Position numbers and translations under genes: made by a program
Notes under the pieces: generated by a model
The model's database searches: none
Told to the model about the DNA's origin: nothing
Seen by the model: only the letters and a program-made list of their open reading frames with translations
Part shown: positions 1-55,303 of the stretch, one piece after another
Layout of the letters: each line of letters opens with the position of its first letter
Position numbering within the stretch: the stretch's first letter is position 1
Source of the DNA: Planctomycetota bacterium
Lineage (GTDB): Bacteria > Planctomycetota > Planctomycetia > Pirellulales > Lacipirellulaceae
Assembly: GCA_003576855.1 (NCBI GenBank)
Contig: QEVI01000003.1
Span: 1-55,303 of the forward strand
Reading direction: 5' to 3'
Length of the DNA stretch: 55,303 nucleotides

Positions 1-378
1 GCGGAGCACCTCGGCCATGGTCACGCAGTCGTCGCGGAGGCGGCCGGAAGTTCCCTTGGAGCCTTCGATGACCTCGCTGTCCAGATGCCCCATGCCCGCC
101 TGGTGGGGATAGAGTCCCGTGAGCAGCGACGCCCGCGTCGGACTGCACCGCGCGGTGTTGTAGAACTGCGTGAAGCGGACGCCGCGGGCCGCTAGCGCAT
201 CGATGTTCGGCGTTGGAATCTCGCTGCCATAACAGCCGATATCGGAAAACCCCATGTCGTCTACCAGAATGATGACGACATTGGGACGGCCGCCTTCCTC
301 GGCGCCCGCGGCCGTGCGCAGACAGAGTGCTTCGACCGCGGTGAACAATCCTAGCACGAGGGCAATTCGCAGAACCAT
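1..378 (-). CDS. Sulfatase, N-terminal part (cut by window edge)
   Basis: This is the first 126 codons of a secreted sulfatase that runs off the left edge. The reading starts at an ATG at 376-378 with a hydrophobic signal peptide (residues 1-26). The typical alkaline-phosphatase-superfamily opening follows ([20 protein letters not shown]), whose Asp pair is a metal ligand. At residues 78-82 lies CSPTR, the C-x-P-x-R signature in which Cys is converted to formylglycine; LLTGLYPH follows it. Sulfatases of this family hydrolyse sulfate esters, in planctomycetes usually on algal or animal polysaccharides. The substrate cannot be told from this fragment. A second sulfatase lies at 7472-8860. Confidence 0.9.
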
Positions 379-527
379 GACGCCGCCTCACAGCCAAGAA
401 ACAAAAAAACATCGCCGTGGCGAAAGAGTCGCCCAGTGCCGTCAAGTGTACCAACGGCGCACGTCGACCGGGGCGGTGAATTAATATTCTGAAATGAGGA
501 CGCCCTCGCCATCGCCGCCAGGCGGCG

Positions 528-1583
528 TCACGTCGTCCCGCGCTCGCCGGCACGCCCGTTGGGTGAAATCCGGCTCTCGTACCGCCCGAAAACCATTCGG
601 CCAGCGCTGGTTTGAAGTACGCTGGTCACCAAGGCGCCAACGTTTTCGCCGATGTGCTCTCGCCCCCCCTCGATGACGACCATCGTGCCGTCTTCGAGAT
701 AGCCGACGCCCTGCCCAGCTTCCTCGCCCGGTTTGACAATCCGCACTTCGATCGTCTCCCCCGGCAGGAAGATCGGCTTTAGCGCGTTGCTCAGGTCATT
801 GAGATTGATGACTCCGACATTGTGCAGCCGCGCGACCTTGTTCAGGTTGTAATCGTTGGTAACGACTTTGCCTTCCAGGTGCTTGGCCAGCAACACGAGC
901 TTCTGATCGACCGGCTGCCCGGCGAACTGCGGCAACTCGCGATCGAACACCACCAGATCGACCTTCGGGTCGCTACGCAGCCGGTTGAGCAGGTCGAGTC
1001 CGCGCCGGCCGCGGCCCCGTTTGAGCTTGTCGCTTGAATCGGCCAGCGACTGCAGCTCCGCAATCACGAACTGCGGCATGATCAACTGGTTGTCGATGAT
1101 CCGCGTCTCGACGACGTCGGCGATCCGGCCGTCAATCACCACGCTGGTGTCCAGCACGTAGGGCTTCAACCCTTTGATTTCCTTGGCGAACTCGACGTAC
1201 GGAATGATGAACCGGAAGTCGTCCTTGGTCTGCAGCAGTACGCTGATGCACAGGTAGCACACGACCGTGGCCAACGCCAGCTTCGACCAATTCGAGGTCC
1301 AGGTGTTCGCGTTCGGCAGCAGCGGCGTAAGCGCCAACTGCAGCACATAGGTGAAGAACAGGCCAATCACCGCGCCGAAGTAGAACGCGGTGATCGTTTC
1401 CAGTCGTTTCCGCCGACTGGTGATATCGGCCGCCAGTACGCCGACCGCCGCCGCGATCACGCCCACAAAGCCGATCCACGGCAGCCAGCGGTTGTCGCCC
1501 CACAGCACGTCGGAGGTGGCGAACTGAAACCCCAGCGCGATCGCCACGGCCAAAAAGACGCAGCGCAGAATGACCAGTGCCAT
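528..1583 (-). CDS. Membrane-anchored PIN-TRAM domain protein (YacL-like)
   Basis: The protein has about 351 residues. Four hydrophobic segments occupy roughly residues 1-125. A PIN nuclease-like domain follows, beginning at VLDTSVVIDGRIAD, with further acidic residues in VIAELQ and VVTNDYNL that fit the PIN metal-binding set. The C-terminal 80 residues (GETIEVRIVKPGEEAGQGVG onward) match a TRAM RNA-binding domain. The order TM-PIN-TRAM is that of Bacillus YacL and related proteins. RNase activity is assumed from the fold, and its RNA target is unknown. I chose the ATG at 1583 because the 12 residues upstream (start at 1619) look non-conserved and the hydrophobic segment begins right after this Met. 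No strong Shine-Dalgarno is visible. Confidence 0.87.
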   Translation of the reverse strand: MALVILRCVFLAVAIALGFQFATSDVLWGDNRWLPWIGFVGVIAAAVGVLAADITSRRKRLETITAFYFGAVIGLFFTYVLQLALTPLLPNANTWTSNWSKLALATVVCYLCISVLLQTKDDFRFIIPYVEFAKEIKGLKPYVLDTSVVIDGRIADVVETRIIDNQLIMPQFVIAELQSLADSSDKLKRGRGRRGLDLLNRLRSDPKVDLVVFDRELPQFAGQPVDQKLVLLAKHLEGKVVTNDYNLNKVARLHNVGVINLNDLSNALKPIFLPGETIEVRIVKPGEEAGQGVGYLEDGTMVVIEGGREHIGENVGALVTSVLQTSAGRMVFGRYESRISPNGRAGERGTT

Positions 1584-1800
1584 AGGAACTTCGCGAACTG
1601 GGCAAAAACACGGAGCCACCGCCGCCGCCCCGGAGCCATGCGCCCGGACGGCCCTCGGCCACGCCGCGGTAATAGCTTCCCCCGCCTCTCAATTCTAACA
1701 GCGCCGCGGCGCTGCACCAACCAGCGCGCCGCCCTGTCGACGGCCAAATGGCGGCGGCATCCGCCCGGCGAAACGACTGGCCGAGCCCCCCGCGGGCTGG

Positions 1801-2901
1801 CTATCCCAGCGTCATTTGATCGTATTGTTCCAGCGCGTAGCGATCGGTCATCGCCGCGAGAAAGTCCCCCGCCGCCCGCGACAAGCCCTCGCGCTGCGCG
1901 ACGCCATGGTACTTCGTCGGCAGCCGCGCCGGGTCGTTGACGAGGGCCGTGTACATCGCCCGCAGTGCGCCGCCTGCATACGCCCGTTGCTCGAGCACCA
2001 GCGGATGCCGATACACGCGGTCGAAAAGCAACCGCTGCAATTCGGTCTTTTGCTCATTCAACTCCGAGGAATTTCGAACCAACGCACGTTCCAGGGCGAG
2101 CGCCTCGGCGGCGCTCGCCGGCGCGGCGTTCGCCAGCCGGCGCCGCGAGCTGGCGATGAGGTCGCTGACGCAAACGTCGATCAGCTCATGCACCGCGGCG
2201 CGGCGAAATTGCTCCTCGTCGAGCGCCGCATATCGCTGCCGCGCGCGGCGCGCCGCGGTGCGCCACAGCGCTGCGTCGTCCAAATCGCCCGCGCGCAGCA
2301 TTCCCAGTTCCACGGAGTCGTCCGCATCGTGCGCGTTGTAGGCGATGCTGTCGGCCGCATCGACGGCCTGCACCTCCAGCAGCCGCCCGCCGGCGGCCTC
2401 CGTGCGCGACCGGTGAGTTCGCCAGCGCTGTCCGTCGAGGATTTCGCGAGACAGATTCAGCCCGGGGAAGCCCGGATACCGCGTCTCCAGCAGTTCCACC
2501 AGCCTCAGCGCCTGCTGGTTGTGGTTGAACCCCCCGCATGCCGACAGGCACTCGTTGAGCACGTCTTCGCCGGCATGCCCGAACGGCGGGTGCCCGATGT
2601 CATGCGCCAGCGCCAGCGCCTCGATCAGGTCCTCGTTCAAGCGCAGCGTGCGTCCCACCGTGCGGGCGATCGACGCCACTTCCAGCGTATGCGTCAACCG
2701 AGAGCGGTGATAGTCTCCCATCGCGCCGGTGAACACTTGCGTCTTGTGCGCCAGGCGCCGAAACGCGCTGGAATGGACGATCCGGTCCCGGTCGCGCTGA
2801 TACGGGCCGCGATACGGGTGGTCCGGCTCGGCATAGAGCCGGCCGGCCGTCGCGGCGTCGTCCATCGCATAAGGCGCCAGGGAAGAACGCGGATTAGACA
2901 T
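1801..2901 (-). CDS. dgt: dGTPase-like HD-domain triphosphohydrolase
   Basis: This 366-residue protein has the HD metal-binding pattern of deoxyguanosinetriphosphate triphosphohydrolases. H71 lies in RLTHTLEVASIARTVGR, H100-D101 in ALAHDIGHPPFGHAGE, and a later Asp in DSIAYNAHDADD. The N-terminal RDRDRIVHSSAFRRLAHKTQVF is also characteristic. The family cleaves dNTPs to the deoxynucleoside plus tripolyphosphate and takes part in dNTP pool control. The length fits the shorter (type 2) Dgt-like subgroup rather than the about 505-residue E. coli Dgt, so the substrate may not be strictly dGTP. The start is the ATG at 2901; no clear ribosome binding site precedes it. Confidence 0.9.
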   Translation of the reverse strand: MSNPRSSLAPYAMDDAATAGRLYAEPDHPYRGPYQRDRDRIVHSSAFRRLAHKTQVFTGAMGDYHRSRLTHTLEVASIARTVGRTLRLNEDLIEALALAHDIGHPPFGHAGEDVLNECLSACGGFNHNQQALRLVELLETRYPGFPGLNLSREILDGQRWRTHRSRTEAAGGRLLEVQAVDAADSIAYNAHDADDSVELGMLRAGDLDDAALWRTAARRARQRYAALDEEQFRRAAVHELIDVCVSDLIASSRRRLANAAPASAAEALALERALVRNSSELNEQKTELQRLLFDRVYRHPLVLEQRAYAGGALRAMYTALVNDPARLPTKYHGVAQREGLSRAAGDFLAAMTDRYALEQYDQMTLG

Positions 2902-2932
2902 GGTCTATTGCAAGTTGCGCCGCCGCGGGGTG

Positions 2933-3056
2933 GCTTGCAGCGCGGGCTTTGCCCGGGGGTCGCTGACCAGCGGAGCTGGGTTTGTCCTTTTGGAGAGCTA
3001 CCCCCGGCCAAAGGCCGGGGCTGCAGGGGCTCGTTGGCGGCGCGGTCGTCAATAAT
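2933..3056 (-). repeat. Dispersed double-hairpin intergenic repeat, copy 1
   Basis: Read on the minus strand, this stretch matches 15329-15450 on the plus strand over most of its length. One hairpin has an 8-bp stem (3002-3009 with 3013-3020, loop AAA). A second, shorter hairpin (2943-2947 with 2951-2955, loop TTT) lies about 50 bases further on. Between copies, the first stem keeps pairing despite a base change: CCCC/GGGG here against CCTC/GAGG in copy 2. The repeat sits between the dGTPase-like and HIT genes and encodes no plausible protein. It resembles REP/BIME-type elements in design, but the family was not identified. Confidence 0.7.
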
Positions 3057-3129
3057 AACCCCCGGAGGTCCCCTCCATCGAAGGCGACAAAGTATCCTTG
3101 GGGCTCGCGGGCCATCCGCCCGCCTGGGC

Positions 3130-3669
3130 TCAATCTTCAACGACGGCCTGCCACAGCGCTTCGAGCGATTGGGAGATCACGCGGGCGTCCGCCGTCACGG
3201 GCATGAAGTTGGCGTCCCCCTGCCATCGCGGCACGAGATGCCAATGCAAATGTCCCGGTACGCCGGCGCCAGCCACGCGACCCAAGTTCAGACCAATGTT
3301 GAACCCCTCGGCCCGAATCAACTCGCTGAGCCGCACGGTAAAGTGCACCAGCGTCCGAGCGGCTTCCAAATGCTCATCGTCTGACAGCTCGTGAAACGCA
3401 CCGACGTGTCGCCGCGGCGCCAGCAGCAGATGACCGTTGTTGTACGGGTAGCGATTAAGCAGCGTCACCGTCCGCTCGCCCGTTCGCACCACCAGGCTCT
3501 CGCGGCGGGCCGCCGCTTCATCAGCGTACTGGGCCGCCGCTCGGCAGAGGAAGCAGTGCCGGTCGGCCCCGTCGAGCCAAGCCGAGGGCTCGGCGGCCGC
3601 TCCGGCGGCGCCTCCATCGCCGGCGATATACGCCATCCGCCACGGCGCCCAAATACGCTTCTGGTCCAT
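3130..3669 (-). CDS. HIT family hydrolase/phosphorylase
   Basis: The protein has 179 residues. It carries the histidine triad H-x-H-x-H at 140-144 (GHLHWHLVPRW) and the opening DQKRIWAPWRMAYIAG. Both are typical of the bacterial HIT subgroup containing mycobacterial Ap4A phosphorylase (Rv2613c). A CxxC-type pair near 39-42 (HCFLC) is common in this group and may bind zinc. Members act on dinucleoside polyphosphates or nucleoside phosphoramidates through a His-AMP intermediate. The exact substrate is not decided here. The ATG at 3669 is preceded by AGGGAG at good spacing. It is the last gene of a minus-strand run, and scpA diverges from it. Confidence 0.9.
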   Translation of the reverse strand: MDQKRIWAPWRMAYIAGDGGAAGAAAEPSAWLDGADRHCFLCRAAAQYADEAAARRESLVVRTGERTVTLLNRYPYNNGHLLLAPRRHVGAFHELSDDEHLEAARTLVHFTVRLSELIRAEGFNIGLNLGRVAGAGVPGHLHWHLVPRWQGDANFMPVTADARVISQSLEALWQAVVED

Positions 3670-3839
3670 TCGCGCATCTCCCTGGTGCTAGCGGCCGATG
3701 GGCCCCCCAGGTCACCGGCCGGCGGCTAGTTTCAATTAACGCCGCATCGCTTTCGCCGCGGCGGCGGCCTGACCTAGCCGTCATCCCGCCGACTCGCCAT
3801 AATCCCGCCGACCCTAAAGTCCGCCGATGTTGTAGCCCC

Positions 3840-4598
3840 ATGCGTTTCCGCGTTCAACTCGACATGTACGCCGGTCCCTTGGACCTGTTGTTATACCTTG
3901 TCAAACGCAATGAATTGGAAATCCTAGAAATCCCCATTGCGCGGGTCGCCGACCAGTATCTGGAAGTCCTGGCGGTCATTGAGCAGATCGACGTCGACGC
4001 GGTGGGCGACTTCCTCGAAGTCGCCACGCAGCTCATGGAAATCAAGTCGCGGATGATGCTTCCGCGGCATGAGGACATCGAAGAAGAGCCGCTCGATGAT
4101 CCCCGCCACGAGCTTGTCCAACGCCTGCTCGACTACAAACGCTACAAGGAAGCCGCCTCGCTGCTCGAAGAGCGGGCTCGCGATTGGCAACTCCGCTACG
4201 CGCGCCGCGTCGATGATCTGGAGGCCGGCCTCGCAAGCCCCGCGACGCAACCGATCGCCGAAGTGGAAATCTGGGACCTGGTGAGCGCGTTCAGCCGGGT
4301 CATGCGCGAGAAATCGCCCGACCGCGCCGCAAAAATCCGCTACGACGACACGCCCATCGAAGTCCACATGCAGCGCATCGCCGAGCGCATCGCCGCCGAG
4401 GGCCGCTTCGCCTTCAGCACGCTGTTTGAACCGGGCATGCACCGCTCGCGCATGGTGGGGCTGTTCCTGGCGCTGTTGGAACTCGTTCGCCACGCCAAAG
4501 CCCGCTGCCAGCAAGAAGACGTCTTCGCTGAAATCTGGATCCTGCCGCCGGCGGCGCCCTCGGAAGCGAATAGCCCAGCCGCCGCCGCGGCGGCATGA
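3840..4598 (+). CDS. scpA: Segregation and condensation protein A
   Basis: This 252-residue kleisin has the ScpA N-terminal signature [20 protein letters not shown], then [14 protein letters not shown] and [18 protein letters not shown]. The C-terminal winged-helix part ([17 protein letters not shown]) would contact SMC heads. ScpA bridges the SMC dimer and recruits ScpB in the chromosome-organising condensin complex. No scpB or smc lies in the window. The length matches the family apart from an Ala-rich tail. The ATG at 3840 has no obvious Shine-Dalgarno. Confidence 0.93.
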
Positions 4599-4801
4599 AT
4601 CGGGCGCACTTGCAGTCGAGGCGGCAGGCGCCCTGGCCCGACGGCGCGACGCGCCGCAGCAAACGTCGCTCCAGTCGCAAACGAGCCCCGGCGTCGCGTA
4701 CGCCGCCGCATCCCGGCACGCCGCCGGCGCGGGCATCTCATCTCCGACCATCGCGGCCGCCCGTCCTTCCGCATGCTGCCAGCGGTCCGTACACTAGTAC
4801 G

Positions 4802-5641
4802 ATGATCGACAATGCCCCCGTCAAGACCGTCCAGCACGGCAATCTGACCATCGAGGGGTATTCCCGCGCGGCGGTCCAGTCCTATTGGCGGTTTCCCGAG
4901 CTCAGCCTCGGATTCGACCTCGGCGGCCAGCCTTGGGGCTTTATGGGCACCGAGACCTGGTTCGTCACCCACGGCCACCTCGACCACGTCGCCGCGCTGC
5001 CGGTGTACGTGGCCCGCCGTCGGATGATGAAGATGGCGCCGCCGGTCATCTACGCACCCGTCGAGACGATCGAACCGATTCAGCAGGTCATCAAGAGCTT
5101 CATTCGCCTCGATCGCGGCCGCATGCCCTGCGACCTGCGGGGGCTGCAGCCTGGCGACGAGGTCGGGCTTTCCCGCGAACTGGTCGTCACCGCCAGCGCC
5201 ATGAAGCACACGGTGCCGTCGCTCGGTTACGTCGTCTGGGACCGTCGCCATAAGCTGAAGGCCGAGTATCGAGAGCTCGCCGGCGAGCAGATTCGCGATC
5301 TCCGCCTGGCGGGGACGGAGGTGACCGAAGAGGTCCGCGTGCCGCTCGTGGCCTATGCGGGCGACACGGCGCCGGCCGGGCTCGACGCTTGCCCGGCAAT
5401 GTACGACGCCAAGATTCTTATCGCCGAGATGACGTTCGTCGCGCCGGAGCACCGCAAGGAAAAGATCCACAAGTTCGGCCATATGCACCTAGACGACTTC
5501 GTCGAGCGGCGCGGGCGTTTCCGGAACGAGCTGGTAATCGCCGCCCACCTCAGCACCCGCTACGGCGGCCCGGTGGTCGAACGCATGGTACGCAAAGCGC
5601 TTCCCGATATGCTCGGCGGTCGCCTCATGTTGTGGCTGTAG
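4802..5641 (+). CDS. Metallo-beta-lactamase-fold hydrolase, RNase Z-like
   Basis: The protein has 279 residues from the ATG at 4802. HGHLDH at 57-62 is the H-x-H-x-D-H zinc motif. Further ligand candidates are in [20 protein letters not shown] and [10 protein letters not shown]. Overall it resembles the RNase Z/ElaC branch, possibly a tRNA 3'-processing enzyme, but other MBL hydrolases share the core. The same frame is open back to an ATG overlapping the scpA stop (4595). That extension is a basic, low-complexity stretch with no fold, so I rejected it. A -10-like TACACT sits about 8 bases upstream of the chosen ATG, so the message could be almost leaderless. Confidence 0.85.
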
Positions 5642-5767
5642 CCGCCGAGCCGCGCCTGATTAGTACGCCGGCGCCGGCCTGCGAGCCGCGGCGTTCATCT
5701 CCGAACACCGCCGGCTCGCAAACCGCGGCGCTGCGAGATACCATAGCGACGTCGCCCCCCCGTTTCC

Positions 5768-5820
5768 CAGCATCCAGCATCCAGCATCCAGCATCCAGCA
5801 TCCAGCATCCAGCATCCAGC
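5768..5820. repeat. Heptanucleotide tandem array (CAGCATC)7
   Basis: Seven exact 7-bp units CAGCATC plus a partial eighth end 19 bases before the ATG of the FAD oxidoreductase gene. The array lies in the 5' untranslated region. A change in copy number would alter the spacing of any upstream promoter but not the reading frame. A second heptamer array with a different unit is at 42038-42093. Confidence 0.95.
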
Positions 5821-5839
5821 ACTCGCCAGAGACCAAACC

Positions 5840-7465
5840 ATGCTCCGCACCGCCATCGTCGTCGCACTTTGCTTCGCCGCGCCAGCCGCCGCCGCCACGC
5901 ACACCGCCGATATCGTCGTGTATGGCGGAACTAGCGCCGGCGTCGCCGCCGCGGTGCAAGCTGCCCGCATGGGCAAAAGCGTGGTCCTCGTGTCGCCAGA
6001 ACGCCGCATTGGCGGCATGACCGTCAACGGCCTCGGCGCCACCGATAGCGGCGATAAACGGGTCATCGGCGGCATTGCCTTGGAGTTCTATAAACGCCTC
6101 AAGACGCACTACGACGACCCGGCCGCCTGGAAGCTTGTCCGCCGCGAGGACTACGCCGACTGGCGGCCCGGCGCCCCCGCCATCTGGCGTTTTGAACCGC
6201 ACGTGGCCCAGGAGCTGTTCGAGACGATGCTCCGCGAAGCGAAGGTCCAGGTCCTCCGCCAGCAGCGCCTCGTCCGCGACCATCAGCGCGGCGTCTCGAA
6301 GGACGGCCAGCGCATTACGGCCATGCGCCTCGAACCCTCCGGCGACCAGTGCCGCGGTCACGTCTACATCGACGCCACCTACGAGGGCGATTTGATGGCC
6401 GAAGCCGGCGTCTCCTACCACGTCGGCCGCGAAAGCAACGACGCTTACGGCGAAACGCTCAACGGCGTGCAGCCGGCGCTGAACGTCAAGAACCACCGCT
6501 TCGAAGTCCCGGTCGATCCGTACGTTACGCCGGGCAATCCGGAGAGCGGCCTCTGCTGGGGCGTGCACGATGAGCCGTTGGCTGCTACCGGCGAAGGCGA
6601 TCACCGCATCCAGGCCTACTGCTTCCGCATGTGCATGAGCAACGTTCCGGAAAACAGCACGCCGTTCGCCAAGCCCGCCGACTACGACGAAGCCCGCTAC
6701 GAGCTGCTGCTTCGCAACTTCGAAGCCGGCGACCTCCGCGTGCCGTTCCACCCGCTGATGATGCCTAACGGCAAGACCGACACGAACAACCTGGGAGCGT
6801 TCTCGACCGACAACATCGGCATGAACTACGGCTACCCGGAAGCCAGCTACGCCGATCGCGAGCGGATCGAGCGCGAGCATCTCAGCTATCAACAAGGCCT
6901 CATGTGGACGCTGGCCAATCATCCGCGCGTGCCCGCGAAGGTTCGCGAGCACATGCAGCAATGGGGCCTCGCCCGCGACGAATTCACCGACAACGGCAAT
7001 TGGCCCACGGAAATGTACGTCCGCGAGGCTCGCCGCATGATGGGCCAATACGTCGTTACCGAACACGACGTGCGGTCGCGGCGCGTCGCCGAAGACTCCG
7101 TCGGCATGGGCTCGTACAACATGGATTCCCACAACTGTCAGCGCTACGTCGACCCCAGCGGCCACGCGCAGAACGAGGGAGACGTGCAGGAATCCCCCGG
7201 CGGCCCATACGTGATCAGCTATCGAGCGCTCGTGCCCAAGCGCGGCGAAGTCCACAACCTCATCGTGCCAGTCTGCCTGAGCGCCTCCCACATCGCCTAC
7301 GGCTCGATCCGCATGGAACCGGTGTTCATGATCCTCGGCCAATCCGCGGCAACGGCCGCCGGCCAGGCTATCGACGCCAACGCCAGCGTGCAGGACGTCG
7401 ACTACGCCAAGCTCCGCGAGCGCCTGCTTGCCGACGGGCAGGTGTTGCAGAGGCCAGGCAAGTAG
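5840..7465 (+). CDS. Secreted FAD-dependent oxidoreductase
   Basis: The protein has 541 residues with a signal peptide (about 1-19, cut after an Ala run). An FAD dinucleotide-binding fold begins at ADIVVYGGTSAGVAAAVQAA. RRIGGMTVNGLGATD and IDATYEGDLMAEAGV are hallmarks of the FAD_oxidored (PF12831-type) family that is abundant in planctomycetes. Such proteins are often mislabelled xanthan lyase. Their substrates are unknown, though they are frequently found with sulfatases and sugar oxidoreductases, as here. The C-terminal segment GSIRMEPVFMILGQSAATAAG is the usual FAD-proximal helix of the family. The ATG at 5840 follows a weak AGAGACC. Confidence 0.88.
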   Translation: MLRTAIVVALCFAAPAAAATHTADIVVYGGTSAGVAAAVQAARMGKSVVLVSPERRIGGMTVNGLGATDSGDKRVIGGIALEFYKRLKTHYDDPAAWKLVRREDYADWRPGAPAIWRFEPHVAQELFETMLREAKVQVLRQQRLVRDHQRGVSKDGQRITAMRLEPSGDQCRGHVYIDATYEGDLMAEAGVSYHVGRESNDAYGETLNGVQPALNVKNHRFEVPVDPYVTPGNPESGLCWGVHDEPLAATGEGDHRIQAYCFRMCMSNVPENSTPFAKPADYDEARYELLLRNFEAGDLRVPFHPLMMPNGKTDTNNLGAFSTDNIGMNYGYPEASYADRERIEREHLSYQQGLMWTLANHPRVPAKVREHMQQWGLARDEFTDNGNWPTEMYVREARRMMGQYVVTEHDVRSRRVAEDSVGMGSYNMDSHNCQRYVDPSGHAQNEGDVQESPGGPYVISYRALVPKRGEVHNLIVPVCLSASHIAYGSIRMEPVFMILGQSAATAAGQAIDANASVQDVDYAKLRERLLADGQVLQRPGK

Positions 7466-7471
7466 TGCCGC

Positions 7472-8860
7472 TCACTCCTTCACGAACTTGAAGCGCTGGC
7501 TATCGACGTGCGCTTCCCGCATGATCGCGCTCATTCGCTCGACAATCTCCGGATGGTCGCCGGCGACGTTATGCTTCTCGCCGAGGTCGTCGCCCAGATG
7601 ATAAAGCTCGATCGGCCCTTCGTACGCCGTCTGCACATCCAGCCGCACGCCCTTCCAATCGCCTTGCCGCACCGCCTGCTTACCGCCTTGTTCATAAAAC
7701 TCCCAATACAGGTAGTCGTGGCGTTTCTGCTCGTTGCTGCGGCCTAGCAGCGTCGGGGCGTAGGAGATGCCGTCGGTATCGGCGGGCGTCGCGGCGCCGG
7801 CGATCTCGCACGCCGTCGGCACGAAGTCCCAGAACGCCGAAACATGGTCGGTCGTTTCGCCGGCGGCGATGTGCTGCGGCCACCAGGCAATGAGCGGCAC
7901 GCGAATGCCGCCCTCGTACAAATCCCGCTTGCCTCCGCGGAGCGGGCCGTTGGAGTCGAAATAGTCGCGGCTCCAGCCCCCTTCGCTCATGCCGCCGTTG
8001 TCGCTGCTGAAAAGCACCAGCGTGTTTTCTTCGATTCCCAGCTCGCGCAGCTTTCCCAGCACCTGGCCCACGGCGTGATCCAGATGCGCGATCATGCCGG
8101 CGAACGTCGCCTTAGGGTTCGGCTCTGGGCGATAATGATTGCCCGGAAACGGCACTTCCTGGAACTTGCCCAAGAACGGCTCTTTCCACTTCGCCGGCAC
8201 GTTGAGATCGGCGTGCGGCTGCGTCATCGACAGGTGCAGAAAGAACGGCCCGTCCCGGTGCGATTCGACGTAGCGCAGCGCGTCTTCTAGAAACAGGTCT
8301 GGAGAATAGCTATCGCCTTCGAAGCCGTCGTTGTTGGCGTAGCGCACCCGCTCGCCGTTTCGCCACAACCACTTGGGATAGTAACGATGGGCCGCGCCGT
8401 GATCGACGTAGCCGAAGAAATGGTCGAAACCTTTCTTATTGGGATGGCTGCCGTCCTCCGTGCGGCAGGACAGGCCGCTCTTGCCGATAAGAGCCGTGTG
8501 ATAACGTGCGTTTTTGAGCAAGCGCGCGACGGAGATGTCCTGCGGGTCGGGTCGGAACGCGATATTGCCGTTGGCCCGCTGGTACACGTGCCCGGTGTGC
8601 TGCCCCGCCAGCAGGCAGGCCCGCGAGGGCGCACAGACCGTGCTTCCAGCGTAATGCTGCGTAAACCGCAGGCCCTCGGCCGCCATCCGATCGAGGCAGG
8701 GCGTTTGGAAATTCTTCTGCCCGTAGCAACTGAGGTCGCCATACCCCAGGTCATCGGCCAGGATAAAAATGATGTTCGGTTTCTCCGCGGCGCGAGCGTC
8801 GATCCCCATGAAGGTCCACGTCGCGAATTCCGCCACAGCCAGCAGCAATGCTCTCAGCAT
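7472..8860 (-). CDS. Secreted sulfatase
   Basis: The protein has 462 residues. A signal peptide (1-25) precedes KPNIIFILADDLGYGDLSCYG, with metal ligands D36-D37. CAPSR at 76-80 contains the Cys that becomes formylglycine, followed by LLAGQHTGH. Downstream are HLSMTQPHADLNVP and LVLFSSDNGGMSEGG, where Asp-Asn is the usual second metal pair. GGKRDLYEGGIRVPLIAWWP is a common sulfatase motif. It belongs to the S1 type and probably cleaves sulfate from a glycan in the periplasm. I chose the ATG at 8860, just before the signal peptide; the longer reading from 9031 adds a basic, uncharacteristic stretch. The convergent FAD oxidoreductase ends 6 bases away. Confidence 0.93.
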   Translation of the reverse strand: MLRALLLAVAEFATWTFMGIDARAAEKPNIIFILADDLGYGDLSCYGQKNFQTPCLDRMAAEGLRFTQHYAGSTVCAPSRACLLAGQHTGHVYQRANGNIAFRPDPQDISVARLLKNARYHTALIGKSGLSCRTEDGSHPNKKGFDHFFGYVDHGAAHRYYPKWLWRNGERVRYANNDGFEGDSYSPDLFLEDALRYVESHRDGPFFLHLSMTQPHADLNVPAKWKEPFLGKFQEVPFPGNHYRPEPNPKATFAGMIAHLDHAVGQVLGKLRELGIEENTLVLFSSDNGGMSEGGWSRDYFDSNGPLRGGKRDLYEGGIRVPLIAWWPQHIAAGETTDHVSAFWDFVPTACEIAGAATPADTDGISYAPTLLGRSNEQKRHDYLYWEFYEQGGKQAVRQGDWKGVRLDVQTAYEGPIELYHLGDDLGEKHNVAGDHPEIVERMSAIMREAHVDSQRFKFVKE

Positions 8861-9033
8861 GATGATCAAGTCCCAACGATTGCAGCCTAAAACTACAGCC
8901 AGCCGTGGCCGCCCAACCTGTGGCCGCGTTTCTCCGAAACGCAGATGACTCGCCACAGCAAGGCCCAAAGCAGACACGTGTTTCCGCCGGGGCCTTCCTC
9001 TCCCATGCGAGCGTCGGCGACGGTCGCCCAAGA

Positions 9034-10305
9034 CTAAACCTCCGGCAACTCATACCCGGCCCGCCGCGGCCGGTCCAGCAGCCCATTTGCCTGGTCGTCG
9101 CCGACAAACCGTTCGTTTTCCGGGTCCCACGTCAGCCGCCGGCCTAGTTCGCGGGTAATGTTCACGAGGTGGCATACGCTGATCGAACGGTGTCCGATTT
9201 CCACATCCGCGTTGGGCAATTCGCGGGTCTTGATGCAATCGAGCCAGTTCTGAATGTGCGGCCGGGCAATCCAGCCGTCCCCTTCCCACTTCCCCTGCAC
9301 GGCCGGCGGCGGCGCGTCCTTCACGAAGTCCGGCGGATTGGTGGTGAACTTGTTGCGATTGATCTCCATCTTGCACTGGCTGCCGATGAAAATCGCGCCC
9401 CCCATCGGGCCGCCTTCCAACTCGAAGCTCACCAACGTCCCGTCGTCGTACTTCATCGACACCTTGCCGTGGGGACCGGGCGTCTCCGGCCAGAGCTCCG
9501 TCGGGCCGCTGTGGCTTTTGCCAAGCGCCCACTGAATCTGGTCGACGCCGTGCGCTCCCCAATTGGTCATCTCGCCGCCGGAATAATCCCGCCACTGCAT
9601 CCAGCCGAACTGCAACTGCGCGTTAAACGGCCGCAACGGCGCCGGGCCGCACCACGCGTTCCAGTCGTCTCCCTCGGGCGTCGGCTCCTCAGGCAGCGTC
9701 TCCATGGATCGTGGCCCGGTGTAGCAAACGCCTTGCACCTTCTTGATAGTCCCCAGCCCCCCCTCGCGAACGAAGCGGCAGCAGAACTCGTTGATCTCCA
9801 TCGTCCGCTGCTGCGAACCGACCTGGAACACCCGCCCCAGTTTTCGCGCCGCAGTGACCAGCGCCCGACCTTCGCGAATGTACGCTGTTAGCGGCTTTTC
9901 GGCGTACACGTCGAGCCCGGCCTGCATCGCCCGGATGCACGGCAGCGTACGGCCGTGATCGGGCGTCGCGACGACGACCGCGTCAAGCTGCTCCTTATCG
10001 AGCATCGAGCGGTAGTCCCGGTAAGCGGGCCAGGTCTGCTGTTTTTGCTGGAGCGTCTCGGCCATCCGTTGCAGGTAGCAGTCAGCGATCGCGACGATCC
10101 GGCCCCCATCGGGGACTTGGTCCATGAGCTGCCGCGCCCGCCCGCCCGTACCGATGAAGCCGATGCGCACCTGCTCGCTGGGCGGCGCCGCCCCTTCGCG
10201 GCCCAGCACACGCGCAGGAAGGTACATCGGCAGGGCAATCGCCGCGCTAGCCGCGCCGGCGCGCTGCACGAACGTGCGCCGCGAAATGCAAATAGGCCTG
10301 GACAT
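9034..10305 (-). CDS. Gfo/Idh/MocA family oxidoreductase, TAT-exported
   Basis: The protein has 423 residues. A twin-arginine signal (SRRTFVQRAG, then a hydrophobic stretch) leads into an NAD(P)-binding Rossmann fold at RIGFIGTGGRARQLMDQ. VVVATPDHGRTLPCIRAMQAGLDVYAEKPLT follows and contains the family's conserved EKP motif. The C-terminal half has the GFO_IDH_MocA C-type fold. Such exported enzymes oxidise or reduce sugars or sugar acids and, in planctomycetes, often neighbour sulfatases. The exact substrate is unknown. I chose the ATG at 10305 because the TAT motif follows at once; the upstream 22 codons (from 10371) are not signal-like. Confidence 0.92.
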   Translation of the reverse strand: MSRPICISRRTFVQRAGAASAAIALPMYLPARVLGREGAAPPSEQVRIGFIGTGGRARQLMDQVPDGGRIVAIADCYLQRMAETLQQKQQTWPAYRDYRSMLDKEQLDAVVVATPDHGRTLPCIRAMQAGLDVYAEKPLTAYIREGRALVTAARKLGRVFQVGSQQRTMEINEFCCRFVREGGLGTIKKVQGVCYTGPRSMETLPEEPTPEGDDWNAWCGPAPLRPFNAQLQFGWMQWRDYSGGEMTNWGAHGVDQIQWALGKSHSGPTELWPETPGPHGKVSMKYDDGTLVSFELEGGPMGGAIFIGSQCKMEINRNKFTTNPPDFVKDAPPPAVQGKWEGDGWIARPHIQNWLDCIKTRELPNADVEIGHRSISVCHLVNITRELGRRLTWDPENERFVGDDQANGLLDRPRRAGYELPEV

Positions 10306-10405
10306 AGGTCCGCTCCTAGGGCTCGATTCGTCAACTAAGATCGCTGAAAAGGGCCGCCAGATGGCCGCCATTGTACTCGAAGCGGCGCACTGCGCGCACC
10401 CATGG

Positions 10406-11539
10406 CTACCGCGGCGGCGCGACGAGTTTGGCCTTCGTCGCTTCCGCCGGCTTCAGGTGCACGTCGAGCCAGCCATAGATGAGCTGGCGAGCGTCGTGCG
10501 GCACAGCATGCCCGCCGCCATGCACGTAGAACGCGAAGTTCTGCGGAGCCCCGGTGAGCTCGTACACGCGCATCACGCTGGCGAGCATCAAGACCCGCTG
10601 CCGTTGCACCAGCGGGTCGCCGTCGTTGAGCGCCGACACGTCCAGCAGCGCCCGCGGCGCCGCCAGCGCCATGATTTCATGAAAGTCGATCGGCGGCAGC
10701 TCGCCCCGCATCAGTCCGGGGCGTATGTGTTTGAAGTACACGTACCAGTGGTCGCGCGCCCAATCGTCAACGCGCGGGTTGTGCCGAAAGAACGCTGCCG
10801 CGCAATTGCTCGCCGCGGCGCGAACCCGCTCGTCGTAGGCCGCCAGAAAGATCGCTCCCTGCCCGCCCAGCGAGTGCCCCATGACGCCGATCCTCGCGGC
10901 GTCCACCTCGGCCATGCCGGTCAATACGTCGATCGCGATGGAGTGCTCGTAAGTGAACTTGCCGACGGCCGTCCACTCTGGATGCTTGGCGTAGAAGTCG
11001 GCCGTATCGTAAGGGCAGGCCGCGGGCGTGCGCTGCCCCGAAACGAAATGCTCCGGCGCGATCACGATGTAGCCCCGCCGGCAGAGGTGGTCGAGGTACG
11101 CCTTATCGGGGTTGTCGACGAGCCCGGCCGCCTGCTCGATGCCGTGCGGAAACGTACCGTGGAGCGCCACGACGCCCGGCGCCTTGCCGGCAAGCTGCAG
11201 CGGCACGCCGATATAAGCGCGGGCCCGTTCGCCGACCTCCACCTGATAACTGACCAGCCGCCGCTGGTACTGCCCGTCGACGACCACCGACTCATGTTCC
11301 TGCAAGCCCTGGGGCGGCCGTGCGGGTTTGTATTGGTCACGAATCAAATCGAGAAACCGCGACCGCAGCGCCGAGCGCCGGGATGCCCAATCTTCCCGGT
11401 CGCCAATGCCCGCCGTCAGGTCGTCCCACGACGATTGCACCGGCTCGCTGGGGTAGTCGGCCTGCCGTCGGGCTTCCCCCCGGAGAGAAACGGGCGCTGC
11501 GAGCGCCGCCAGGAACAGCCCCAATCGAAATCGCTGCAT
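10406..11539 (-). CDS. Secreted alpha/beta hydrolase (esterase-like)
   Basis: The protein has 377 residues with a short signal peptide (about 1-21). The alpha/beta hydrolase core shows PGVVALHGTF (oxyanion strand) and the nucleophile elbow GHSLGGQG (Ser223). An acidic residue is likely in the ALLDVSALNDGDPLV region, and the catalytic His candidate lies in HGGGHAVPHDAR. The layout resembles dienelactone-hydrolase-like or acetyl-esterase-like proteins found in polysaccharide-degradation clusters. With the neighbouring sulfatase and oxidoreductase, removal of acyl groups from a glycan is plausible but not shown. Confidence 0.85.
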   Translation of the reverse strand: MQRFRLGLFLAALAAPVSLRGEARRQADYPSEPVQSSWDDLTAGIGDREDWASRRSALRSRFLDLIRDQYKPARPPQGLQEHESVVVDGQYQRRLVSYQVEVGERARAYIGVPLQLAGKAPGVVALHGTFPHGIEQAAGLVDNPDKAYLDHLCRRGYIVIAPEHFVSGQRTPAACPYDTADFYAKHPEWTAVGKFTYEHSIAIDVLTGMAEVDAARIGVMGHSLGGQGAIFLAAYDERVRAAASNCAAAFFRHNPRVDDWARDHWYVYFKHIRPGLMRGELPPIDFHEIMALAAPRALLDVSALNDGDPLVQRQRVLMLASVMRVYELTGAPQNFAFYVHGGGHAVPHDARQLIYGWLDVHLKPAEATKAKLVAPPR

Positions 11540-11836
11540 GCTTTAACCTGAACAATAAAGGCCGCCTCGCGCGGGCCGAATCTGGTAGCCCACCGAGTGC
11601 TATCGAACCGCAACCGCTTGCAACAGTGTACTGGCGCCGACTTCCGCTGGCATCGGAGGCCACTTCTTAATGCGCCGCGTCTCACATGGAGACCCGCTTT
11701 TGGTCGAAGGTCGTCCAGCAGCATTTCCCGCGGCGGTTCTCGATCGAGCGAACCCTCCGCTAGGCCAATCCGTAAGTCATGACAAGCAACCGCCTTGACC
11801 GCCGGACGGCCGCTCGGCGAGCCGTCCAAGCGCGAT
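11540..11836. other. Intergenic region, no gene seen
   Basis: Together with the promoter that follows, this is about 400 bases between the hydrolase start and the small gene at 11947. An open frame on the minus strand runs through it, but its composition is Arg/Pro/Ser-rich and it has no recognisable domain. I see no RNA gene. Confidence 0.6.
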
Positions 11837-11837
11837 C

Positions 11838-11855
11838 CCGGCATCATGTTTGCTA
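11838..11855 (+). promoter_or_regulatory. Sigma-54 promoter candidate P1
   Basis: GG at 11840-11841 and GC at 11852-11853 are separated by exactly 10 bases, reading CCGGCATC-N4-TTGCTA. The consensus is YTGGCACG-N4-TTGCW, so the -12 element is perfect and the -24 element is one or two bases off. The ATG of the next gene (11947) lies about 80 bases after the expected start site. Confidence 0.6.
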
Positions 11856-11946
11856 CTGAGGTTTTTGACGAGGCACAGCCACCATTTCTGGGAGCAACCT
11901 GCGGGGCTTTGCACACCAGGAGAAGCCACGACGAAGGGAATGAAAT

Positions 11947-12117
11947 ATGAGCAGGGAAACGATTGAACAACGCGCTGCCAGCATTCGGCGGAATTGGTCT
12001 CGCCATGAACGACGCCGGCGGGCCTTGGAAAGCAACCAACGGTGCCTCGACTTGCTGATGCGGCTATGCATCGCCAACGAGCGACGAGGGCCGCAGTGGG
12101 ACGCCCGGAGCGCCTAG
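11947..12117 (+). CDS. Small basic protein, 56 aa, unknown
   Basis: The protein begins MSRETIEQRAASIRRNWS and is rich in Arg, with a helix-forming middle part (LESNQRCLDLLMRLC). No domain is recognised. Support for a real gene comes from a purine-rich leader (AAGGGAATGAAAT) before the ATG, the sigma-54-like promoter about 100 bases upstream, and the co-oriented Cys-rich gene 70 bases downstream. It may be the first gene of a two-gene operon. Nucleic-acid binding would fit its charge but is speculation. Confidence 0.5.
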   Translation: MSRETIEQRAASIRRNWSRHERRRRALESNQRCLDLLMRLCIANERRGPQWDARSA

Positions 12118-12186
12118 CGCGCAGATCCAATAGATTCGTTGGGACGCGACTTCGATTCCTACCACAAGACGGCGGAGGACCGGAAA

Positions 12187-12420
12187 ATGGCCCTATGCGA
12201 GGTGTGCGGCAACGACTACGACAAGGCCTTCACGGTGACTCTCCAGGGCGCCGAGCATGTCTTTGACTCGTTCGAATGCGCCATCCACGCCCTGGCGCCC
12301 GAATGCCCCCATTGCCATTGCCGGGTCGTCGGGCACGGCGTCGAAGCCAATGGCGAAGTCTATTGCTGCGCTCACTGCGCGGAACACAGCGGCGTCGTGG
12401 GATTGAAGGATCGCACGTAG
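12187..12420 (+). CDS. Cys/His-rich metallothionein-like protein
   Basis: The protein has 77 residues from the ATG at 12187 (MALCEVCGNDYDKAF). Nine Cys (4, 7, 31, 40, 43, 45, 60, 61, 64) and several His are arranged as CxxC, then CPHCHC, then YCCAHCAEH. The C-terminal half (CxC, xVxxxGVxxxGxxYCC) resembles the zinc-finger part of bacterial metallothioneins such as SmtA/BmtA. The N-terminal CEVCGNDYDKAF is a small zinc-ribbon-like knuckle. It probably binds zinc or other soft metals in the cytoplasm as a buffer or a stress protein. An upstream in-frame codon at 12139 gives a longer form that lacks family-like sequence. Confidence 0.75.
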   Translation: MALCEVCGNDYDKAFTVTLQGAEHVFDSFECAIHALAPECPHCHCRVVGHGVEANGEVYCCAHCAEHSGVVGLKDRT

Positions 12421-12535
12421 TGCGCGAGGTCCTTCGCGGTAGTTAGTTGGGCTTCTCCATTCTGCCCAGAACACGAACCCTCTCCGGTTGAAGACCAACG
12501 GCCCCTCACGGCCGACCACGCAACCGTTGCAGCCT

Positions 12536-13006
12536 TCAGCTTTCCAGCTCCCGGACGCTGACCGCGTCGAGCAGCGAGCCCGCGACCGCGCCCCACACTA
12601 GGTGGGCGACGATCATCTGCATGTTCCGGCCGGCAGGTTCTTCTATGGCGCTGCGTCGGACTTTGGCCGCCGGCAACCAGCCCAAATAACTTGCGGCCCA
12701 CACCGCCATGCCGACTGCGGCGCCTGCTATAGGTCGAGGTAGCGGTAGCCGCCCAGCCGCCGCGCCGAGTAGGCCCCCAGCCGCGGCGCCAAAACCATAA
12801 TGGGCCGCCACCGTTAGTGCATCGATGTGGTCATTGGCCAGGCGGTGCTTCACCGCGGCCTTTTCGAGGGCGTGCTCGGTGATCTGCCGGGGCGGCAACC
12901 GACCTTGACTCTGCCGCGGCACATAGCGGTCGGCGGCTTTCATGGTCCACGTCATGGGCGCCGTGGCGATCGCACCGGCAATGCCGCCGCGGATTACGTT
13001 GTGCAT
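12536..13006 (-). CDS. Small membrane protein, unknown (DUF1440-like layout)
   Basis: The protein has 156 residues with Gly/Ala-rich hydrophobic segments near 5-20, 70-90, 93-113 and 132-150. It starts IRGGIAGAIATAPMTWTMKA, reminiscent of YagU/DUF1440-like membrane proteins. The match is by layout only. The ATG at 13006 follows GGTGAGG at good spacing. A sigma-54 promoter candidate (P2) lies about 45 bases upstream. It converges with the metallothionein-like gene. Confidence 0.7.
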   Translation of the reverse strand: MHNVIRGGIAGAIATAPMTWTMKAADRYVPRQSQGRLPPRQITEHALEKAAVKHRLANDHIDALTVAAHYGFGAAAGGLLGAAAGRLPLPRPIAGAAVGMAVWAASYLGWLPAAKVRRSAIEEPAGRNMQMIVAHLVWGAVAGSLLDAVSVRELES

Positions 13007-13047
13007 GGCAACCTCACCGGCTCAAGCGGGTGACCCGCCCCGCGCAC

Positions 13048-13063
13048 TGCACATAGCATGCCG
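13048..13063 (-). promoter_or_regulatory. Sigma-54 promoter candidate P2
   Basis: On the minus strand GG (13062-13061) and GC (13050-13049) are 10 bases apart, reading CGGCATG-N4-GTGCA. The expected start site is about 30 bases before the ATG at 13006, a natural leader length. The -24 and -12 elements each deviate at one position, so this is among the weaker of the seven sites. Confidence 0.5.
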
Positions 13064-13136
13064 CAAGGGCAATGGTCAGCGCAGGGCCTGTCCGCCGTTG
13101 CATCGACGGCTCAAGTCGGACCCCGGATGTGCGCAC

Positions 13137-13175
13137 AAAAAAAGCCCGGCGCGAGCGAGCTTGCCCGCGCCGGGC
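13137..13175 (-). terminator. Rho-independent terminator of the DUF4142-like gene
   Basis: On the minus strand a 10-bp GC-rich stem (13175-13166 with 13153-13144, core GCCCGGCGCG) is followed at once by seven T. It starts 31 bases after the stop codon of the gene ending at 13207. Confidence 0.92.
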
Positions 13176-13206
13176 GTCACGCAATGCCTTGGCTAGCTGG
13201 TGCGTC

Positions 13207-14061
13207 CTATTGGCGCTGCGTCTCGCCTTGACCGGCTGCCGCCCGGGCCGGGCTATCGGCCGCGTCAAGCTGCTCCAGAATCGTCCGCGCTTGCGCCAGA
13301 TGATGCTCGGTCATTTGCGTCCCTTGCTGAACGATGGGCTGCATCTCGTTCGACACGCGGCCCTCCGCCGCCTTCAAATGAGCCAGCATGCCCGTGTGCA
13401 GGAACATCTGCGCGCCCATGAAACACTTGTCGAACTCCGCGCCCTGCTTCTTGCTCAGTTCTTGCGTGGTCATTGCCAGGCACTGTTGCTTGACGTCGCG
13501 CATGTACTGGGCCATCTGCTGCGTGGGGTCGTTCTGGCCGGCCGACGCCGTCCCGCTGCGCTGGTTCCCCGCCGCGGCGGCGCTAGCAGTCCGCTCGCCG
13601 GCGGGCGATTCCGTGTCGGCGCTGCGGGTGGTCAGCGGCGGGTTGCCGGCCGACTCGCTGCGGGCGCTTCGCGCGGCGCCGCCCGTTTCGGCGCCTTGCG
13701 CCGTCAGTTGCAGGTTGAGGCTTGCCAGGTGGGGCGCCGCCTGTTCGATCTTCGACACCGCCTGCTGATGCTGCTCGATCATCGTCTGCGCGAATTGCTT
13801 GACCTGTTCGTTCTGCGATCGCTGCAGGCCTAGTTGCGATAGCGCGATTTCTTCCTGGTTCCCCAACAAGAGCGCGACGGCGATGTGTTGCTGGAGCGGG
13901 TCCTGAGCGGACGCGTTTGCCGCCTGCTCGCTGCTCGGCTGGGCGGTCCGGGTCGTCGTCGCCTCGGTGCGCGCCTCGCGCTGCGTGGCAGTGCTCTGGC
14001 CAAATGATTGACCAGCAAACGTGATGACCGCCGCCGCCGCTAGTGCCATAGTTCTTCTCAT
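13207..14061 (-). CDS. Secreted DUF4142-type protein
   Basis: The protein has 284 residues. The signal peptide (1-22, ending QSFGQ) is followed by a Thr/Ala/Gln-rich linker. A helical region starting HIAVALLLGNQEEIALSQLG contains FAQTMIEQHQQAVSKIEQ, typical of the ferritin-like DUF4142 family. After a second low-complexity insert, another helical part (MRDVKQQCLAMTTQELSKKQ) ends in HHLAQARTILEQL. The split of the DUF4142 fold by a long disordered insert is unusual. The ATG at 14061 follows AGGAGA, and P3 lies about 245 bases upstream. The function is unknown; the family is often induced by envelope or osmotic stress. Confidence 0.85.
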   Translation of the reverse strand: MRRTMALAAAAVITFAGQSFGQSTATQREARTEATTTRTAQPSSEQAANASAQDPLQQHIAVALLLGNQEEIALSQLGLQRSQNEQVKQFAQTMIEQHQQAVSKIEQAAPHLASLNLQLTAQGAETGGAARSARSESAGNPPLTTRSADTESPAGERTASAAAAGNQRSGTASAGQNDPTQQMAQYMRDVKQQCLAMTTQELSKKQGAEFDKCFMGAQMFLHTGMLAHLKAAEGRVSNEMQPIVQQGTQMTEHHLAQARTILEQLDAADSPARAAAGQGETQRQ

Positions 14062-14304
14062 GTTCAATTCTCCTAGGTAAAGAAAAAGAAACTGTTCGAC
14101 TCAACGGGATGCGTCAGCAAACATCGCCTCGTCCGTCGTCGGCCCGCTCCAACGTCATCGAGGGTTCGACGTTCTAGCTCTCGCCACGCCGCCGCTACGC
14201 CCCTTCGCGAACGATGCCAGGTTGCGGCCATGGCGAATCGGCAATGACGACGCGTCGCTAGCACCGCGCCCCGAGGACGCGCCGAAGCAAGGCATGCCTA
14301 GGCT

Positions 14305-14320
14305 TGCAATGGATGTGCCG
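14305..14320 (-). promoter_or_regulatory. Sigma-54 promoter candidate P3
   Basis: On the minus strand GG (14319-14318) and GC (14307-14306) have N10 between them, reading CGGCACA-N4-TTGCA. Only the first base of the -24 hexamer differs from TGGCAC. It drives toward the DUF4142-like gene, leaving a leader of about 230 bases. Confidence 0.6.
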
Positions 14321-14588
14321 CGGACGCGCGAAACCAACACGGCCTTCCGCGCGCCCGCGACTCTCGCTTCGGCATTCGTTCCGCCCTAACGCGTTTGCCG
14401 TAACCGGCGCCTGATCGCGGCGATTTCTGCAGGCGTGCTGAAGCCTGCTCTAGATCGCGCGGTTGTTAACAGTCCAGCCAGCCGAGGCTGCGAGGTGTCC
14501 CAAGTTCTGCCAGGACGATTGAGCTTCAACCACGACGAATCGCCGCTAAGCCGTTCTGTCGCATTTCATCGGGGACTAACGCCCGCCG
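14321..14588. other. Intergenic space between divergent promoters P3 and P4
   Basis: No gene is seen. Because P3 and P4 point away from each other, this 270-base stretch is the place to look for activator binding sites shared by both. I could not define a convincing repeated palindrome by eye. Confidence 0.5.
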
Positions 14589-14589
14589 C

Positions 14590-14607
14590 TTGGCACGATA
14601 AATGCTA
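14590..14607 (+). promoter_or_regulatory. Sigma-54 promoter candidate P4
   Basis: The sequence TTGGCACG-N4-ATGCTA has GG at 14592-14593 and GC at 14604-14605, 10 bases apart. The -24 half is a perfect consensus and the -12 half has A for the first T. The next gene in this direction starts at 14802; the roughly 190 bases between hold no ORF I can support. Confidence 0.6.
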
Positions 14608-14801
14608 ACCACCCCCAGCGAAGGCGCTGCCCTGCCGACCGTCCAGTTCTCCGTCACAGCAGTCTTTCGGGTACTACATTTAGCCGGCCCGCTCGCGGGC
14701 CGAACTGGGCAACCACGCCTGCTTAACGCGCTAGCTGAAAACACGCTCTGACCGGCCGCCAGTTCCATCGGGGCCCTACTGAACACTCCACGAGTATCGC
14801 C

Positions 14802-15317
14802 ATGCCGCGCGAGGATGTCGTTATCGCCGTGTTCGCCACGACCCGCGCAGCCGAGGAGGCCGTCGCTCGCCTGGACGACGCCGGGTGGCGCGGCGACTGC
14901 GTTTCGCTCATCACGCCCAGCGAGGACCGCCGGCTCGAAGCCGCCGGCCCCTTGGATCAAGGCGACCAGAGCGAGAAAGCCGCCGGCATCGGCGCCGCGG
15001 CCGGCGCTACGCTCGGCCTGCTGGCAGGAGCGGCGCTGCTGGCCGTACCGGGCATCGGGCCCGTGGCCTTCGCCGGCGCCATGGCCAGCGGCCTGACCGG
15101 CGGACTCGTCGGCGGGCTCGTCGGCGCCATGAGCGGCTGGGGCGTGAAGGAGGACCAGGTGCGGCAGTACGAAGGCGACCTTCGCCTTGGGAAGTCGCTG
15201 GTCGTCGTTGCCGGCGACCCGCTGCGGCTAGCCAACGCCCAGGCCGCCCTGGAGGACTGCGGCGCCGAGCGCGTGACGCTGCACGCCGAGTCGGCGGACC
15301 CGATCGTCGACCGGTAG
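14802..15317 (+). CDS. Stress-type protein with YflT-like domain and glycine zipper
   Basis: The protein has 171 residues. The N-terminal 40 (VVIAVFATTRAAEEAVARLDDAGW) and the C-terminal 45 (GKSLVVVAGDPLRLANAQAALEDCGAERV) form the alpha-beta sandwich seen in general stress protein 17M/YflT-like proteins. Between them is a long Gly/Ala segment (about 58-112, GIGAAAGATLGLLAGAALL...) of glycine-zipper type that probably inserts into or contacts the membrane. Proteins of this kind are common in stress regulons. The role is unknown. The ATG at 14802 is preceded by no strong Shine-Dalgarno. Confidence 0.78.
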   Translation: MPREDVVIAVFATTRAAEEAVARLDDAGWRGDCVSLITPSEDRRLEAAGPLDQGDQSEKAAGIGAAAGATLGLLAGAALLAVPGIGPVAFAGAMASGLTGGLVGGLVGAMSGWGVKEDQVRQYEGDLRLGKSLVVVAGDPLRLANAQAALEDCGAERVTLHAESADPIVDR

Positions 15318-15328
15318 ACGCGCCAACC

Positions 15329-15450
15329 GTTGACGACGGCGCCGCCAATGAGCCGCTGCAGCCTCGGCCTTTGGCCGAGGGTCGCTCTCCATGAGGACGA
15401 ACTCAGTCGCAGTTCTAAGCCACCCCCGGACAAATCCCGGGGCAGCATGG
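15329..15450 (+). repeat. Dispersed double-hairpin intergenic repeat, copy 2
   Basis: This is the plus-strand counterpart of 2933-3056. The first stem is 15362-15369 with 15373-15380, loop TTT. The second is 15424-15430 with 15435-15442, with one bulged base. The shared blocks include GCGCCGCCAA, CTGCAGCC, CGGCCTTTGGCCG and GCTCTCCA. It lies between the YflT-like gene and the hybrid kinase. The remainder of this 340-base gap holds nothing I recognise. Confidence 0.7.
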
Positions 15451-15660
15451 GACGTCAACGACGCGTCATTGGCTGCGCAACGCCCGCGCCAAGCACGGGC
15501 AGCAACCCTGCGCCAGACGACCCGGCCGCCCCGAATGCGTATAATCGTCGCAGCGCTGCGTCGCGAGTATGATAGCATTTGCAGATGGCGCCGCCGCGGA
15601 ATCCCGGTCACGGCTAATCCCGGCTGAAGGCATGCGCCCTTGTCGAACGCCCACCTACGA

Positions 15661-18600
15661 ATGACCACCAGCGCCGCAACGGAAAACGGGCTGAAGACGG
15701 CCGGCGAGACCCCGTCCGCGGGCCAACCTGCGCACTGGCAGCTTATCGAACGGCTGCCGGCCGCGGTGTACGCCTGCGACGTCACCGGCAGAATCACTCT
15801 ATTCAACGAAGCGGCCGTGCGGTTATGGGGCGTCCGCCCGCAGCTCGGCCACACGCGCTGGTGCGGTTCTCACCGCATTTACTCGACAGACGGTCAGCCG
15901 GTTCCGCTCGACCGCTGCCCCATGGCGGTTTCGTTGCGCGAGCAGCGGCCCGTGCCGCCTACGGAGATCGTCGTCGAGCGGCCCGACGGCCAGCGCCGCC
16001 ATGTGCTGGCCCACCCCGAGCTTATCCGGGACGACGCCGGCGCGGTCATCGGCGCTCAGAACATGCTGGTGGACATCACCGAGTTGAAAGAGACCGAAGC
16101 CGCCCTGGCCGGCGCCAAGGACGATTTAGCCGCTCAGGTTGAAGCCCTCACGAATTTGCACGATCTGGCGATGACGCTTGCCGGGCCCCTCGATCTGCAC
16201 AGCGCGCTGGTCGCCGTGGTCCAGACGCTGGTGCGCGTGCATGGCGCCCAGGCCGGCCTGGTAGCGCTCCACGACCCCGAGAGCGGCTATCTCAAGACGG
16301 CCGCCAGCGTCGGCTTTAGCCGTCGGGGCCAGCAGCTACTGGGCAACGTACTGCCCGGCATGCTGGCGGGAGCGCGGGGATCGGCCTTCGCCACCGGGCG
16401 CCGCGCCGTCGTCGAAGACGTCGAGTCCGACCCCCGGTTCGAGGCGTATCGCGCCGCCGCTCGCGAGGCCGGCTTCCGCGCCGTGCACAGCACGCCGATT
16501 CTCACCAGAACCGGCGACCTGCTGGGCGCGCTCTCCGTGCATTTCGCCCAGCGGCGCGTGCCGACGCGGCGGGAAGAGCAATTCGCCGATCTTTGCGCCC
16601 GGCACGCGGCCGACGCCATTGAGGCGGCCCGCAGCCAGCAAGCGCTCCGCGAGAGCGAACAGCGGTTCAGCATGTTCATGCGACACCTGCCCGGCCTGGC
16701 GTGGATCAAAGACGCCGATGGCCGCTACGTGTTCGTCAATGACGCCGCCGAACGCGCTTTCCGCCGGACGCAAGGGGAACTCTACGGCCGGACCGACCGC
16801 GACCTGTTCTCGCCGGCGACGGCTCGTCAATTCACCGAAAACGATCAACAGGCGCTTACCGCACGCACGGCCGTCGAGACCATCGAAACGCTCGAACACG
16901 AGGACGGCGTCCACCACTCGCTCGTCAGCAAGTTCCCCATTCCAGGACCTAACGGCGAGCCCTCGCTGATCGGCGGCATCGCCATCGACGTCACCGAGCG
17001 GGTCCACGCCGAACAAGCCCTACGAGACAGCGAAGAACGGTTCCGCGCCGTGACGATGAACGCGCCGGTGGCCATCTTCATTAAAGACCTCGAGGGACGC
17101 TACACGCTGTGCAACCCGATTGCCTCGCAGGCCCTGGGCGCCCCGCAAGGGGCCGTCGGACGCACCGACTACGACCTGCTGCCCCGCGAAGTCGCCGATC
17201 GAATACGCCAATTCGACCTGGAAGTCGTCAACGGCGGCCGAGCCATCGAATGCGAAGAGGTTCTTCCGCGGGGCGGTGCGGACCGATTCTTCCTGTCGGC
17301 GAAGTTCCCCTTAAGGAACGTCGAGGGGGCCACCATCGGCGTGGCTGGCGTGGCCGTAGACGTCACCGATCGCAAACGCGCGCAGCAGGCGCTCCGCGAA
17401 AGCGAGCGCCGCTTGCTGCTGGCCACGCAGGCCGGAAAGGTCGGCGTATGGGCCTGGGACATCGAATGCAACCGCATCTCGTGGTCCGAGTCGCTGCAGA
17501 ACATGCTCGGCGCCAACCCGGCCGAACTGCCCGACGGCGAAGGCTTCGAGTCGCTGGTCCACCCCGACGATCGTCCCCGCGTGCAGCAAGCCCTTCAAGC
17601 CGCCCTGGAGCGGAACGCTCCCCTGGAACTGGAGTTCCGCGCCGTTCGACCCGATGGCGGACACGCCTGGCTGTTCAGCAACGCTTCGGTCATTCGCGAG
17701 GGCGGCAAGCCGGTGAGGATGCTCGGCGCGACGCTCGACATCACCGAACGCAAGCAAAGCGAAATCGCCCTCAGCGACAGCGAGGCCCGCTTCCGCGCCC
17801 TCGCCCGGCACGCGCCGGTCGGCATCTTCCAAACCGACGAGCGGGGCAACAACGTCTTCGTCAACGAGGGCTGGCAACAGATGGCCGGCATGACCGCCGA
17901 ACAGGCCAAGGGCGAAGGCTGGATCAACGCCATTCACCCCGAAGACCGCGAGCGGGTCCTCGCCGGCTGGAACGACGCGCTGGCGCGCACGGCAAACTCC
18001 GAGGCGGAATTCCGCTTTCTCCGGCCCGACGGCGTCGTCACCTGGCTGCAAGGCAAAGCCGTGCCGCTCCGCGACCAGCAAGGCGACATGTACGGCTATA
18101 TCGGCACGGTCGTCGATATTACCGCCCGCAAGGACGCCGAGGCCGCCTTGCGCAACAGCGAACGGATGTACCGCGCCATCGGCGAGTCGATCGACTACGG
18201 CATCTGGGTATGCGACGCCGAAGGCCGAAACATCTACGCCAGCGAATCGTTTCTCAACCTGGTCGGCATCACCCAGGAGCAATGCTCCAACCTGGGTTGG
18301 ACCGAGCTGTTGCATCCCGATGACGTCGACCAGACCGTGGCCGCGTGGCGTCAATGCGTAGCGGCGGGCGGTTCGTGGGACATCGAGCACCGCTTCCGCG
18401 GTCGCGACGGGAAGTGGCATCCGATCCTCGCACGCGGCGTCCCCGTGAAGAACAACCGCGGCGAGATCGTCGCCTGGGTCGGAATCAATCTCGACATCAG
18501 CGAGCTGAAGGAAGTCGAAAGCGAGCTCCGCGAGAGCGAAGCCCGCTTCCGCAACATGGCCGACAATGCGCCCGTCCTCATCTGGGTGCACGGCGTCGGC

Positions 18601-20016
18601 GGGTGCCAGTACGTCAACAAGGAGTTCCTGCGGTTCGTCGGCAGCGCCCTGGCCGACGTCCAAGGCATGAACTGGCTGAACTACGTCCACCCCAGCGACG
18701 CCAACGAGTACTACAAGAGCTACGTGGACGCGTTCGAACATCGACGCCCCATCGTCGCGCAATTCCGCTTCCGCCGCGCCGACGGCGAGTACCGTTGGCT
18801 CTCCGCGACCGGCGCCCCTCGCTTCCGGCCCGACGGCGCGTTCCTCGGCTACGTCGGCTGCTCCGTAGACATCACGGATATGAAATCGTCCGAAGAAGCG
18901 CTTCGCGAGGCCGATCGTCGCAAGGACGACTTCCTGGCCATGCTGGGCCACGAATTGCGAAATCCGCTCGCCGGCATCGTCACCGGCGCTCAGGTCCTCA
19001 GCATGCTCAGCCTGGAACCCGAAGCCGCCGAAATGCAGGCCGTGATTTCGCGGCAGGCCTCCTACATGTCGCGGATCGTCGATGATCTGCTCGACGTCTC
19101 GCGCATCGCCCGCGGAAAGCTGCGGCTACGTCACCAATACGCCAACCTCGGGCAACTGCTGCGCGACACCGTGGACGACTATCGCAAGAGCCGCTCGCTC
19201 GACCAGTGCGAGCTGCGCCTCCGCGTCCCCGACCAGCAGCTCTGGGTGTGGGCCGATCCCGCGCGGCTCGCCCAGGCCTTTTCCAACATCATCCACAACA
19301 GCTACAAGTTCAGCGACGGGGCCAACGTCATCACCGTCGAGCTGGCGGCCGATCCCGCCGCGGACAGGGCAATTGTTACGATCACCGACCGCGGCATCGG
19401 CATGGCCAAGGAAACGCTCGATCGGCTGTTCGAGCCATTCAGCCAGGCCGACACGACGCTGGAACGCAGTCGCGGCGGGCTGGGACTGGGCTTGGCCCTC
19501 ACCAAGGGACTCGTCGAACTGCATGGCGGCGACATTCGAGCGCACAGCGCGGGGCTCGGCCGCGGGGCGACGTTCAGCATCACGTTGCCGTGCGCCGCGC
19601 CGCCCGCCGAAACCGACGCCGCTGCGACCCCCCTCAGCCGCGCCGACAGCCAGCGCGTGCTGATCATCGACGATCGCCGCGACGCCATTCTGCCCCTCCA
19701 CAAAATGCTCGAAATGGACGGCCATACCGTCGAAACCGCCATGGACGGGCCCTCGGGCGTGAAGCTGGCCGGTTCTTTTCATCCGCACGTCGTGTTGTGC
19801 GACATCGGCCTGCCGGCGCCGATGAACGGCTACGCCGTCAGTCGCGCGTTGCGGACGCTGCCCGAGTTGGCGTCGGCCTACTTGGTGGCGGTCACCGGCT
19901 ATGGCCACGACGAGGCGCGGCGCCTGGCCAAGGACGCAGGGTTCGATTACCACGTCGCCAAGCCGGTCGGCAGGCTGCAACTGCGCGAGATCCTGGCTCG
20001 CCGGCCGACGTTTTGA
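15661..20016 (+). CDS. Multi-PAS hybrid histidine kinase
   Basis: This cytoplasmic sensor has about 1451 residues and no membrane segment. In order it has PAS (27-143), GAF (164-320), six more PAS/PAC units (about 331-1075), HisKA (1081-1156) with phospho-acceptor His in GHELRNPLAG, and a HATPase. The N box is NIIHNSYKFSDG, G1 is DRGIGMAKE, and G2 is GGLGLGLALTKG. A C-terminal receiver (1330-1450) has the acidic pair in IIDD, Asp in VVLCDIGLP and Lys in HVAKPVG. Seven PAS units suggest several signals, possibly redox or small ligands. Because it ends in a receiver, output needs an Hpt step, and a free Hpt protein is encoded at 28559. I prefer the ATG at 15661 over a TTG at 15640. The NtrC-type regulator follows 160 bases downstream. 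Confidence 0.93.
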   Translation: MTTSAATENGLKTAGETPSAGQPAHWQLIERLPAAVYACDVTGRITLFNEAAVRLWGVRPQLGHTRWCGSHRIYSTDGQPVPLDRCPMAVSLREQRPVPPTEIVVERPDGQRRHVLAHPELIRDDAGAVIGAQNMLVDITELKETEAALAGAKDDLAAQVEALTNLHDLAMTLAGPLDLHSALVAVVQTLVRVHGAQAGLVALHDPESGYLKTAASVGFSRRGQQLLGNVLPGMLAGARGSAFATGRRAVVEDVESDPRFEAYRAAAREAGFRAVHSTPILTRTGDLLGALSVHFAQRRVPTRREEQFADLCARHAADAIEAARSQQALRESEQRFSMFMRHLPGLAWIKDADGRYVFVNDAAERAFRRTQGELYGRTDRDLFSPATARQFTENDQQALTARTAVETIETLEHEDGVHHSLVSKFPIPGPNGEPSLIGGIAIDVTERVHAEQALRDSEERFRAVTMNAPVAIFIKDLEGRYTLCNPIASQALGAPQGAVGRTDYDLLPREVADRIRQFDLEVVNGGRAIECEEVLPRGGADRFFLSAKFPLRNVEGATIGVAGVAVDVTDRKRAQQALRESERRLLLATQAGKVGVWAWDIECNRISWSESLQNMLGANPAELPDGEGFESLVHPDDRPRVQQALQAALERNAPLELEFRAVRPDGGHAWLFSNASVIREGGKPVRMLGATLDITERKQSEIALSDSEARFRALARHAPVGIFQTDERGNNVFVNEGWQQMAGMTAEQAKGEGWINAIHPEDRERVLAGWNDALARTANSEAEFRFLRPDGVVTWLQGKAVPLRDQQGDMYGYIGTVVDITARKDAEAALRNSERMYRAIGESIDYGIWVCDAEGRNIYASESFLNLVGITQEQCSNLGWTELLHPDDVDQTVAAWRQCVAAGGSWDIEHRFRGRDGKWHPILARGVPVKNNRGEIVAWVGINLDISELKEVESELRESEARFRNMADNAPVLIWVHGVGGCQYVNKEFLRFVGSALADVQGMNWLNYVHPSDANEYYKSYVDAFEHRRPIVAQFRFRRADGEYRWLSATGAPRFRPDGAFLGYVGCSVDITDMKSSEEALREADRRKDDFLAMLGHELRNPLAGIVTGAQVLSMLSLEPEAAEMQAVISRQASYMSRIVDDLLDVSRIARGKLRLRHQYANLGQLLRDTVDDYRKSRSLDQCELRLRVPDQQLWVWADPARLAQAFSNIIHNSYKFSDGANVITVELAADPAADRAIVTITDRGIGMAKETLDRLFEPFSQADTTLERSRGGLGLGLALTKGLVELHGGDIRAHSAGLGRGATFSITLPCAAPPAETDAAATPLSRADSQRVLIIDDRRDAILPLHKMLEMDGHTVETAMDGPSGVKLAGSFHPHVVLCDIGLPAPMNGYAVSRALRTLPELASAYLVAVTGYGHDEARRLAKDAGFDYHVAKPVGRLQLREILARRPTF

Positions 20017-20176
20017 CAGCCGCAGGCGCGCTCCACAATCCGGCCGCCCAACTCCCGGCCCGGGGGGACTCTCGCAAATCCCCTGCCGCCGGATAGAATG
20101 AGTTTCTCGTAAACCCGATCGCCGGCAGCGGGCCGGTTTCTGGCCGTATCTGGCCACAGGATAGTGGTTTTTAAGC

Positions 20177-21628
20177 ATGGCTAGTCTGCTCGTGATCGAC
20201 GACGATCGTACGGTTCTCCTCCTCGTCAAGAAGGCGTTCAAGGATTCCGACGTGGTCGTCCATTGCGCCGGCGCCGCCGAAGAAGGCATGCAACTGCTGC
20301 ACGAGCACCGGCCCGACGCGCTGCTGCTGGACATCATGCTGCCCGAAACTTCAGGCATCGAACTGGCGCACGAGATTCGCGCCATCGACAACCGCCTGCC
20401 GCTGATCTTCATCACGGCGATGAACGACAGCGACACGGCCATCGAAGCCATGAAGATGGGCGCGTACGATTACCTGCTGAAGCCGCTGGACATCCGCCAG
20501 GTCCGCATCCTTATCGAGCGGGCGCTGGAAGTTCGGCGGTTGATGAACTCGCCCGTGCGGCTGCAAGAAGCGGAACCCGACTCCGAAGACAGCGACGTCC
20601 TGGTGGGCCGCAGCCCCAAGATGCTGGAAGTGTACAAGCAGATCGGCCGCGTCGCCGCGCAAGACGTGACCGTGCTCATCCGCGGGGAAAGCGGTTCGGG
20701 CAAAGAACTGATTGCCCGAGCCCTGTACCAGCACAGCCATCGCAACGGCGCCTGCTTCATGGCCGTCAACTGCGCCGCTCTGACCGACACGCTGCTGGAA
20801 AGCGAACTGTTCGGTCACGAAAAGGGCGCCTTCACGGGCGCCGACCGCCGGCACATCGGCCGCTTCGAGCAGTGCCATGGCGGTACGATTTTTCTCGACG
20901 AAGTCGGCGACATGTCCCCCGCCACCCAGAGCAAAGTCCTGCGACTGCTCCAAGAGCAGAAGTTCGAGCGGGTCGGCGGGCACGAGACCATCTCCGTGGA
21001 CGTCCGCGTGATTTCCGCGACGAACCGCGACCTGGAGCAGATGATCGAGAACAACGCATTCCGCCTCGACCTGTTTCACCGCCTGAACGGCTTCGAAATC
21101 CAGTTGCCGCCCCTGCGCGAGCGCCAAGGCGATCTCAAGCTCCTGCTCGACCATTTCCTCAAGAGGTTCAACGCGCAACTCCGCAAAAACATCACCGAAA
21201 TATCGCCCGAAGCGCTCCGCATGCTGGAGAATTACACCTGGCCCGGCAACATCCGCGAACTGCAGGCGGCCGTCCGGCGGGCGATGCTCATGGCCACCGG
21301 TCCGACCATCGTGCCGGAGTTGCTGCCCAAAGAAATCGTCGAGAACCTGCCGTCCGGCGCTGTGGCCCGCCGCGCCGCCAGCAGCGATGGCGCGCTAACC
21401 GTCGATCTGGCCGGTTTCGTCGATGAACGTCTCGCGGCCGACTCGATCAACTTGTATCAAGAGGCCCTGCATCTACTCGAACGATACCTGTTGACGCGCG
21501 TCTTGCGCGAGACGCAAGGGAACCAGTCGAAGGCCGCCCGCCGGCTGGGAATCACCCGCGGCAGCCTGCGGAACAAGATGCGCGAACTGGGAATCCAGGT
21601 CGGACAGGTCGTCGAACCCGGCGAGTAA
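20177..21628 (+). CDS. NtrC-family sigma-54 activator (response regulator)
   Basis: The protein has 483 residues. The receiver (1-120) has DDD at 8-10, phospho-acceptor D52 in LLLDIMLPETSG and K102 in LLKPLD. The AAA+ domain (about 141-375) has Walker A GESGSGKE (170-177), the sigma-54-contact loop GAFTGA (217-222), Walker B GGTIFLDE (235-242), and an arginine-finger region FRLDLFHRL. A Fis-type helix-turn-helix lies near 440-475 (NQSKAARRLGITRGSLRNKM). It should hydrolyse ATP to open sigma-54 promoters after phosphorylation. It directly follows the hybrid kinase and lies amid seven sigma-54 promoter candidates, so these are its likely targets. That link is inference. Confidence 0.95.
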   Translation: MASLLVIDDDRTVLLLVKKAFKDSDVVVHCAGAAEEGMQLLHEHRPDALLLDIMLPETSGIELAHEIRAIDNRLPLIFITAMNDSDTAIEAMKMGAYDYLLKPLDIRQVRILIERALEVRRLMNSPVRLQEAEPDSEDSDVLVGRSPKMLEVYKQIGRVAAQDVTVLIRGESGSGKELIARALYQHSHRNGACFMAVNCAALTDTLLESELFGHEKGAFTGADRRHIGRFEQCHGGTIFLDEVGDMSPATQSKVLRLLQEQKFERVGGHETISVDVRVISATNRDLEQMIENNAFRLDLFHRLNGFEIQLPPLRERQGDLKLLLDHFLKRFNAQLRKNITEISPEALRMLENYTWPGNIRELQAAVRRAMLMATGPTIVPELLPKEIVENLPSGAVARRAASSDGALTVDLAGFVDERLAADSINLYQEALHLLERYLLTRVLRETQGNQSKAARRLGITRGSLRNKMRELGIQVGQVVEPGE

Positions 21629-21675
21629 GCCTCGCCCTCGAGCACGCTGCGCCGCTTCCCTTCATTCGCCGCGCA

Positions 21676-21900
21676 CTACCACGGCTTGAGACGCCAGCCG
21701 AGCACAAAGCCCAACCCGAACGCCCACAGGGCCACCGTCTCGGGCCGCTCGCGCGCGTACTGCCGCAAGGCGTCAACGATCTGCTGGCCCGATATCTGGC
21801 TTTCCGCAGAGCGGTGCGGCTGAAACTCGGATGTCCATCCTCCGGTTAATCCGCCTGTTTCAGGCGTTAACGTCTGCCCGAAATTGCCCGCTGTTTGCAT
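21676..21900 (-). CDS. Small membrane protein, 74 aa, unknown
   Basis: A polar N-terminal part (QTAGNFGQTLTPETGG) is followed by an amphipathic stretch IVDALRQYARERPETVALWAFGLGFVLGWRLKPW. The arrangement 'RERPETVALWAFGLGFVLGW' is like the C-terminal anchor of YqjD/ElaB-type proteins. It is the last gene of the minus-strand run beginning with the CsbD gene at 23931. Its gap to the holin-X-like gene is 62 bases. Its reality rests on this position and on the membrane anchor. Confidence 0.6.
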   Translation of the reverse strand: MQTAGNFGQTLTPETGGLTGGWTSEFQPHRSAESQISGQQIVDALRQYARERPETVALWAFGLGFVLGWRLKPW

Positions 21901-21962
21901 AGGTCATGCCTTGTGAAGTGGTGGCGGCGGCGCGTTGGAAGGCGGTTGCGCGCCGCCAACGA

Positions 21963-22427
21963 TTAGCGTGAAATCGTCGCGCTGGCCTCGGCGGCCGCGG
22001 GATCGCTCAACACATCCTTCAACCACTGGACGTTGCGCCGCAGCTCCTCGCGGAAGGGCTGCAACATACCCCGGTCGCGCTTCAGCGACCATACGGCCAA
22101 GCCCCCGCAAACCGCCGCAGCGGCGATGAAACAGCCGGCCACAATCAGCACGGAGGCCCCTCGACCAAGATCAGTGGTCTCACTCAACAGGTAGCCGAGC
22201 CCGATGATCAGGGCCGGCAGGCTCGCCAGCAGCAACACGACCGCCGCGACGGCTGCGATGGCCGCCCGCACGATCGCCTTCGACCAATCCCGCAAATCTA
22301 CTTTCAGCAATTCCGCCTGCAGCCCGGCCAGCGTGATGACGTCGGCGCTGAGATGGCGAATGTTCCGCCGCATGACTTCATTCGGCGGCCTGGCAGGCGC
22401 GGCGGGATGCGGATAGTCGTCGTTCAT
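21963..22427 (-). CDS. Holin-X-like (phage holin superfamily III) membrane protein
   Basis: The protein has 154 residues. A helical N-terminal part (LSADVITLAGLQAELLKVDLRDW) leads into two long membrane segments (about 54-80 and 90-114, with AAVVLLLASLPALIIGLGYLL in the first). A charged helix with FREELRRNVQWLKDVL follows. This is the layout of the Actinobacterial holin-X/PF07332 group, which is widespread in bacterial chromosomes and not tied to phage. It lies in an operon of YqjD-like and CsbD-like genes. The start ATG overlaps the stop of the upstream gene by 4 bases, implying coupled translation. Confidence 0.8.
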   Translation of the reverse strand: MNDDYPHPAAPARPPNEVMRRNIRHLSADVITLAGLQAELLKVDLRDWSKAIVRAAIAAVAAVVLLLASLPALIIGLGYLLSETTDLGRGASVLIVAGCFIAAAAVCGGLAVWSLKRDRGMLQPFREELRRNVQWLKDVLSDPAAAEASATISR

Positions 22428-22633
22428 CGCTTGACCAGTTTTCCCAGTAAGAGCCCCGTGGCGAAAGCTGCGCCCAGATACACCAGCGGTCGGGCGCTAA
22501 TGGCACACGCCGTCTTGTCCAAAAAGCGACCCGATATCCCGCGGGGAACCCCTGGCGGCGCCAGGCGGCTCACCCCGCTCGCGGGCGTTGCGTCTCGGGT
22601 CGTAGCGAAGCCGTTCGGCAAGTGGCTGATCAT
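22424..22633 (-). CDS. Small protein with C-terminal membrane anchor
   Basis: The protein has 69 residues. A polar Pro/Arg/Thr-rich front is followed by ARPLVYLGAAFATGLLLGKLVKR, a short glycine-zipper membrane anchor as in YqjD/DUF883 proteins. It is coupled to the next gene by an ATGA overlap (22424-22427). No ribosome binding site is obvious. It probably acts with the neighbouring membrane proteins; the function is unknown. Confidence 0.68.
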   Translation of the reverse strand: MISHLPNGFATTRDATPASGVSRLAPPGVPRGISGRFLDKTACAISARPLVYLGAAFATGLLLGKLVKR

Positions 22634-22692
22634 ACGAGTAATTGACTAAGAGCTATGGGCCCGCCAACTCAGCTCCCTAGCGGCGTGCTTAC

Positions 22693-23145
22693 TCAATAAT
22701 ATCGGGGACTGTCGCATTCGTCGTAGACTCCCTCGTCCGCCGTCTCGGGCGGCTTGGCCCCCAACAGGCCGCTTAAACCGCCGCCCGCCATCCGCTGCTG
22801 GGCGACCTTCACGGCAGTGCGCGCCAACATCGGAACGGCCGCGCCGATCATCGTCTTCATCATCCCCTTATTCGAGGACTCGGCAGGCGCGGAGACCCCC
22901 ACGTTGTACTTCTTCAACAGCGCGGCGAGCTCTTTGGCTTCTTCGCTGCGGACGTGCTTCTTCCGCGGGACCACGAGATACCCCAATGCCGCGGCCGCCC
23001 CCATGCATACCCACGGATGGCGCTTGATGTGATAGCGCCAGTCGGTCAGCGTCTTGGCCGAGTCGACGATCTCCTTGACTTCGCACGCGGCGGTCTGGCG
23101 GACCTGCTGCATCCGTCGCCGGATATCGTCAATCGAGTCGCTCAT
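22693..23145 (-). CDS. YqjD/DUF3618-like membrane-anchored protein
   Basis: The protein has 150 residues. The N-terminal SIDDIRRRMQQVRQTAACEVKEIVDSAKTLTDWRYHIKRHPW is a helical region ending in the 'HPW' seen before membrane anchors of DUF3618/YqjD proteins. A short hydrophobic segment follows (VCMGAAAALGYLVVP). The C-terminal part has a second Gly/Ala-rich segment (MMKTMIGAAVPMLARTAVKV) and an acidic tail. YqjD-type proteins tether ribosomes to membranes in stationary phase in E. coli; whether this one does is unknown. It is the third gene of the CsbD operon. Confidence 0.75.
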   Translation of the reverse strand: MSDSIDDIRRRMQQVRQTAACEVKEIVDSAKTLTDWRYHIKRHPWVCMGAAAALGYLVVPRKKHVRSEEAKELAALLKKYNVGVSAPAESSNKGMMKTMIGAAVPMLARTAVKVAQQRMAGGGLSGLLGAKPPETADEGVYDECDSPRYY

Positions 23146-23264
23146 CGACAGTCCAGTGCTACAGCTTTGAAGGCCTAGAGCCGGTCGCCCACTTGCGACC
23201 TGGTCAAAGAACCGCAGGCGCGCCAGGCGCCGCCCGGCGCGCCCGAGGCGTCACAAATCATTTC

Positions 23265-23438
23265 TCAGACAGGCGGGCGGCCGCGCAACGCGCTGGCTAC
23301 CGCGCTGATGAGAAACAGCACCAGAAACACGAAGAACAGGATCTGCGCGATGCCTGCAAAGTCGGCCGCCAGGCCGCCGAACCCCAGCAGGGCCGCGACC
23401 AAGGCTAGCACCAATAAGGTCAGGGCTAGAGACAACAT
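23265..23438 (-). CDS. DUF1328 (YtjA-type) small membrane protein
   Basis: The protein has 57 residues with two hydrophobic helices. The sequence [29 protein letters not shown] closely follows the DUF1328/YtjA pattern. The ATG at 23438 is preceded by AGGAGAG at good spacing, which decides the start over a longer frame from 23501. Homologues are often induced by osmotic, desiccation or stationary-phase stress. It follows the CsbD gene by 70 bases. A strong GC-rich inverted repeat (near 23218-23244) lies downstream and could slow transcription. Confidence 0.9.
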
Positions 23439-23508
23439 GGCTTTCACTCTCCTATATTCCGGCTGTCCGCCGTGAGGTAATCGCTCCGTCGCGAACGTCA
23501 ATAGCGGC

Positions 23509-23931
23509 TCACTCCGACCGCATCATTAAACCAATGATTACGCCGGTGATCAGACCGGCGCCGAAACCGATGGCCAGCGATTCAATCGGCCGCTGCTGGA
23601 TCATGCGCTCGGTCTGCGCATAGCCGCCCCGCATGGCGTCGGTGGCGCGGCTGCGGGCCTGATCCATCGAACCGACCGCGCTGGCAGCGTACCCGCGGAC
23701 GGCCTCGGCCACGCGACTGACGCCGCCTGCGCCCGAGGAGGTGATCTCGCCCAGGTACTGCTCGATCCGCTCCCGCGCTTCGCCGGTCTTCCGTTGAATC
23801 AATCCGACCAGTTGATCGACGCTTCCACGAGCCTTTTGGAGGTCGTCGTTGGTGAGTTGCCCCCAGCGCTCGTGCAGCTTGCCCTTGATCTCGTTCCAAT
23901 TGCCTTCCAGAGTTTGTTGGCTGAGTTGCAT
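23509..23931 (-). CDS. CsbD-family stress protein with glycine-zipper anchor
   Basis: The protein has 140 residues. Residues 1-60 are a CsbD domain: [25 protein letters not shown], then [25 protein letters not shown]. Unlike the classical about 60-residue CsbD, the protein continues through an Ala/Arg helix to a C-terminal anchor ([19 protein letters not shown]). The whole therefore resembles a CsbD-YqjD fusion. CsbD is a sigma-B-controlled general stress protein in Bacillus, of unknown mechanism. Promoter candidate P5 lies about 100 bases upstream. It is the first gene of a six-gene minus-strand run down to 21676. Confidence 0.9.
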
Positions 23932-24038
23932 TGCATGCGTCCCCTATCGAGTTTGTTGCACAAGTACGCCAGTGCGCACCAGTCGGTTACCGAACCGTCG
24001 TCGCCAGGCGGCACGCCCCGCGAGTCACCCGTCTGCGA

Positions 24039-24055
24039 TGCAACAGTTATGCCAG
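24039..24055 (-). promoter_or_regulatory. Sigma-54 promoter candidate P5
   Basis: On the minus strand it reads CTGGCATA-N4-TTGCA, with GG (24053-24052) and GC (24041-24040) exactly 10 bases apart. Both elements are near-perfect. It is positioned to transcribe the CsbD operon with a leader of about 95 bases. Confidence 0.7.
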
Positions 24056-24361
24056 TCGTCGGAGGCGCAAAGGCGGCCAGCCGCCCGACGCCGACCTTCC
24101 CCGAACCGCGACCGGCCGGTTCCTTCGAACCAACTTCGCTCTCCGCCCCGCCGGGGCGTTCCTCTCCGCGGCGCCGATACGCTCGCCAACGCCCTTGCCA
24201 TCGCGTGCGCCTCGGCCGGTCACTATGGTCGTCTTTAGATCGTCCCCGGACTGTTTAGCGAGCAGGGTTGCTGCGACCTTCGTGATGCGGGATGCGCCTC
24301 AAGTCAGCGGAATCCGCGAAACGGCGAACCGCGCTTCGCCACCACGAATCGCCTCGCGACT
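24056..24361. other. Intergenic space between divergent promoters P5 and P6
   Basis: About 305 bases without a supportable gene. P5 and P6 diverge from here, as P3 and P4 do at 14.3-14.6 kb, so it should contain activator sites for both operons. None was identified with confidence. Confidence 0.5.
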
Positions 24362-24379
24362 TTGGCACAGCGCTTGCTC
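24362..24379 (+). promoter_or_regulatory. Sigma-54 promoter candidate P6
   Basis: The sequence TTGGCACA-N4-TTGCT has GG at 24364-24365 and GC at 24376-24377, N10 apart. It is the best consensus match of the seven. It points to the BON-domain gene and the permease. The roughly 260 bases before the BON ATG contain no small ORF I can defend. Confidence 0.72.
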
Positions 24380-24649
24380 TGTGCGTGGGCGGTCGCGTTA
24401 CGCGCTTGCCCGTGCTATCGGCGGCGGCGTCGACGCGAGTTCTGGTCCGTTGCCGGCCGCACTCAAGCCACGGAAGTTGCCGACGGGCGAAAAACCAGGC
24501 GCGCCGAATCACGTCGTTCTGGTGTCCGCGATTGATCCGTCCACCGGGTTGTCGCCCGTCGGCATTTGCACCTCGTGTGGCTCGATGACGGCTCGGCAAA
24601 GGCAATCGTGTAAACCCGTCCCGCCGGGCTCGAAACAGACACCTGCTTT

Positions 24650-24988
24650 ATGCCGCCGATTGCGTCTACTTCTGTGTTGGCCTCTCCGGCTCGTGAACCG
24701 CGCCGGGGCAAAGCGGGCCTAGAAAACCCCGTCAGCCGAGCCGACGCGGCCGGGGCCGCGAGCCGACCGAAGCGGGATCTTCAGCGAGCCGTCCTCGACG
24801 CCCTCTGGCGGTCGGGGTACGCGGCGCTGTCGTTCATCGGGTGCGACGTGGATGCCGGGCGCGTCGTCTTGCGCGGCTCCGTGCCCAGCTACCACCTGAA
24901 GCAGTTGGCCCAGGTGTGCGCACGGCGAGTCGACGGGGTCGCCATGGTCGAAAACCGACTCACCGTCTCCGACCGCGCGTCAACATAG
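24650..24988 (+). CDS. BON-domain protein
   Basis: The protein has 112 residues. After an Ala/Arg-rich front of about 40 residues comes a single BON-type domain. It reads LQRAVLDALWRSGYAALSFIGCDVDAGRVVLRGSVPSYHLKQLAQ, then GVAMVENRLTV. BON domains occur in OsmY-like stress proteins and bind phospholipid or act as structural modules. There is no signal peptide, so it is probably cytoplasmic unless the start is further in. The permease gene begins 7 bases after its stop, indicating one operon under P6. Confidence 0.8.
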   Translation: MPPIASTSVLASPAREPRRGKAGLENPVSRADAAGAASRPKRDLQRAVLDALWRSGYAALSFIGCDVDAGRVVLRGSVPSYHLKQLAQVCARRVDGVAMVENRLTVSDRAST

Positions 24989-24995
24989 GCAATGA

Positions 24996-26948
24996 ATGGC
25001 ACGGCCGCGTAACTCCTCTTCGCCGCTGTTTACGCTCACGGCCATCATCATCGCCATCGCGGCTCTGCACGTCGCCAAGGAAATCCTGCTCCCCCTGGCG
25101 CTGGCCATCCTGATCAGCTTCCTGTTGACGCCGCTGGCTAACCGCTTAGAACGGCTCGGCCTCGGCCGCGTGCCCTCGGTCCTGGCCGTCGTAAGCGTGA
25201 CGTTCGCCGTGCTCGGGGTGCTCGGCTGGATCGTGACCTGGCAGTTGGCCGACCTGGGATCCCAGCTTCCCCGGGACCGCGTCAACCTGATCCGCAAGAT
25301 CGAGAGCATCAAGCCCCGATCCAGTGCGTTGCAGGACATCACCGATACGATCGAAGACGTAGAAAAAACGCTGGCCAAAGACGACGCCGTGGCCGACGCG
25401 CAGCGGCCGGACGCGCCCAGCGACGAGCCGGCCAAGAGTCCGCGCGACCGGCTGGCACAGGCCGATTCCGACGAAAAACGATCGACCAACCTCTACTCGT
25501 TCTTCCAGTGGAGCACCGATTACGACCAATCAGCCGGGCCGGGAGAGCGGGCGGAACAGGAACCTATCGACGTGCGGGTCGTCGGCATGCCGCTGTCGCC
25601 GCTGCAGCAACTGCTGTCGTGGATGGGTCCGCTGATGGCCCCGATTACCACCGCCGGCGTCACGATCGTCCTGGTGATCTTCATCCTGCTGAAGCGAGAA
25701 GACCAGCGCAACCGCCTGTTGCAACTGTTCGGAAAGTCGCATCTCCACGCCACGACCGAGGCCCTGACCGATGTCACCGAGCGGGTCAGCCGTTATCTGC
25801 GAATGCAGTTCTTGATCAATGCTACGTACGGCGTATGCGTGGGCGCGGGACTCTATTTCATCGGCGTTCCCGGCGCCATCATGTGGGGCGTGCTCAGCTT
25901 CGCCCTGCGGTTTCTGCCCTACATCGGGCCCTGGCTGTCGGCCGTCATGCCGCTGCTGGTCTCCGTCGCCCGGTCCGAAGGCTGGACGCAGCCGATGCTG
26001 GTCATCGCCTGGTTTACGCTTTTGGAACTGCTGGTGAACAACGTCGCCGAGCCTTTGCTCTACGGCCGAACCACGGGCGTGTCCGGCGTGGGCGTCATCG
26101 TGGCCGCCATCTTCTGGACGTGGGTTTGGGGCGCCGTGGGACTGGTACTCGCCATGCCGCTGACTGTGTGCATCGTGGTGATGGCGCGGTACATCCCCGG
26201 ATTGCATTTTCTCACCGTGCTGCTGGGCGACCAGCCGCCCATGTCCGACGAGCAACGCATCTACCAGCGGCTGCTGGCCGGCGACGGGGACGAGGCCCTG
26301 GAGCTCGTCGCCCAGCGGGTGAAAGCAACCTCCCTAGCCGAGGCCTACGACGAGGCCGTGATCCCCGCCATCGCCCTGGCCGAGGCGGACCGCCACGCCG
26401 CCCTGCTCAACGAAGACCAGGAAGAGCTCGTCGAAGCGACCGCCCGGGATTTGGTGGAAGAGCTCGGCGAGCGCTATGCCGCCGCAGCGCCGGCGTTGTC
26501 GTCCGATACGCCAGCCGATGGTCCCGCGACGCCAAGGCGCCGGCTGCGCGTTCTCGGCATCCCGCTCCGCGACGACGCCGATGAGATCAGCGCCATCATG
26601 CTCAAGCAGCTACTGGACCAGGAAGGCATGGACGTCGAACTGGCGGGCGTGCAGACGCTTACCGGCGAAGTCGTGGAACTCGTTCAGCAAGAGCAATTCG
26701 ACGCCACCGTGATTTGCATCCTGCCGCCCTTGCCGCCGCGGAACAGTCGGCTGCTGTGCCGCCGTCTCCGCGACCGGCATCCCGCCCTGTCGATCATCGT
26801 CGGCTATTGGTGCGGCCAGTGCCACCCCGAACTACGGCGCCGCCTGTGCGCCGAAGACGGCGAGGCCGTCACCACGCTGGTCGAGGCGGTGGAGCGTTTG
26901 AAGGCCATTGCCGCCCGGCCTCAATTGGCCGCGGAGCGAGCGGGTTGA
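24996..26948 (+). CDS. AI-2E/PerM-family permease with extra C-terminal domain
   Basis: The protein has 650 residues. Hydrophobic helices at about 10-35, 58-82 and then 205-420 match the AI-2E transporter (PF01594) layout, including the large soluble loop after the third helix. The usual family length is about 350-400. Here a soluble C-terminal part of about 220 residues follows. A helical segment, RLLAGDGDEALELVAQRV, resembles the cap of cobalamin-binding modules. A Rossmann-like half follows (RRLRVLGIPLRDDADEISAI), in which the DxHxxG cobalamin motif is not conserved. The start is ATG at 24996; another ATG at 24992 is out of frame. Members export or import small molecules or ions; the substrate is unknown. 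Confidence 0.85.
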   Translation: MARPRNSSSPLFTLTAIIIAIAALHVAKEILLPLALAILISFLLTPLANRLERLGLGRVPSVLAVVSVTFAVLGVLGWIVTWQLADLGSQLPRDRVNLIRKIESIKPRSSALQDITDTIEDVEKTLAKDDAVADAQRPDAPSDEPAKSPRDRLAQADSDEKRSTNLYSFFQWSTDYDQSAGPGERAEQEPIDVRVVGMPLSPLQQLLSWMGPLMAPITTAGVTIVLVIFILLKREDQRNRLLQLFGKSHLHATTEALTDVTERVSRYLRMQFLINATYGVCVGAGLYFIGVPGAIMWGVLSFALRFLPYIGPWLSAVMPLLVSVARSEGWTQPMLVIAWFTLLELLVNNVAEPLLYGRTTGVSGVGVIVAAIFWTWVWGAVGLVLAMPLTVCIVVMARYIPGLHFLTVLLGDQPPMSDEQRIYQRLLAGDGDEALELVAQRVKATSLAEAYDEAVIPAIALAEADRHAALLNEDQEELVEATARDLVEELGERYAAAAPALSSDTPADGPATPRRRLRVLGIPLRDDADEISAIMLKQLLDQEGMDVELAGVQTLTGEVVELVQQEQFDATVICILPPLPPRNSRLLCRRLRDRHPALSIIVGYWCGQCHPELRRRLCAEDGEAVTTLVEAVERLKAIAARPQLAAERAG

Positions 26949-27052
26949 ACGGCCATGCAGCACACCGCTGGTCCCGGCGAATCGACTAGCCGGCGGCCGC
27001 CACGCGCATTCGACGCGCGGGCTGCCTGCCGTCATGCTGCGCGGCGATAAAA

Positions 27053-27098
27053 CGACGAAGGCGTTGGCGGCTAAGCAGCCGGCCAACGCCCTCGTCTT
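27053..27098. terminator. Bidirectional terminator between permease and lipoprotein genes
   Basis: The inverted repeat has a core GGCGTTGGC...GCCAACGCC and an extended lower stem (CGACGA with TCGTC). T-rich sequence flanks both sides. It is placed to end the convergent genes 24996-26948 and 27127-27780. Confidence 0.75.
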
Positions 27099-27126
27099 GC
27101 TTCTCTTATCTCTCGGGTTCTGCTAG

Positions 27127-27780
27127 CTACTTGATCTCGTTCATCAACCGATCCAATTGCTGAACCGCCAGCTTGACGTTCTCCTGATGGTCTTGCCAAC
27201 GGAGGATCTCAGCGGACTTCATGTCATCGAGGGCTTCCTCCACGCGATCCCGCTGCGCCTTGAGCTGGTCGATCTGGGCGTCAGTAACGTTCTCCTGGCC
27301 TTCGTTCTCGGCGTTGTCGGCACGGCTTTCGAGTTCATTGATCTTCGCGTCGGCCGCGTCCAGCTTCTGTTGCACCTGCTGCACATACGCATCGCGGTTT
27401 TGCGTGGCCTGGAACTCGGCTTCGGTTTGTTGCAGTTCCTTTTTCGCTTCCGTCACGTCGGCCTGCTCCTCCTGAATGGCCGCCTGCGCGTCCGCCTGCG
27501 CCTCGGTGACGTCAGCCTGCTCGCGCTGCGCATCGGCCGTCGCGTCGGCTTGGTCGTCCAACACCGGCTTATTGGCCTCGTGGCGGGCCGCGTCAACGTC
27601 GTGCTGTTCGTCGGCGACCTGTTCCTGCGCGTCGCGCTTGGCTTCCGCCACGTCTTGTTGTTCCTCGCGGACATTCTCCCGGGCGTCCGCGACGTCTCGT
27701 TGCGTGGTTCCCGACTCCTGGCAGCCTGCCACAAGGAAGGCTAACGAAGTCAACAACGGTCCAAACGACTTGATTGACAT
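27127..27780 (-). CDS. Coiled-coil lipoprotein
   Basis: The protein has 217 residues. A lipoprotein signal (FLVAGC, Cys at about 19) is followed by an almost uninterrupted charged helix. It has repeating DV-x-x-A and QADV-x-E-A-x-x-D units (about 25-135), then a Gln/Asp-rich coiled coil to the end. It would extend from a membrane into the periplasm and resembles YtxH- or Lpp-like spacer proteins only in style. The ATG at 27780 follows AAAGGGA. A mirror frame on the other strand is an artefact of the repeats. No sigma-54 site was found upstream. Confidence 0.85.
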   Translation of the reverse strand: MSIKSFGPLLTSLAFLVAGCQESGTTQRDVADARENVREEQQDVAEAKRDAQEQVADEQHDVDAARHEANKPVLDDQADATADAQREQADVTEAQADAQAAIQEEQADVTEAKKELQQTEAEFQATQNRDAYVQQVQQKLDAADAKINELESRADNAENEGQENVTDAQIDQLKAQRDRVEEALDDMKSAEILRWQDHQENVKLAVQQLDRLMNEIK

Positions 27781-28007
27781 GCTTTTTTCCCTTTCACGTA
27801 CAAATGGAAGAAACAACGTCCCCGCCCGCTCGGTCTGCTGCGTGCTGTGCAGCAGGGCGTCACAATGGCAGGGCTGTGCTCATTGTCGAAACTCTCCAAT
27901 CCACACTCATTCTCCGAAGTCGCCGCTGCGGTAAACCAGGAACCACGTAACCGCCTCTGGCAAAAGCAGCCGCCGCTCAACGAGCGGCCGGAGCGGGCCC
28001 TGGCAAA

Positions 28008-28151
28008 CTAAAAGTCACACCCTCCCCAAACGAGGGCGAGCAAAATAATCGGCAGCGGCAGCCCAAGCAGCCACGCGAAGATGCCGTACTTGATCTTCCC
28101 GCCGCGGTCGCCCGGTGCGATGCGTAGCCGGCGCTTACGTTTTGGATTCAT
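28008..28151 (-). CDS. Very small single-span membrane protein, 47 aa
   Basis: A basic head (MNPKRKRRLRIAPGDRGGK) is followed by one membrane helix (YGIFAWLLGLPLPIILLALVW) and GGCDF. The ATG at 28151 is preceded by AGGGGAC at good spacing. P7 lies about 120 bases upstream. No family is recognised. The promoter, ribosome binding site and hydrophobic helix together make it credible despite its size. Confidence 0.7.
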   Translation of the reverse strand: MNPKRKRRLRIAPGDRGGKIKYGIFAWLLGLPLPIILLALVWGGCDF

Positions 28152-28272
28152 TTTTCGTCCCCTGTTCGGCTCAGAAATGGCGCAGAAACATCTCAAAAAA
28201 CATCAGGAAGCCCGAGCCGATTTTCACGGCCTCATTGCTTGCAGCCTTTCTCCCATGGGCGCTAAGACGAAC

Positions 28273-28289
28273 TGCAAGTGATATGCCAA
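28273..28289 (-). promoter_or_regulatory. Sigma-54 promoter candidate P7
   Basis: On the minus strand it reads TTGGCATA-N4-TTGCA, with GG (28287-28286) and GC (28275-28274) 10 bases apart. It is close to full consensus and is oriented toward the 47-residue membrane protein. Confidence 0.7.
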
Positions 28290-28558
28290 TACACGCCCTG
28301 AGCGGACTTGCCCGTCGTCTCGCCAAGCGTGCCGCCGCGCGCCGAGCACGCACCATCGCCGAGGCCAACTACCGGCGACAATCAACCCCGCGGCGGCACG
28401 GGCAGGCGCGCCCGCTGCCATACGGCACACAGTTTGCCGCCACGATCGACGAGATTCACAGCGGCCGGCGATCGCCCGACCACGGGCGCCGGCCCGCAGC
28501 GCCGGCTGACAAGCGGCGCGACCGCGGCTGCGATCGAGTCCGCTCGGACGGCGGCATT
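28290..28558. other. Intergenic region upstream of the Hpt gene
   Basis: About 270 bases (over 400 counted from 28152). A frame continuous with the Hpt gene is open here, but its product is basic and Pro/Arg-rich, with no domain. I treat it as non-coding. Confidence 0.5.
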
Positions 28559-28945
28559 ATGAAGACTACAGCGCATTCTCACGACGTCGGCGACGCGGAA
28601 CTACGTTCCGTGATGGACGTCGAAGAGGCGCTCCAGCGGCTTGGAAACGACGAGGAACTACTGGGCGACATCGTGCAGGTCTACCTGGAAGACGCCCCTG
28701 GAATCGTAGAACGCGTCCGAGCTGCTGTCGCCGCGGGTGATTGCACCGCCCTGTTGCGGGCGGCCCATAGCCTGAAGGGACTGGCCGCCACGCTAAGCGC
28801 CCACGACGTGATCGGCGCCGCCTTAAAGCTCGAACACCTGGCCGCCGCCAAGAACCTCGGCGAGGCCCCCGAAGCGCTAGTGCAGCTCGATCGGTCAGTC
28901 GCCCAACTCAATCAGGCGGTCAAGAAGTTTCTGCCGGTCAAGTAG
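28559..28945 (+). CDS. Free histidine phosphotransfer (Hpt) protein
   Basis: The protein has 128 residues. The Hpt four-helix-bundle pattern is clear: VEEALQRLGNDEELLGDIVQVYLEDAP, then the phospho-acceptor His in RAAHSLKGLAATLSA, then a helix near LKLEHLAAA. No kinase domain is attached. In a phosphorelay it would shuttle phosphate between the receiver of a hybrid kinase and a response regulator; both occur at 15661-21628. I used the ATG at 28559, as upstream codons in frame encode no recognisable sequence. Confidence 0.88.
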   Translation: MKTTAHSHDVGDAELRSVMDVEEALQRLGNDEELLGDIVQVYLEDAPGIVERVRAAVAAGDCTALLRAAHSLKGLAATLSAHDVIGAALKLEHLAAAKNLGEAPEALVQLDRSVAQLNQAVKKFLPVK

Positions 28946-29111
28946 TAACCCGCCTCACACCACGCTTCCAGCGCTAAGAGCGCACCGGCGCCGCAATGGC
29001 TCCCCGCGGGGATTGTCGTCCGCCCGTCCTGCACCGCGCCTGCTCGTCGCTGGCGGCGTGCTGCCGCCGCAAATATACTGAAGATCGTGCACCAACTACC
29101 TTTCTTCTTCC

Positions 29112-30401
29112 ATGCGTGATTGCGCCATGGCGGCGATAGGCTTCACGCCATGCCGAGTTCGATGCCCGGCGGCGGCGATTGGCGGCGGCCTGCTGGCGAT
29201 CATGGTCGGCTGTGCCGAGACGGGCCCCGACGCCGGTCCGGTTGTTCACGCCGCGTGGAAGACGGCTCACACTGCCGCCATCAATCCCGAAGCGCCCGAG
29301 CTCTCCGCCAGTAAACGGCTGATGGCCCAGGGAAGATACGCCGACGCCGTCGATGAGCTCACCCGGGCGATCGTGGCCGCCGGACACTCTCAACCGATTC
29401 TCAGAATCGATCAACATGGCGCCGATTTGTTCTTCCAGCGCGGCCTGGCCTACCTCCACATGGGCTTTCCGGACACCGCCGCGGCAGACCTTAGCGACGC
29501 CATCAAACTCGCCCCGCGGTACGGCGACGCGTTCGAGGTTAGAGGCAAGGCCTATTTCAACCTCGGCGATTCCTTCAAAGCCCTCCGCGACCTGACGCAG
29601 GCCATCCGCATGAAGACGGATAACGCCGCAGCGTACTTATTGCGCGGCGAAGTCTACCTCGCGCGGGGCCAATATGCTCGGGCCGCGGCCGACCTGGAAC
29701 AAGCCGAACGCGAGGACGCCGCCTTGGCGACCGCCGCCCGCGACCTCCGCAGCCGCGCCTACCTGCTGTGGAGCCAACAGCTCGACGCCGAAGGCGATCA
29801 GGTTCTGGCGGCCGAAAAGCTCGCCCTGGCCCGCGAACTGAACCCGTCCTACGCCGCCGAACTCCCGGCCGCCGCCGCGCAGCCGTCACCCCCCGTGGAG
29901 CAATCGGCCGCCAAGCCGGTGGTCACCGAGGCCGACCAATTGCTTGCCGCCGGTCGGCAGCAGCAGCTCGCCAGGCAGTTCGACCAGGCCCTGTCCACGT
30001 ACACCCGGGCCCTCTCGCTGCGCCCCGACTTCGCCCAGGCGTATTTGCGGCGCGGCGAAACGCTGCTGGCCATGGGCTTTCCGGATACGGCCCTGGAAGA
30101 CCTCAAGCGGGCCGCCCATCGCGAACCCTCAGCCGAGGCGCTCGAGCTCCAAGCAGAAGCATTCCTGGAACTCGGCAGCCCCCACCGGGCGTCGCTGGCG
30201 GCCACCGAGGCGCTGCATCTGGCCCCGGGCGCCGCATCCGCCTACGCTCTCCGCGGGCGGGCCTATCTCCAGGCGGAGAACTGGAAGCGGGCCCTCGCCG
30301 ATCTGCAGGAGGCTATCCGCCTGGAACCGCAAAGGCGGGCGCAACTCGAGCCGCTGTTGGCTCAAGCCCGGCGCCACTTGGCAGCCGCCGCTCAGCAGTA
30401 G
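29112..30401 (+). CDS. TPR-repeat lipoprotein
   Basis: The protein has 429 residues. A signal sequence with lipobox-like IMVGC (Cys at about 34) precedes two TPR blocks. Block one (about 60-200) has repeats such as LFFQRGLAYLHMGFPDTAA and AYLLRGEVYLARGQYARAA. Block two (about 275-425) has QQLARQFDQALSTYTRALSL and AYALRGRAYLQAENWKRAL. The phrase GFPDTA-x-x-DL occurs in both, suggesting internal duplication. TPRs act as protein-protein scaffolds. The partner is unknown. An alternative start is the ATG at 29127. Confidence 0.88.
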   Translation: MRDCAMAAIGFTPCRVRCPAAAIGGGLLAIMVGCAETGPDAGPVVHAAWKTAHTAAINPEAPELSASKRLMAQGRYADAVDELTRAIVAAGHSQPILRIDQHGADLFFQRGLAYLHMGFPDTAAADLSDAIKLAPRYGDAFEVRGKAYFNLGDSFKALRDLTQAIRMKTDNAAAYLLRGEVYLARGQYARAAADLEQAEREDAALATAARDLRSRAYLLWSQQLDAEGDQVLAAEKLALARELNPSYAAELPAAAAQPSPPVEQSAAKPVVTEADQLLAAGRQQQLARQFDQALSTYTRALSLRPDFAQAYLRRGETLLAMGFPDTALEDLKRAAHREPSAEALELQAEAFLELGSPHRASLAATEALHLAPGAASAYALRGRAYLQAENWKRALADLQEAIRLEPQRRAQLEPLLAQARRHLAAAAQQ

Positions 30402-30505
30402 CGCGACGACGCATGCCGCCGCGCGTCATCCGGCATTTGCTCCCGCGACCAACGACGCTCGAAACCGGCTGTGGGCTAGCCCAATACCGATCGCGCAGGG
30501 CCCGC

Positions 30506-30538
30506 GGCCGCACGGCGACGTTTCGCCGCCGTGCGGCC
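30506..30538. terminator. Strong hairpin between convergent genes
   Basis: A perfect 12-bp stem (30506-30517 with 30527-30538) with a 9-base loop lies between the TPR gene and the DUF1559 gene, which converge. There is no T run on either side, so factor-independent termination is uncertain. Confidence 0.5.
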
Positions 30539-30584
30539 CGACTGACATGGCGCTGCCGGCGCCGATGCAAGCCAGCGACGATCG

Positions 30585-31526
30585 CTACAGCGCGTCTTCG
30601 GGAATGATCTCCTCCCCGCCGATGCTTCCCACCATGTTGAGCACCTTGAAATCGACGTCGTTCTTCAAAGCGCGGACGTGGCCGTCCAAAAACATGAAGT
30701 GGGTAATGCCGTTGTGCTCGCTGCCGAACTTGTTGTGGGCGCCGTCGTCGGGGCCAGTCGCGATGCCGCCGTTGGTCCCCGCAAAGATCGTATGCGGCGT
30801 GTCGCCGGCCAAGAACGCCGTGTCCCCCTGCTCGTAATGCAGCATATCCGGGTTGTTGTTCGTCGGGTTCAGCGGCTTGTGCTTCTCGCCGACGGCAATC
30901 GTATTGGAAAGACCGTCGGTGACGTCCTTCTCGCGTACCTTCGAATAGCTGTAGATCGGCCCGCTCTCGGTCGGATCGGGTCGCAGATCCGGCCGCAGGC
31001 TGCTGTCCTTGCCGACGACGCCCGACAGCACCCCGTTCATATGGTTATGGCCCGCGTTGGCGGCGTAGTCTCCCAGCGTGGCCGCGGCCCGCACGAGCGG
31101 GGGCTGGTCGTTGTTGTCGAAGTCGCGATCGGCGGCGGCCGGCCGCCGCGTCGGGCACGCGTAGGTATCCACCGGCGTCCGCATCGCCAGGGCGTTCTCG
31201 TCGTCCCACACCGGCTTCAGCTTGTTGAACGACCGGGTGATATTGCCCATTTCCAGGTACGGCAGCAGCCGGAACGCCCAGGACACCGAGTACTGGATCG
31301 TGTTATCGCGGCCCATGGGATAGCCCTTCAGGGCGTCGTGATGGTTTTGCACGGCGATGGCTTGCTGTTTCAGGTTGTTGATGCAAGCGTTGCGTCGAGC
31401 GGCCTCCCGAGCCGCCTGGACGGCTGGCAGCAACAGCGCTATCAGCGAGCCGATGATCGCAATTACCACCAGCAGTTCAACAAGCGTGAAACCGCGCACC
31501 GTGCGTCTTGTTCTTGAGCTTGCCAT
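30585..31526 (-). CDS. DUF1559 prepilin-type protein
   Basis: The protein has 313 residues. The N-terminal type IV prepilin signal is [20 protein letters not shown], cleaved after Gly with Phe as the new first residue. [23 protein letters not shown] and the DUF1559/SBP_bac_10 domain follow, ending with the typical [11 protein letters not shown]. This family is greatly expanded in planctomycetes and is thought to form or decorate pseudopilin-like surface structures. The function of individual members is unknown. I chose the ATG at 31526, immediately before the signal. A GGAG lies upstream at a somewhat long spacing. Confidence 0.95.
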
Positions 31527-31860
31527 GAGAAATCGTTCTCCGGAGTGGGCGCTCCCGCGCGATGTGGCTGCCGCCGCGGCAGCGTTCGCTTGGCGAGGCA
31601 GGCGTTCGTCGCGGCAGCTAGACCGCGCCAGCCTGCGGACGGGAGCAGGGCAGGAAAACTCTCTGCCCCAAGTCGATCCGGATGCCCGGCCAATTGCAAG
31701 CGGATTTCTGGAAGACTGCGCTAAGCGGCGCACCCGAAACGCAAAACGGCGCGGCGTTGCGGCACACTTCGCGACGCACCTGCACGAACTACGCTGCCAC
31801 ACGTCGCCGCAAACGGCGTCGAGCAAGCGAGTTACGCCACGGGCCGTCGCCTTAAGCGCA
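31527..31860. other. Intergenic region, no gene seen
   Basis: About 330 bases upstream of the DUF1559 gene and downstream of the redoxin fusion. It is open in two frames, but neither shows a domain or a ribosome binding site. Confidence 0.55.
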
Positions 31861-33690
31861 TCACTGGCGGCCGCCTAACAGGGCAACTTTGTCTGATTTA
31901 CCGCCGCTACCCGGTTTACCTGACCGCAAATCCTCATGCGCGTCGCTCACCGTCGCCGTGCCGAGCATCATCTCGTCCCACGTCTGGTCTCCCCAGTACA
32001 CCGTTTGATCCGGATCGGGATTCAGCGGGTTGTCGGCCGAGTTGTCATAACGGGCTTCCATGTCGATGACCGTGCCCGCCGGCAGTAGCTTCGGCGTCTT
32101 GAACAGATAAACGATTTGCCAATTGAAATCGTATCTGGGCACATCGAGCAAGACCTCTTCGCGGCCATCGGGGTACTTGGCCGTAAAGCGAAACGATTTG
32201 CCGCGATAATGCATGTGCGGCGACAACGTATAGAGCGTCGTGTCTCGCTTGATCTTCTTCTTCGCATGAACGACGTAATCGGGGCGCCGCGGCGGAATGA
32301 TGAACTTGGGATTCATCGCCGCCTCGATCCTGATCTGTTTGCGAACCTTCGACGGATCGGCGAAGCAGACGGCCGCCTGGCTGCGGTCGGTCGCCGGCCG
32401 CCCGGTCGGCGTGTAGTGGACCTGGAAAGCCAGCTTCGACCCGGCGGGAATCCTGAACGCGTATTCCGGATCGCCGGTAATCGCCGGCATGCCGGGCGCA
32501 AAGGCGGCGATCGCGTTGAACAGCGCGTCCTCCGGCTCCGCTTCGTCCTTCCCCGGCGGTATGTAAAATAGGAACAAGTGGTGCACCACCTCAGGATTGC
32601 CGGGGCGGGCCTCGGCGGCGTAGACCCACTTGTCCTCCTTAAAGCCTGGATCCCACACGAAGTACTGGTACTCCACCGTGCCCGTCGCGGGGACGTCGAA
32701 CTCCACGGGCATCTGGTACACGGCGTCGGGCTGCGGTATCTGCCAGCCGTCGGTGAATTGGCGCGGCGGCGGCGCTTCGGCCGGGTCGCCCTCCGGCACG
32801 CCCGCCTCGACCCAGGCGCGGAACAGCCGCTTTTCTTCGTCCGAGAGCCGCGGGTCGTTCGCAAACTCGCCGTGCGCCGGATTGGCCCCCCACGGCGGCA
32901 TGCGCAAGTTCTCAATCACTTCCAGGCACATGTCCGACCAGGCCGCCACGTCTTCGTACGCAGTCAGCGTGAACGGACCGATCTGACCCTCGCGATGACA
33001 AGTCACGCAGCGGTTCTGCAAGATCGGGGCGATGTGCCGGGCGTAGGTCACTTCGCCGTCCGCTCGGCTGGGCTCGCGCCGGCCGATCAGGCAGCCCACG
33101 CCTTGCGTCCGCGGCGTGGGCGCCGGTTTGCCGGCCAGCGCCGCTTCGATGGCATCGGCCAGTTCGCTGCGGCTCGCCTTCAAACGGGCGGAACCGACGC
33201 CGTATTGGTCGTCGATGCGACCCTGGTAGCAGATCGCCCGACGCCGGTCGAGGACGAATGCTTCAGGCGTTCTCGTGGCGCCGAACTGGTCCGCCACCTT
33301 CGCGCCAGGGTCCTTCAGGAGCGGAAACTCGATGCCGTATTTGACGCCGTAACCCGCCAGCTCCTGCAGCGTATCCTGCTGATTCGGATTGACGCCGATG
33401 AACTGCACGCCCCGATCACGGTACTTCTCGTCCATCTCGGCAAGTCGGCTCGCGTAGAGTTTCGCCAACGGGCACTCCGTTCCCAGGAACACGACGACGA
33501 TCACCGGGCGATCCTTCCACTCCGAAAGTGAACGCCGAGCGCCGGCATGGTCGTTGAGGGTAAAGTCCTCGATGACGACGGCAGGCTGCGCCTCGGCGCC
33601 GCCGACCGATGGAACCAGCGCACTGCAGCAGCTCGCGGCAAACAACACGTTATGCGAAAGAACCGCCCGGCGCACGCGAGATAAGTTCAT
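31861..33690 (-). CDS. Redoxin / haem c / copper monooxygenase-like fusion
   Basis: The protein has 609 residues with a signal peptide (1-32). A peroxiredoxin/AhpC-like domain (about 35-180) contains [13 protein letters not shown] haem-c motif follows at [13 protein letters not shown] (about 231-235), with MPPW as a typical distal feature of planctomycete cytochromes. The last part resembles the copper type II ascorbate-dependent monooxygenase fold: HH in [11 protein letters not shown], HxH in [11 protein letters not shown], and a Met candidate in DEMMLG. Three redox modules in one exported chain suggest electron flow to or from copper. The substrate is unknown. The ATG at 33690 starts the signal peptide; the longer open frame upstream is antisense to the methyltransferase. 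Confidence 0.88.
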
Positions 33691-33886
33691 GCCACCACCT
33701 GAAGCGAGGGACAAGAGGCAGGCGAAGCGGTTTATCGTATTCCATGCCGAAGCCCGGAGGCAACTCAATCGAAAGCTCGCCGTAATCGCCGGGCAAAGGG
33801 AAATGGGCCCGTGCACCATGCCGCGGCGGTCCTGCTCGCGGACATCCGCTCGCCGCCAGCACCCGCCAACTGCCGGCCAGGGCCCT

Positions 33887-33912
33887 GCAAGCGGCGCTTG
33901 CCGCGCTATAAT
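33887..33912 (+). promoter_or_regulatory. Promoter with overlapping palindrome before the methyltransferase
   Basis: A perfect TATAAT (33907-33912) stands out in this GC-rich stretch. Just upstream is the inverted repeat GCAAGC-GGC-GCTTGC (33887-33901), which covers the -35 to -10 spacer. No good -35 hexamer is visible. The palindrome could be an operator, perhaps for autoregulation. Confidence 0.45.
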
Positions 33913-33966
33913 AGCCTTCGCTCCGTACAGCCGAATCTTGGAAGCATGCCGCAGGAGGCCCCCCCG

Positions 33967-35214
33967 GTGGACATGGACGAAGCGTCGCCGCAAAAAACCT
34001 TCTGCGAGTTCTTTGCCGGCATCGGGCTGGTTTACGAAGCCTTGCGCCGCAGCGGTTGGCAGTGCGTCTACGCCAACGACATCGATCCCAAAAAGCGCGC
34101 CATGTACGTCGGGCATTATGGCGCCGCGGCCGCCGAGCATTATCACCAAGGCGACGTCTGGGCCGCCGACGAGGTGCTCCAGCGGATACCGCGGCGGCCG
34201 TTTTTGGCAACCGCCTCGTTTCCGTGCACGGACATGTCCCTGGCTGGCAAACGCCGCGGGCTGGCCGGGCGGCAGTCTGGCGCCCTGTTCGGGTTCCTCG
34301 AAGTGCTGGCTCGCCTCGATGAGCGGCGCCCGCCCATGGTGCTGTTGGAAAACGTGCCGGGGTTCCTCACTTCGCACCACGGCGCCGATTTCGCCGCAGC
34401 GGTCGCCGCCCTGGCCGATCTGGGCTACTGGATCGACAGTTTCGTCGTCGACGCGCAAACGTTCGTACCTCAAAGCCGCCCCCGGCTGTTCCTCGCCGGC
34501 TATCAACAGAAGCTGCTGCGCCCGCCGCTTTTCGCCAGGCGCTCTGACGCGGAGCTCATGAACGACCGCTGGCGGCAGACCGTCGAGCGAGCCGACCGCT
34601 TACGACCGGCCCGCCTGCGCGCCGCGATGGAGTCGATTGAACCGCTCACTGGTTGGGCCGCCGTTGATTGCGCGAATCCTGCAGCGTCGCGGCCAGCGTT
34701 GGCCGAGGCCGTTGATCTCGACGCCGCGCAGGCCTGGTGGGACCCGCCGCAGGTCGAGCGCCATCTCGCGATGGTGTTCGACCGGCATCGTCGAAAACTC
34801 GATTCGCTTTGCGGCCAGCAACAGGGCACGGCCGTGCTCACCGCGTTCCGCCGCGTCCGCCAGGGGAAGCAGCGGATGGAAGTGCGTTTCGACGGCGTCG
34901 CCGGCTGCCTGCGAACGCCCCGCGGCGGCAGCGCCAAGCAAATTGTCATCGTGATTGATCGCGGCAACCTGAAAATGCGGTGGATGACGCCCCGCGAGTA
35001 CGCCCGCTTGCAGGGCGCAGCGGATTACGTCCTGCCGGACAACGCGATCCAGGGCCTGTTCGGCTTCGGCGACGCCGTGTGCGTGCCGGTCCTCCAGTGG
35101 ATCGACCGCAACATGCTCACGCCCGTCTGGAACGCCTACCGCCATGATCGCGAGCTCGTAGCGTCATGCTCTTATTCCGAGCCCGTAGCGTTAGCAAGGA
35201 CTCCGAGCCCGTAG
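33967..35214 (+). CDS. DNA (cytosine-5-)-methyltransferase
   Basis: The protein has about 415 residues with the ordered C5-methyltransferase motifs. Motif I is FCEFFAGIGL (AdoMet), IV is ATASFPCTDMS with catalytic Pro-Cys, VI is VLLENVPGF, VIII is PQSRPRLFL, IX is near GCLRTPRGGSAKQ, and X is GLFGFGDAVCVPV. The segment between VIII and IX should hold target recognition; the target is unknown. I chose the GTG at 33967 because AGGAGG (33953-33958) lies 8 bases before it. ATGs at 33946 and 33973 are alternatives. The last 12 or so codons lie inside a dispersed repeat (35179-35227). A vsr gene follows and no restriction endonuclease gene is adjacent. Confidence 0.92.
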   Translation: MDMDEASPQKTFCEFFAGIGLVYEALRRSGWQCVYANDIDPKKRAMYVGHYGAAAAEHYHQGDVWAADEVLQRIPRRPFLATASFPCTDMSLAGKRRGLAGRQSGALFGFLEVLARLDERRPPMVLLENVPGFLTSHHGADFAAAVAALADLGYWIDSFVVDAQTFVPQSRPRLFLAGYQQKLLRPPLFARRSDAELMNDRWRQTVERADRLRPARLRAAMESIEPLTGWAAVDCANPAASRPALAEAVDLDAAQAWWDPPQVERHLAMVFDRHRRKLDSLCGQQQGTAVLTAFRRVRQGKQRMEVRFDGVAGCLRTPRGGSAKQIVIVIDRGNLKMRWMTPREYARLQGAADYVLPDNAIQGLFGFGDAVCVPVLQWIDRNMLTPVWNAYRHDRELVASCSYSEPVALARTPSP

Positions 35215-35318
35215 CGCCAGCAAGGGCAAGCAGCATCCCGCGCCCATTAATCGCCAACAGCAACAACTGAAACGATAAAGTACACTGCCGCGACCCTTGC
35301 TTGCGCTGCGGGCTCCCG
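35179..35318. repeat. Dispersed repeat cluster around the methyltransferase end
   Basis: Two direct units of the form GAGCCCGTAGCG-NN-AGCAAGG (35179-35204 and 35205-35227) lie on the plus strand. One inverted unit (35291-35318, CCCTTGCTTGCGCTGCGGGC) follows. GCGCTGCGGTTTCGG is then repeated at about 35318-35355. The first two form the 3' end of the methyltransferase frame. The same unit occurs at 44146-44197. Confidence 0.75.
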
Positions 35319-35371
35319 CGCTGCGGTTTCGGCACACGCGCTGCGGTTTCGGCTCCGGGGGGCACATTACC

Positions 35372-35812
35372 ATGCCGGACCAGTTCTCCGCCGACCAGCG
35401 CAGCCGCGTCATGCGGGCGGTGAAGAGCGGCGACACGACGCCCGAATGGATCGTGCGGCGCCTGGTGCACGCGATGGGCTACCGCTACCGGCTCGGCGGC
35501 CGCGGCTTGCCGGGGCGGCCCGACCTCGTGCTGCCGCGGCTCGGCAAGGCGATCTTCGTCCATGGCTGCTTCTGGCATCGCCATGCGTGCCGCTCCGGGC
35601 AGTCCATGCCTGCCTCGCGGGTCGACTACTGGCAGGCGAAGTTCGCCCGCAACGTCCTCCGCGACCGGGCCAATCTCCGCAAACTGCGTCGCCTCGGCTG
35701 GAGCGTGCTGGTCGTGTGGGAATGTCAGACCAGCCAGCGCAAGCGCGCGGTGCTGGAGCAGCGTTTGCGGCGGTTCTTGGAACAGCGAAGCGCACCGGCG
35801 CGCAGCCAGTGA
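35372..35812 (+). CDS. vsr: Very short patch repair endonuclease
   Basis: The protein has 146 residues. It opens SADQRSRVMRAVKSGDTTPEWIVRRL and carries the catalytic Asp in GRPDLVLPRL. The Vsr core is FVHGCFWHRHAC, with zinc-site His/Cys residues, then DYWQAKFARNVLRD and GWSVLVVWEC. Vsr nicks 5' of the T in T:G mismatches arising from deaminated 5-methylcytosine. The partner is almost certainly the methyltransferase gene just upstream. The ATG at 35372 was chosen; earlier codons lie in the repeat. Confidence 0.95.
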   Translation: MPDQFSADQRSRVMRAVKSGDTTPEWIVRRLVHAMGYRYRLGGRGLPGRPDLVLPRLGKAIFVHGCFWHRHACRSGQSMPASRVDYWQAKFARNVLRDRANLRKLRRLGWSVLVVWECQTSQRKRAVLEQRLRRFLEQRSAPARSQ

Positions 35813-35872
35813 GCGCCCAGGCGGCTCCCGGTCACTGACGGTCGCTGACCGCGGCCGATACGCGCTTTTCGC

Positions 35873-37993
35873 TCAGTGCAGCCGATGGCCCGGCTGGGCG
35901 CCCGCGTCGGGGGTGAGCAGGAACGCCTCGTTTCCGCCGCCGGCGGCGACGACCATCCCCTCGCTCACGCCGAACTTCATCGTCCGCGGCGCCAGATTCG
36001 CCACGCACACCACCAGCCGCCCGACGAGTTGCTGCGGTTCGTAGTGCGCTTTGATGCCGGCGAACACCTGCTTGTACACCCCCCCGCCCAAGCTGAGCTT
36101 GAGCTTCAGCAGCTTCCGGGCCTCGGGGACTTCCTCCGCAGCGACGACGCGGGCCACGCGGAGATCGACCTTCGCGAAGTCGTCGATCGTGCACTCCGGG
36201 GCGAGCGGCTCGGCGGCCAGCGCGTCGCCCCCGTCGTTCCAGCGGTCCTCCGGCGCGGCTTGAGCCGCCGCCACCGGCTGAACAGAGCTGGCCCCACCCG
36301 GCGATGCCTGCGCCACCGCAGCGGCGGGCGTCGAGGCCGCGGCGTTGGCGGCAGCGGCCTCTTGTTTACTGTCCTCGATCATGGCATACAGGTCCTTTTC
36401 TTCGACGCGCTTAAGCATGTGCGTAAATCGAGCAACCGGCGTGCCCGCCAACGGCGCCTGGGATTGCTCCCAACGCGTAATCGGGTCGTTGAGCAGCGCG
36501 CCGGTCTGGCGGGCCAGCTTCGGCAGCACGGGGGCCAGGTACACGGCCAGTTGCCGAAACAGGTTCAAGGCCGCCGTGCACACGTCCTGCAGGCGGGCCG
36601 CTTGGGAGGAATCCTTGCGCAGCTCCCACGGCTTGTTCTCTTCGACGTACGCGTTGGCGCGGTCGGCCAGCGCCATCACCAGCCGCATGGCTTTGTTGTA
36701 ATCGCAAGCCTCGTACGCCGCGGCGATCTCGTCGCCGGCCGCGGCGGCCGCGGCGAACAGGCCCCCGTCGTCGGGATACCGCGCCGACAGGCCGGTCTTC
36801 TCGACGAACTTGGCCGTTCGACTCGCCAGGTTCACCAGCTTGTTGACCAGGTCGGCGTTCACCTTCGCCACGAATTCATCGATCGACAAATCGAGATCGT
36901 CGACGCGCGAGGTCAGTTTCGTCGCATAAAAATACCGCAGGTAGGAGGGATCGAGCCGATCGAGATAAGTCCGCGCCCGGATGAACGTCCCCTTGGTCTT
37001 GGACATCTTCTCGCCGCCGACGGTGAGGAATCCGTGAATGTGGACCTTCGTCGGCAGGCTGAAGCCGGCAGTCTTCAGCATCCCCGGCCAGAACAGCGTG
37101 TGAAAATACGTGATGTCCTTGCCGATGAAGTGGTGCACTTCGCAGTCGGCGGACTTCCACCAATCGGCCAGCGCCGCTCCCGTGCGCCGGCACCATTGCT
37201 GCGTGCTGGCGATGTAACCGATCGGCGCGTCGAACCAGACGTACCAGTAGTTCCCCGGGCTGTCGGGAATCTCAAAGCCGAAATACGGCGCCGGCCGCGA
37301 GACGTCCCAATCCCGCAGCGGCTCGCCCAGAAAATGCCCCTGCAAGTAATTGGCGATCTCCGGCTGCAAATGGTCGCCCGATTGCGTCCACTCGGCGAGG
37401 AACCCGTGCAACTGCTCCAGTTCGATGAACAAGTGCGCGGCGGACCGCACTTCCGGCTTGGCGCCGCTGAGCGTGCTGACGGGATCCACCAGATCGATCG
37501 GCGTGTAATGATGACCGCAGGCGCTGCAATTGTCGCCGGGTTGATCCTTCGCGCCGCATTTGGGACAACCGCCGCGGACGAAACGGTCCGCCAGGAACGT
37601 CCCCGCTTGCGGATCGTAAAGCTGCTCGACGGCCTGTTCCTTGACCAGGCCCGCCTGTCGAATCGCCGCCCAGAACTCGCCGCAGAGCTGGCGGTTCTCG
37701 TCGCTGTGCGTGCTGCCGTAGTTGTCGAATTCGACGTCGAAGTCCGCGAAGTCGCGCTCATGAGCGGCCTGCATGTCCGCGATGAGGTCTTCCTCGCGGC
37801 GGCCCTCCTGGCGGGCGCGGATCATGATCGCCGTGCCGTGCGTGTCGTCGGCGCACATGTAACGGCAATCGTTGCCTCGCAGCTTCTGAAAACGCACCCA
37901 CACGTCGGTCTGGATGTACTCGACCAAATGCCCGATGTGAATCGGGCCGTTGGCATAGGGCAGGGCAGAGGTGACCAGCAAGCGGCGGAACAT
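35873..37993 (-). CDS. metG: Methionyl-tRNA synthetase
   Basis: The protein has 706 residues. HIGH is at 19-22 ([10 protein letters not shown]) and the KMSKS-type signature is [11 protein letters not shown] at about 340. Four zinc-ligand Cys lie in [20 protein letters not shown]. The anticodon-binding helical domain follows. After a linker of about 70 residues rich in Ala, Pro and Gln comes a C-terminal EMAP-II-like tRNA-binding domain ([20 protein letters not shown] to the end), which dimerises the enzyme. It charges initiator and elongator tRNA-Met. It starts at the ATG at 37993 and converges with vsr. Confidence 0.97.
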
Positions 37994-38682
37994 GTAGCGG
38001 TTTCAGGTAGGAGTATCAGTCTTGCGAACTTGCGGCATGCCGCACGGCGCCCAATCTAGCCGGCCCGCCACGCGGACCGGCAGCGGGGCGCCCCTCGCGC
38101 AGACGCCCCGCTGCCGCGGGCGGTTCACAGCGAACGGGCCATTGTAATGACTGCTTGCAGACGACGGGAGGCGGCGCGGGCCCCGGGCCGCCGGCGCTAG
38201 CAGCCCGCGGCGACGCCCCAGCCGCGGCGTCTGCCGCGGCGACTCGCCGCAATCGCCCTGCTCCAGGGCCAGGTTGGCCTTGTAAGAATTACGAAACTTG
38301 GCGACATTCCCACCGCAGCGCTGAAGAACCGCTCGCCTTCGGCTCTGCCATCCCTGTGCAGCGAGGGCCCGAAACATCGACCTTCGTCGCGCAAAACGAC
38401 AACCAGCTACCACCTACACCCATCGGCCGAAGTCGCACGCTTGGGGCGAAGACGGATCTTCGACCGCAAGCGACCTCGCACGACGCCGGCCGGCAGATCG
38501 CCAGGACAACAAGGAACGTTGTCGCGCGTAATCGTCGTCATCAGGCTGGCACGGCTGTGCAGCTTCTGAGGCGCCGGGGCGCCGATCCCGCTCTTCTCGC
38601 CGTTGCCGACGATCTGGCAATGCCCCCGCGCCGGGCCGCCCTGCGACCCGCGCCTACGACCGCCGAGTCCATGGAGGGAAAC
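37994..38682. other. Intergenic region with a perfect 12-bp inverted repeat
   Basis: About 690 bases without a supportable gene. Frames open here lack domains. At 38079-38090 and 38104-38115 a perfect 12-bp inverted repeat (GGCAGCGGGGCG) encloses a 13-base loop, upstream of metG. It could act on the metG leader or stabilise a transcript end. Confidence 0.5.
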
Positions 38683-40323
38683 ATGGCCTGGTCTCGCACC
38701 GTCGCACTTGCGCTAGCGGCCGCGCTCGCCGGCGCCGAGGCGTTGGCCGACACCGTGCTGCTGGAGTTCACTTCGCCGACCTGCGGGCCATGCCACGCCA
38801 TGCGTCCGGTAATCCAGCAGCTAAACGCCGCCGGATACGCGGTCCGCGTGATTGACGTCAGTCGCGAGCCGGCGGTCGCGGCGCAGCATCGCGTGCGGGC
38901 GGTCCCCACGTTCGTCGTGTTGGTCGACGGCCACGAGCGCGCCCGGTGGGAGGGGGGCGGCCAGACGTTCGCCCAGTTGTCGGCCATGATCGACAAGGCC
39001 TCGGCCTTGGGATCGCCTTCGATCGACTACGTCGGCGCTTCGTCTGCGGCGACCGGCGCCCCGGCCGCCGATGGCCCGCAATCATTCGCCGAACCGCGCC
39101 CCGGACGGGTCGTGCCGCTCGATGCGAAGCCGCCGGTCGTTGCCGCGCAGCCGCCCGCCACTCCGGCCGGCGCCGCCCCGGGCGGCGATGTGGCCACGCT
39201 GGTGGCTGCTAGCGTTCGGCTCACCGTCGAAGACCCCAACGGCAAGAGCACCGGCACGGGAACCATCGTCGACGCCCGACAGGGAAAAGCCCTGGTGCTC
39301 ACCTGCGGCCACATCTTCCGCGAGTCCAAGGGCCAAGGCGCCATAACGATCTCGCAATTCAAGCCGGGCCCGGCAGGGGCTGAACTTTGCGGCACGGTCG
39401 AGGGGACGCTCATCGACTACGACCTCCAGCGCGACCTGGCCCTGGTCTGTTTCGTTACCAGCGGGCCGACCGCCGTGGCGCCCATTGCTCCCGCGGGAAC
39501 GCTCATTCGCACGGACCTGTCGGCCACCAGCGTCGGTTGCCAGCACGGGGCGAACCCGACGCCCTGGCCCACGCGAATCACGGCGGTCAACCGCTACCAG
39601 GGGCACCCCAACATCGAAGCGGCCGGCGCTCCGCAGGAAGGCCGTAGCGGCGGCGGCTTGTTCAACGCCGCTGGGCAGCTCATCGGCGTGTGCAATTGCG
39701 CCGACCCGCAGGGCGACGCCGGCCTGTATGCGGGGCTTGATTCGATCCATCAGAAGCTTGACGCGATGGGTTTGGCGTTCGTTCACCAAAGCCCCTCGCA
39801 AGGCGCGGCCGCGACGAACGCCCTGGCGTCCCAGCCATCTCCAGCGGCCAGCGTCGCCAGTCCGGCGGCATTAGCTCCGGCCACGGTCCAAGTCCGCGGG
39901 CAAGACCCGGCTGCTGATGGAGTCGCCGGTACGGCGAATGTGCTGGGCTCGACGACCGTCAATCCCTTTGCCCAAGCAACCGCCGCCCAGCAGCCGCCGC
40001 AACTGGCTGCCGCGCAGCCGCAGGTCGCCCCAGCGGCGGCCGGCCCCGGCGCCGCGCCGCCGGTCCGTCAAGTCGCTCCCGCGGACATCGCACCCGCGGC
40101 GTTCACGGCCGAGGAACAGGCGGCATTGGCGGAAATCAATCGCCGAGCCGCCGAGGCCGAGGTGATCTTCATCGTGACGCCCCGCACGCCGGGCGGGCGC
40201 AGCGAAGTGATCAAGCTCGATCGCGCTTCGCCGGCGTTCCTCGAGGCCCTACGCGCGTCCGCTGGCGACGCCGCGGCCGCTCGCCCCCTCGACCGCCAGG
40301 CAGCCTCCGCGCTGACGCGCTGA
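38683..40323 (+). CDS. Thioredoxin-like domain fused to trypsin-like protease
   Basis: The protein has 546 residues with a signal peptide (1-22). A thioredoxin fold has active site CGPC at 34-37 (TSPTCGPCHAM) and the cis-Pro loop VRAVPTFVVLVDG. A Pro/Ala linker follows. A trypsin-like domain (about 170-375) has a His in LVLTCGHIF, an Asp in DLQRDLALVCF and a Ser in GRSGGGLFNAAGQLIG. The last about 165 residues are Ala/Pro/Gln-rich, ending in a short charged part. The serine site reads GRSGGG rather than the usual GDSGGP, so activity needs testing. The ATG at 38683 follows GGAGGG; an in-frame ATG at 38671 overlaps that site. The protein is exported and could combine disulfide handling with proteolysis. 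Confidence 0.88.
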   Translation: MAWSRTVALALAAALAGAEALADTVLLEFTSPTCGPCHAMRPVIQQLNAAGYAVRVIDVSREPAVAAQHRVRAVPTFVVLVDGHERARWEGGGQTFAQLSAMIDKASALGSPSIDYVGASSAATGAPAADGPQSFAEPRPGRVVPLDAKPPVVAAQPPATPAGAAPGGDVATLVAASVRLTVEDPNGKSTGTGTIVDARQGKALVLTCGHIFRESKGQGAITISQFKPGPAGAELCGTVEGTLIDYDLQRDLALVCFVTSGPTAVAPIAPAGTLIRTDLSATSVGCQHGANPTPWPTRITAVNRYQGHPNIEAAGAPQEGRSGGGLFNAAGQLIGVCNCADPQGDAGLYAGLDSIHQKLDAMGLAFVHQSPSQGAAATNALASQPSPAASVASPAALAPATVQVRGQDPAADGVAGTANVLGSTTVNPFAQATAAQQPPQLAAAQPQVAPAAAGPGAAPPVRQVAPADIAPAAFTAEEQAALAEINRRAAEAEVIFIVTPRTPGGRSEVIKLDRASPAFLEALRASAGDAAAARPLDRQAASALTR

Positions 40324-40497
40324 GGGATTCTCGCACGCGCAAGCGGCGTGTTCGCCGGCGGTTATACGGAATATTCCGCAAAAGCCGCGGGCCGGGGAGT
40401 TGCCGCAAAACAAGTCCACGCGGCCGCTGGCGTCGTTATAGCGGTACGGCGCCGGCGGTGACGTACCTTGGTAGTGTAGCGGTGCGCCAGGCTAAGC

Positions 40498-40905
40498 GTG
40501 CAACAGGCTACTACAACGGCGCCGCAGCATGCCGGACGGACAGTGGTCGCGATCTTCACTATTTCCTCGATTCTTCACCTGGCCGTCGGGTATGCGCTTG
40601 CGCTCTACCTGAACGGCCTTCGGCCATTTGACCGCGGACGCGCGGCGGTCGATCGCGACTCGACCGACGCATCGCTGCTGTCGCCGCCAAGGAACGCCAT
40701 GCAGTACGGGCCGGCCAACCCGGACGAACTGGCCATGCAAGCCCGTGCTCCCCGGCGCCGCCAATCGACGGCGGACGCTCCCGCGGACGGATCCGAAGAT
40801 CTCTTGGCCGGCATTGAGGAATTCCGCAACCAACTCGCCCGACTGAAGACGGAATCGCTCACGGACGGGTTGGACGTGGCGACGCCGCTGGCGTCCCAGT
40901 CCTGA
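40498..40905 (+). CDS. Single-span membrane protein, unknown
   Basis: The protein has 135 residues from a GTG at 40498. One hydrophobic helix (about 15-41, VVAIFTISSILHLAVGYALALYL) is followed by a polar tail with a helical part (DLLAGIEEFRNQLARLKTES). No family is recognised. The palindrome CGGAATATTCCG (40367-40378) lies in the gap behind the protease gene. The ribosome binding site is weak, so the start is uncertain. Confidence 0.5.
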   Translation: MQQATTTAPQHAGRTVVAIFTISSILHLAVGYALALYLNGLRPFDRGRAAVDRDSTDASLLSPPRNAMQYGPANPDELAMQARAPRRRQSTADAPADGSEDLLAGIEEFRNQLARLKTESLTDGLDVATPLASQS

Positions 40906-41002
40906 ATGCGATTAGCGGTTCTGCGGCGGATACGGCCCGAGGGGGACTGCCCGCGGCACGCGAACCTCCGCTGATGGCCGCTCTGCCGCGCGGCGACGAC
41001 GC

Positions 41003-41464
41003 TCACACCAGTTCGAAGATCGCTTCGATCTCCACCGCCATCCCCGCCGGCAGCGAAGCGGCGCCCACCGCGCTGCGAGCGGCAATGCCGTGCTCCTCGC
41101 CGAAAACGTCGCGCATCAGTTCGCTGAAGCCGTTGATCACCGCCGGATGGTCGGTGAACGACTCCACGGCTTGCACCAGGCCGAACGTCTTGACCAACCG
41201 GTTGATCCGATCCAGGTTGCCGCAATGCCGGCGAAGCGTGGCTAGAATCGCCAGCCCCGTCTGGCGGGCGGCCGCATAGCCGGCCGCCACGTCCAGGTCC
41301 TCGCCCACGCGGCCGCGGATCAGCGTGCCGTCCGGCAAGAGCGGGCCGTGGCCCGACAGGTAAAGCAGTCCGTCGAGTTCCATCACGGGACGATACACGC
41401 CGACGGCCTTTGGCGGCGGCGGAAGCTGAAGCTTCAGGTCCGCGAAACGGGCTTCATGACTCAT
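41003..41464 (-). CDS. RidA/YjgF-family protein
   Basis: The protein has 153 residues. The family pattern is LLYLSGHGPLLPDG, AARQTGLAILATLRR, LVKTFGLVQAVESFTDHPAVINGFSEL and, near the end, ARSAVGAASLPAGMAVEIEAIFEL. In the last of these the Arg is the carboxylate-binding residue of imine deaminases. It is the longer RidA subgroup type. The subgroup may not deaminate 2-aminoacrylate. It lies 93 bases downstream of hisI and may share its transcript. Confidence 0.9.
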   Translation of the reverse strand: MSHEARFADLKLQLPPPPKAVGVYRPVMELDGLLYLSGHGPLLPDGTLIRGRVGEDLDVAAGYAAARQTGLAILATLRRHCGNLDRINRLVKTFGLVQAVESFTDHPAVINGFSELMRDVFGEEHGIAARSAVGAASLPAGMAVEIEAIFELV

Positions 41465-41557
41465 GCCGACCGCTCCAGTAATGCTGATTTCTTAAGCTGA
41501 CGACGCCCCGGCCGGCAGCCGGACGATGCGCGGCGCCCAGCGGGGCGCGCCGCTGCG

Positions 41558-41944
41558 TCACCCGCTTTTGTACACCGAGCGAGGATCGACCAGCGGGCTG
41601 CCGACGGTTATCCAATCGCCCCCCTCGAAGCGGCGATAGAAACAACTCGCGTAGCCTTCATGGCAGGCAGCGCCGGTTTGGTCCACCTGCAGCAGCACGG
41701 CGTCGCCGTCACAGTCGATACGAATCTCGCGCACACGCTGCACGTGCCCGCTCTGCTCGCCCTTCTTCCAAAGCCGTCCGCGGCTGCGACTGTAAAACAC
41801 GGCATAACCGGTGTCGAGCGTCGCTTGCCAGGCCGCGCGGTTCATGTGGGCCACCATCAAAACGTCGCCGGTCTGCGCGTCTTGAACCACGGCAGTGATC
41901 AGCGAATCGGCGTCGGCAAATCGGGGCAACTCGGCGTCCACCAT
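41558..41944 (-). CDS. hisI: Phosphoribosyl-AMP cyclohydrolase
   Basis: The protein has 128 residues and is single-domain, without the HisE pyrophosphohydrolase. Conserved blocks are [57 protein letters not shown] and CFYRR, with metal-ligand Asp and Cys residues. It opens the adenine ring of PR-AMP in the third step of histidine synthesis. No other his genes are near. The ATG at 41944 is chosen. Confidence 0.95.
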
Positions 41945-42036
41945 GATTCTCGCTGGCCACGCGCCCGAACTGGCGCTGCACGCACCCTCGGCAGCCCCAG
42001 AATACTCGCTCCGACCGGTACGCGTCTACCTGTGGG

Positions 42037-42165
<129 letters not shown>

Positions 42166-42338
42166 GTCATGATCGGCGCGGCTGGCACTTCTGTTCTCAC
42201 GGGCCTCTTCCACGCCCCGCTTGAGATGGTTGACTGCTCGGCCGATGACCATGGTTAAGGCCTGCAGAGCAACGCCTGTTCGGCTTGTGCGCAGCTTCGC
42301 GCCGCGACGAACCTCGCCCTTCCCCGCGGAGGCCCTCC

Positions 42339-42929
42339 TTGAATCCAGACGTTACCGTCGTCTTGCCGGTTCACAATGTCGAACGCACGCTCGCGGAGGC
42401 GCTCACCCGCGTCCTGGACCTGGCCTACAGCATGGGGCGACGACTGCAGGTAGCGCTGGTGGACGACGGCTCGACCGACGGCACCTACGAAGTCGCCTGC
42501 GAACTGGCCCGACGCTACCCGCAGGTCCGCGTATTGCGGCAGCCGTTTCAGCGGGGCCTCGGCCCGGCGCTGGAAAAAGTGCGGCGAGAACTGGGCGTCG
42601 GCCATGTCGTGGCGCACGATGGCGTGACCGCCATCGACCCCGAGGATCTCGGCGAGGTCTTGCGAAGTTCCCTGCAGGCGGCGCCGCGGGCGTCGTCGCT
42701 GGCCGCCGACCTGAGCGCCGACGGCCGCCGGTCGCGCCGGCACGTGCCCCTGCCGCAAGGCGGACTGGCCAAAACGCCGCTCGGCGGGTCGTTTCGCTGG
42801 CTGCGGCTCGACGAACCGGCCCCGCGACGCCGACGCACGGCAGCGCCCATCGCCACGGCCTTCGACGGACTGGCTGCCGGCATGCATGGCGGCGCCGTTG
42901 CCAGCGCTGCCAGCGGCGCACTGCTGTGA
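42339..42929 (+). CDS. Short GT2-like glycosyltransferase, probably degenerate
   Basis: The protein has about 196 residues. The first 110 form a GT-A fold: [21 protein letters not shown], then [16 protein letters not shown] with the first Asp pair, then [16 protein letters not shown]. After GHVVAHDGV the sequence becomes Arg/Ala-rich. The acceptor half and the DxD context are lost, so the protein is shorter than active GT2 enzymes (usually 230 or more). The start is a TTG at 42339, supported by GGAGG (42328-42332) 6 bases before it. It may be a decayed gene or a binding-only paralogue. Confidence 0.6.
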
Positions 42930-43485
42930 ACGGCCGAGCGACTTGTCCCGCCGTGCGTAATGTCCACTGGCGCGCGAAAGCTGACCGCTTGGTCGTGTTT
43001 GCATCGCGCTGGCTGAATCGCTGCCTGAACCGGTGCGCTGCCATCGACCGAGTCGGCAAGCACTTGCCCTCGGCCGGCAACCGCTTGCACGGAAGTTAGC
43101 CCAGGCGACCGTGCGAACCACGATCGGAAAGTATTTGTTCGACTCGCGGCCAGACGCCACTTGTTTCCCCAAAAAACTCTGCCTACGATGGGTGTGCGTC
43201 GGGCGAGTCCTGCCGGCCAGCGGACTCCCATCTTGACGGCAGTCTGGGCAAGAACCTTTCCGGGCGATAGGTTGGACTGCTGTCTTAACTTGCGACTTGC
43301 GGGAGCAGTGATTGCTGCAAGGCGCCTTCTCTAGGTAGGCGTATTTCTAGCTTGCGGGATTCCACATCGCCGACTGCCCGCTAGGAAGCATTCAAGCGGT
43401 CGCCGCACTTCGAATCGCCCGCAGGCTCCCAGGACACCCCTTCGGATCTCGTCGCTACCGGTATGCGCGAGAGGAGGCACTCGTC
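42930..43485. other. Intergenic region, no gene seen
   Basis: About 555 bases between the GT2-like gene and the helix-turn-helix gene. Long minus-strand frames cross it, but they lack domains and are antisense to the GT2-like gene. I found no clear promoter. Confidence 0.55.
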
Positions 43486-44025
43486 ATGAGCACCGTAGAG
43501 TACAACTTCGGATTAGGAGGTTTCCACGCCCCGACGCCCATCGTTCCCCCGGCCGGCGTCGGCGACCCGCGACCCATGCACCGCATCACCGAGGTTCGCC
43601 AGGAACAGGGCGTATCGATTCGCTCGGCCGCGCGGCGCATGGGACTCTCCATGCAGGAGGTGCGGGCTCAGGAACATCCCACGGCCGACCTGACGCTGTC
43701 GCAGTTGCACCGCTGGCAGGAAGTGCTCGAGGTGCCGCTGGCCGACCTGCTCATCGACTCGTCAGGTCCGCTGTCCACGCCCGTCAGCCAGCGGGCCGGC
43801 ATGCTGCGGGTGATGAAAACGGCCAAGGCCCTGGCCGAATGTGCGGACGATCCGCCGGTTCAGCGGCTCGCGGCCATGCTCATCAGCCAGCTCGTCGAAT
43901 TGATGCCCGAGCTGCAGGAGGTTTCGGCCTGGCATTCGGTCGGCCAGCGCCGCACCCAGGACGAAATGGGCCGCATCATCGAACGGACGATTCCGGACAG
44001 CCTGTTCGGCGACTCCGGATCTTGA
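43486..44025 (+). CDS. Helix-turn-helix (XRE-like) regulator
   Basis: The protein has 179 residues. A Pro-rich front is followed by a lambda-repressor-like HTH (about 30-90): HRITEVRQEQGVSIRSAARRMGLSMQEVRAQE, then LTLSQLHRWQEVLEVPLADLL. A helical C-terminal domain (MLRVMKTAKALAECADDPPV) could mediate dimerisation. The ATG at 43486 has a strong AGGAGG 8 bases upstream. The gene is monocistronic, ended by the terminator at 44077-44111. Its targets are unknown. Confidence 0.82.
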   Translation: MSTVEYNFGLGGFHAPTPIVPPAGVGDPRPMHRITEVRQEQGVSIRSAARRMGLSMQEVRAQEHPTADLTLSQLHRWQEVLEVPLADLLIDSSGPLSTPVSQRAGMLRVMKTAKALAECADDPPVQRLAAMLISQLVELMPELQEVSAWHSVGQRRTQDEMGRIIERTIPDSLFGDSGS

Positions 44026-44076
44026 ATCTGCGGAAGTTGAGCTGCGCCCGCGATGCGCCGCGGGGCTCGGTCAATT

Positions 44077-44111
44077 GCGGGAGGCGCCTGCAACGCCTCC
44101 CGCATTTTTTT
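44077..44111 (+). terminator. Rho-independent terminator of the HTH gene
   Basis: A 10-bp stem (44077-44086, GCGGGAGGCG, with 44094-44103) has a 7-base loop. An A and seven T follow. It begins 51 bases after the stop codon. Confidence 0.93.
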
Positions 44112-44145
44112 GCCGCTGCCCGCGCCAGCAGGCCCCCTCGCGCAA

Positions 44146-44197
44146 AGAGCCCGCAGCGCCAGCAAGGGCCCCGTGGCCCGCAGCGCTAGCAAGGGCG
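44146..44197 (+). repeat. Dispersed repeat, two units (family of 35179-35318)
   Basis: Two direct units AGCCCGCAGCGC-N-AGCAAGGGC (44146-44170 and 44175-44197) lie between the HTH terminator and the 3' end of the giant gene, whose stop is at 44202. Confidence 0.75.
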
Positions 44198-44201
44198 TCC
44201 C

Positions 44202-47200
44202 TCAACGGACCTCGCCAGCCCCGCCGCGCTGCAGGCGCCGCGCCTTGAACAGCGCCGCCAGTGAAAGGACGATAATCGCCGGCCCCACCAGCGGCGGCCA
44301 CAACGCGATCCACCAGAACACGCCGACGGCAAGGCCCGCCGCCGCCGGCGCCCAAGACGACTTTAGCACGTGGTCGAACCATGCCGGACGCCGCCACGCC
44401 ACTCCCATCCCGGCCACTAGCCCCACCGCCACCAGCCATCGTCCGAGGCTGAATCCCGCTGATGGCGCACTCAGCGTCAGCCGACCGTCGCCGGCGCCCT
44501 CATAGCAGGCGCCGCTGGTCGACTCGCTTACCAGTCGCCGCGGCGCGCCGCTCCGCCGCCTCTCCGCCTGCGGCACGACGGCGCCCAAACGTTCGACGAG
44601 GGCGTTAAAAGCCGATTCACGCTCATCGCCGTCGCCTGCCGGTCCCGGCGGAGCCGCCCCGATGCGGTCCAGCCACGGCAAGAACCATTGATCGGCCTCC
44701 CAGCCGGGCAACTGCAGCGCCAGGGGGCTGGCCTCCACCACGGCGGCCAGCCGCTCGTCGCGAACCGCTCGGGCGAGCCTGTCACGCGAGAGCGTTGGGA
44801 CGCCGTCGGCGGCCCGCCATCGACTACTGGGCGCGTCGACTTCCCATAGCGCACGAGCAATCCCGAACGGGCGGCCTGCCTGCACCACCTGGGGAGTCGC
44901 CAGCGCCACAGGTCCGCTGCCGTGGGCCCTCGTCCTGCGGAAGGCGACCGTGACGGTCCGGGGCAAGTACGGCGACCCCGGCGGCGCTGCGAACTTGCGG
45001 CTCGACAGCGCTAAGCCATCCACGGGCTGTCCGTCCACTTCGGCGTAAAGCAGTTCGACTTCTTCAGGCATATTGATCGTCCAGTCGGTAAGCCCCCCCG
45101 GCTGGACGATGATCTCGCTCACGGCCGACCAGCCGCCCCGCTCGTCCACGACCGCGCGGGTATAAAGGAGCCGGACGCCGGCTTGCCGGAGGACCTGCGG
45201 AAACACGCGCCGCTCGGCGACGAACCGTTCCCGCTCAACGCGATAGGCGGGACTCTCCCCGGCCGGCCCCGCATCGCTTGCCAGCTCCGCGGGCAACGGC
45301 GCCTGCTCGACGCCGATGAGCGTCCACTCGGCCGAATGGCTGCCCGCGGCCGGCGGCAGCGCCAGGTACAGATCCTGCCGGGCGGCGTGCAGCAACGTCA
45401 CGGCCGGGAATCGCACGCGTTGGTTCGCCCGCAGATCGAGGCCGCCTTCGAGCCGAAGCGTAAACTCGCTGCCTTGCGGCGCCGGCTCAAGCAGCTTCAA
45501 CGAGACCAATCTCCGGGAGTTGTCGTTGGGCAGCGTTCGTTCGGAGACGACCGCGTCGCCGCTACAGGCCAGCGGCCCTTGCCATGAGGCGTCGACCACC
45601 AGCGACAGCGAGTCCACGACGCCCGCCGCCACTTCGCCGCGCAGCACGCATGTCGCTCGAGGATTCGCGGAACCGTCTAGTTGCAGCAGCAATTGCCCGT
45701 GCAGTTCCGCGGCGTTGTCTCGGACCGCGACCGTCGGCGGAACGTCGTCATTGCGGCCCATCTCGAAGCGGGCCACCGGCAAGCCGGCTAGCTCTCCGTC
45801 GCCGGGCGACAGGTCCAACTCGCCGCCGGCGTCGACGCCGGCGCCAAGTTCAACCAAGACGTCGCTGGAGCGATTGACGGCCACGCGAATGGGCGACGCC
45901 GAAGCGCCCGCCAGCAGCATCTTGGGCACCTGCGTTCGCCGGTGCTCGTCATACGGCAGCCGTCCGGTAATGCGAATCGTATGCGGCTCGTCGAGCGGCC
46001 TGCCCAGGAAGATCTGCACCAGGTCGCCGCGCGGTCGCGACCACCGCGCCGCCATCGGGGCGGCGGCCGCATCCAGCTCGACCGATGCGCTTTCGACTTG
46101 AAACTCCGCCGGGACCATGACGCCGTGAACGAGCGTTTCACCCTCCAGGCTGCCGACCGCGGCGGTGTAGGAAACCGCCACGTCGCGCCGGCTGCACGAC
46201 AGGCCGAGCGTTTCGCTGGCAATGAATCGAGCAGCCGACTTCTCCACGTACATCGACCATGGCGGCCTGGCGCCGCTCGCGCCATAGCGAAGCTGCGCCG
46301 GCGGCAGTCCCGACCACCGCTGGTCGATTTCCGCTCCCGTCAGCGGCGCCATGCCGACCGCCGGCTCGTCCCGCAGGCGAAGCGTCGGGTCGGCCGTCAC
46401 GACGAAGTGGTGCAGCGCGGGCTCGACGTCGGCTAGCCGCACCGAGGGGAAAGCGAATCGCCCGATCGACGACATCCGCTGCAGTTGAAACCGCAAGACG
46501 AGCGCCAACGGCAACTGCGGCGGGCCGCGGAATTTAAGCTCCACCACGTTGGGCGCGCCCGGATGCGTCTGCAGCTCGTAGACGGGCGACGAATCCGGAA
46601 GCGGCAGCAACTTCAATTCGGGCGACGTCGCCAAATGCAACGTGTCCATCGAAGAGACGTCGCCGGCCAGCAGTAGCCGAACTTCAAGCGTGCTGTTTGC
46701 CGGCTCGACGTTCAACCAGGTGAGTTGTTCCAGCTTGATGCCGTCCGCCGCGGCGGCTGGCATGCGAGCGGGCCAACGGCAATCGAGGACGCCGCCGCTT
46801 CCCAGCGTCGCCGCGGTGCGGGTCTGACTCGACGCGGCCCGATCCACGACGGCGTCGCTCACCGTGGGAGCGATCCCCGGAGGATGCACGATTTCCACGT
46901 GCGCACCGGGCACGGGGGGAATCTGCAACGTCAACTGCCGGCGATCGCCCACGCGAACCGCCTGCGGCGCCACGACCAGCTCCAGCTCGTGCAGGCCGGC
47001 GTCGGCCATGGAAACCGTGCAACCTTCCGATCCGTTCCAAGCGACATGGACCGGCAAACCATCGAGCGTCTGTTTCTCTGCAAGCCAGACGCCGTCGCTC
47101 TGCAACAGCGGAAGAGCGACCGTGACGTTCGGACCCATCGTCCGCCAGCGCAGTCGCAGCACGCATTGGCTGCAAACCACGTCCTTGCCGTTCGCCGCAG

Positions 47201-50200
47201 CCGATAGTTCAATCCGGTGGTTGGCCGCGGCGAGCACGGCCGACTTCTCGTCCAGCGGGCCCGCTGGCGAGGGAGATAGCTCGTTGAACAGCGACGCCGG
47301 CACGTAGACGTCGGCGCCGACCGGCTTGCCGTCCTCGTCGATCGGATAGAGAACCGCCGGCGGCGTCGCGACTTGCGCCCTGGCGGCTGGCGCCTGGCCC
47401 CACGCCAACGACGCGACCACGGCGCAACAAGCGGCTACGTGGCCTGCACCGCGTACTGCGCTCGTTTGCGTGGCCGCAACGACGCCGCGCGCCGCCGTAC
47501 CGGCCAGCGCGCCCAGCAACACCGCCTGCGGCCACGGGGCGGCCCACATCGGCACGATCAACGCCAGCGCGGCCGCGGCGACGGCGCCGGCGACAATCCA
47601 GCGCGGCTTCGCCATGCAATAGCGCGCCGCCAACAGCGCCGTTATCAACCACGCGATATGCCACGCCGCCTGGCGGCTTCCCACGTGGGCCAGGGATGTC
47701 GGCCGCGGCTCGCCGACGAATTGCTGACTGACGGCCGTCCAGCCGGCCGGCGCCAACGGCGCTCCCGTTTCACGCTCAGCCAATCGGGCGGCGCCGACGT
47801 GCCCCGCCGCCGCTTTCGCTTCGGCCAGAACGCCGCTGCGGGAGCGAACCGACGCGGCGCTTGGCAACAGGGGGCCGAACAGCCGGGCCAGCCAGTCTTC
47901 TCGCCCCCGTGGCGAACGATCCGTCTCGCTGGGAACGTAATGCGCCGGCGCCGATACGGTCCATCGCCCGTTTAGTACAGGGAAGGAAGCATGAACTTGC
48001 GGCGGAGCAACGGCCGCAAAGTTGCCGAGCTCCGCGCGGCGACCCTCGACATCGAGCACCAAAGCCGATCCGCCTTCCCGCGGGACGAGCTGCAATTCCA
48101 ACTTCTCGCCGGGTCCAATACCCGTCGTGCGACCGTCGAGTCGCGCCGCCGTGACCCGAAGGCCGCTAGCCGGGGCCAGGCTGATTCGGCAAGTGGCCTG
48201 CGTCTCGAGGTGATAAACGAACCGATGGGTTTGCCGACCGTCGTCGAACTGGAGCGTCTCGATTTCCAGCCGCCAGCAAACCGCCTGTGCGTCGTGGTCA
48301 ACGGCCGCGGCACGGCGGATCGTCAACGACGGCGCCTTTTCCTGGGTGACAAAGGGATCGTCGCTCAGGCGGAAGCAACCCAGGACTCGACCCGCTTCGT
48401 CGGCCGGTCGCGGGCTCGGCCTGGCGGCCGCAGGCAGAAAGCCGGCCGCGTCGACCGCCACTTCGCTGGCATCGCCGCGAAGAATAGCCCAGCTTTGCCA
48501 TGTCGTGGCGCCAGGTAGGGCAATGGAGTTGACACGGTCGCCGCCGGCCTGGCTACCGCGCCAGGCAATCTCCAGCTCGAACGGTCGACTCTGCGGCCGG
48601 GACAAGCGGACGCGATACTGGTTGACTGCCTGCTCCGCGGCTGCCGAGTCGTTCGCTTGTTCTCGCTGGGCGCTGCCAAGCGGCTCGACATGCACCGGCA
48701 AGTCGCTTCCGCGCAACGTCCATCGGGCGTCGGCAGGTATCGGGCGGGCGGCCAGTACCGTCAGTTCGTTCACCGCTCCGGAAGTAGGACGGCAGGCGAC
48801 CACGGTGCGGTGCTCAAAGCCGGCGCCCGACTTCGCCAGTTCCAGTCGCCCTTCGGCGTCAAACCGGGCCGGCACAAACGGGGCGCGAATCGCCACGTCG
48901 CCGCGGGCGACCGCCAAATCCACCAGCAAGCCTCGCGCGGGCAGCTCGAGGAGATCGCGGCTCGACGTATCGAGCGACTCAAGCTCGACGAGCCCCGGGG
49001 CGTCGATGGCGTCGGCGACCAGCGCGCCGCCGCCGCGGTCGCGCACCAGCAGATGTTCGGTGCGAAGATCGGCGTCGCGGAAATCGAGCCAATCCAGTTC
49101 GCCGACAGTCGCCGCCCGGAGCCAGCTACGGATGGGCCGCCGTCCGGTGAGGACCAACCGCAGCGGCGCGAGCGCCGTCGGCGATCGGCGCAGTTGAACG
49201 CTTAACTGCCGCTGGTCCCCCTCGCCAGAGACGTGCCAGGAGACGACCTCGTCGGGCGAGGCCGCCTCGACCGATTCCAGCGTCCATTCCGGATCCACCG
49301 TCGCCGCGAGTTGAAACAGCCGCCCTTCATCGGACCAAAGGCGGGCATGCGTTCGGGCAAACACCTCGCGATCGGCCAGCTCGGCCGTCGTGGCGACCTG
49401 CGCGGCGACTCGCGGCGCCTGCTTGGATACGGTCACGGAAATAGCCGCCTCGGGGTCCCACAACTGCAGACGATAAGCCTCGCCGCGGTCGTCCGCTCCG
49501 CCGATGCCCAGGGTGTTTACCAGTTGGCCGCCCCGGACGTCGATGGCCTGCAGCTCAAGCGCTTCGTCCACCAGCAGCGTGCTCGTCCCCTCGGTCCAAA
49601 AAGCCGCCAGCGGCGCTACAAACGGCAGCTTCCACGGCTTGCCGAGGACGGTCGGCGCCGTCGCGCGAACGGTAATGTTCACGGGCAGCGTCGATCGGGG
49701 AACCGATACCTGGAACGTCTCGCCGTCGTCCTCGCGCCGAAACGCCACTGGTCGCCGATCGATCAATACCTCCGCGATGCGCAACTGGCCGACCGCGCGG
49801 AACACGACCTCGCTTGCCGCGAGCGACTCCACGCGCAGCACCGCTTCGTAATCGAGCCCCGCGGGCCGAAGCTGATACGCCTCGGAAATCGCGACCTGCG
49901 GCCGCGGATCAGCCGGCGCCTCCGCGGCGGCAGGGCGGCGAATCTTCAGCCGGTGCTCGGCGCCGGGACCAAGCTGCAACACATGCCGCTTCGTCGTCGG
50001 GCCCCCTTTTGAATTCGGTTCTCGAGCATAGCCCGGCGAAATCGACGGCAGGCAGTCCGGCGGCAGGTCGAGCTGCAGTTGGCTGGCCGTCGCGGCCGGC
50101 AGCCGGAGCTGAAACACCAGCTCGTCGCCGAGGACCGTCCTGGGGGGCAGCGTCCAATCGAAATGCAATTCGCCGCTATTTCGCACCAGCGCGCCGAAGC

Positions 50201-50693
50201 CATCCGCGCCGCCCTGCCACTGGCCGATGAGCGACCTGGCGCCCTGGGCGGGTTCTCCTGCCCAGCGGGCATTGGCGAGGCCGATATTCAGCGGCGCCAG
50301 CGGCAGGACCCGCGGGCGATTGTCCAACAGACTGACCCGCAGCGCCGCGCGGCCCCGCAAGGCGCCGTCGTCGGTCAGTTCAGCCGCATACTGCGCACTG
50401 TCGATCTGCACGCCCACGGCCGAGGCCAGGTCGCGGCGCTCTTCGGTCGACTTCACGAGTCGCTCGAACTCGTCGCGAGCCATCGGCAAATACGGCGCAT
50501 CGCCGGTCGGCCAATCCTCCAGCCGCCCCTCCGGTACGAAGACGCGGCGATAGATCGCCCCGCGCCGGGCGCCCAGCGGAGCTGCGACGCCTGCCGACTG
50601 CTCGGCCCGCGCGGCCGGCGCGAGAACGGCCGCAAGCGCCAGCAGCAGGCCCGCCAGCAGCGCGACGCGCCGATAAAGCCCCCGCCCGATCAT
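44202..50693 (-). CDS. Giant secreted/envelope protein, apparent two-module fusion
   Basis: The protein has 2163 residues with a signal peptide (1-32, ending APAARAEQ). Module A has a beta-rich ectodomain to about 990, then membrane segments (about 1005-1070, HIAWLITALLAARYC and further). At about 1075-1098 a second signal-peptide-like stretch appears (AACCAVVASLAWGQAPAARAQ), directly followed by VLYPIDEDGKPVGADVYVP. Module B repeats the plan, with membrane helices at about 2084-2105 and 2114-2150. Each module is about 1080 residues, like the upstream protein. I recognise no enzyme domain. The ATG at 50693 overlaps the stop of the upstream gene by 4 bases, so translation is coupled; upstream in-frame codons (from 51056) are antisense-like. 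The function is unknown, perhaps an envelope structure. Confidence 0.85.
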   Translation of the reverse strand: MIGRGLYRRVALLAGLLLALAAVLAPAARAEQSAGVAAPLGARRGAIYRRVFVPEGRLEDWPTGDAPYLPMARDEFERLVKSTEERRDLASAVGVQIDSAQYAAELTDDGALRGRAALRVSLLDNRPRVLPLAPLNIGLANARWAGEPAQGARSLIGQWQGGADGFGALVRNSGELHFDWTLPPRTVLGDELVFQLRLPAATASQLQLDLPPDCLPSISPGYAREPNSKGGPTTKRHVLQLGPGAEHRLKIRRPAAAEAPADPRPQVAISEAYQLRPAGLDYEAVLRVESLAASEVVFRAVGQLRIAEVLIDRRPVAFRREDDGETFQVSVPRSTLPVNITVRATAPTVLGKPWKLPFVAPLAAFWTEGTSTLLVDEALELQAIDVRGGQLVNTLGIGGADDRGEAYRLQLWDPEAAISVTVSKQAPRVAAQVATTAELADREVFARTHARLWSDEGRLFQLAATVDPEWTLESVEAASPDEVVSWHVSGEGDQRQLSVQLRRSPTALAPLRLVLTGRRPIRSWLRAATVGELDWLDFRDADLRTEHLLVRDRGGGALVADAIDAPGLVELESLDTSSRDLLELPARGLLVDLAVARGDVAIRAPFVPARFDAEGRLELAKSGAGFEHRTVVACRPTSGAVNELTVLAARPIPADARWTLRGSDLPVHVEPLGSAQREQANDSAAAEQAVNQYRVRLSRPQSRPFELEIAWRGSQAGGDRVNSIALPGATTWQSWAILRGDASEVAVDAAGFLPAAARPSPRPADEAGRVLGCFRLSDDPFVTQEKAPSLTIRRAAAVDHDAQAVCWRLEIETLQFDDGRQTHRFVYHLETQATCRISLAPASGLRVTAARLDGRTTGIGPGEKLELQLVPREGGSALVLDVEGRRAELGNFAAVAPPQVHASFPVLNGRWTVSAPAHYVPSETDRSPRGREDWLARLFGPLLPSAASVRSRSGVLAEAKAAAGHVGAARLAERETGAPLAPAGWTAVSQQFVGEPRPTSLAHVGSRQAAWHIAWLITALLAARYCMAKPRWIVAGAVAAAALALIVPMWAAPWPQAVLLGALAGTAARGVVAATQTSAVRGAGHVAACCAVVASLAWGQAPAARAQVATPPAVLYPIDEDGKPVGADVYVPASLFNELSPSPAGPLDEKSAVLAAANHRIELSAAANGKDVVCSQCVLRLRWRTMGPNVTVALPLLQSDGVWLAEKQTLDGLPVHVAWNGSEGCTVSMADAGLHELELVVAPQAVRVGDRRQLTLQIPPVPGAHVEIVHPPGIAPTVSDAVVDRAASSQTRTAATLGSGGVLDCRWPARMPAAAADGIKLEQLTWLNVEPANSTLEVRLLLAGDVSSMDTLHLATSPELKLLPLPDSSPVYELQTHPGAPNVVELKFRGPPQLPLALVLRFQLQRMSSIGRFAFPSVRLADVEPALHHFVVTADPTLRLRDEPAVGMAPLTGAEIDQRWSGLPPAQLRYGASGARPPWSMYVEKSAARFIASETLGLSCSRRDVAVSYTAAVGSLEGETLVHGVMVPAEFQVESASVELDAAAAPMAARWSRPRGDLVQIFLGRPLDEPHTIRITGRLPYDEHRRTQVPKMLLAGASASPIRVAVNRSSDVLVELGAGVDAGGELDLSPGDGELAGLPVARFEMGRNDDVPPTVAVRDNAAELHGQLLLQLDGSANPRATCVLRGEVAAGVVDSLSLVVDASWQGPLACSGDAVVSERTLPNDNSRRLVSLKLLEPAPQGSEFTLRLEGGLDLRANQRVRFPAVTLLHAARQDLYLALPPAAGSHSAEWTLIGVEQAPLPAELASDAGPAGESPAYRVERERFVAERRVFPQVLRQAGVRLLYTRAVVDERGGWSAVSEIIVQPGGLTDWTINMPEEVELLYAEVDGQPVDGLALSSRKFAAPPGSPYLPRTVTVAFRRTRAHGSGPVALATPQVVQAGRPFGIARALWEVDAPSSRWRAADGVPTLSRDRLARAVRDERLAAVVEASPLALQLPGWEADQWFLPWLDRIGAAPPGPAGDGDERESAFNALVERLGAVVPQAERRRSGAPRRLVSESTSGACYEGAGDGRLTLSAPSAGFSLGRWLVAVGLVAGMGVAWRRPAWFDHVLKSSWAPAAAGLAVGVFWWIALWPPLVGPAIIVLSLAALFKARRLQRGGAGEVR

Positions 50694-53600
50694 GGCGCCG
50701 ACCCGCTGGATTGAAGACTTGGCGCGGCGGCGCGGCCGGAACCGGCGCCCCCGTCGGCGACCCAGGGCTGCGTCGGCGCCACGCTGGCGATCGAGCTGGC
50801 CGGCGGAGATGCCGGCGCCGGCCGCGTCGCCTGCCCGTCGGCCAGCAGCCACTGCGTCAGGGCCGAGATCGCGGTGAGCGCCCCCCCTAAGGCAGCGGCC
50901 TGGATCATCAGCACGGCCGCTTCCGGGTAGCTCAGCAGCAGCGCGATCGAAGCCACGCTGACCACGGCCCAAAACGCCGACGAGCGGCCGATCGCGGTGT
51001 GCAGCCACGCCAGCCCGATCACCAGGGCGCACAGTCCCGCGGCGACGATGATCCAAATTCGCCGCACCGCCAGCACGCTCACGGCAGCCGGCGGCTCGAA
51101 CCCGCTATACAGGTACTGGTTGGTCGAAGGAGGCGGCGACGGCGCTTTGGTCGCGCCGGTCCACCGCTCCAGTTCGCCCTGCGTCTGCGTCGGCTGACGG
51201 CCCCACGACATGCCTTGCCAACCGAGCAAGTACTCCGGGCTCATGCCCGGCGGCGCGCCGATGGCGGTCAACCCGCGCGGCAGAATAAGCTGCCAGAAAA
51301 AGGGCCGGCCGCTATCGCTCCCTTCGACGCGGGGCAGCGCCACGTCCACCCGATTCCAAGGTCCTTGCTTTCGCCGCGACTGGACGCGCAGTTCGATCGT
51401 GTGCAGCGCCTGTTCGGCGCTGGCCGCCAGCTCAACCACCACGCGGCCCGGCTGCGAATCCTCGATGGGCCTCGCGACGCCGTCGCACAGCAGCTCCAGC
51501 GGATGGTTGGCGACGCTCGCCGGCAGAATCAGCGCCGCTTGCGGCGCCCGGGTTTCAATGCGGTACACGAAGCGGTCTTGGCGTATGTCGCCCGACACCC
51601 ACGTTTGGGCCCAGCTCGCCACGACCCGCACCAGTTCCGGCGGCGCCGCCGCGGCCCGCTCGAAGACGAGCGCCACGCTGACGAGCGGCTTGTTCGTAAC
51701 CGCGGAAAACGCCGCGCCGTCGTCGCCGGGCGCGTCTGGCAGCGCCACCCAGCCCGCCGCAGCGCTTTGCCGCGAAAGGCTCGCCGACATGCCGCTCGCC
51801 AGGCGGAGCTTCACTGTGCTGCTCATGGGATGCACCGACGAGGCCAGCGGCACGGCAATCGGTTCGCCGCCCACCCGCTGGCCGTCGCTCAGTCGCAAGG
51901 CGCTGCGAATTCCCAAGACCACGCGGCCCAGCGTCGGGCGCGCTAAGCGCACGACCAGGCGCTGGCTTTCCGGCGCGGCCGCCGCTTGTTCCGGCGTCGG
52001 CGCGAGGACTTCGGCGGCCGCCGCAGGCAGCGGCTTGCCATCCAGCAGCAGCGTCAACCCTTCGTTGGACAGCAGTGCCGACGGAACCATCGCTTCAAGC
52101 TCCGTCGCCGGTTGATGCGCAATATCGAAGCGCAATTGCTGTTCAACTTCCAGGCGGCCGTCGAGCATCCGCGCCTCGATGAGCGATTCGCGCGTAATGC
52201 GTTGCTCCTGTTCGACGACGTCGACCGCGACCGTAGACCGCGCCAAGTAACACTGCAGCCGATGGACTAAACCGCCGCCCCGGCCATTGCGCCCGGCCGC
52301 CTGGTCGACCGGCTCGACCGCGGCGACGGCCCGCTCGTCGAGAGGCGCCACGCCCACGGAATCCTCCAGGCGCACATTCGCCTGCCAGGCCGGGTCGCTC
52401 GTGATCGTCAACGTGCCCGGTAGCACGGCGGCGCCGGCGGCCGCCGGCAGCGGCAGATCGTGCGCGCCCAGCCCGACGGCGCGACGCAAGCTGAAGCGGA
52501 CGCGAACCTGCTGGGCTGCGGGATCGGCCAGCGGCAGCACCAGCTCGCCCTCCGGCGTCACATGTTGGGCCGCGGCGTCGACGGCCCCGCCGGCTTCCAG
52601 CGGCTGCTCGGTCAGCTCCCAGCCCTCCAGTCCGATCCGCAATTCAAAGGTCCGGCCGCCGGTGATGTGGTAGTCCAGCACGACGTCCAACACCGTCCCG
52701 CGGCTACTGAGGTGGAGGTTATAGGTTGGCGTTACGCGAATCTCTCGCTGCCGCGGCTGCGTATGGACGTCGACATGCCAGCCGCTGCCGGAAATGGCAA
52801 ACGCGGCCAAGGGCGCCGTCCTCCGCAGCGTTTCGGGGAGTTCCGCCGGAGCAACGCGTTCGATCCGCCCGTGGGGCGAAAAACGGGCGGCTGCGTCGCC
52901 GGCTGGACCAAGCGCAACTCGACGATCGACTGCGGCTCGGCGGCCGTCGGCTTGACGATCGGCACGAGCTCGTAATCGGTCGTATCCGGCGGCGCCGATG
53001 CGACCGCGCCCGCCGGCAGCCGCAAGTGCACCCGTTCGATCGGCTGGTCCGCGCCGCTGAGCTTGAGCCACGCTTCGTACCACAGCCGACCGGGCTCGAC
53101 GCTCGCGATGGTCTCTACCGTGGCTTCCAGGGCGGGCTCGTCGCTGCCGGCCAGTTCCGGCGCGGCCTCGCCCCACCGCAGCACCAGCCGGCCCTTGGCG
53201 CCCTCGATCTGCAAGACCTGCCCGCCCTCGTCGTCGGCTGCCGGCGTCGCGAGCACCCCCTCGGGGGATTCAACGACCGGAAGGCTGGAAGCCGCCACCC
53301 TCACCGTGGAGGCGACGGCTGTCGGCAGGTCGACCGCCAGGCGGCGAACGTCTCCTTGCCGCTCGAGCGCTAGCCGTCCGGCCATGACGATCGTGCGCTT
53401 ATCGCCCGGTTTGCCCTGGAGCCACGCGGCGTAGGTGTTCCTTGCGGCGTCGAAGCGGACGAATTCCTGTTCGCTGCCGTCGCTGATGGTAGCGCTCTCG
53501 GTGATCAACGGGCCGAAGCCCAGCGGAACCTCGACCCATGCCGACGTATGAAGCTCGACCGTAGCAGTGGCTTCGACTTCCGCCAATTCCGGGCCGGCGG

Positions 53601-53913
53601 TCGCCTCGACGGCGAGTCTCTCGACCGAGTACTGCGGCGGGGCCACTTCCGCCTCGCCGTCGTCGCCGGCCTGCCACGCCTTGAGAAAGTCCTCGTACCG
53701 GTATCCGAGCACGCGGCGAAGCTTTCCGGTCGCGTCGGGCAGCAGAAAAACGTCCGGGCCGGCCGCGCTGGCCGCTCCGGTCGCCGGCACAGCGGCGGCG
53801 GCGATCGACGGCGGCTCGCCCGCCGGACCGCCGGCGTCCTGCGCAGCGGCGCTGGTCGCCATCAGCCCGCAGGCCAACGACGCCGCTGCCACGAGTTTTT
53901 GGAAAAAAGACAC
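50690..53913 (-). CDS. Large envelope protein, frame interrupted near 52880
   Basis: Reading through one apparent frameshift gives about 1075 residues. The signal peptide (1-27) is followed by VFLLPDATGKLRRVLGYRYEDF and a long beta-rich ectodomain. Three to four membrane segments follow (about 945-1025, RRIWIIVAAGLCALVIGLAWL and on), then a Pro/Ala/Ser tail. The 5' frame is open to 52732 and the 3' frame from about 53176. Family-like sequence switches at the T5 run 52879-52883: VELRLVQPATQPPVF continues as SPHGRIERVAPAELPETL. One extra T would restore a single frame. The start is GTG at 53913 (TTG at 53919 is possible). The gene is coupled to the giant gene. Confidence 0.75.
52879..52883 (-). 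other. Frameshift site (T5 run)
   Basis: On the coding strand CCC-GTT-TTT-CGC must change to TCG-CCC-CAC to stay in the conserved frame. This equals a -1 shift or one missing T. A TTT codon could re-pair one base back, but the run is short for efficient slippage. Confidence 0.75.
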
Positions 53914-54138
53914 GGCCAAAAATGAGGGGTCAGCAGGACCGGCCCGATTGCTCTACGGAGGGACCGGCGCGGTAGTTCCGCCCAGAGCGCGGCTGCGCCA
54001 GCTCGACGGTGTGCCGGGAAGACGAGTGGGTACTTGTATTGTAGGCAGAAAAGGCCTGGCCCTAAACCGTTTACCGCAAACCGCAAGCCGCGCCGCCTGA
54101 CCGAAACAAGCGGCAGAATCGCGCCTGCGCAAAACGCG

Positions 54139-54930
54139 TCAGGCGGCGACGAGAGGCAACAGGGCCCGATGTAACTGGGGCGTCGAGGCCGCCAGGTAAT
54201 CCGCAGCGGCGACGTCGAACGGCCGGCCGTCGGCCCCGGTGGCGACGCCGCCGGCCTCGCGGATCAGCAAAATGCCCGCCGCGGCGTCCCAGGGGTGGAT
54301 TTCGTGCGCCCAATGGGCATCGAGCCGACCGCTGGCGACGTACGCCAAGTTGAGCGCCGCCGAGCCGGTGCGTCGAATTGCCTGGCAGCGGCGGGCCGCC
54401 CGCAGAAACGCCTTCAAATCGGGGGAATCGTCTACCAAGTGCGCCGGGAAACTGATCGCCGCCAGGCACTCCTCGAGCGATTGAACCCGGCTGACGGCCA
54501 TCGGCTCGCCGTTCAGCGTGGCGCCGCGGCCCACCGCCGCCGCAAAGCACTCGCGCCGCTCCGGATCGAGCACCACGCCCGCCCGCAATTGCCCGTGGCA
54601 GGCCACGGCGATCGAGACGGCAAAGCAGGGAATCCCATGGGCGTAGTTCGTCGTGCCGTCCAGCGGGTCGATGATCCAGCAATATGGACGCAACAAATCC
54701 TCGGGCGTGGGGGCCTCCTCCCCGAGCATGCCGTGGTCCGGGAACCGCCCGCGGATAACCTCGCGGATGGCCCGTTCGGAGGCGAGATCGGCGTCCGTCA
54801 CCAGGTCGCGCGGGGCTTTCTGCCGGCACTGGAACCGTCCCCGCCAGGCAAGCAGCTCCTCGGCGCCGGCGCGGGCGGCCTCTTCGCAGACGGCCAGCAA
54901 TTGGTCGGGCGTGGGAGTCATGGGGGGCAT
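54139..54930 (-). CDS. Inositol monophosphatase family protein
   Basis: The protein has about 263 residues. The FIG/IMPase metal sites are DLVTDADLASE, GEE in MLGEEAPTPE, WIIDPLDGTTNYAHG (the family signature) and HPWDAAAGILLIREAGG. It dephosphorylates a small sugar phosphate, inositol phosphate or PAP; the substrate is not fixed by sequence. The start is ATG at 54930 or 54921, without a clear Shine-Dalgarno. It is transcribed toward the large envelope genes but is separated from them by more than 200 bases. Confidence 0.92.
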   Translation of the reverse strand: MPPMTPTPDQLLAVCEEAARAGAEELLAWRGRFQCRQKAPRDLVTDADLASERAIREVIRGRFPDHGMLGEEAPTPEDLLRPYCWIIDPLDGTTNYAHGIPCFAVSIAVACHGQLRAGVVLDPERRECFAAAVGRGATLNGEPMAVSRVQSLEECLAAISFPAHLVDDSPDLKAFLRAARRCQAIRRTGSAALNLAYVASGRLDAHWAHEIHPWDAAAGILLIREAGGVATGADGRPFDVAAADYLAASTPQLHRALLPLVAA

Positions 54931-55059
54931 TGTGGCAAACGTTGCGCCTGGGGCAAGCTTTAGCGACGCAAAACTTTGCCAGTTAAGTAGTAGCGGCAAA
55001 CCGTGACAGATCGTCGGCCGATCGGCCTAAACTTTCTGGCCAAGAAGGCGAACAAATGC

Positions 55060-55087
55060 TGGACATGAGTCAGAAAATAAGTATGAT
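55060..55087 (+). promoter_or_regulatory. Sigma-70-type promoter of the small RNA candidate
   Basis: TGGACA (55060-55065) and TATGAT (55082-55087) are separated by 16 bases, with an A-rich spacer. Each hexamer differs from consensus at one position. The expected start is near 55094. No ORF follows before the terminator. Confidence 0.65.
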
Positions 55088-55093
55088 CACTGG

Positions 55094-55253
55094 TGAACGA
55101 AGAGAGAGCGGGCTTAGGAGTCTGTCAGCATTACCGATCGCAAGACTGCGGTAGGCAATTGACTGATTTCTCTTTATCCCCCCACACAGACCTTCCTGGC
55201 CTCTTCTCTGTTCCGGCCCCGTCGCTTCACCTCGGTGAACGGCGGGGTTTTTT
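55094..55253 (+). ncRNA. Structured small RNA candidate (6S-like shape)
   Basis: The unit has a promoter and a terminator, no ORF and a long closing helix. Bases 55095-55108 pair with 55201-55213 (with small bulges), and 55116-55125 pair with 55186-55197. Inside is a hairpin 55132-55136 with 55149-55153. On the 3' side a large unpaired stretch (about 55166-55185, U/C-rich) remains. A long rod with one big asymmetric bubble is the plan of 6S RNA, the RNA polymerase-binding regulator. The length (about 120-160 bases) is short for 6S and I cannot match conserved sequence, so the class is open. Confidence 0.5.
55217..55253 (+). terminator. Rho-independent terminator of the small RNA candidate
   Basis: The stem CCCCG-TCG...TTCACC pairs with GGTGAA-CGG-CGGGG, with one G:T pair and one bulge. 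Six T follow at 55248-55253. After it, 55254-55303 hold nothing I can assign. Confidence 0.9.
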
Positions 55254-55303
55254 GTTGCGCTCCGTAGCGACGCCCCGTGGCCATGGAATACGATGCCGGG
55301 CGA

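Follow-up and report, generated by a model that had tools for sequence, protein, structure and literature searches.

Three homologous modules of a putative planctomycete envelope complex, two of them fused across a signal-peptide-like segment

Ribophorin I (Ost1) is a subunit of the oligosaccharyltransferase, for which several structures are available (6ezn, 8agb, 8b6l). Its luminal part consists of two similar beta-sheet domains, and the protein binds glycosylated peptides (PMC7226087). OST1 has been reported from eukaryotes and from TACK/Asgard archaea (PMC11417166), and a BLASTp search for it gave no bacterial match (PMC4973528). Both the fold discussed below and the presence of tandem domains resembling the N-domain of M1 aminopeptidases in ribophorin I are known already. 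FbcH of Bradyrhizobium, a cytochrome b/c1 polyprotein, carries an internal signal sequence and is cut into two envelope proteins. The planctomycete cell envelope is itself unusual. In one planctomycete species, more than 100 essential genes are of unknown function and specific to the phylum (PMC10632474). Literature searches for planctomycete ribophorin and for polyproteins in bacteria returned nothing direct, and no description of the arrangement reported here, three related modules found across the phylum with an internal signal-like segment, was found in the literature and libraries searched.

The window, that is, the whole stretch of 55,303 nucleotides that was analysed, contains the gene pair that is the subject of this study. 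Elsewhere it encodes a 722-aa protein combining a thioredoxin domain with a trypsin-like protease domain (38155-40323), an AI-2E family transporter with a weak, sub-cut-off B12-binding match at its C terminus (24996-26948), and a hybrid histidine kinase with many PAS domains that adjoins a sigma-54-type response regulator (15640-21628).

A gene pair encoding three homologous modules

The pair consists of a first gene, U (50690..53919), and a giant gene, G (44202..50693), and all of their features described below lie on the minus (-) strand. The original prediction had placed both genes correctly. U encodes a signal peptide, a beta-rich ectodomain and three C-terminal membrane helices (50867..51058). 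G encodes a protein of 2163 aa that divides into module A (residues 1-1106, 47376..50693), running up to a possible cleavage site between ARA and Q, and module B (residues 1107-2163, 44202..47375). Module A closes with three membrane helices (residues 1011-1027, 1033-1049 and 1051-1067; 47493..47663), and module B with two (residues 2080-2096 and 2120-2136; 44286..44456) and possibly a third after them. The order of signal, beta-rich ectodomain and C-terminal helices that had been predicted for each unit is borne out by hydrophobicity for U, A and B and, for A and B, by structural models. In the window the start ATG of G overlaps the stop codon of U (ATGA), and the same 4-base overlap, with the start codon lying on the stop codon of U, is seen at 25 of 38 loci. 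Translation of the two genes is probably coupled.

One part of the prediction did not hold. U had been read as a single gene of about 1075 residues, overlooking a frame change that splits it in the window into two overlapping open reading frames (52732-53919, 395 aa, and 50690-53176, 828 aa). The reading that is homologous to U in relatives passes from one frame to the other where five T stand in a row, near 52,880 (window 52,860-52,890), and complete U genes in relatives are a single frame of about 1,100-1,320 aa. The source assembly of the window is fragmented (417 contigs), and the frame change is either a sequencing or assembly error or a real break.

To compare the modules, relatives of U and G were gathered from 59 related genomes, and larger stretches were then retrieved. 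Plain pairwise searches gave no significant link between the U, A and B modules. Profile-profile comparison with hhalign (local alignments) linked all three: U to A with an E-value of 3.1e-44 over 957 columns, A to B with 1.6e-38 over 833 columns, and U to B with 1e-37 over 824 columns. Controls with reversed profiles, which preserve composition and conservation, gave E-values of 0.014-0.067 and probabilities of at most about 3% in six comparisons. A single U profile also directly matches A and B modules in distant planctomycetes. The homology thus lies far past chance, and the reversed controls fail to reproduce it. This confirms homology among U, A and B along almost all of their length, and with it the proposal that the gene pair carries three copies of one module. 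The opening motifs, VFLLPDATGKLRRVLGYRYEDFLKAW in U (53674..53751), YRRVFVPEGRLEDWPTGDAPYLP in A (50484..50552) and VLYPIDEDGKPVGADVYVP in B (47298..47354), had been singled out as resembling one another, and the A-B and U-B alignments do begin by pairing these openings.

A genome in which the three modules are separate genes, which the original prediction had suggested looking for, was found at locus L105. There the U profile matches the separate second gene (1.6e-53) and the separate third gene (6.6e-41). In a FastTree phylogeny the labels U, A and B cluster, needing 4 changes where shuffled labels need 24 on average, and each of the three L105 genes groups with its counterpart among U, A and B. 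Branches in this tree are long; the clustering of labels was used and the deep branching order was left aside. A second candidate for a three-gene genome, L106, was rejected, its A/B junction (12740-12920) being in frame save for a single TAG.

The junction between modules A and B

The helices that close module A are followed by an internal signal-peptide-like segment (residues 1076-1106, with a hydrophobic core at 1082-1098; 47376..47468) that ends at the possible site between ARA and Q. Exactly three helices plus a signal-like segment are present at the A/B junction in 27 of 35 giants, the segment and the surrounding charges being scored by rules rather than by SignalP. Among these 27 four-segment giants, the loop between the first and second helices is net positive in all 27, that between the second and third in none, and that between the third helix and the signal-like segment in 25. 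In 25 of the 27, the residues that follow the fourth segment carry a net negative charge. Taken together, these charges suggest that A lies outside, that the three helices cross the membrane, that the positive loop before the signal-like segment is inside and that B is again outside.

The same topology signals would also fit a signal anchor. The giant would then stay uncut, the internal segment adding a fourth helix in the membrane, and A and B would remain one chain with two ectodomains on the outer face of the inner membrane, an arrangement that is possible and that we regard as rather doubtful. The residues after the segment bear on both readings. A strict Ala-x-Ala motif follows it in only 18 of 27 giants, which favours an uncut chain, whereas 26 of the 27 have the looser small-x-Ala motif at this place, compared with 9-19 at the other three helices, which argues for a cleavable signal, although Ala-rich stretches readily yield small-x-Ala. 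The acidic character of the stretch after the segment (25 of 27) likewise speaks against an anchor. Retention of the fusion in most carriers of the phylum is easier to reconcile with one continuous chain, yet the unfused arrangement at L105 points the other way. Its separate A gene ends in membrane helices and its separate B gene opens with an ordinary signal peptide, as expected if the internal segment of the giants is a fused signal peptide.

The original prediction had included an internal signal sequence that would give B either its own export or a hairpin in the membrane. The segment is conserved, and the charges around it are consistent with export starting anew, which supports the first of these. 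Judged from these sequence features, B is probably exported in a step of its own, and a signal-peptidase cut between A and B, near residues 1098-1106, is possible.

Internal repeats and predicted fold

The modules are themselves repetitive. Domains 2, 3 and 4 of module B match each other (E-values of 3e-8 to 8e-12). Searched with the profiles of these domains, U, A and B each show three copies that share one register and are spaced by about 175 residues, the weaker of these matches having E-values near 1e-4 to 1e-6. At the sequence level the three repeats occupy about residues 261-386, 420-565 and 606-759 in A (48417..49913) and about residues 1312-1454, 1481-1621 and 1655-1795 in B (45309..46760). 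The first and fifth domains are too diverged in sequence for repeat detection and appear as beta-sandwich stretches in the structural models. Each module therefore probably has five domains, and one domain type would recur at least nine times, and probably about fifteen times, across U and G. The unit of about 1,080 residues originally described stands as a homologous module, with the refinement that the module is an array of a smaller repeat.

Structural models of A and B were generated using AlphaFold2. The mean pLDDT was 69.6 for B and 63.7 for A, with pTM below 0.4. Both models share the same 11 aligned sequences from four genomes, since the narrow profile alignment found three loci only. 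With such middling confidence, the relations between domains within each model are not to be trusted. Both modules are predicted to form beta-sandwich arrays of the same type with the same closest folds, as expected if they are copies of one unit. The closing helices are visible as well in the B model, which extends to the C terminus.

The best Foldseek matches of both models are integrin alpha chains and ribophorin I. Taken singly, the modelled domains resemble the N-domain of M1 aminopeptidases: A domain 1 (residues 92-254, 49932..50420) with Z about 14 to ERAP1 and IRAP, A domain 2 (residues 260-423, 49425..49916) with Z 14.0 to aminopeptidase N, B domain 1 (residues 1145-1310, 46764..47261) with Z about 12, and B domain 3 (residues 1488-1657, 45723..46232) with Z about 12 to ERAP1. 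These single-domain fits are at about 3-4 Å over about 145-165 residues, and their Z-scores of 12-14 are well over background, for which the tool gives Z 7-8 as typical of models that lack a clear match. The likeness extends to tandem domains. In the model, A domains 1-2 (residues 90-426) align with yeast Ost1 (6ezn_A) over 306 residues with Z 13.9, at an rmsd of 13 Å that probably stems from a differing orientation of the domains, and residues 379 to 711 of the B model align with Ost1/ribophorin I within the same range of Z 12-14.

Sequence comparisons gave no counterpart to this structural likeness. The M1 N-domain family (PF17900) had no match at E-values up to 1 in the members scanned, its profile-profile probability was at most about 6%, and Ribophorin_I (PF04597) had no match in members and none over the cut-off in 39 related genomes. 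Because sequence support for common descent is absent, the resemblance to the M1 N-domain and to ribophorin is one of fold. Searches of Pfam, NCBIfam and PDB sequences with U, G and relatives gave no usable family; scattered Pfam matches, such as those to DUF5693 (7 of 22 U proteins) and TgpA_N (one protein), do not cover the modules and were discarded. The original statement that no known domain explains these proteins is therefore correct for sequence libraries and incorrect for fold, which the models predict to be M1 N-domain-like and ribophorin I-like.

Integrin alpha chains are the top Foldseek matches by E-value, which would suit surface adhesins or receptors built like them or like other beta-sandwich stalks. 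We consider this unlikely, as TM-scores to integrins are about 0.1, the single domains fit M1 N-domains far better, and the modules are anchored through hydrophobic helices, in the manner of proteins of the inner membrane. Far less probable still are degenerate or unusual M1-group peptidases. The predicted fold is that of the M1 N-terminal domain, but the matched domain is the non-catalytic one; HExxH occurs in only 4 of 108 modules, and the absence of any Pfam match to the M1 catalytic domain in the members scanned is strongly against a peptidase.

Distribution, proposed role and relation to known systems

G was found in 38 of the 59 relatives, and U stands beside G in nearly all inspected loci. 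The U profile matches 69 of 79 sampled Planctomycetia genomes and 25 of 69 genomes sampled across Planctomycetota. Some families have a second, longer copy. Longer giants of about 2,700-2,860 aa are found at L117, L119, L128, L132, L134 and L144, and several of these genomes also hold an ordinary U-G pair, the longer giant belonging to a second paralogous set.

The U-G set is absent from several related genomes, even by profile search. At two empty sites the genes that flank the pair, an inositol monophosphatase and a conserved gene of about 180 aa, lie 247 bases apart (G035, L169 12852-14405) and 62 bases apart (G034, L170 8265-9642) instead of 10,114. This clean absence between the same neighbours in two relatives indicates that the pair is dispensable. 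No partner gene is conserved beyond the U-G pair in the neighbourhoods of relatives. The upstream inositol-monophosphatase gene was considered as a functional clue and set aside as local synteny of the order.

An artefact of assembly or composition, which the fragmented assembly (417 contigs) and the frame-broken U of the window might suggest as the source of fusion and similarity, is refuted by the many independent genomes, among them several single-contig ones, in which the fused G is an open frame, and by the failure of reversed profiles of the same composition to match.

The reading we favour, with reasonable though far from full confidence, is that the planctomycete envelope has a single non-enzymatic complex with a binding or scaffold role, whose three subunits U, A and B are ancient paralogues of one another. 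Each module would be exported by a signal peptide, would display about five beta-sandwich domains at the outer face of the inner membrane and would be anchored there by its two or three C-terminal helices. The domains would have the non-catalytic M1 aminopeptidase N-domain fold, arranged in tandem as in ribophorin I. A and B would be made as one chain in which the segment between them acts as a second signal that restarts export for B and offers a signal-peptidase site. The supply of the two modules would thereby be equal, whether they end up as separate proteins or stay joined by the inter-module segment. The complex may act by binding, as a scaffold or receptor for a periplasmic protein or glycan, or as a spacer. 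Such a role appears most likely because neither a consistent enzyme motif, nor a catalytic domain, nor a conserved partner gene was found.

A more specific version, which we regard as a long shot, is that the set is a bacterial counterpart of a ribophorin-like translocon accessory. It would comprise three co-made arrays of M1 N-domain-like domains, two of them from a polyprotein with an internal signal, and would bind exported polypeptides or glycoproteins. Whatever its function, the family is large, widespread and unnamed, with a probable place in the envelope and a history that can be read as domain repeat, module triplication and fusion, and G offers an instance in which the idea of a bacterial polyprotein carrying an internal signal peptide can be tested.

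FbcH offers a parallel for that last feature. The proteins are unrelated, the products of FbcH are not paralogues as A and B are, and FbcH is cut, whereas cleavage of G is proposed from its junction. Integrin alpha chains combine a beta-propeller head bearing metal sites with leg domains. The legs, like the modules as modelled, are long membrane-anchored arrays of beta-sandwiches, but the whole-chain TM-score is about 0.1 and single domains fit better elsewhere. With M1 aminopeptidases the modules share the predicted single-domain fold of the N-domain (PF17900); they differ in their tandem use of it, in having no catalytic domain and in showing no significant sequence or profile match. Compared with ribophorin I/Ost1, the modules have no detectable sequence similarity and no link to glycosylation was seen. 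What they share with it is the predicted layout of a membrane protein with tandem beta-rich domains in its ectodomain, in a longer form with about five domains per module, three modules, and two or three anchor helices where ribophorin I has one.
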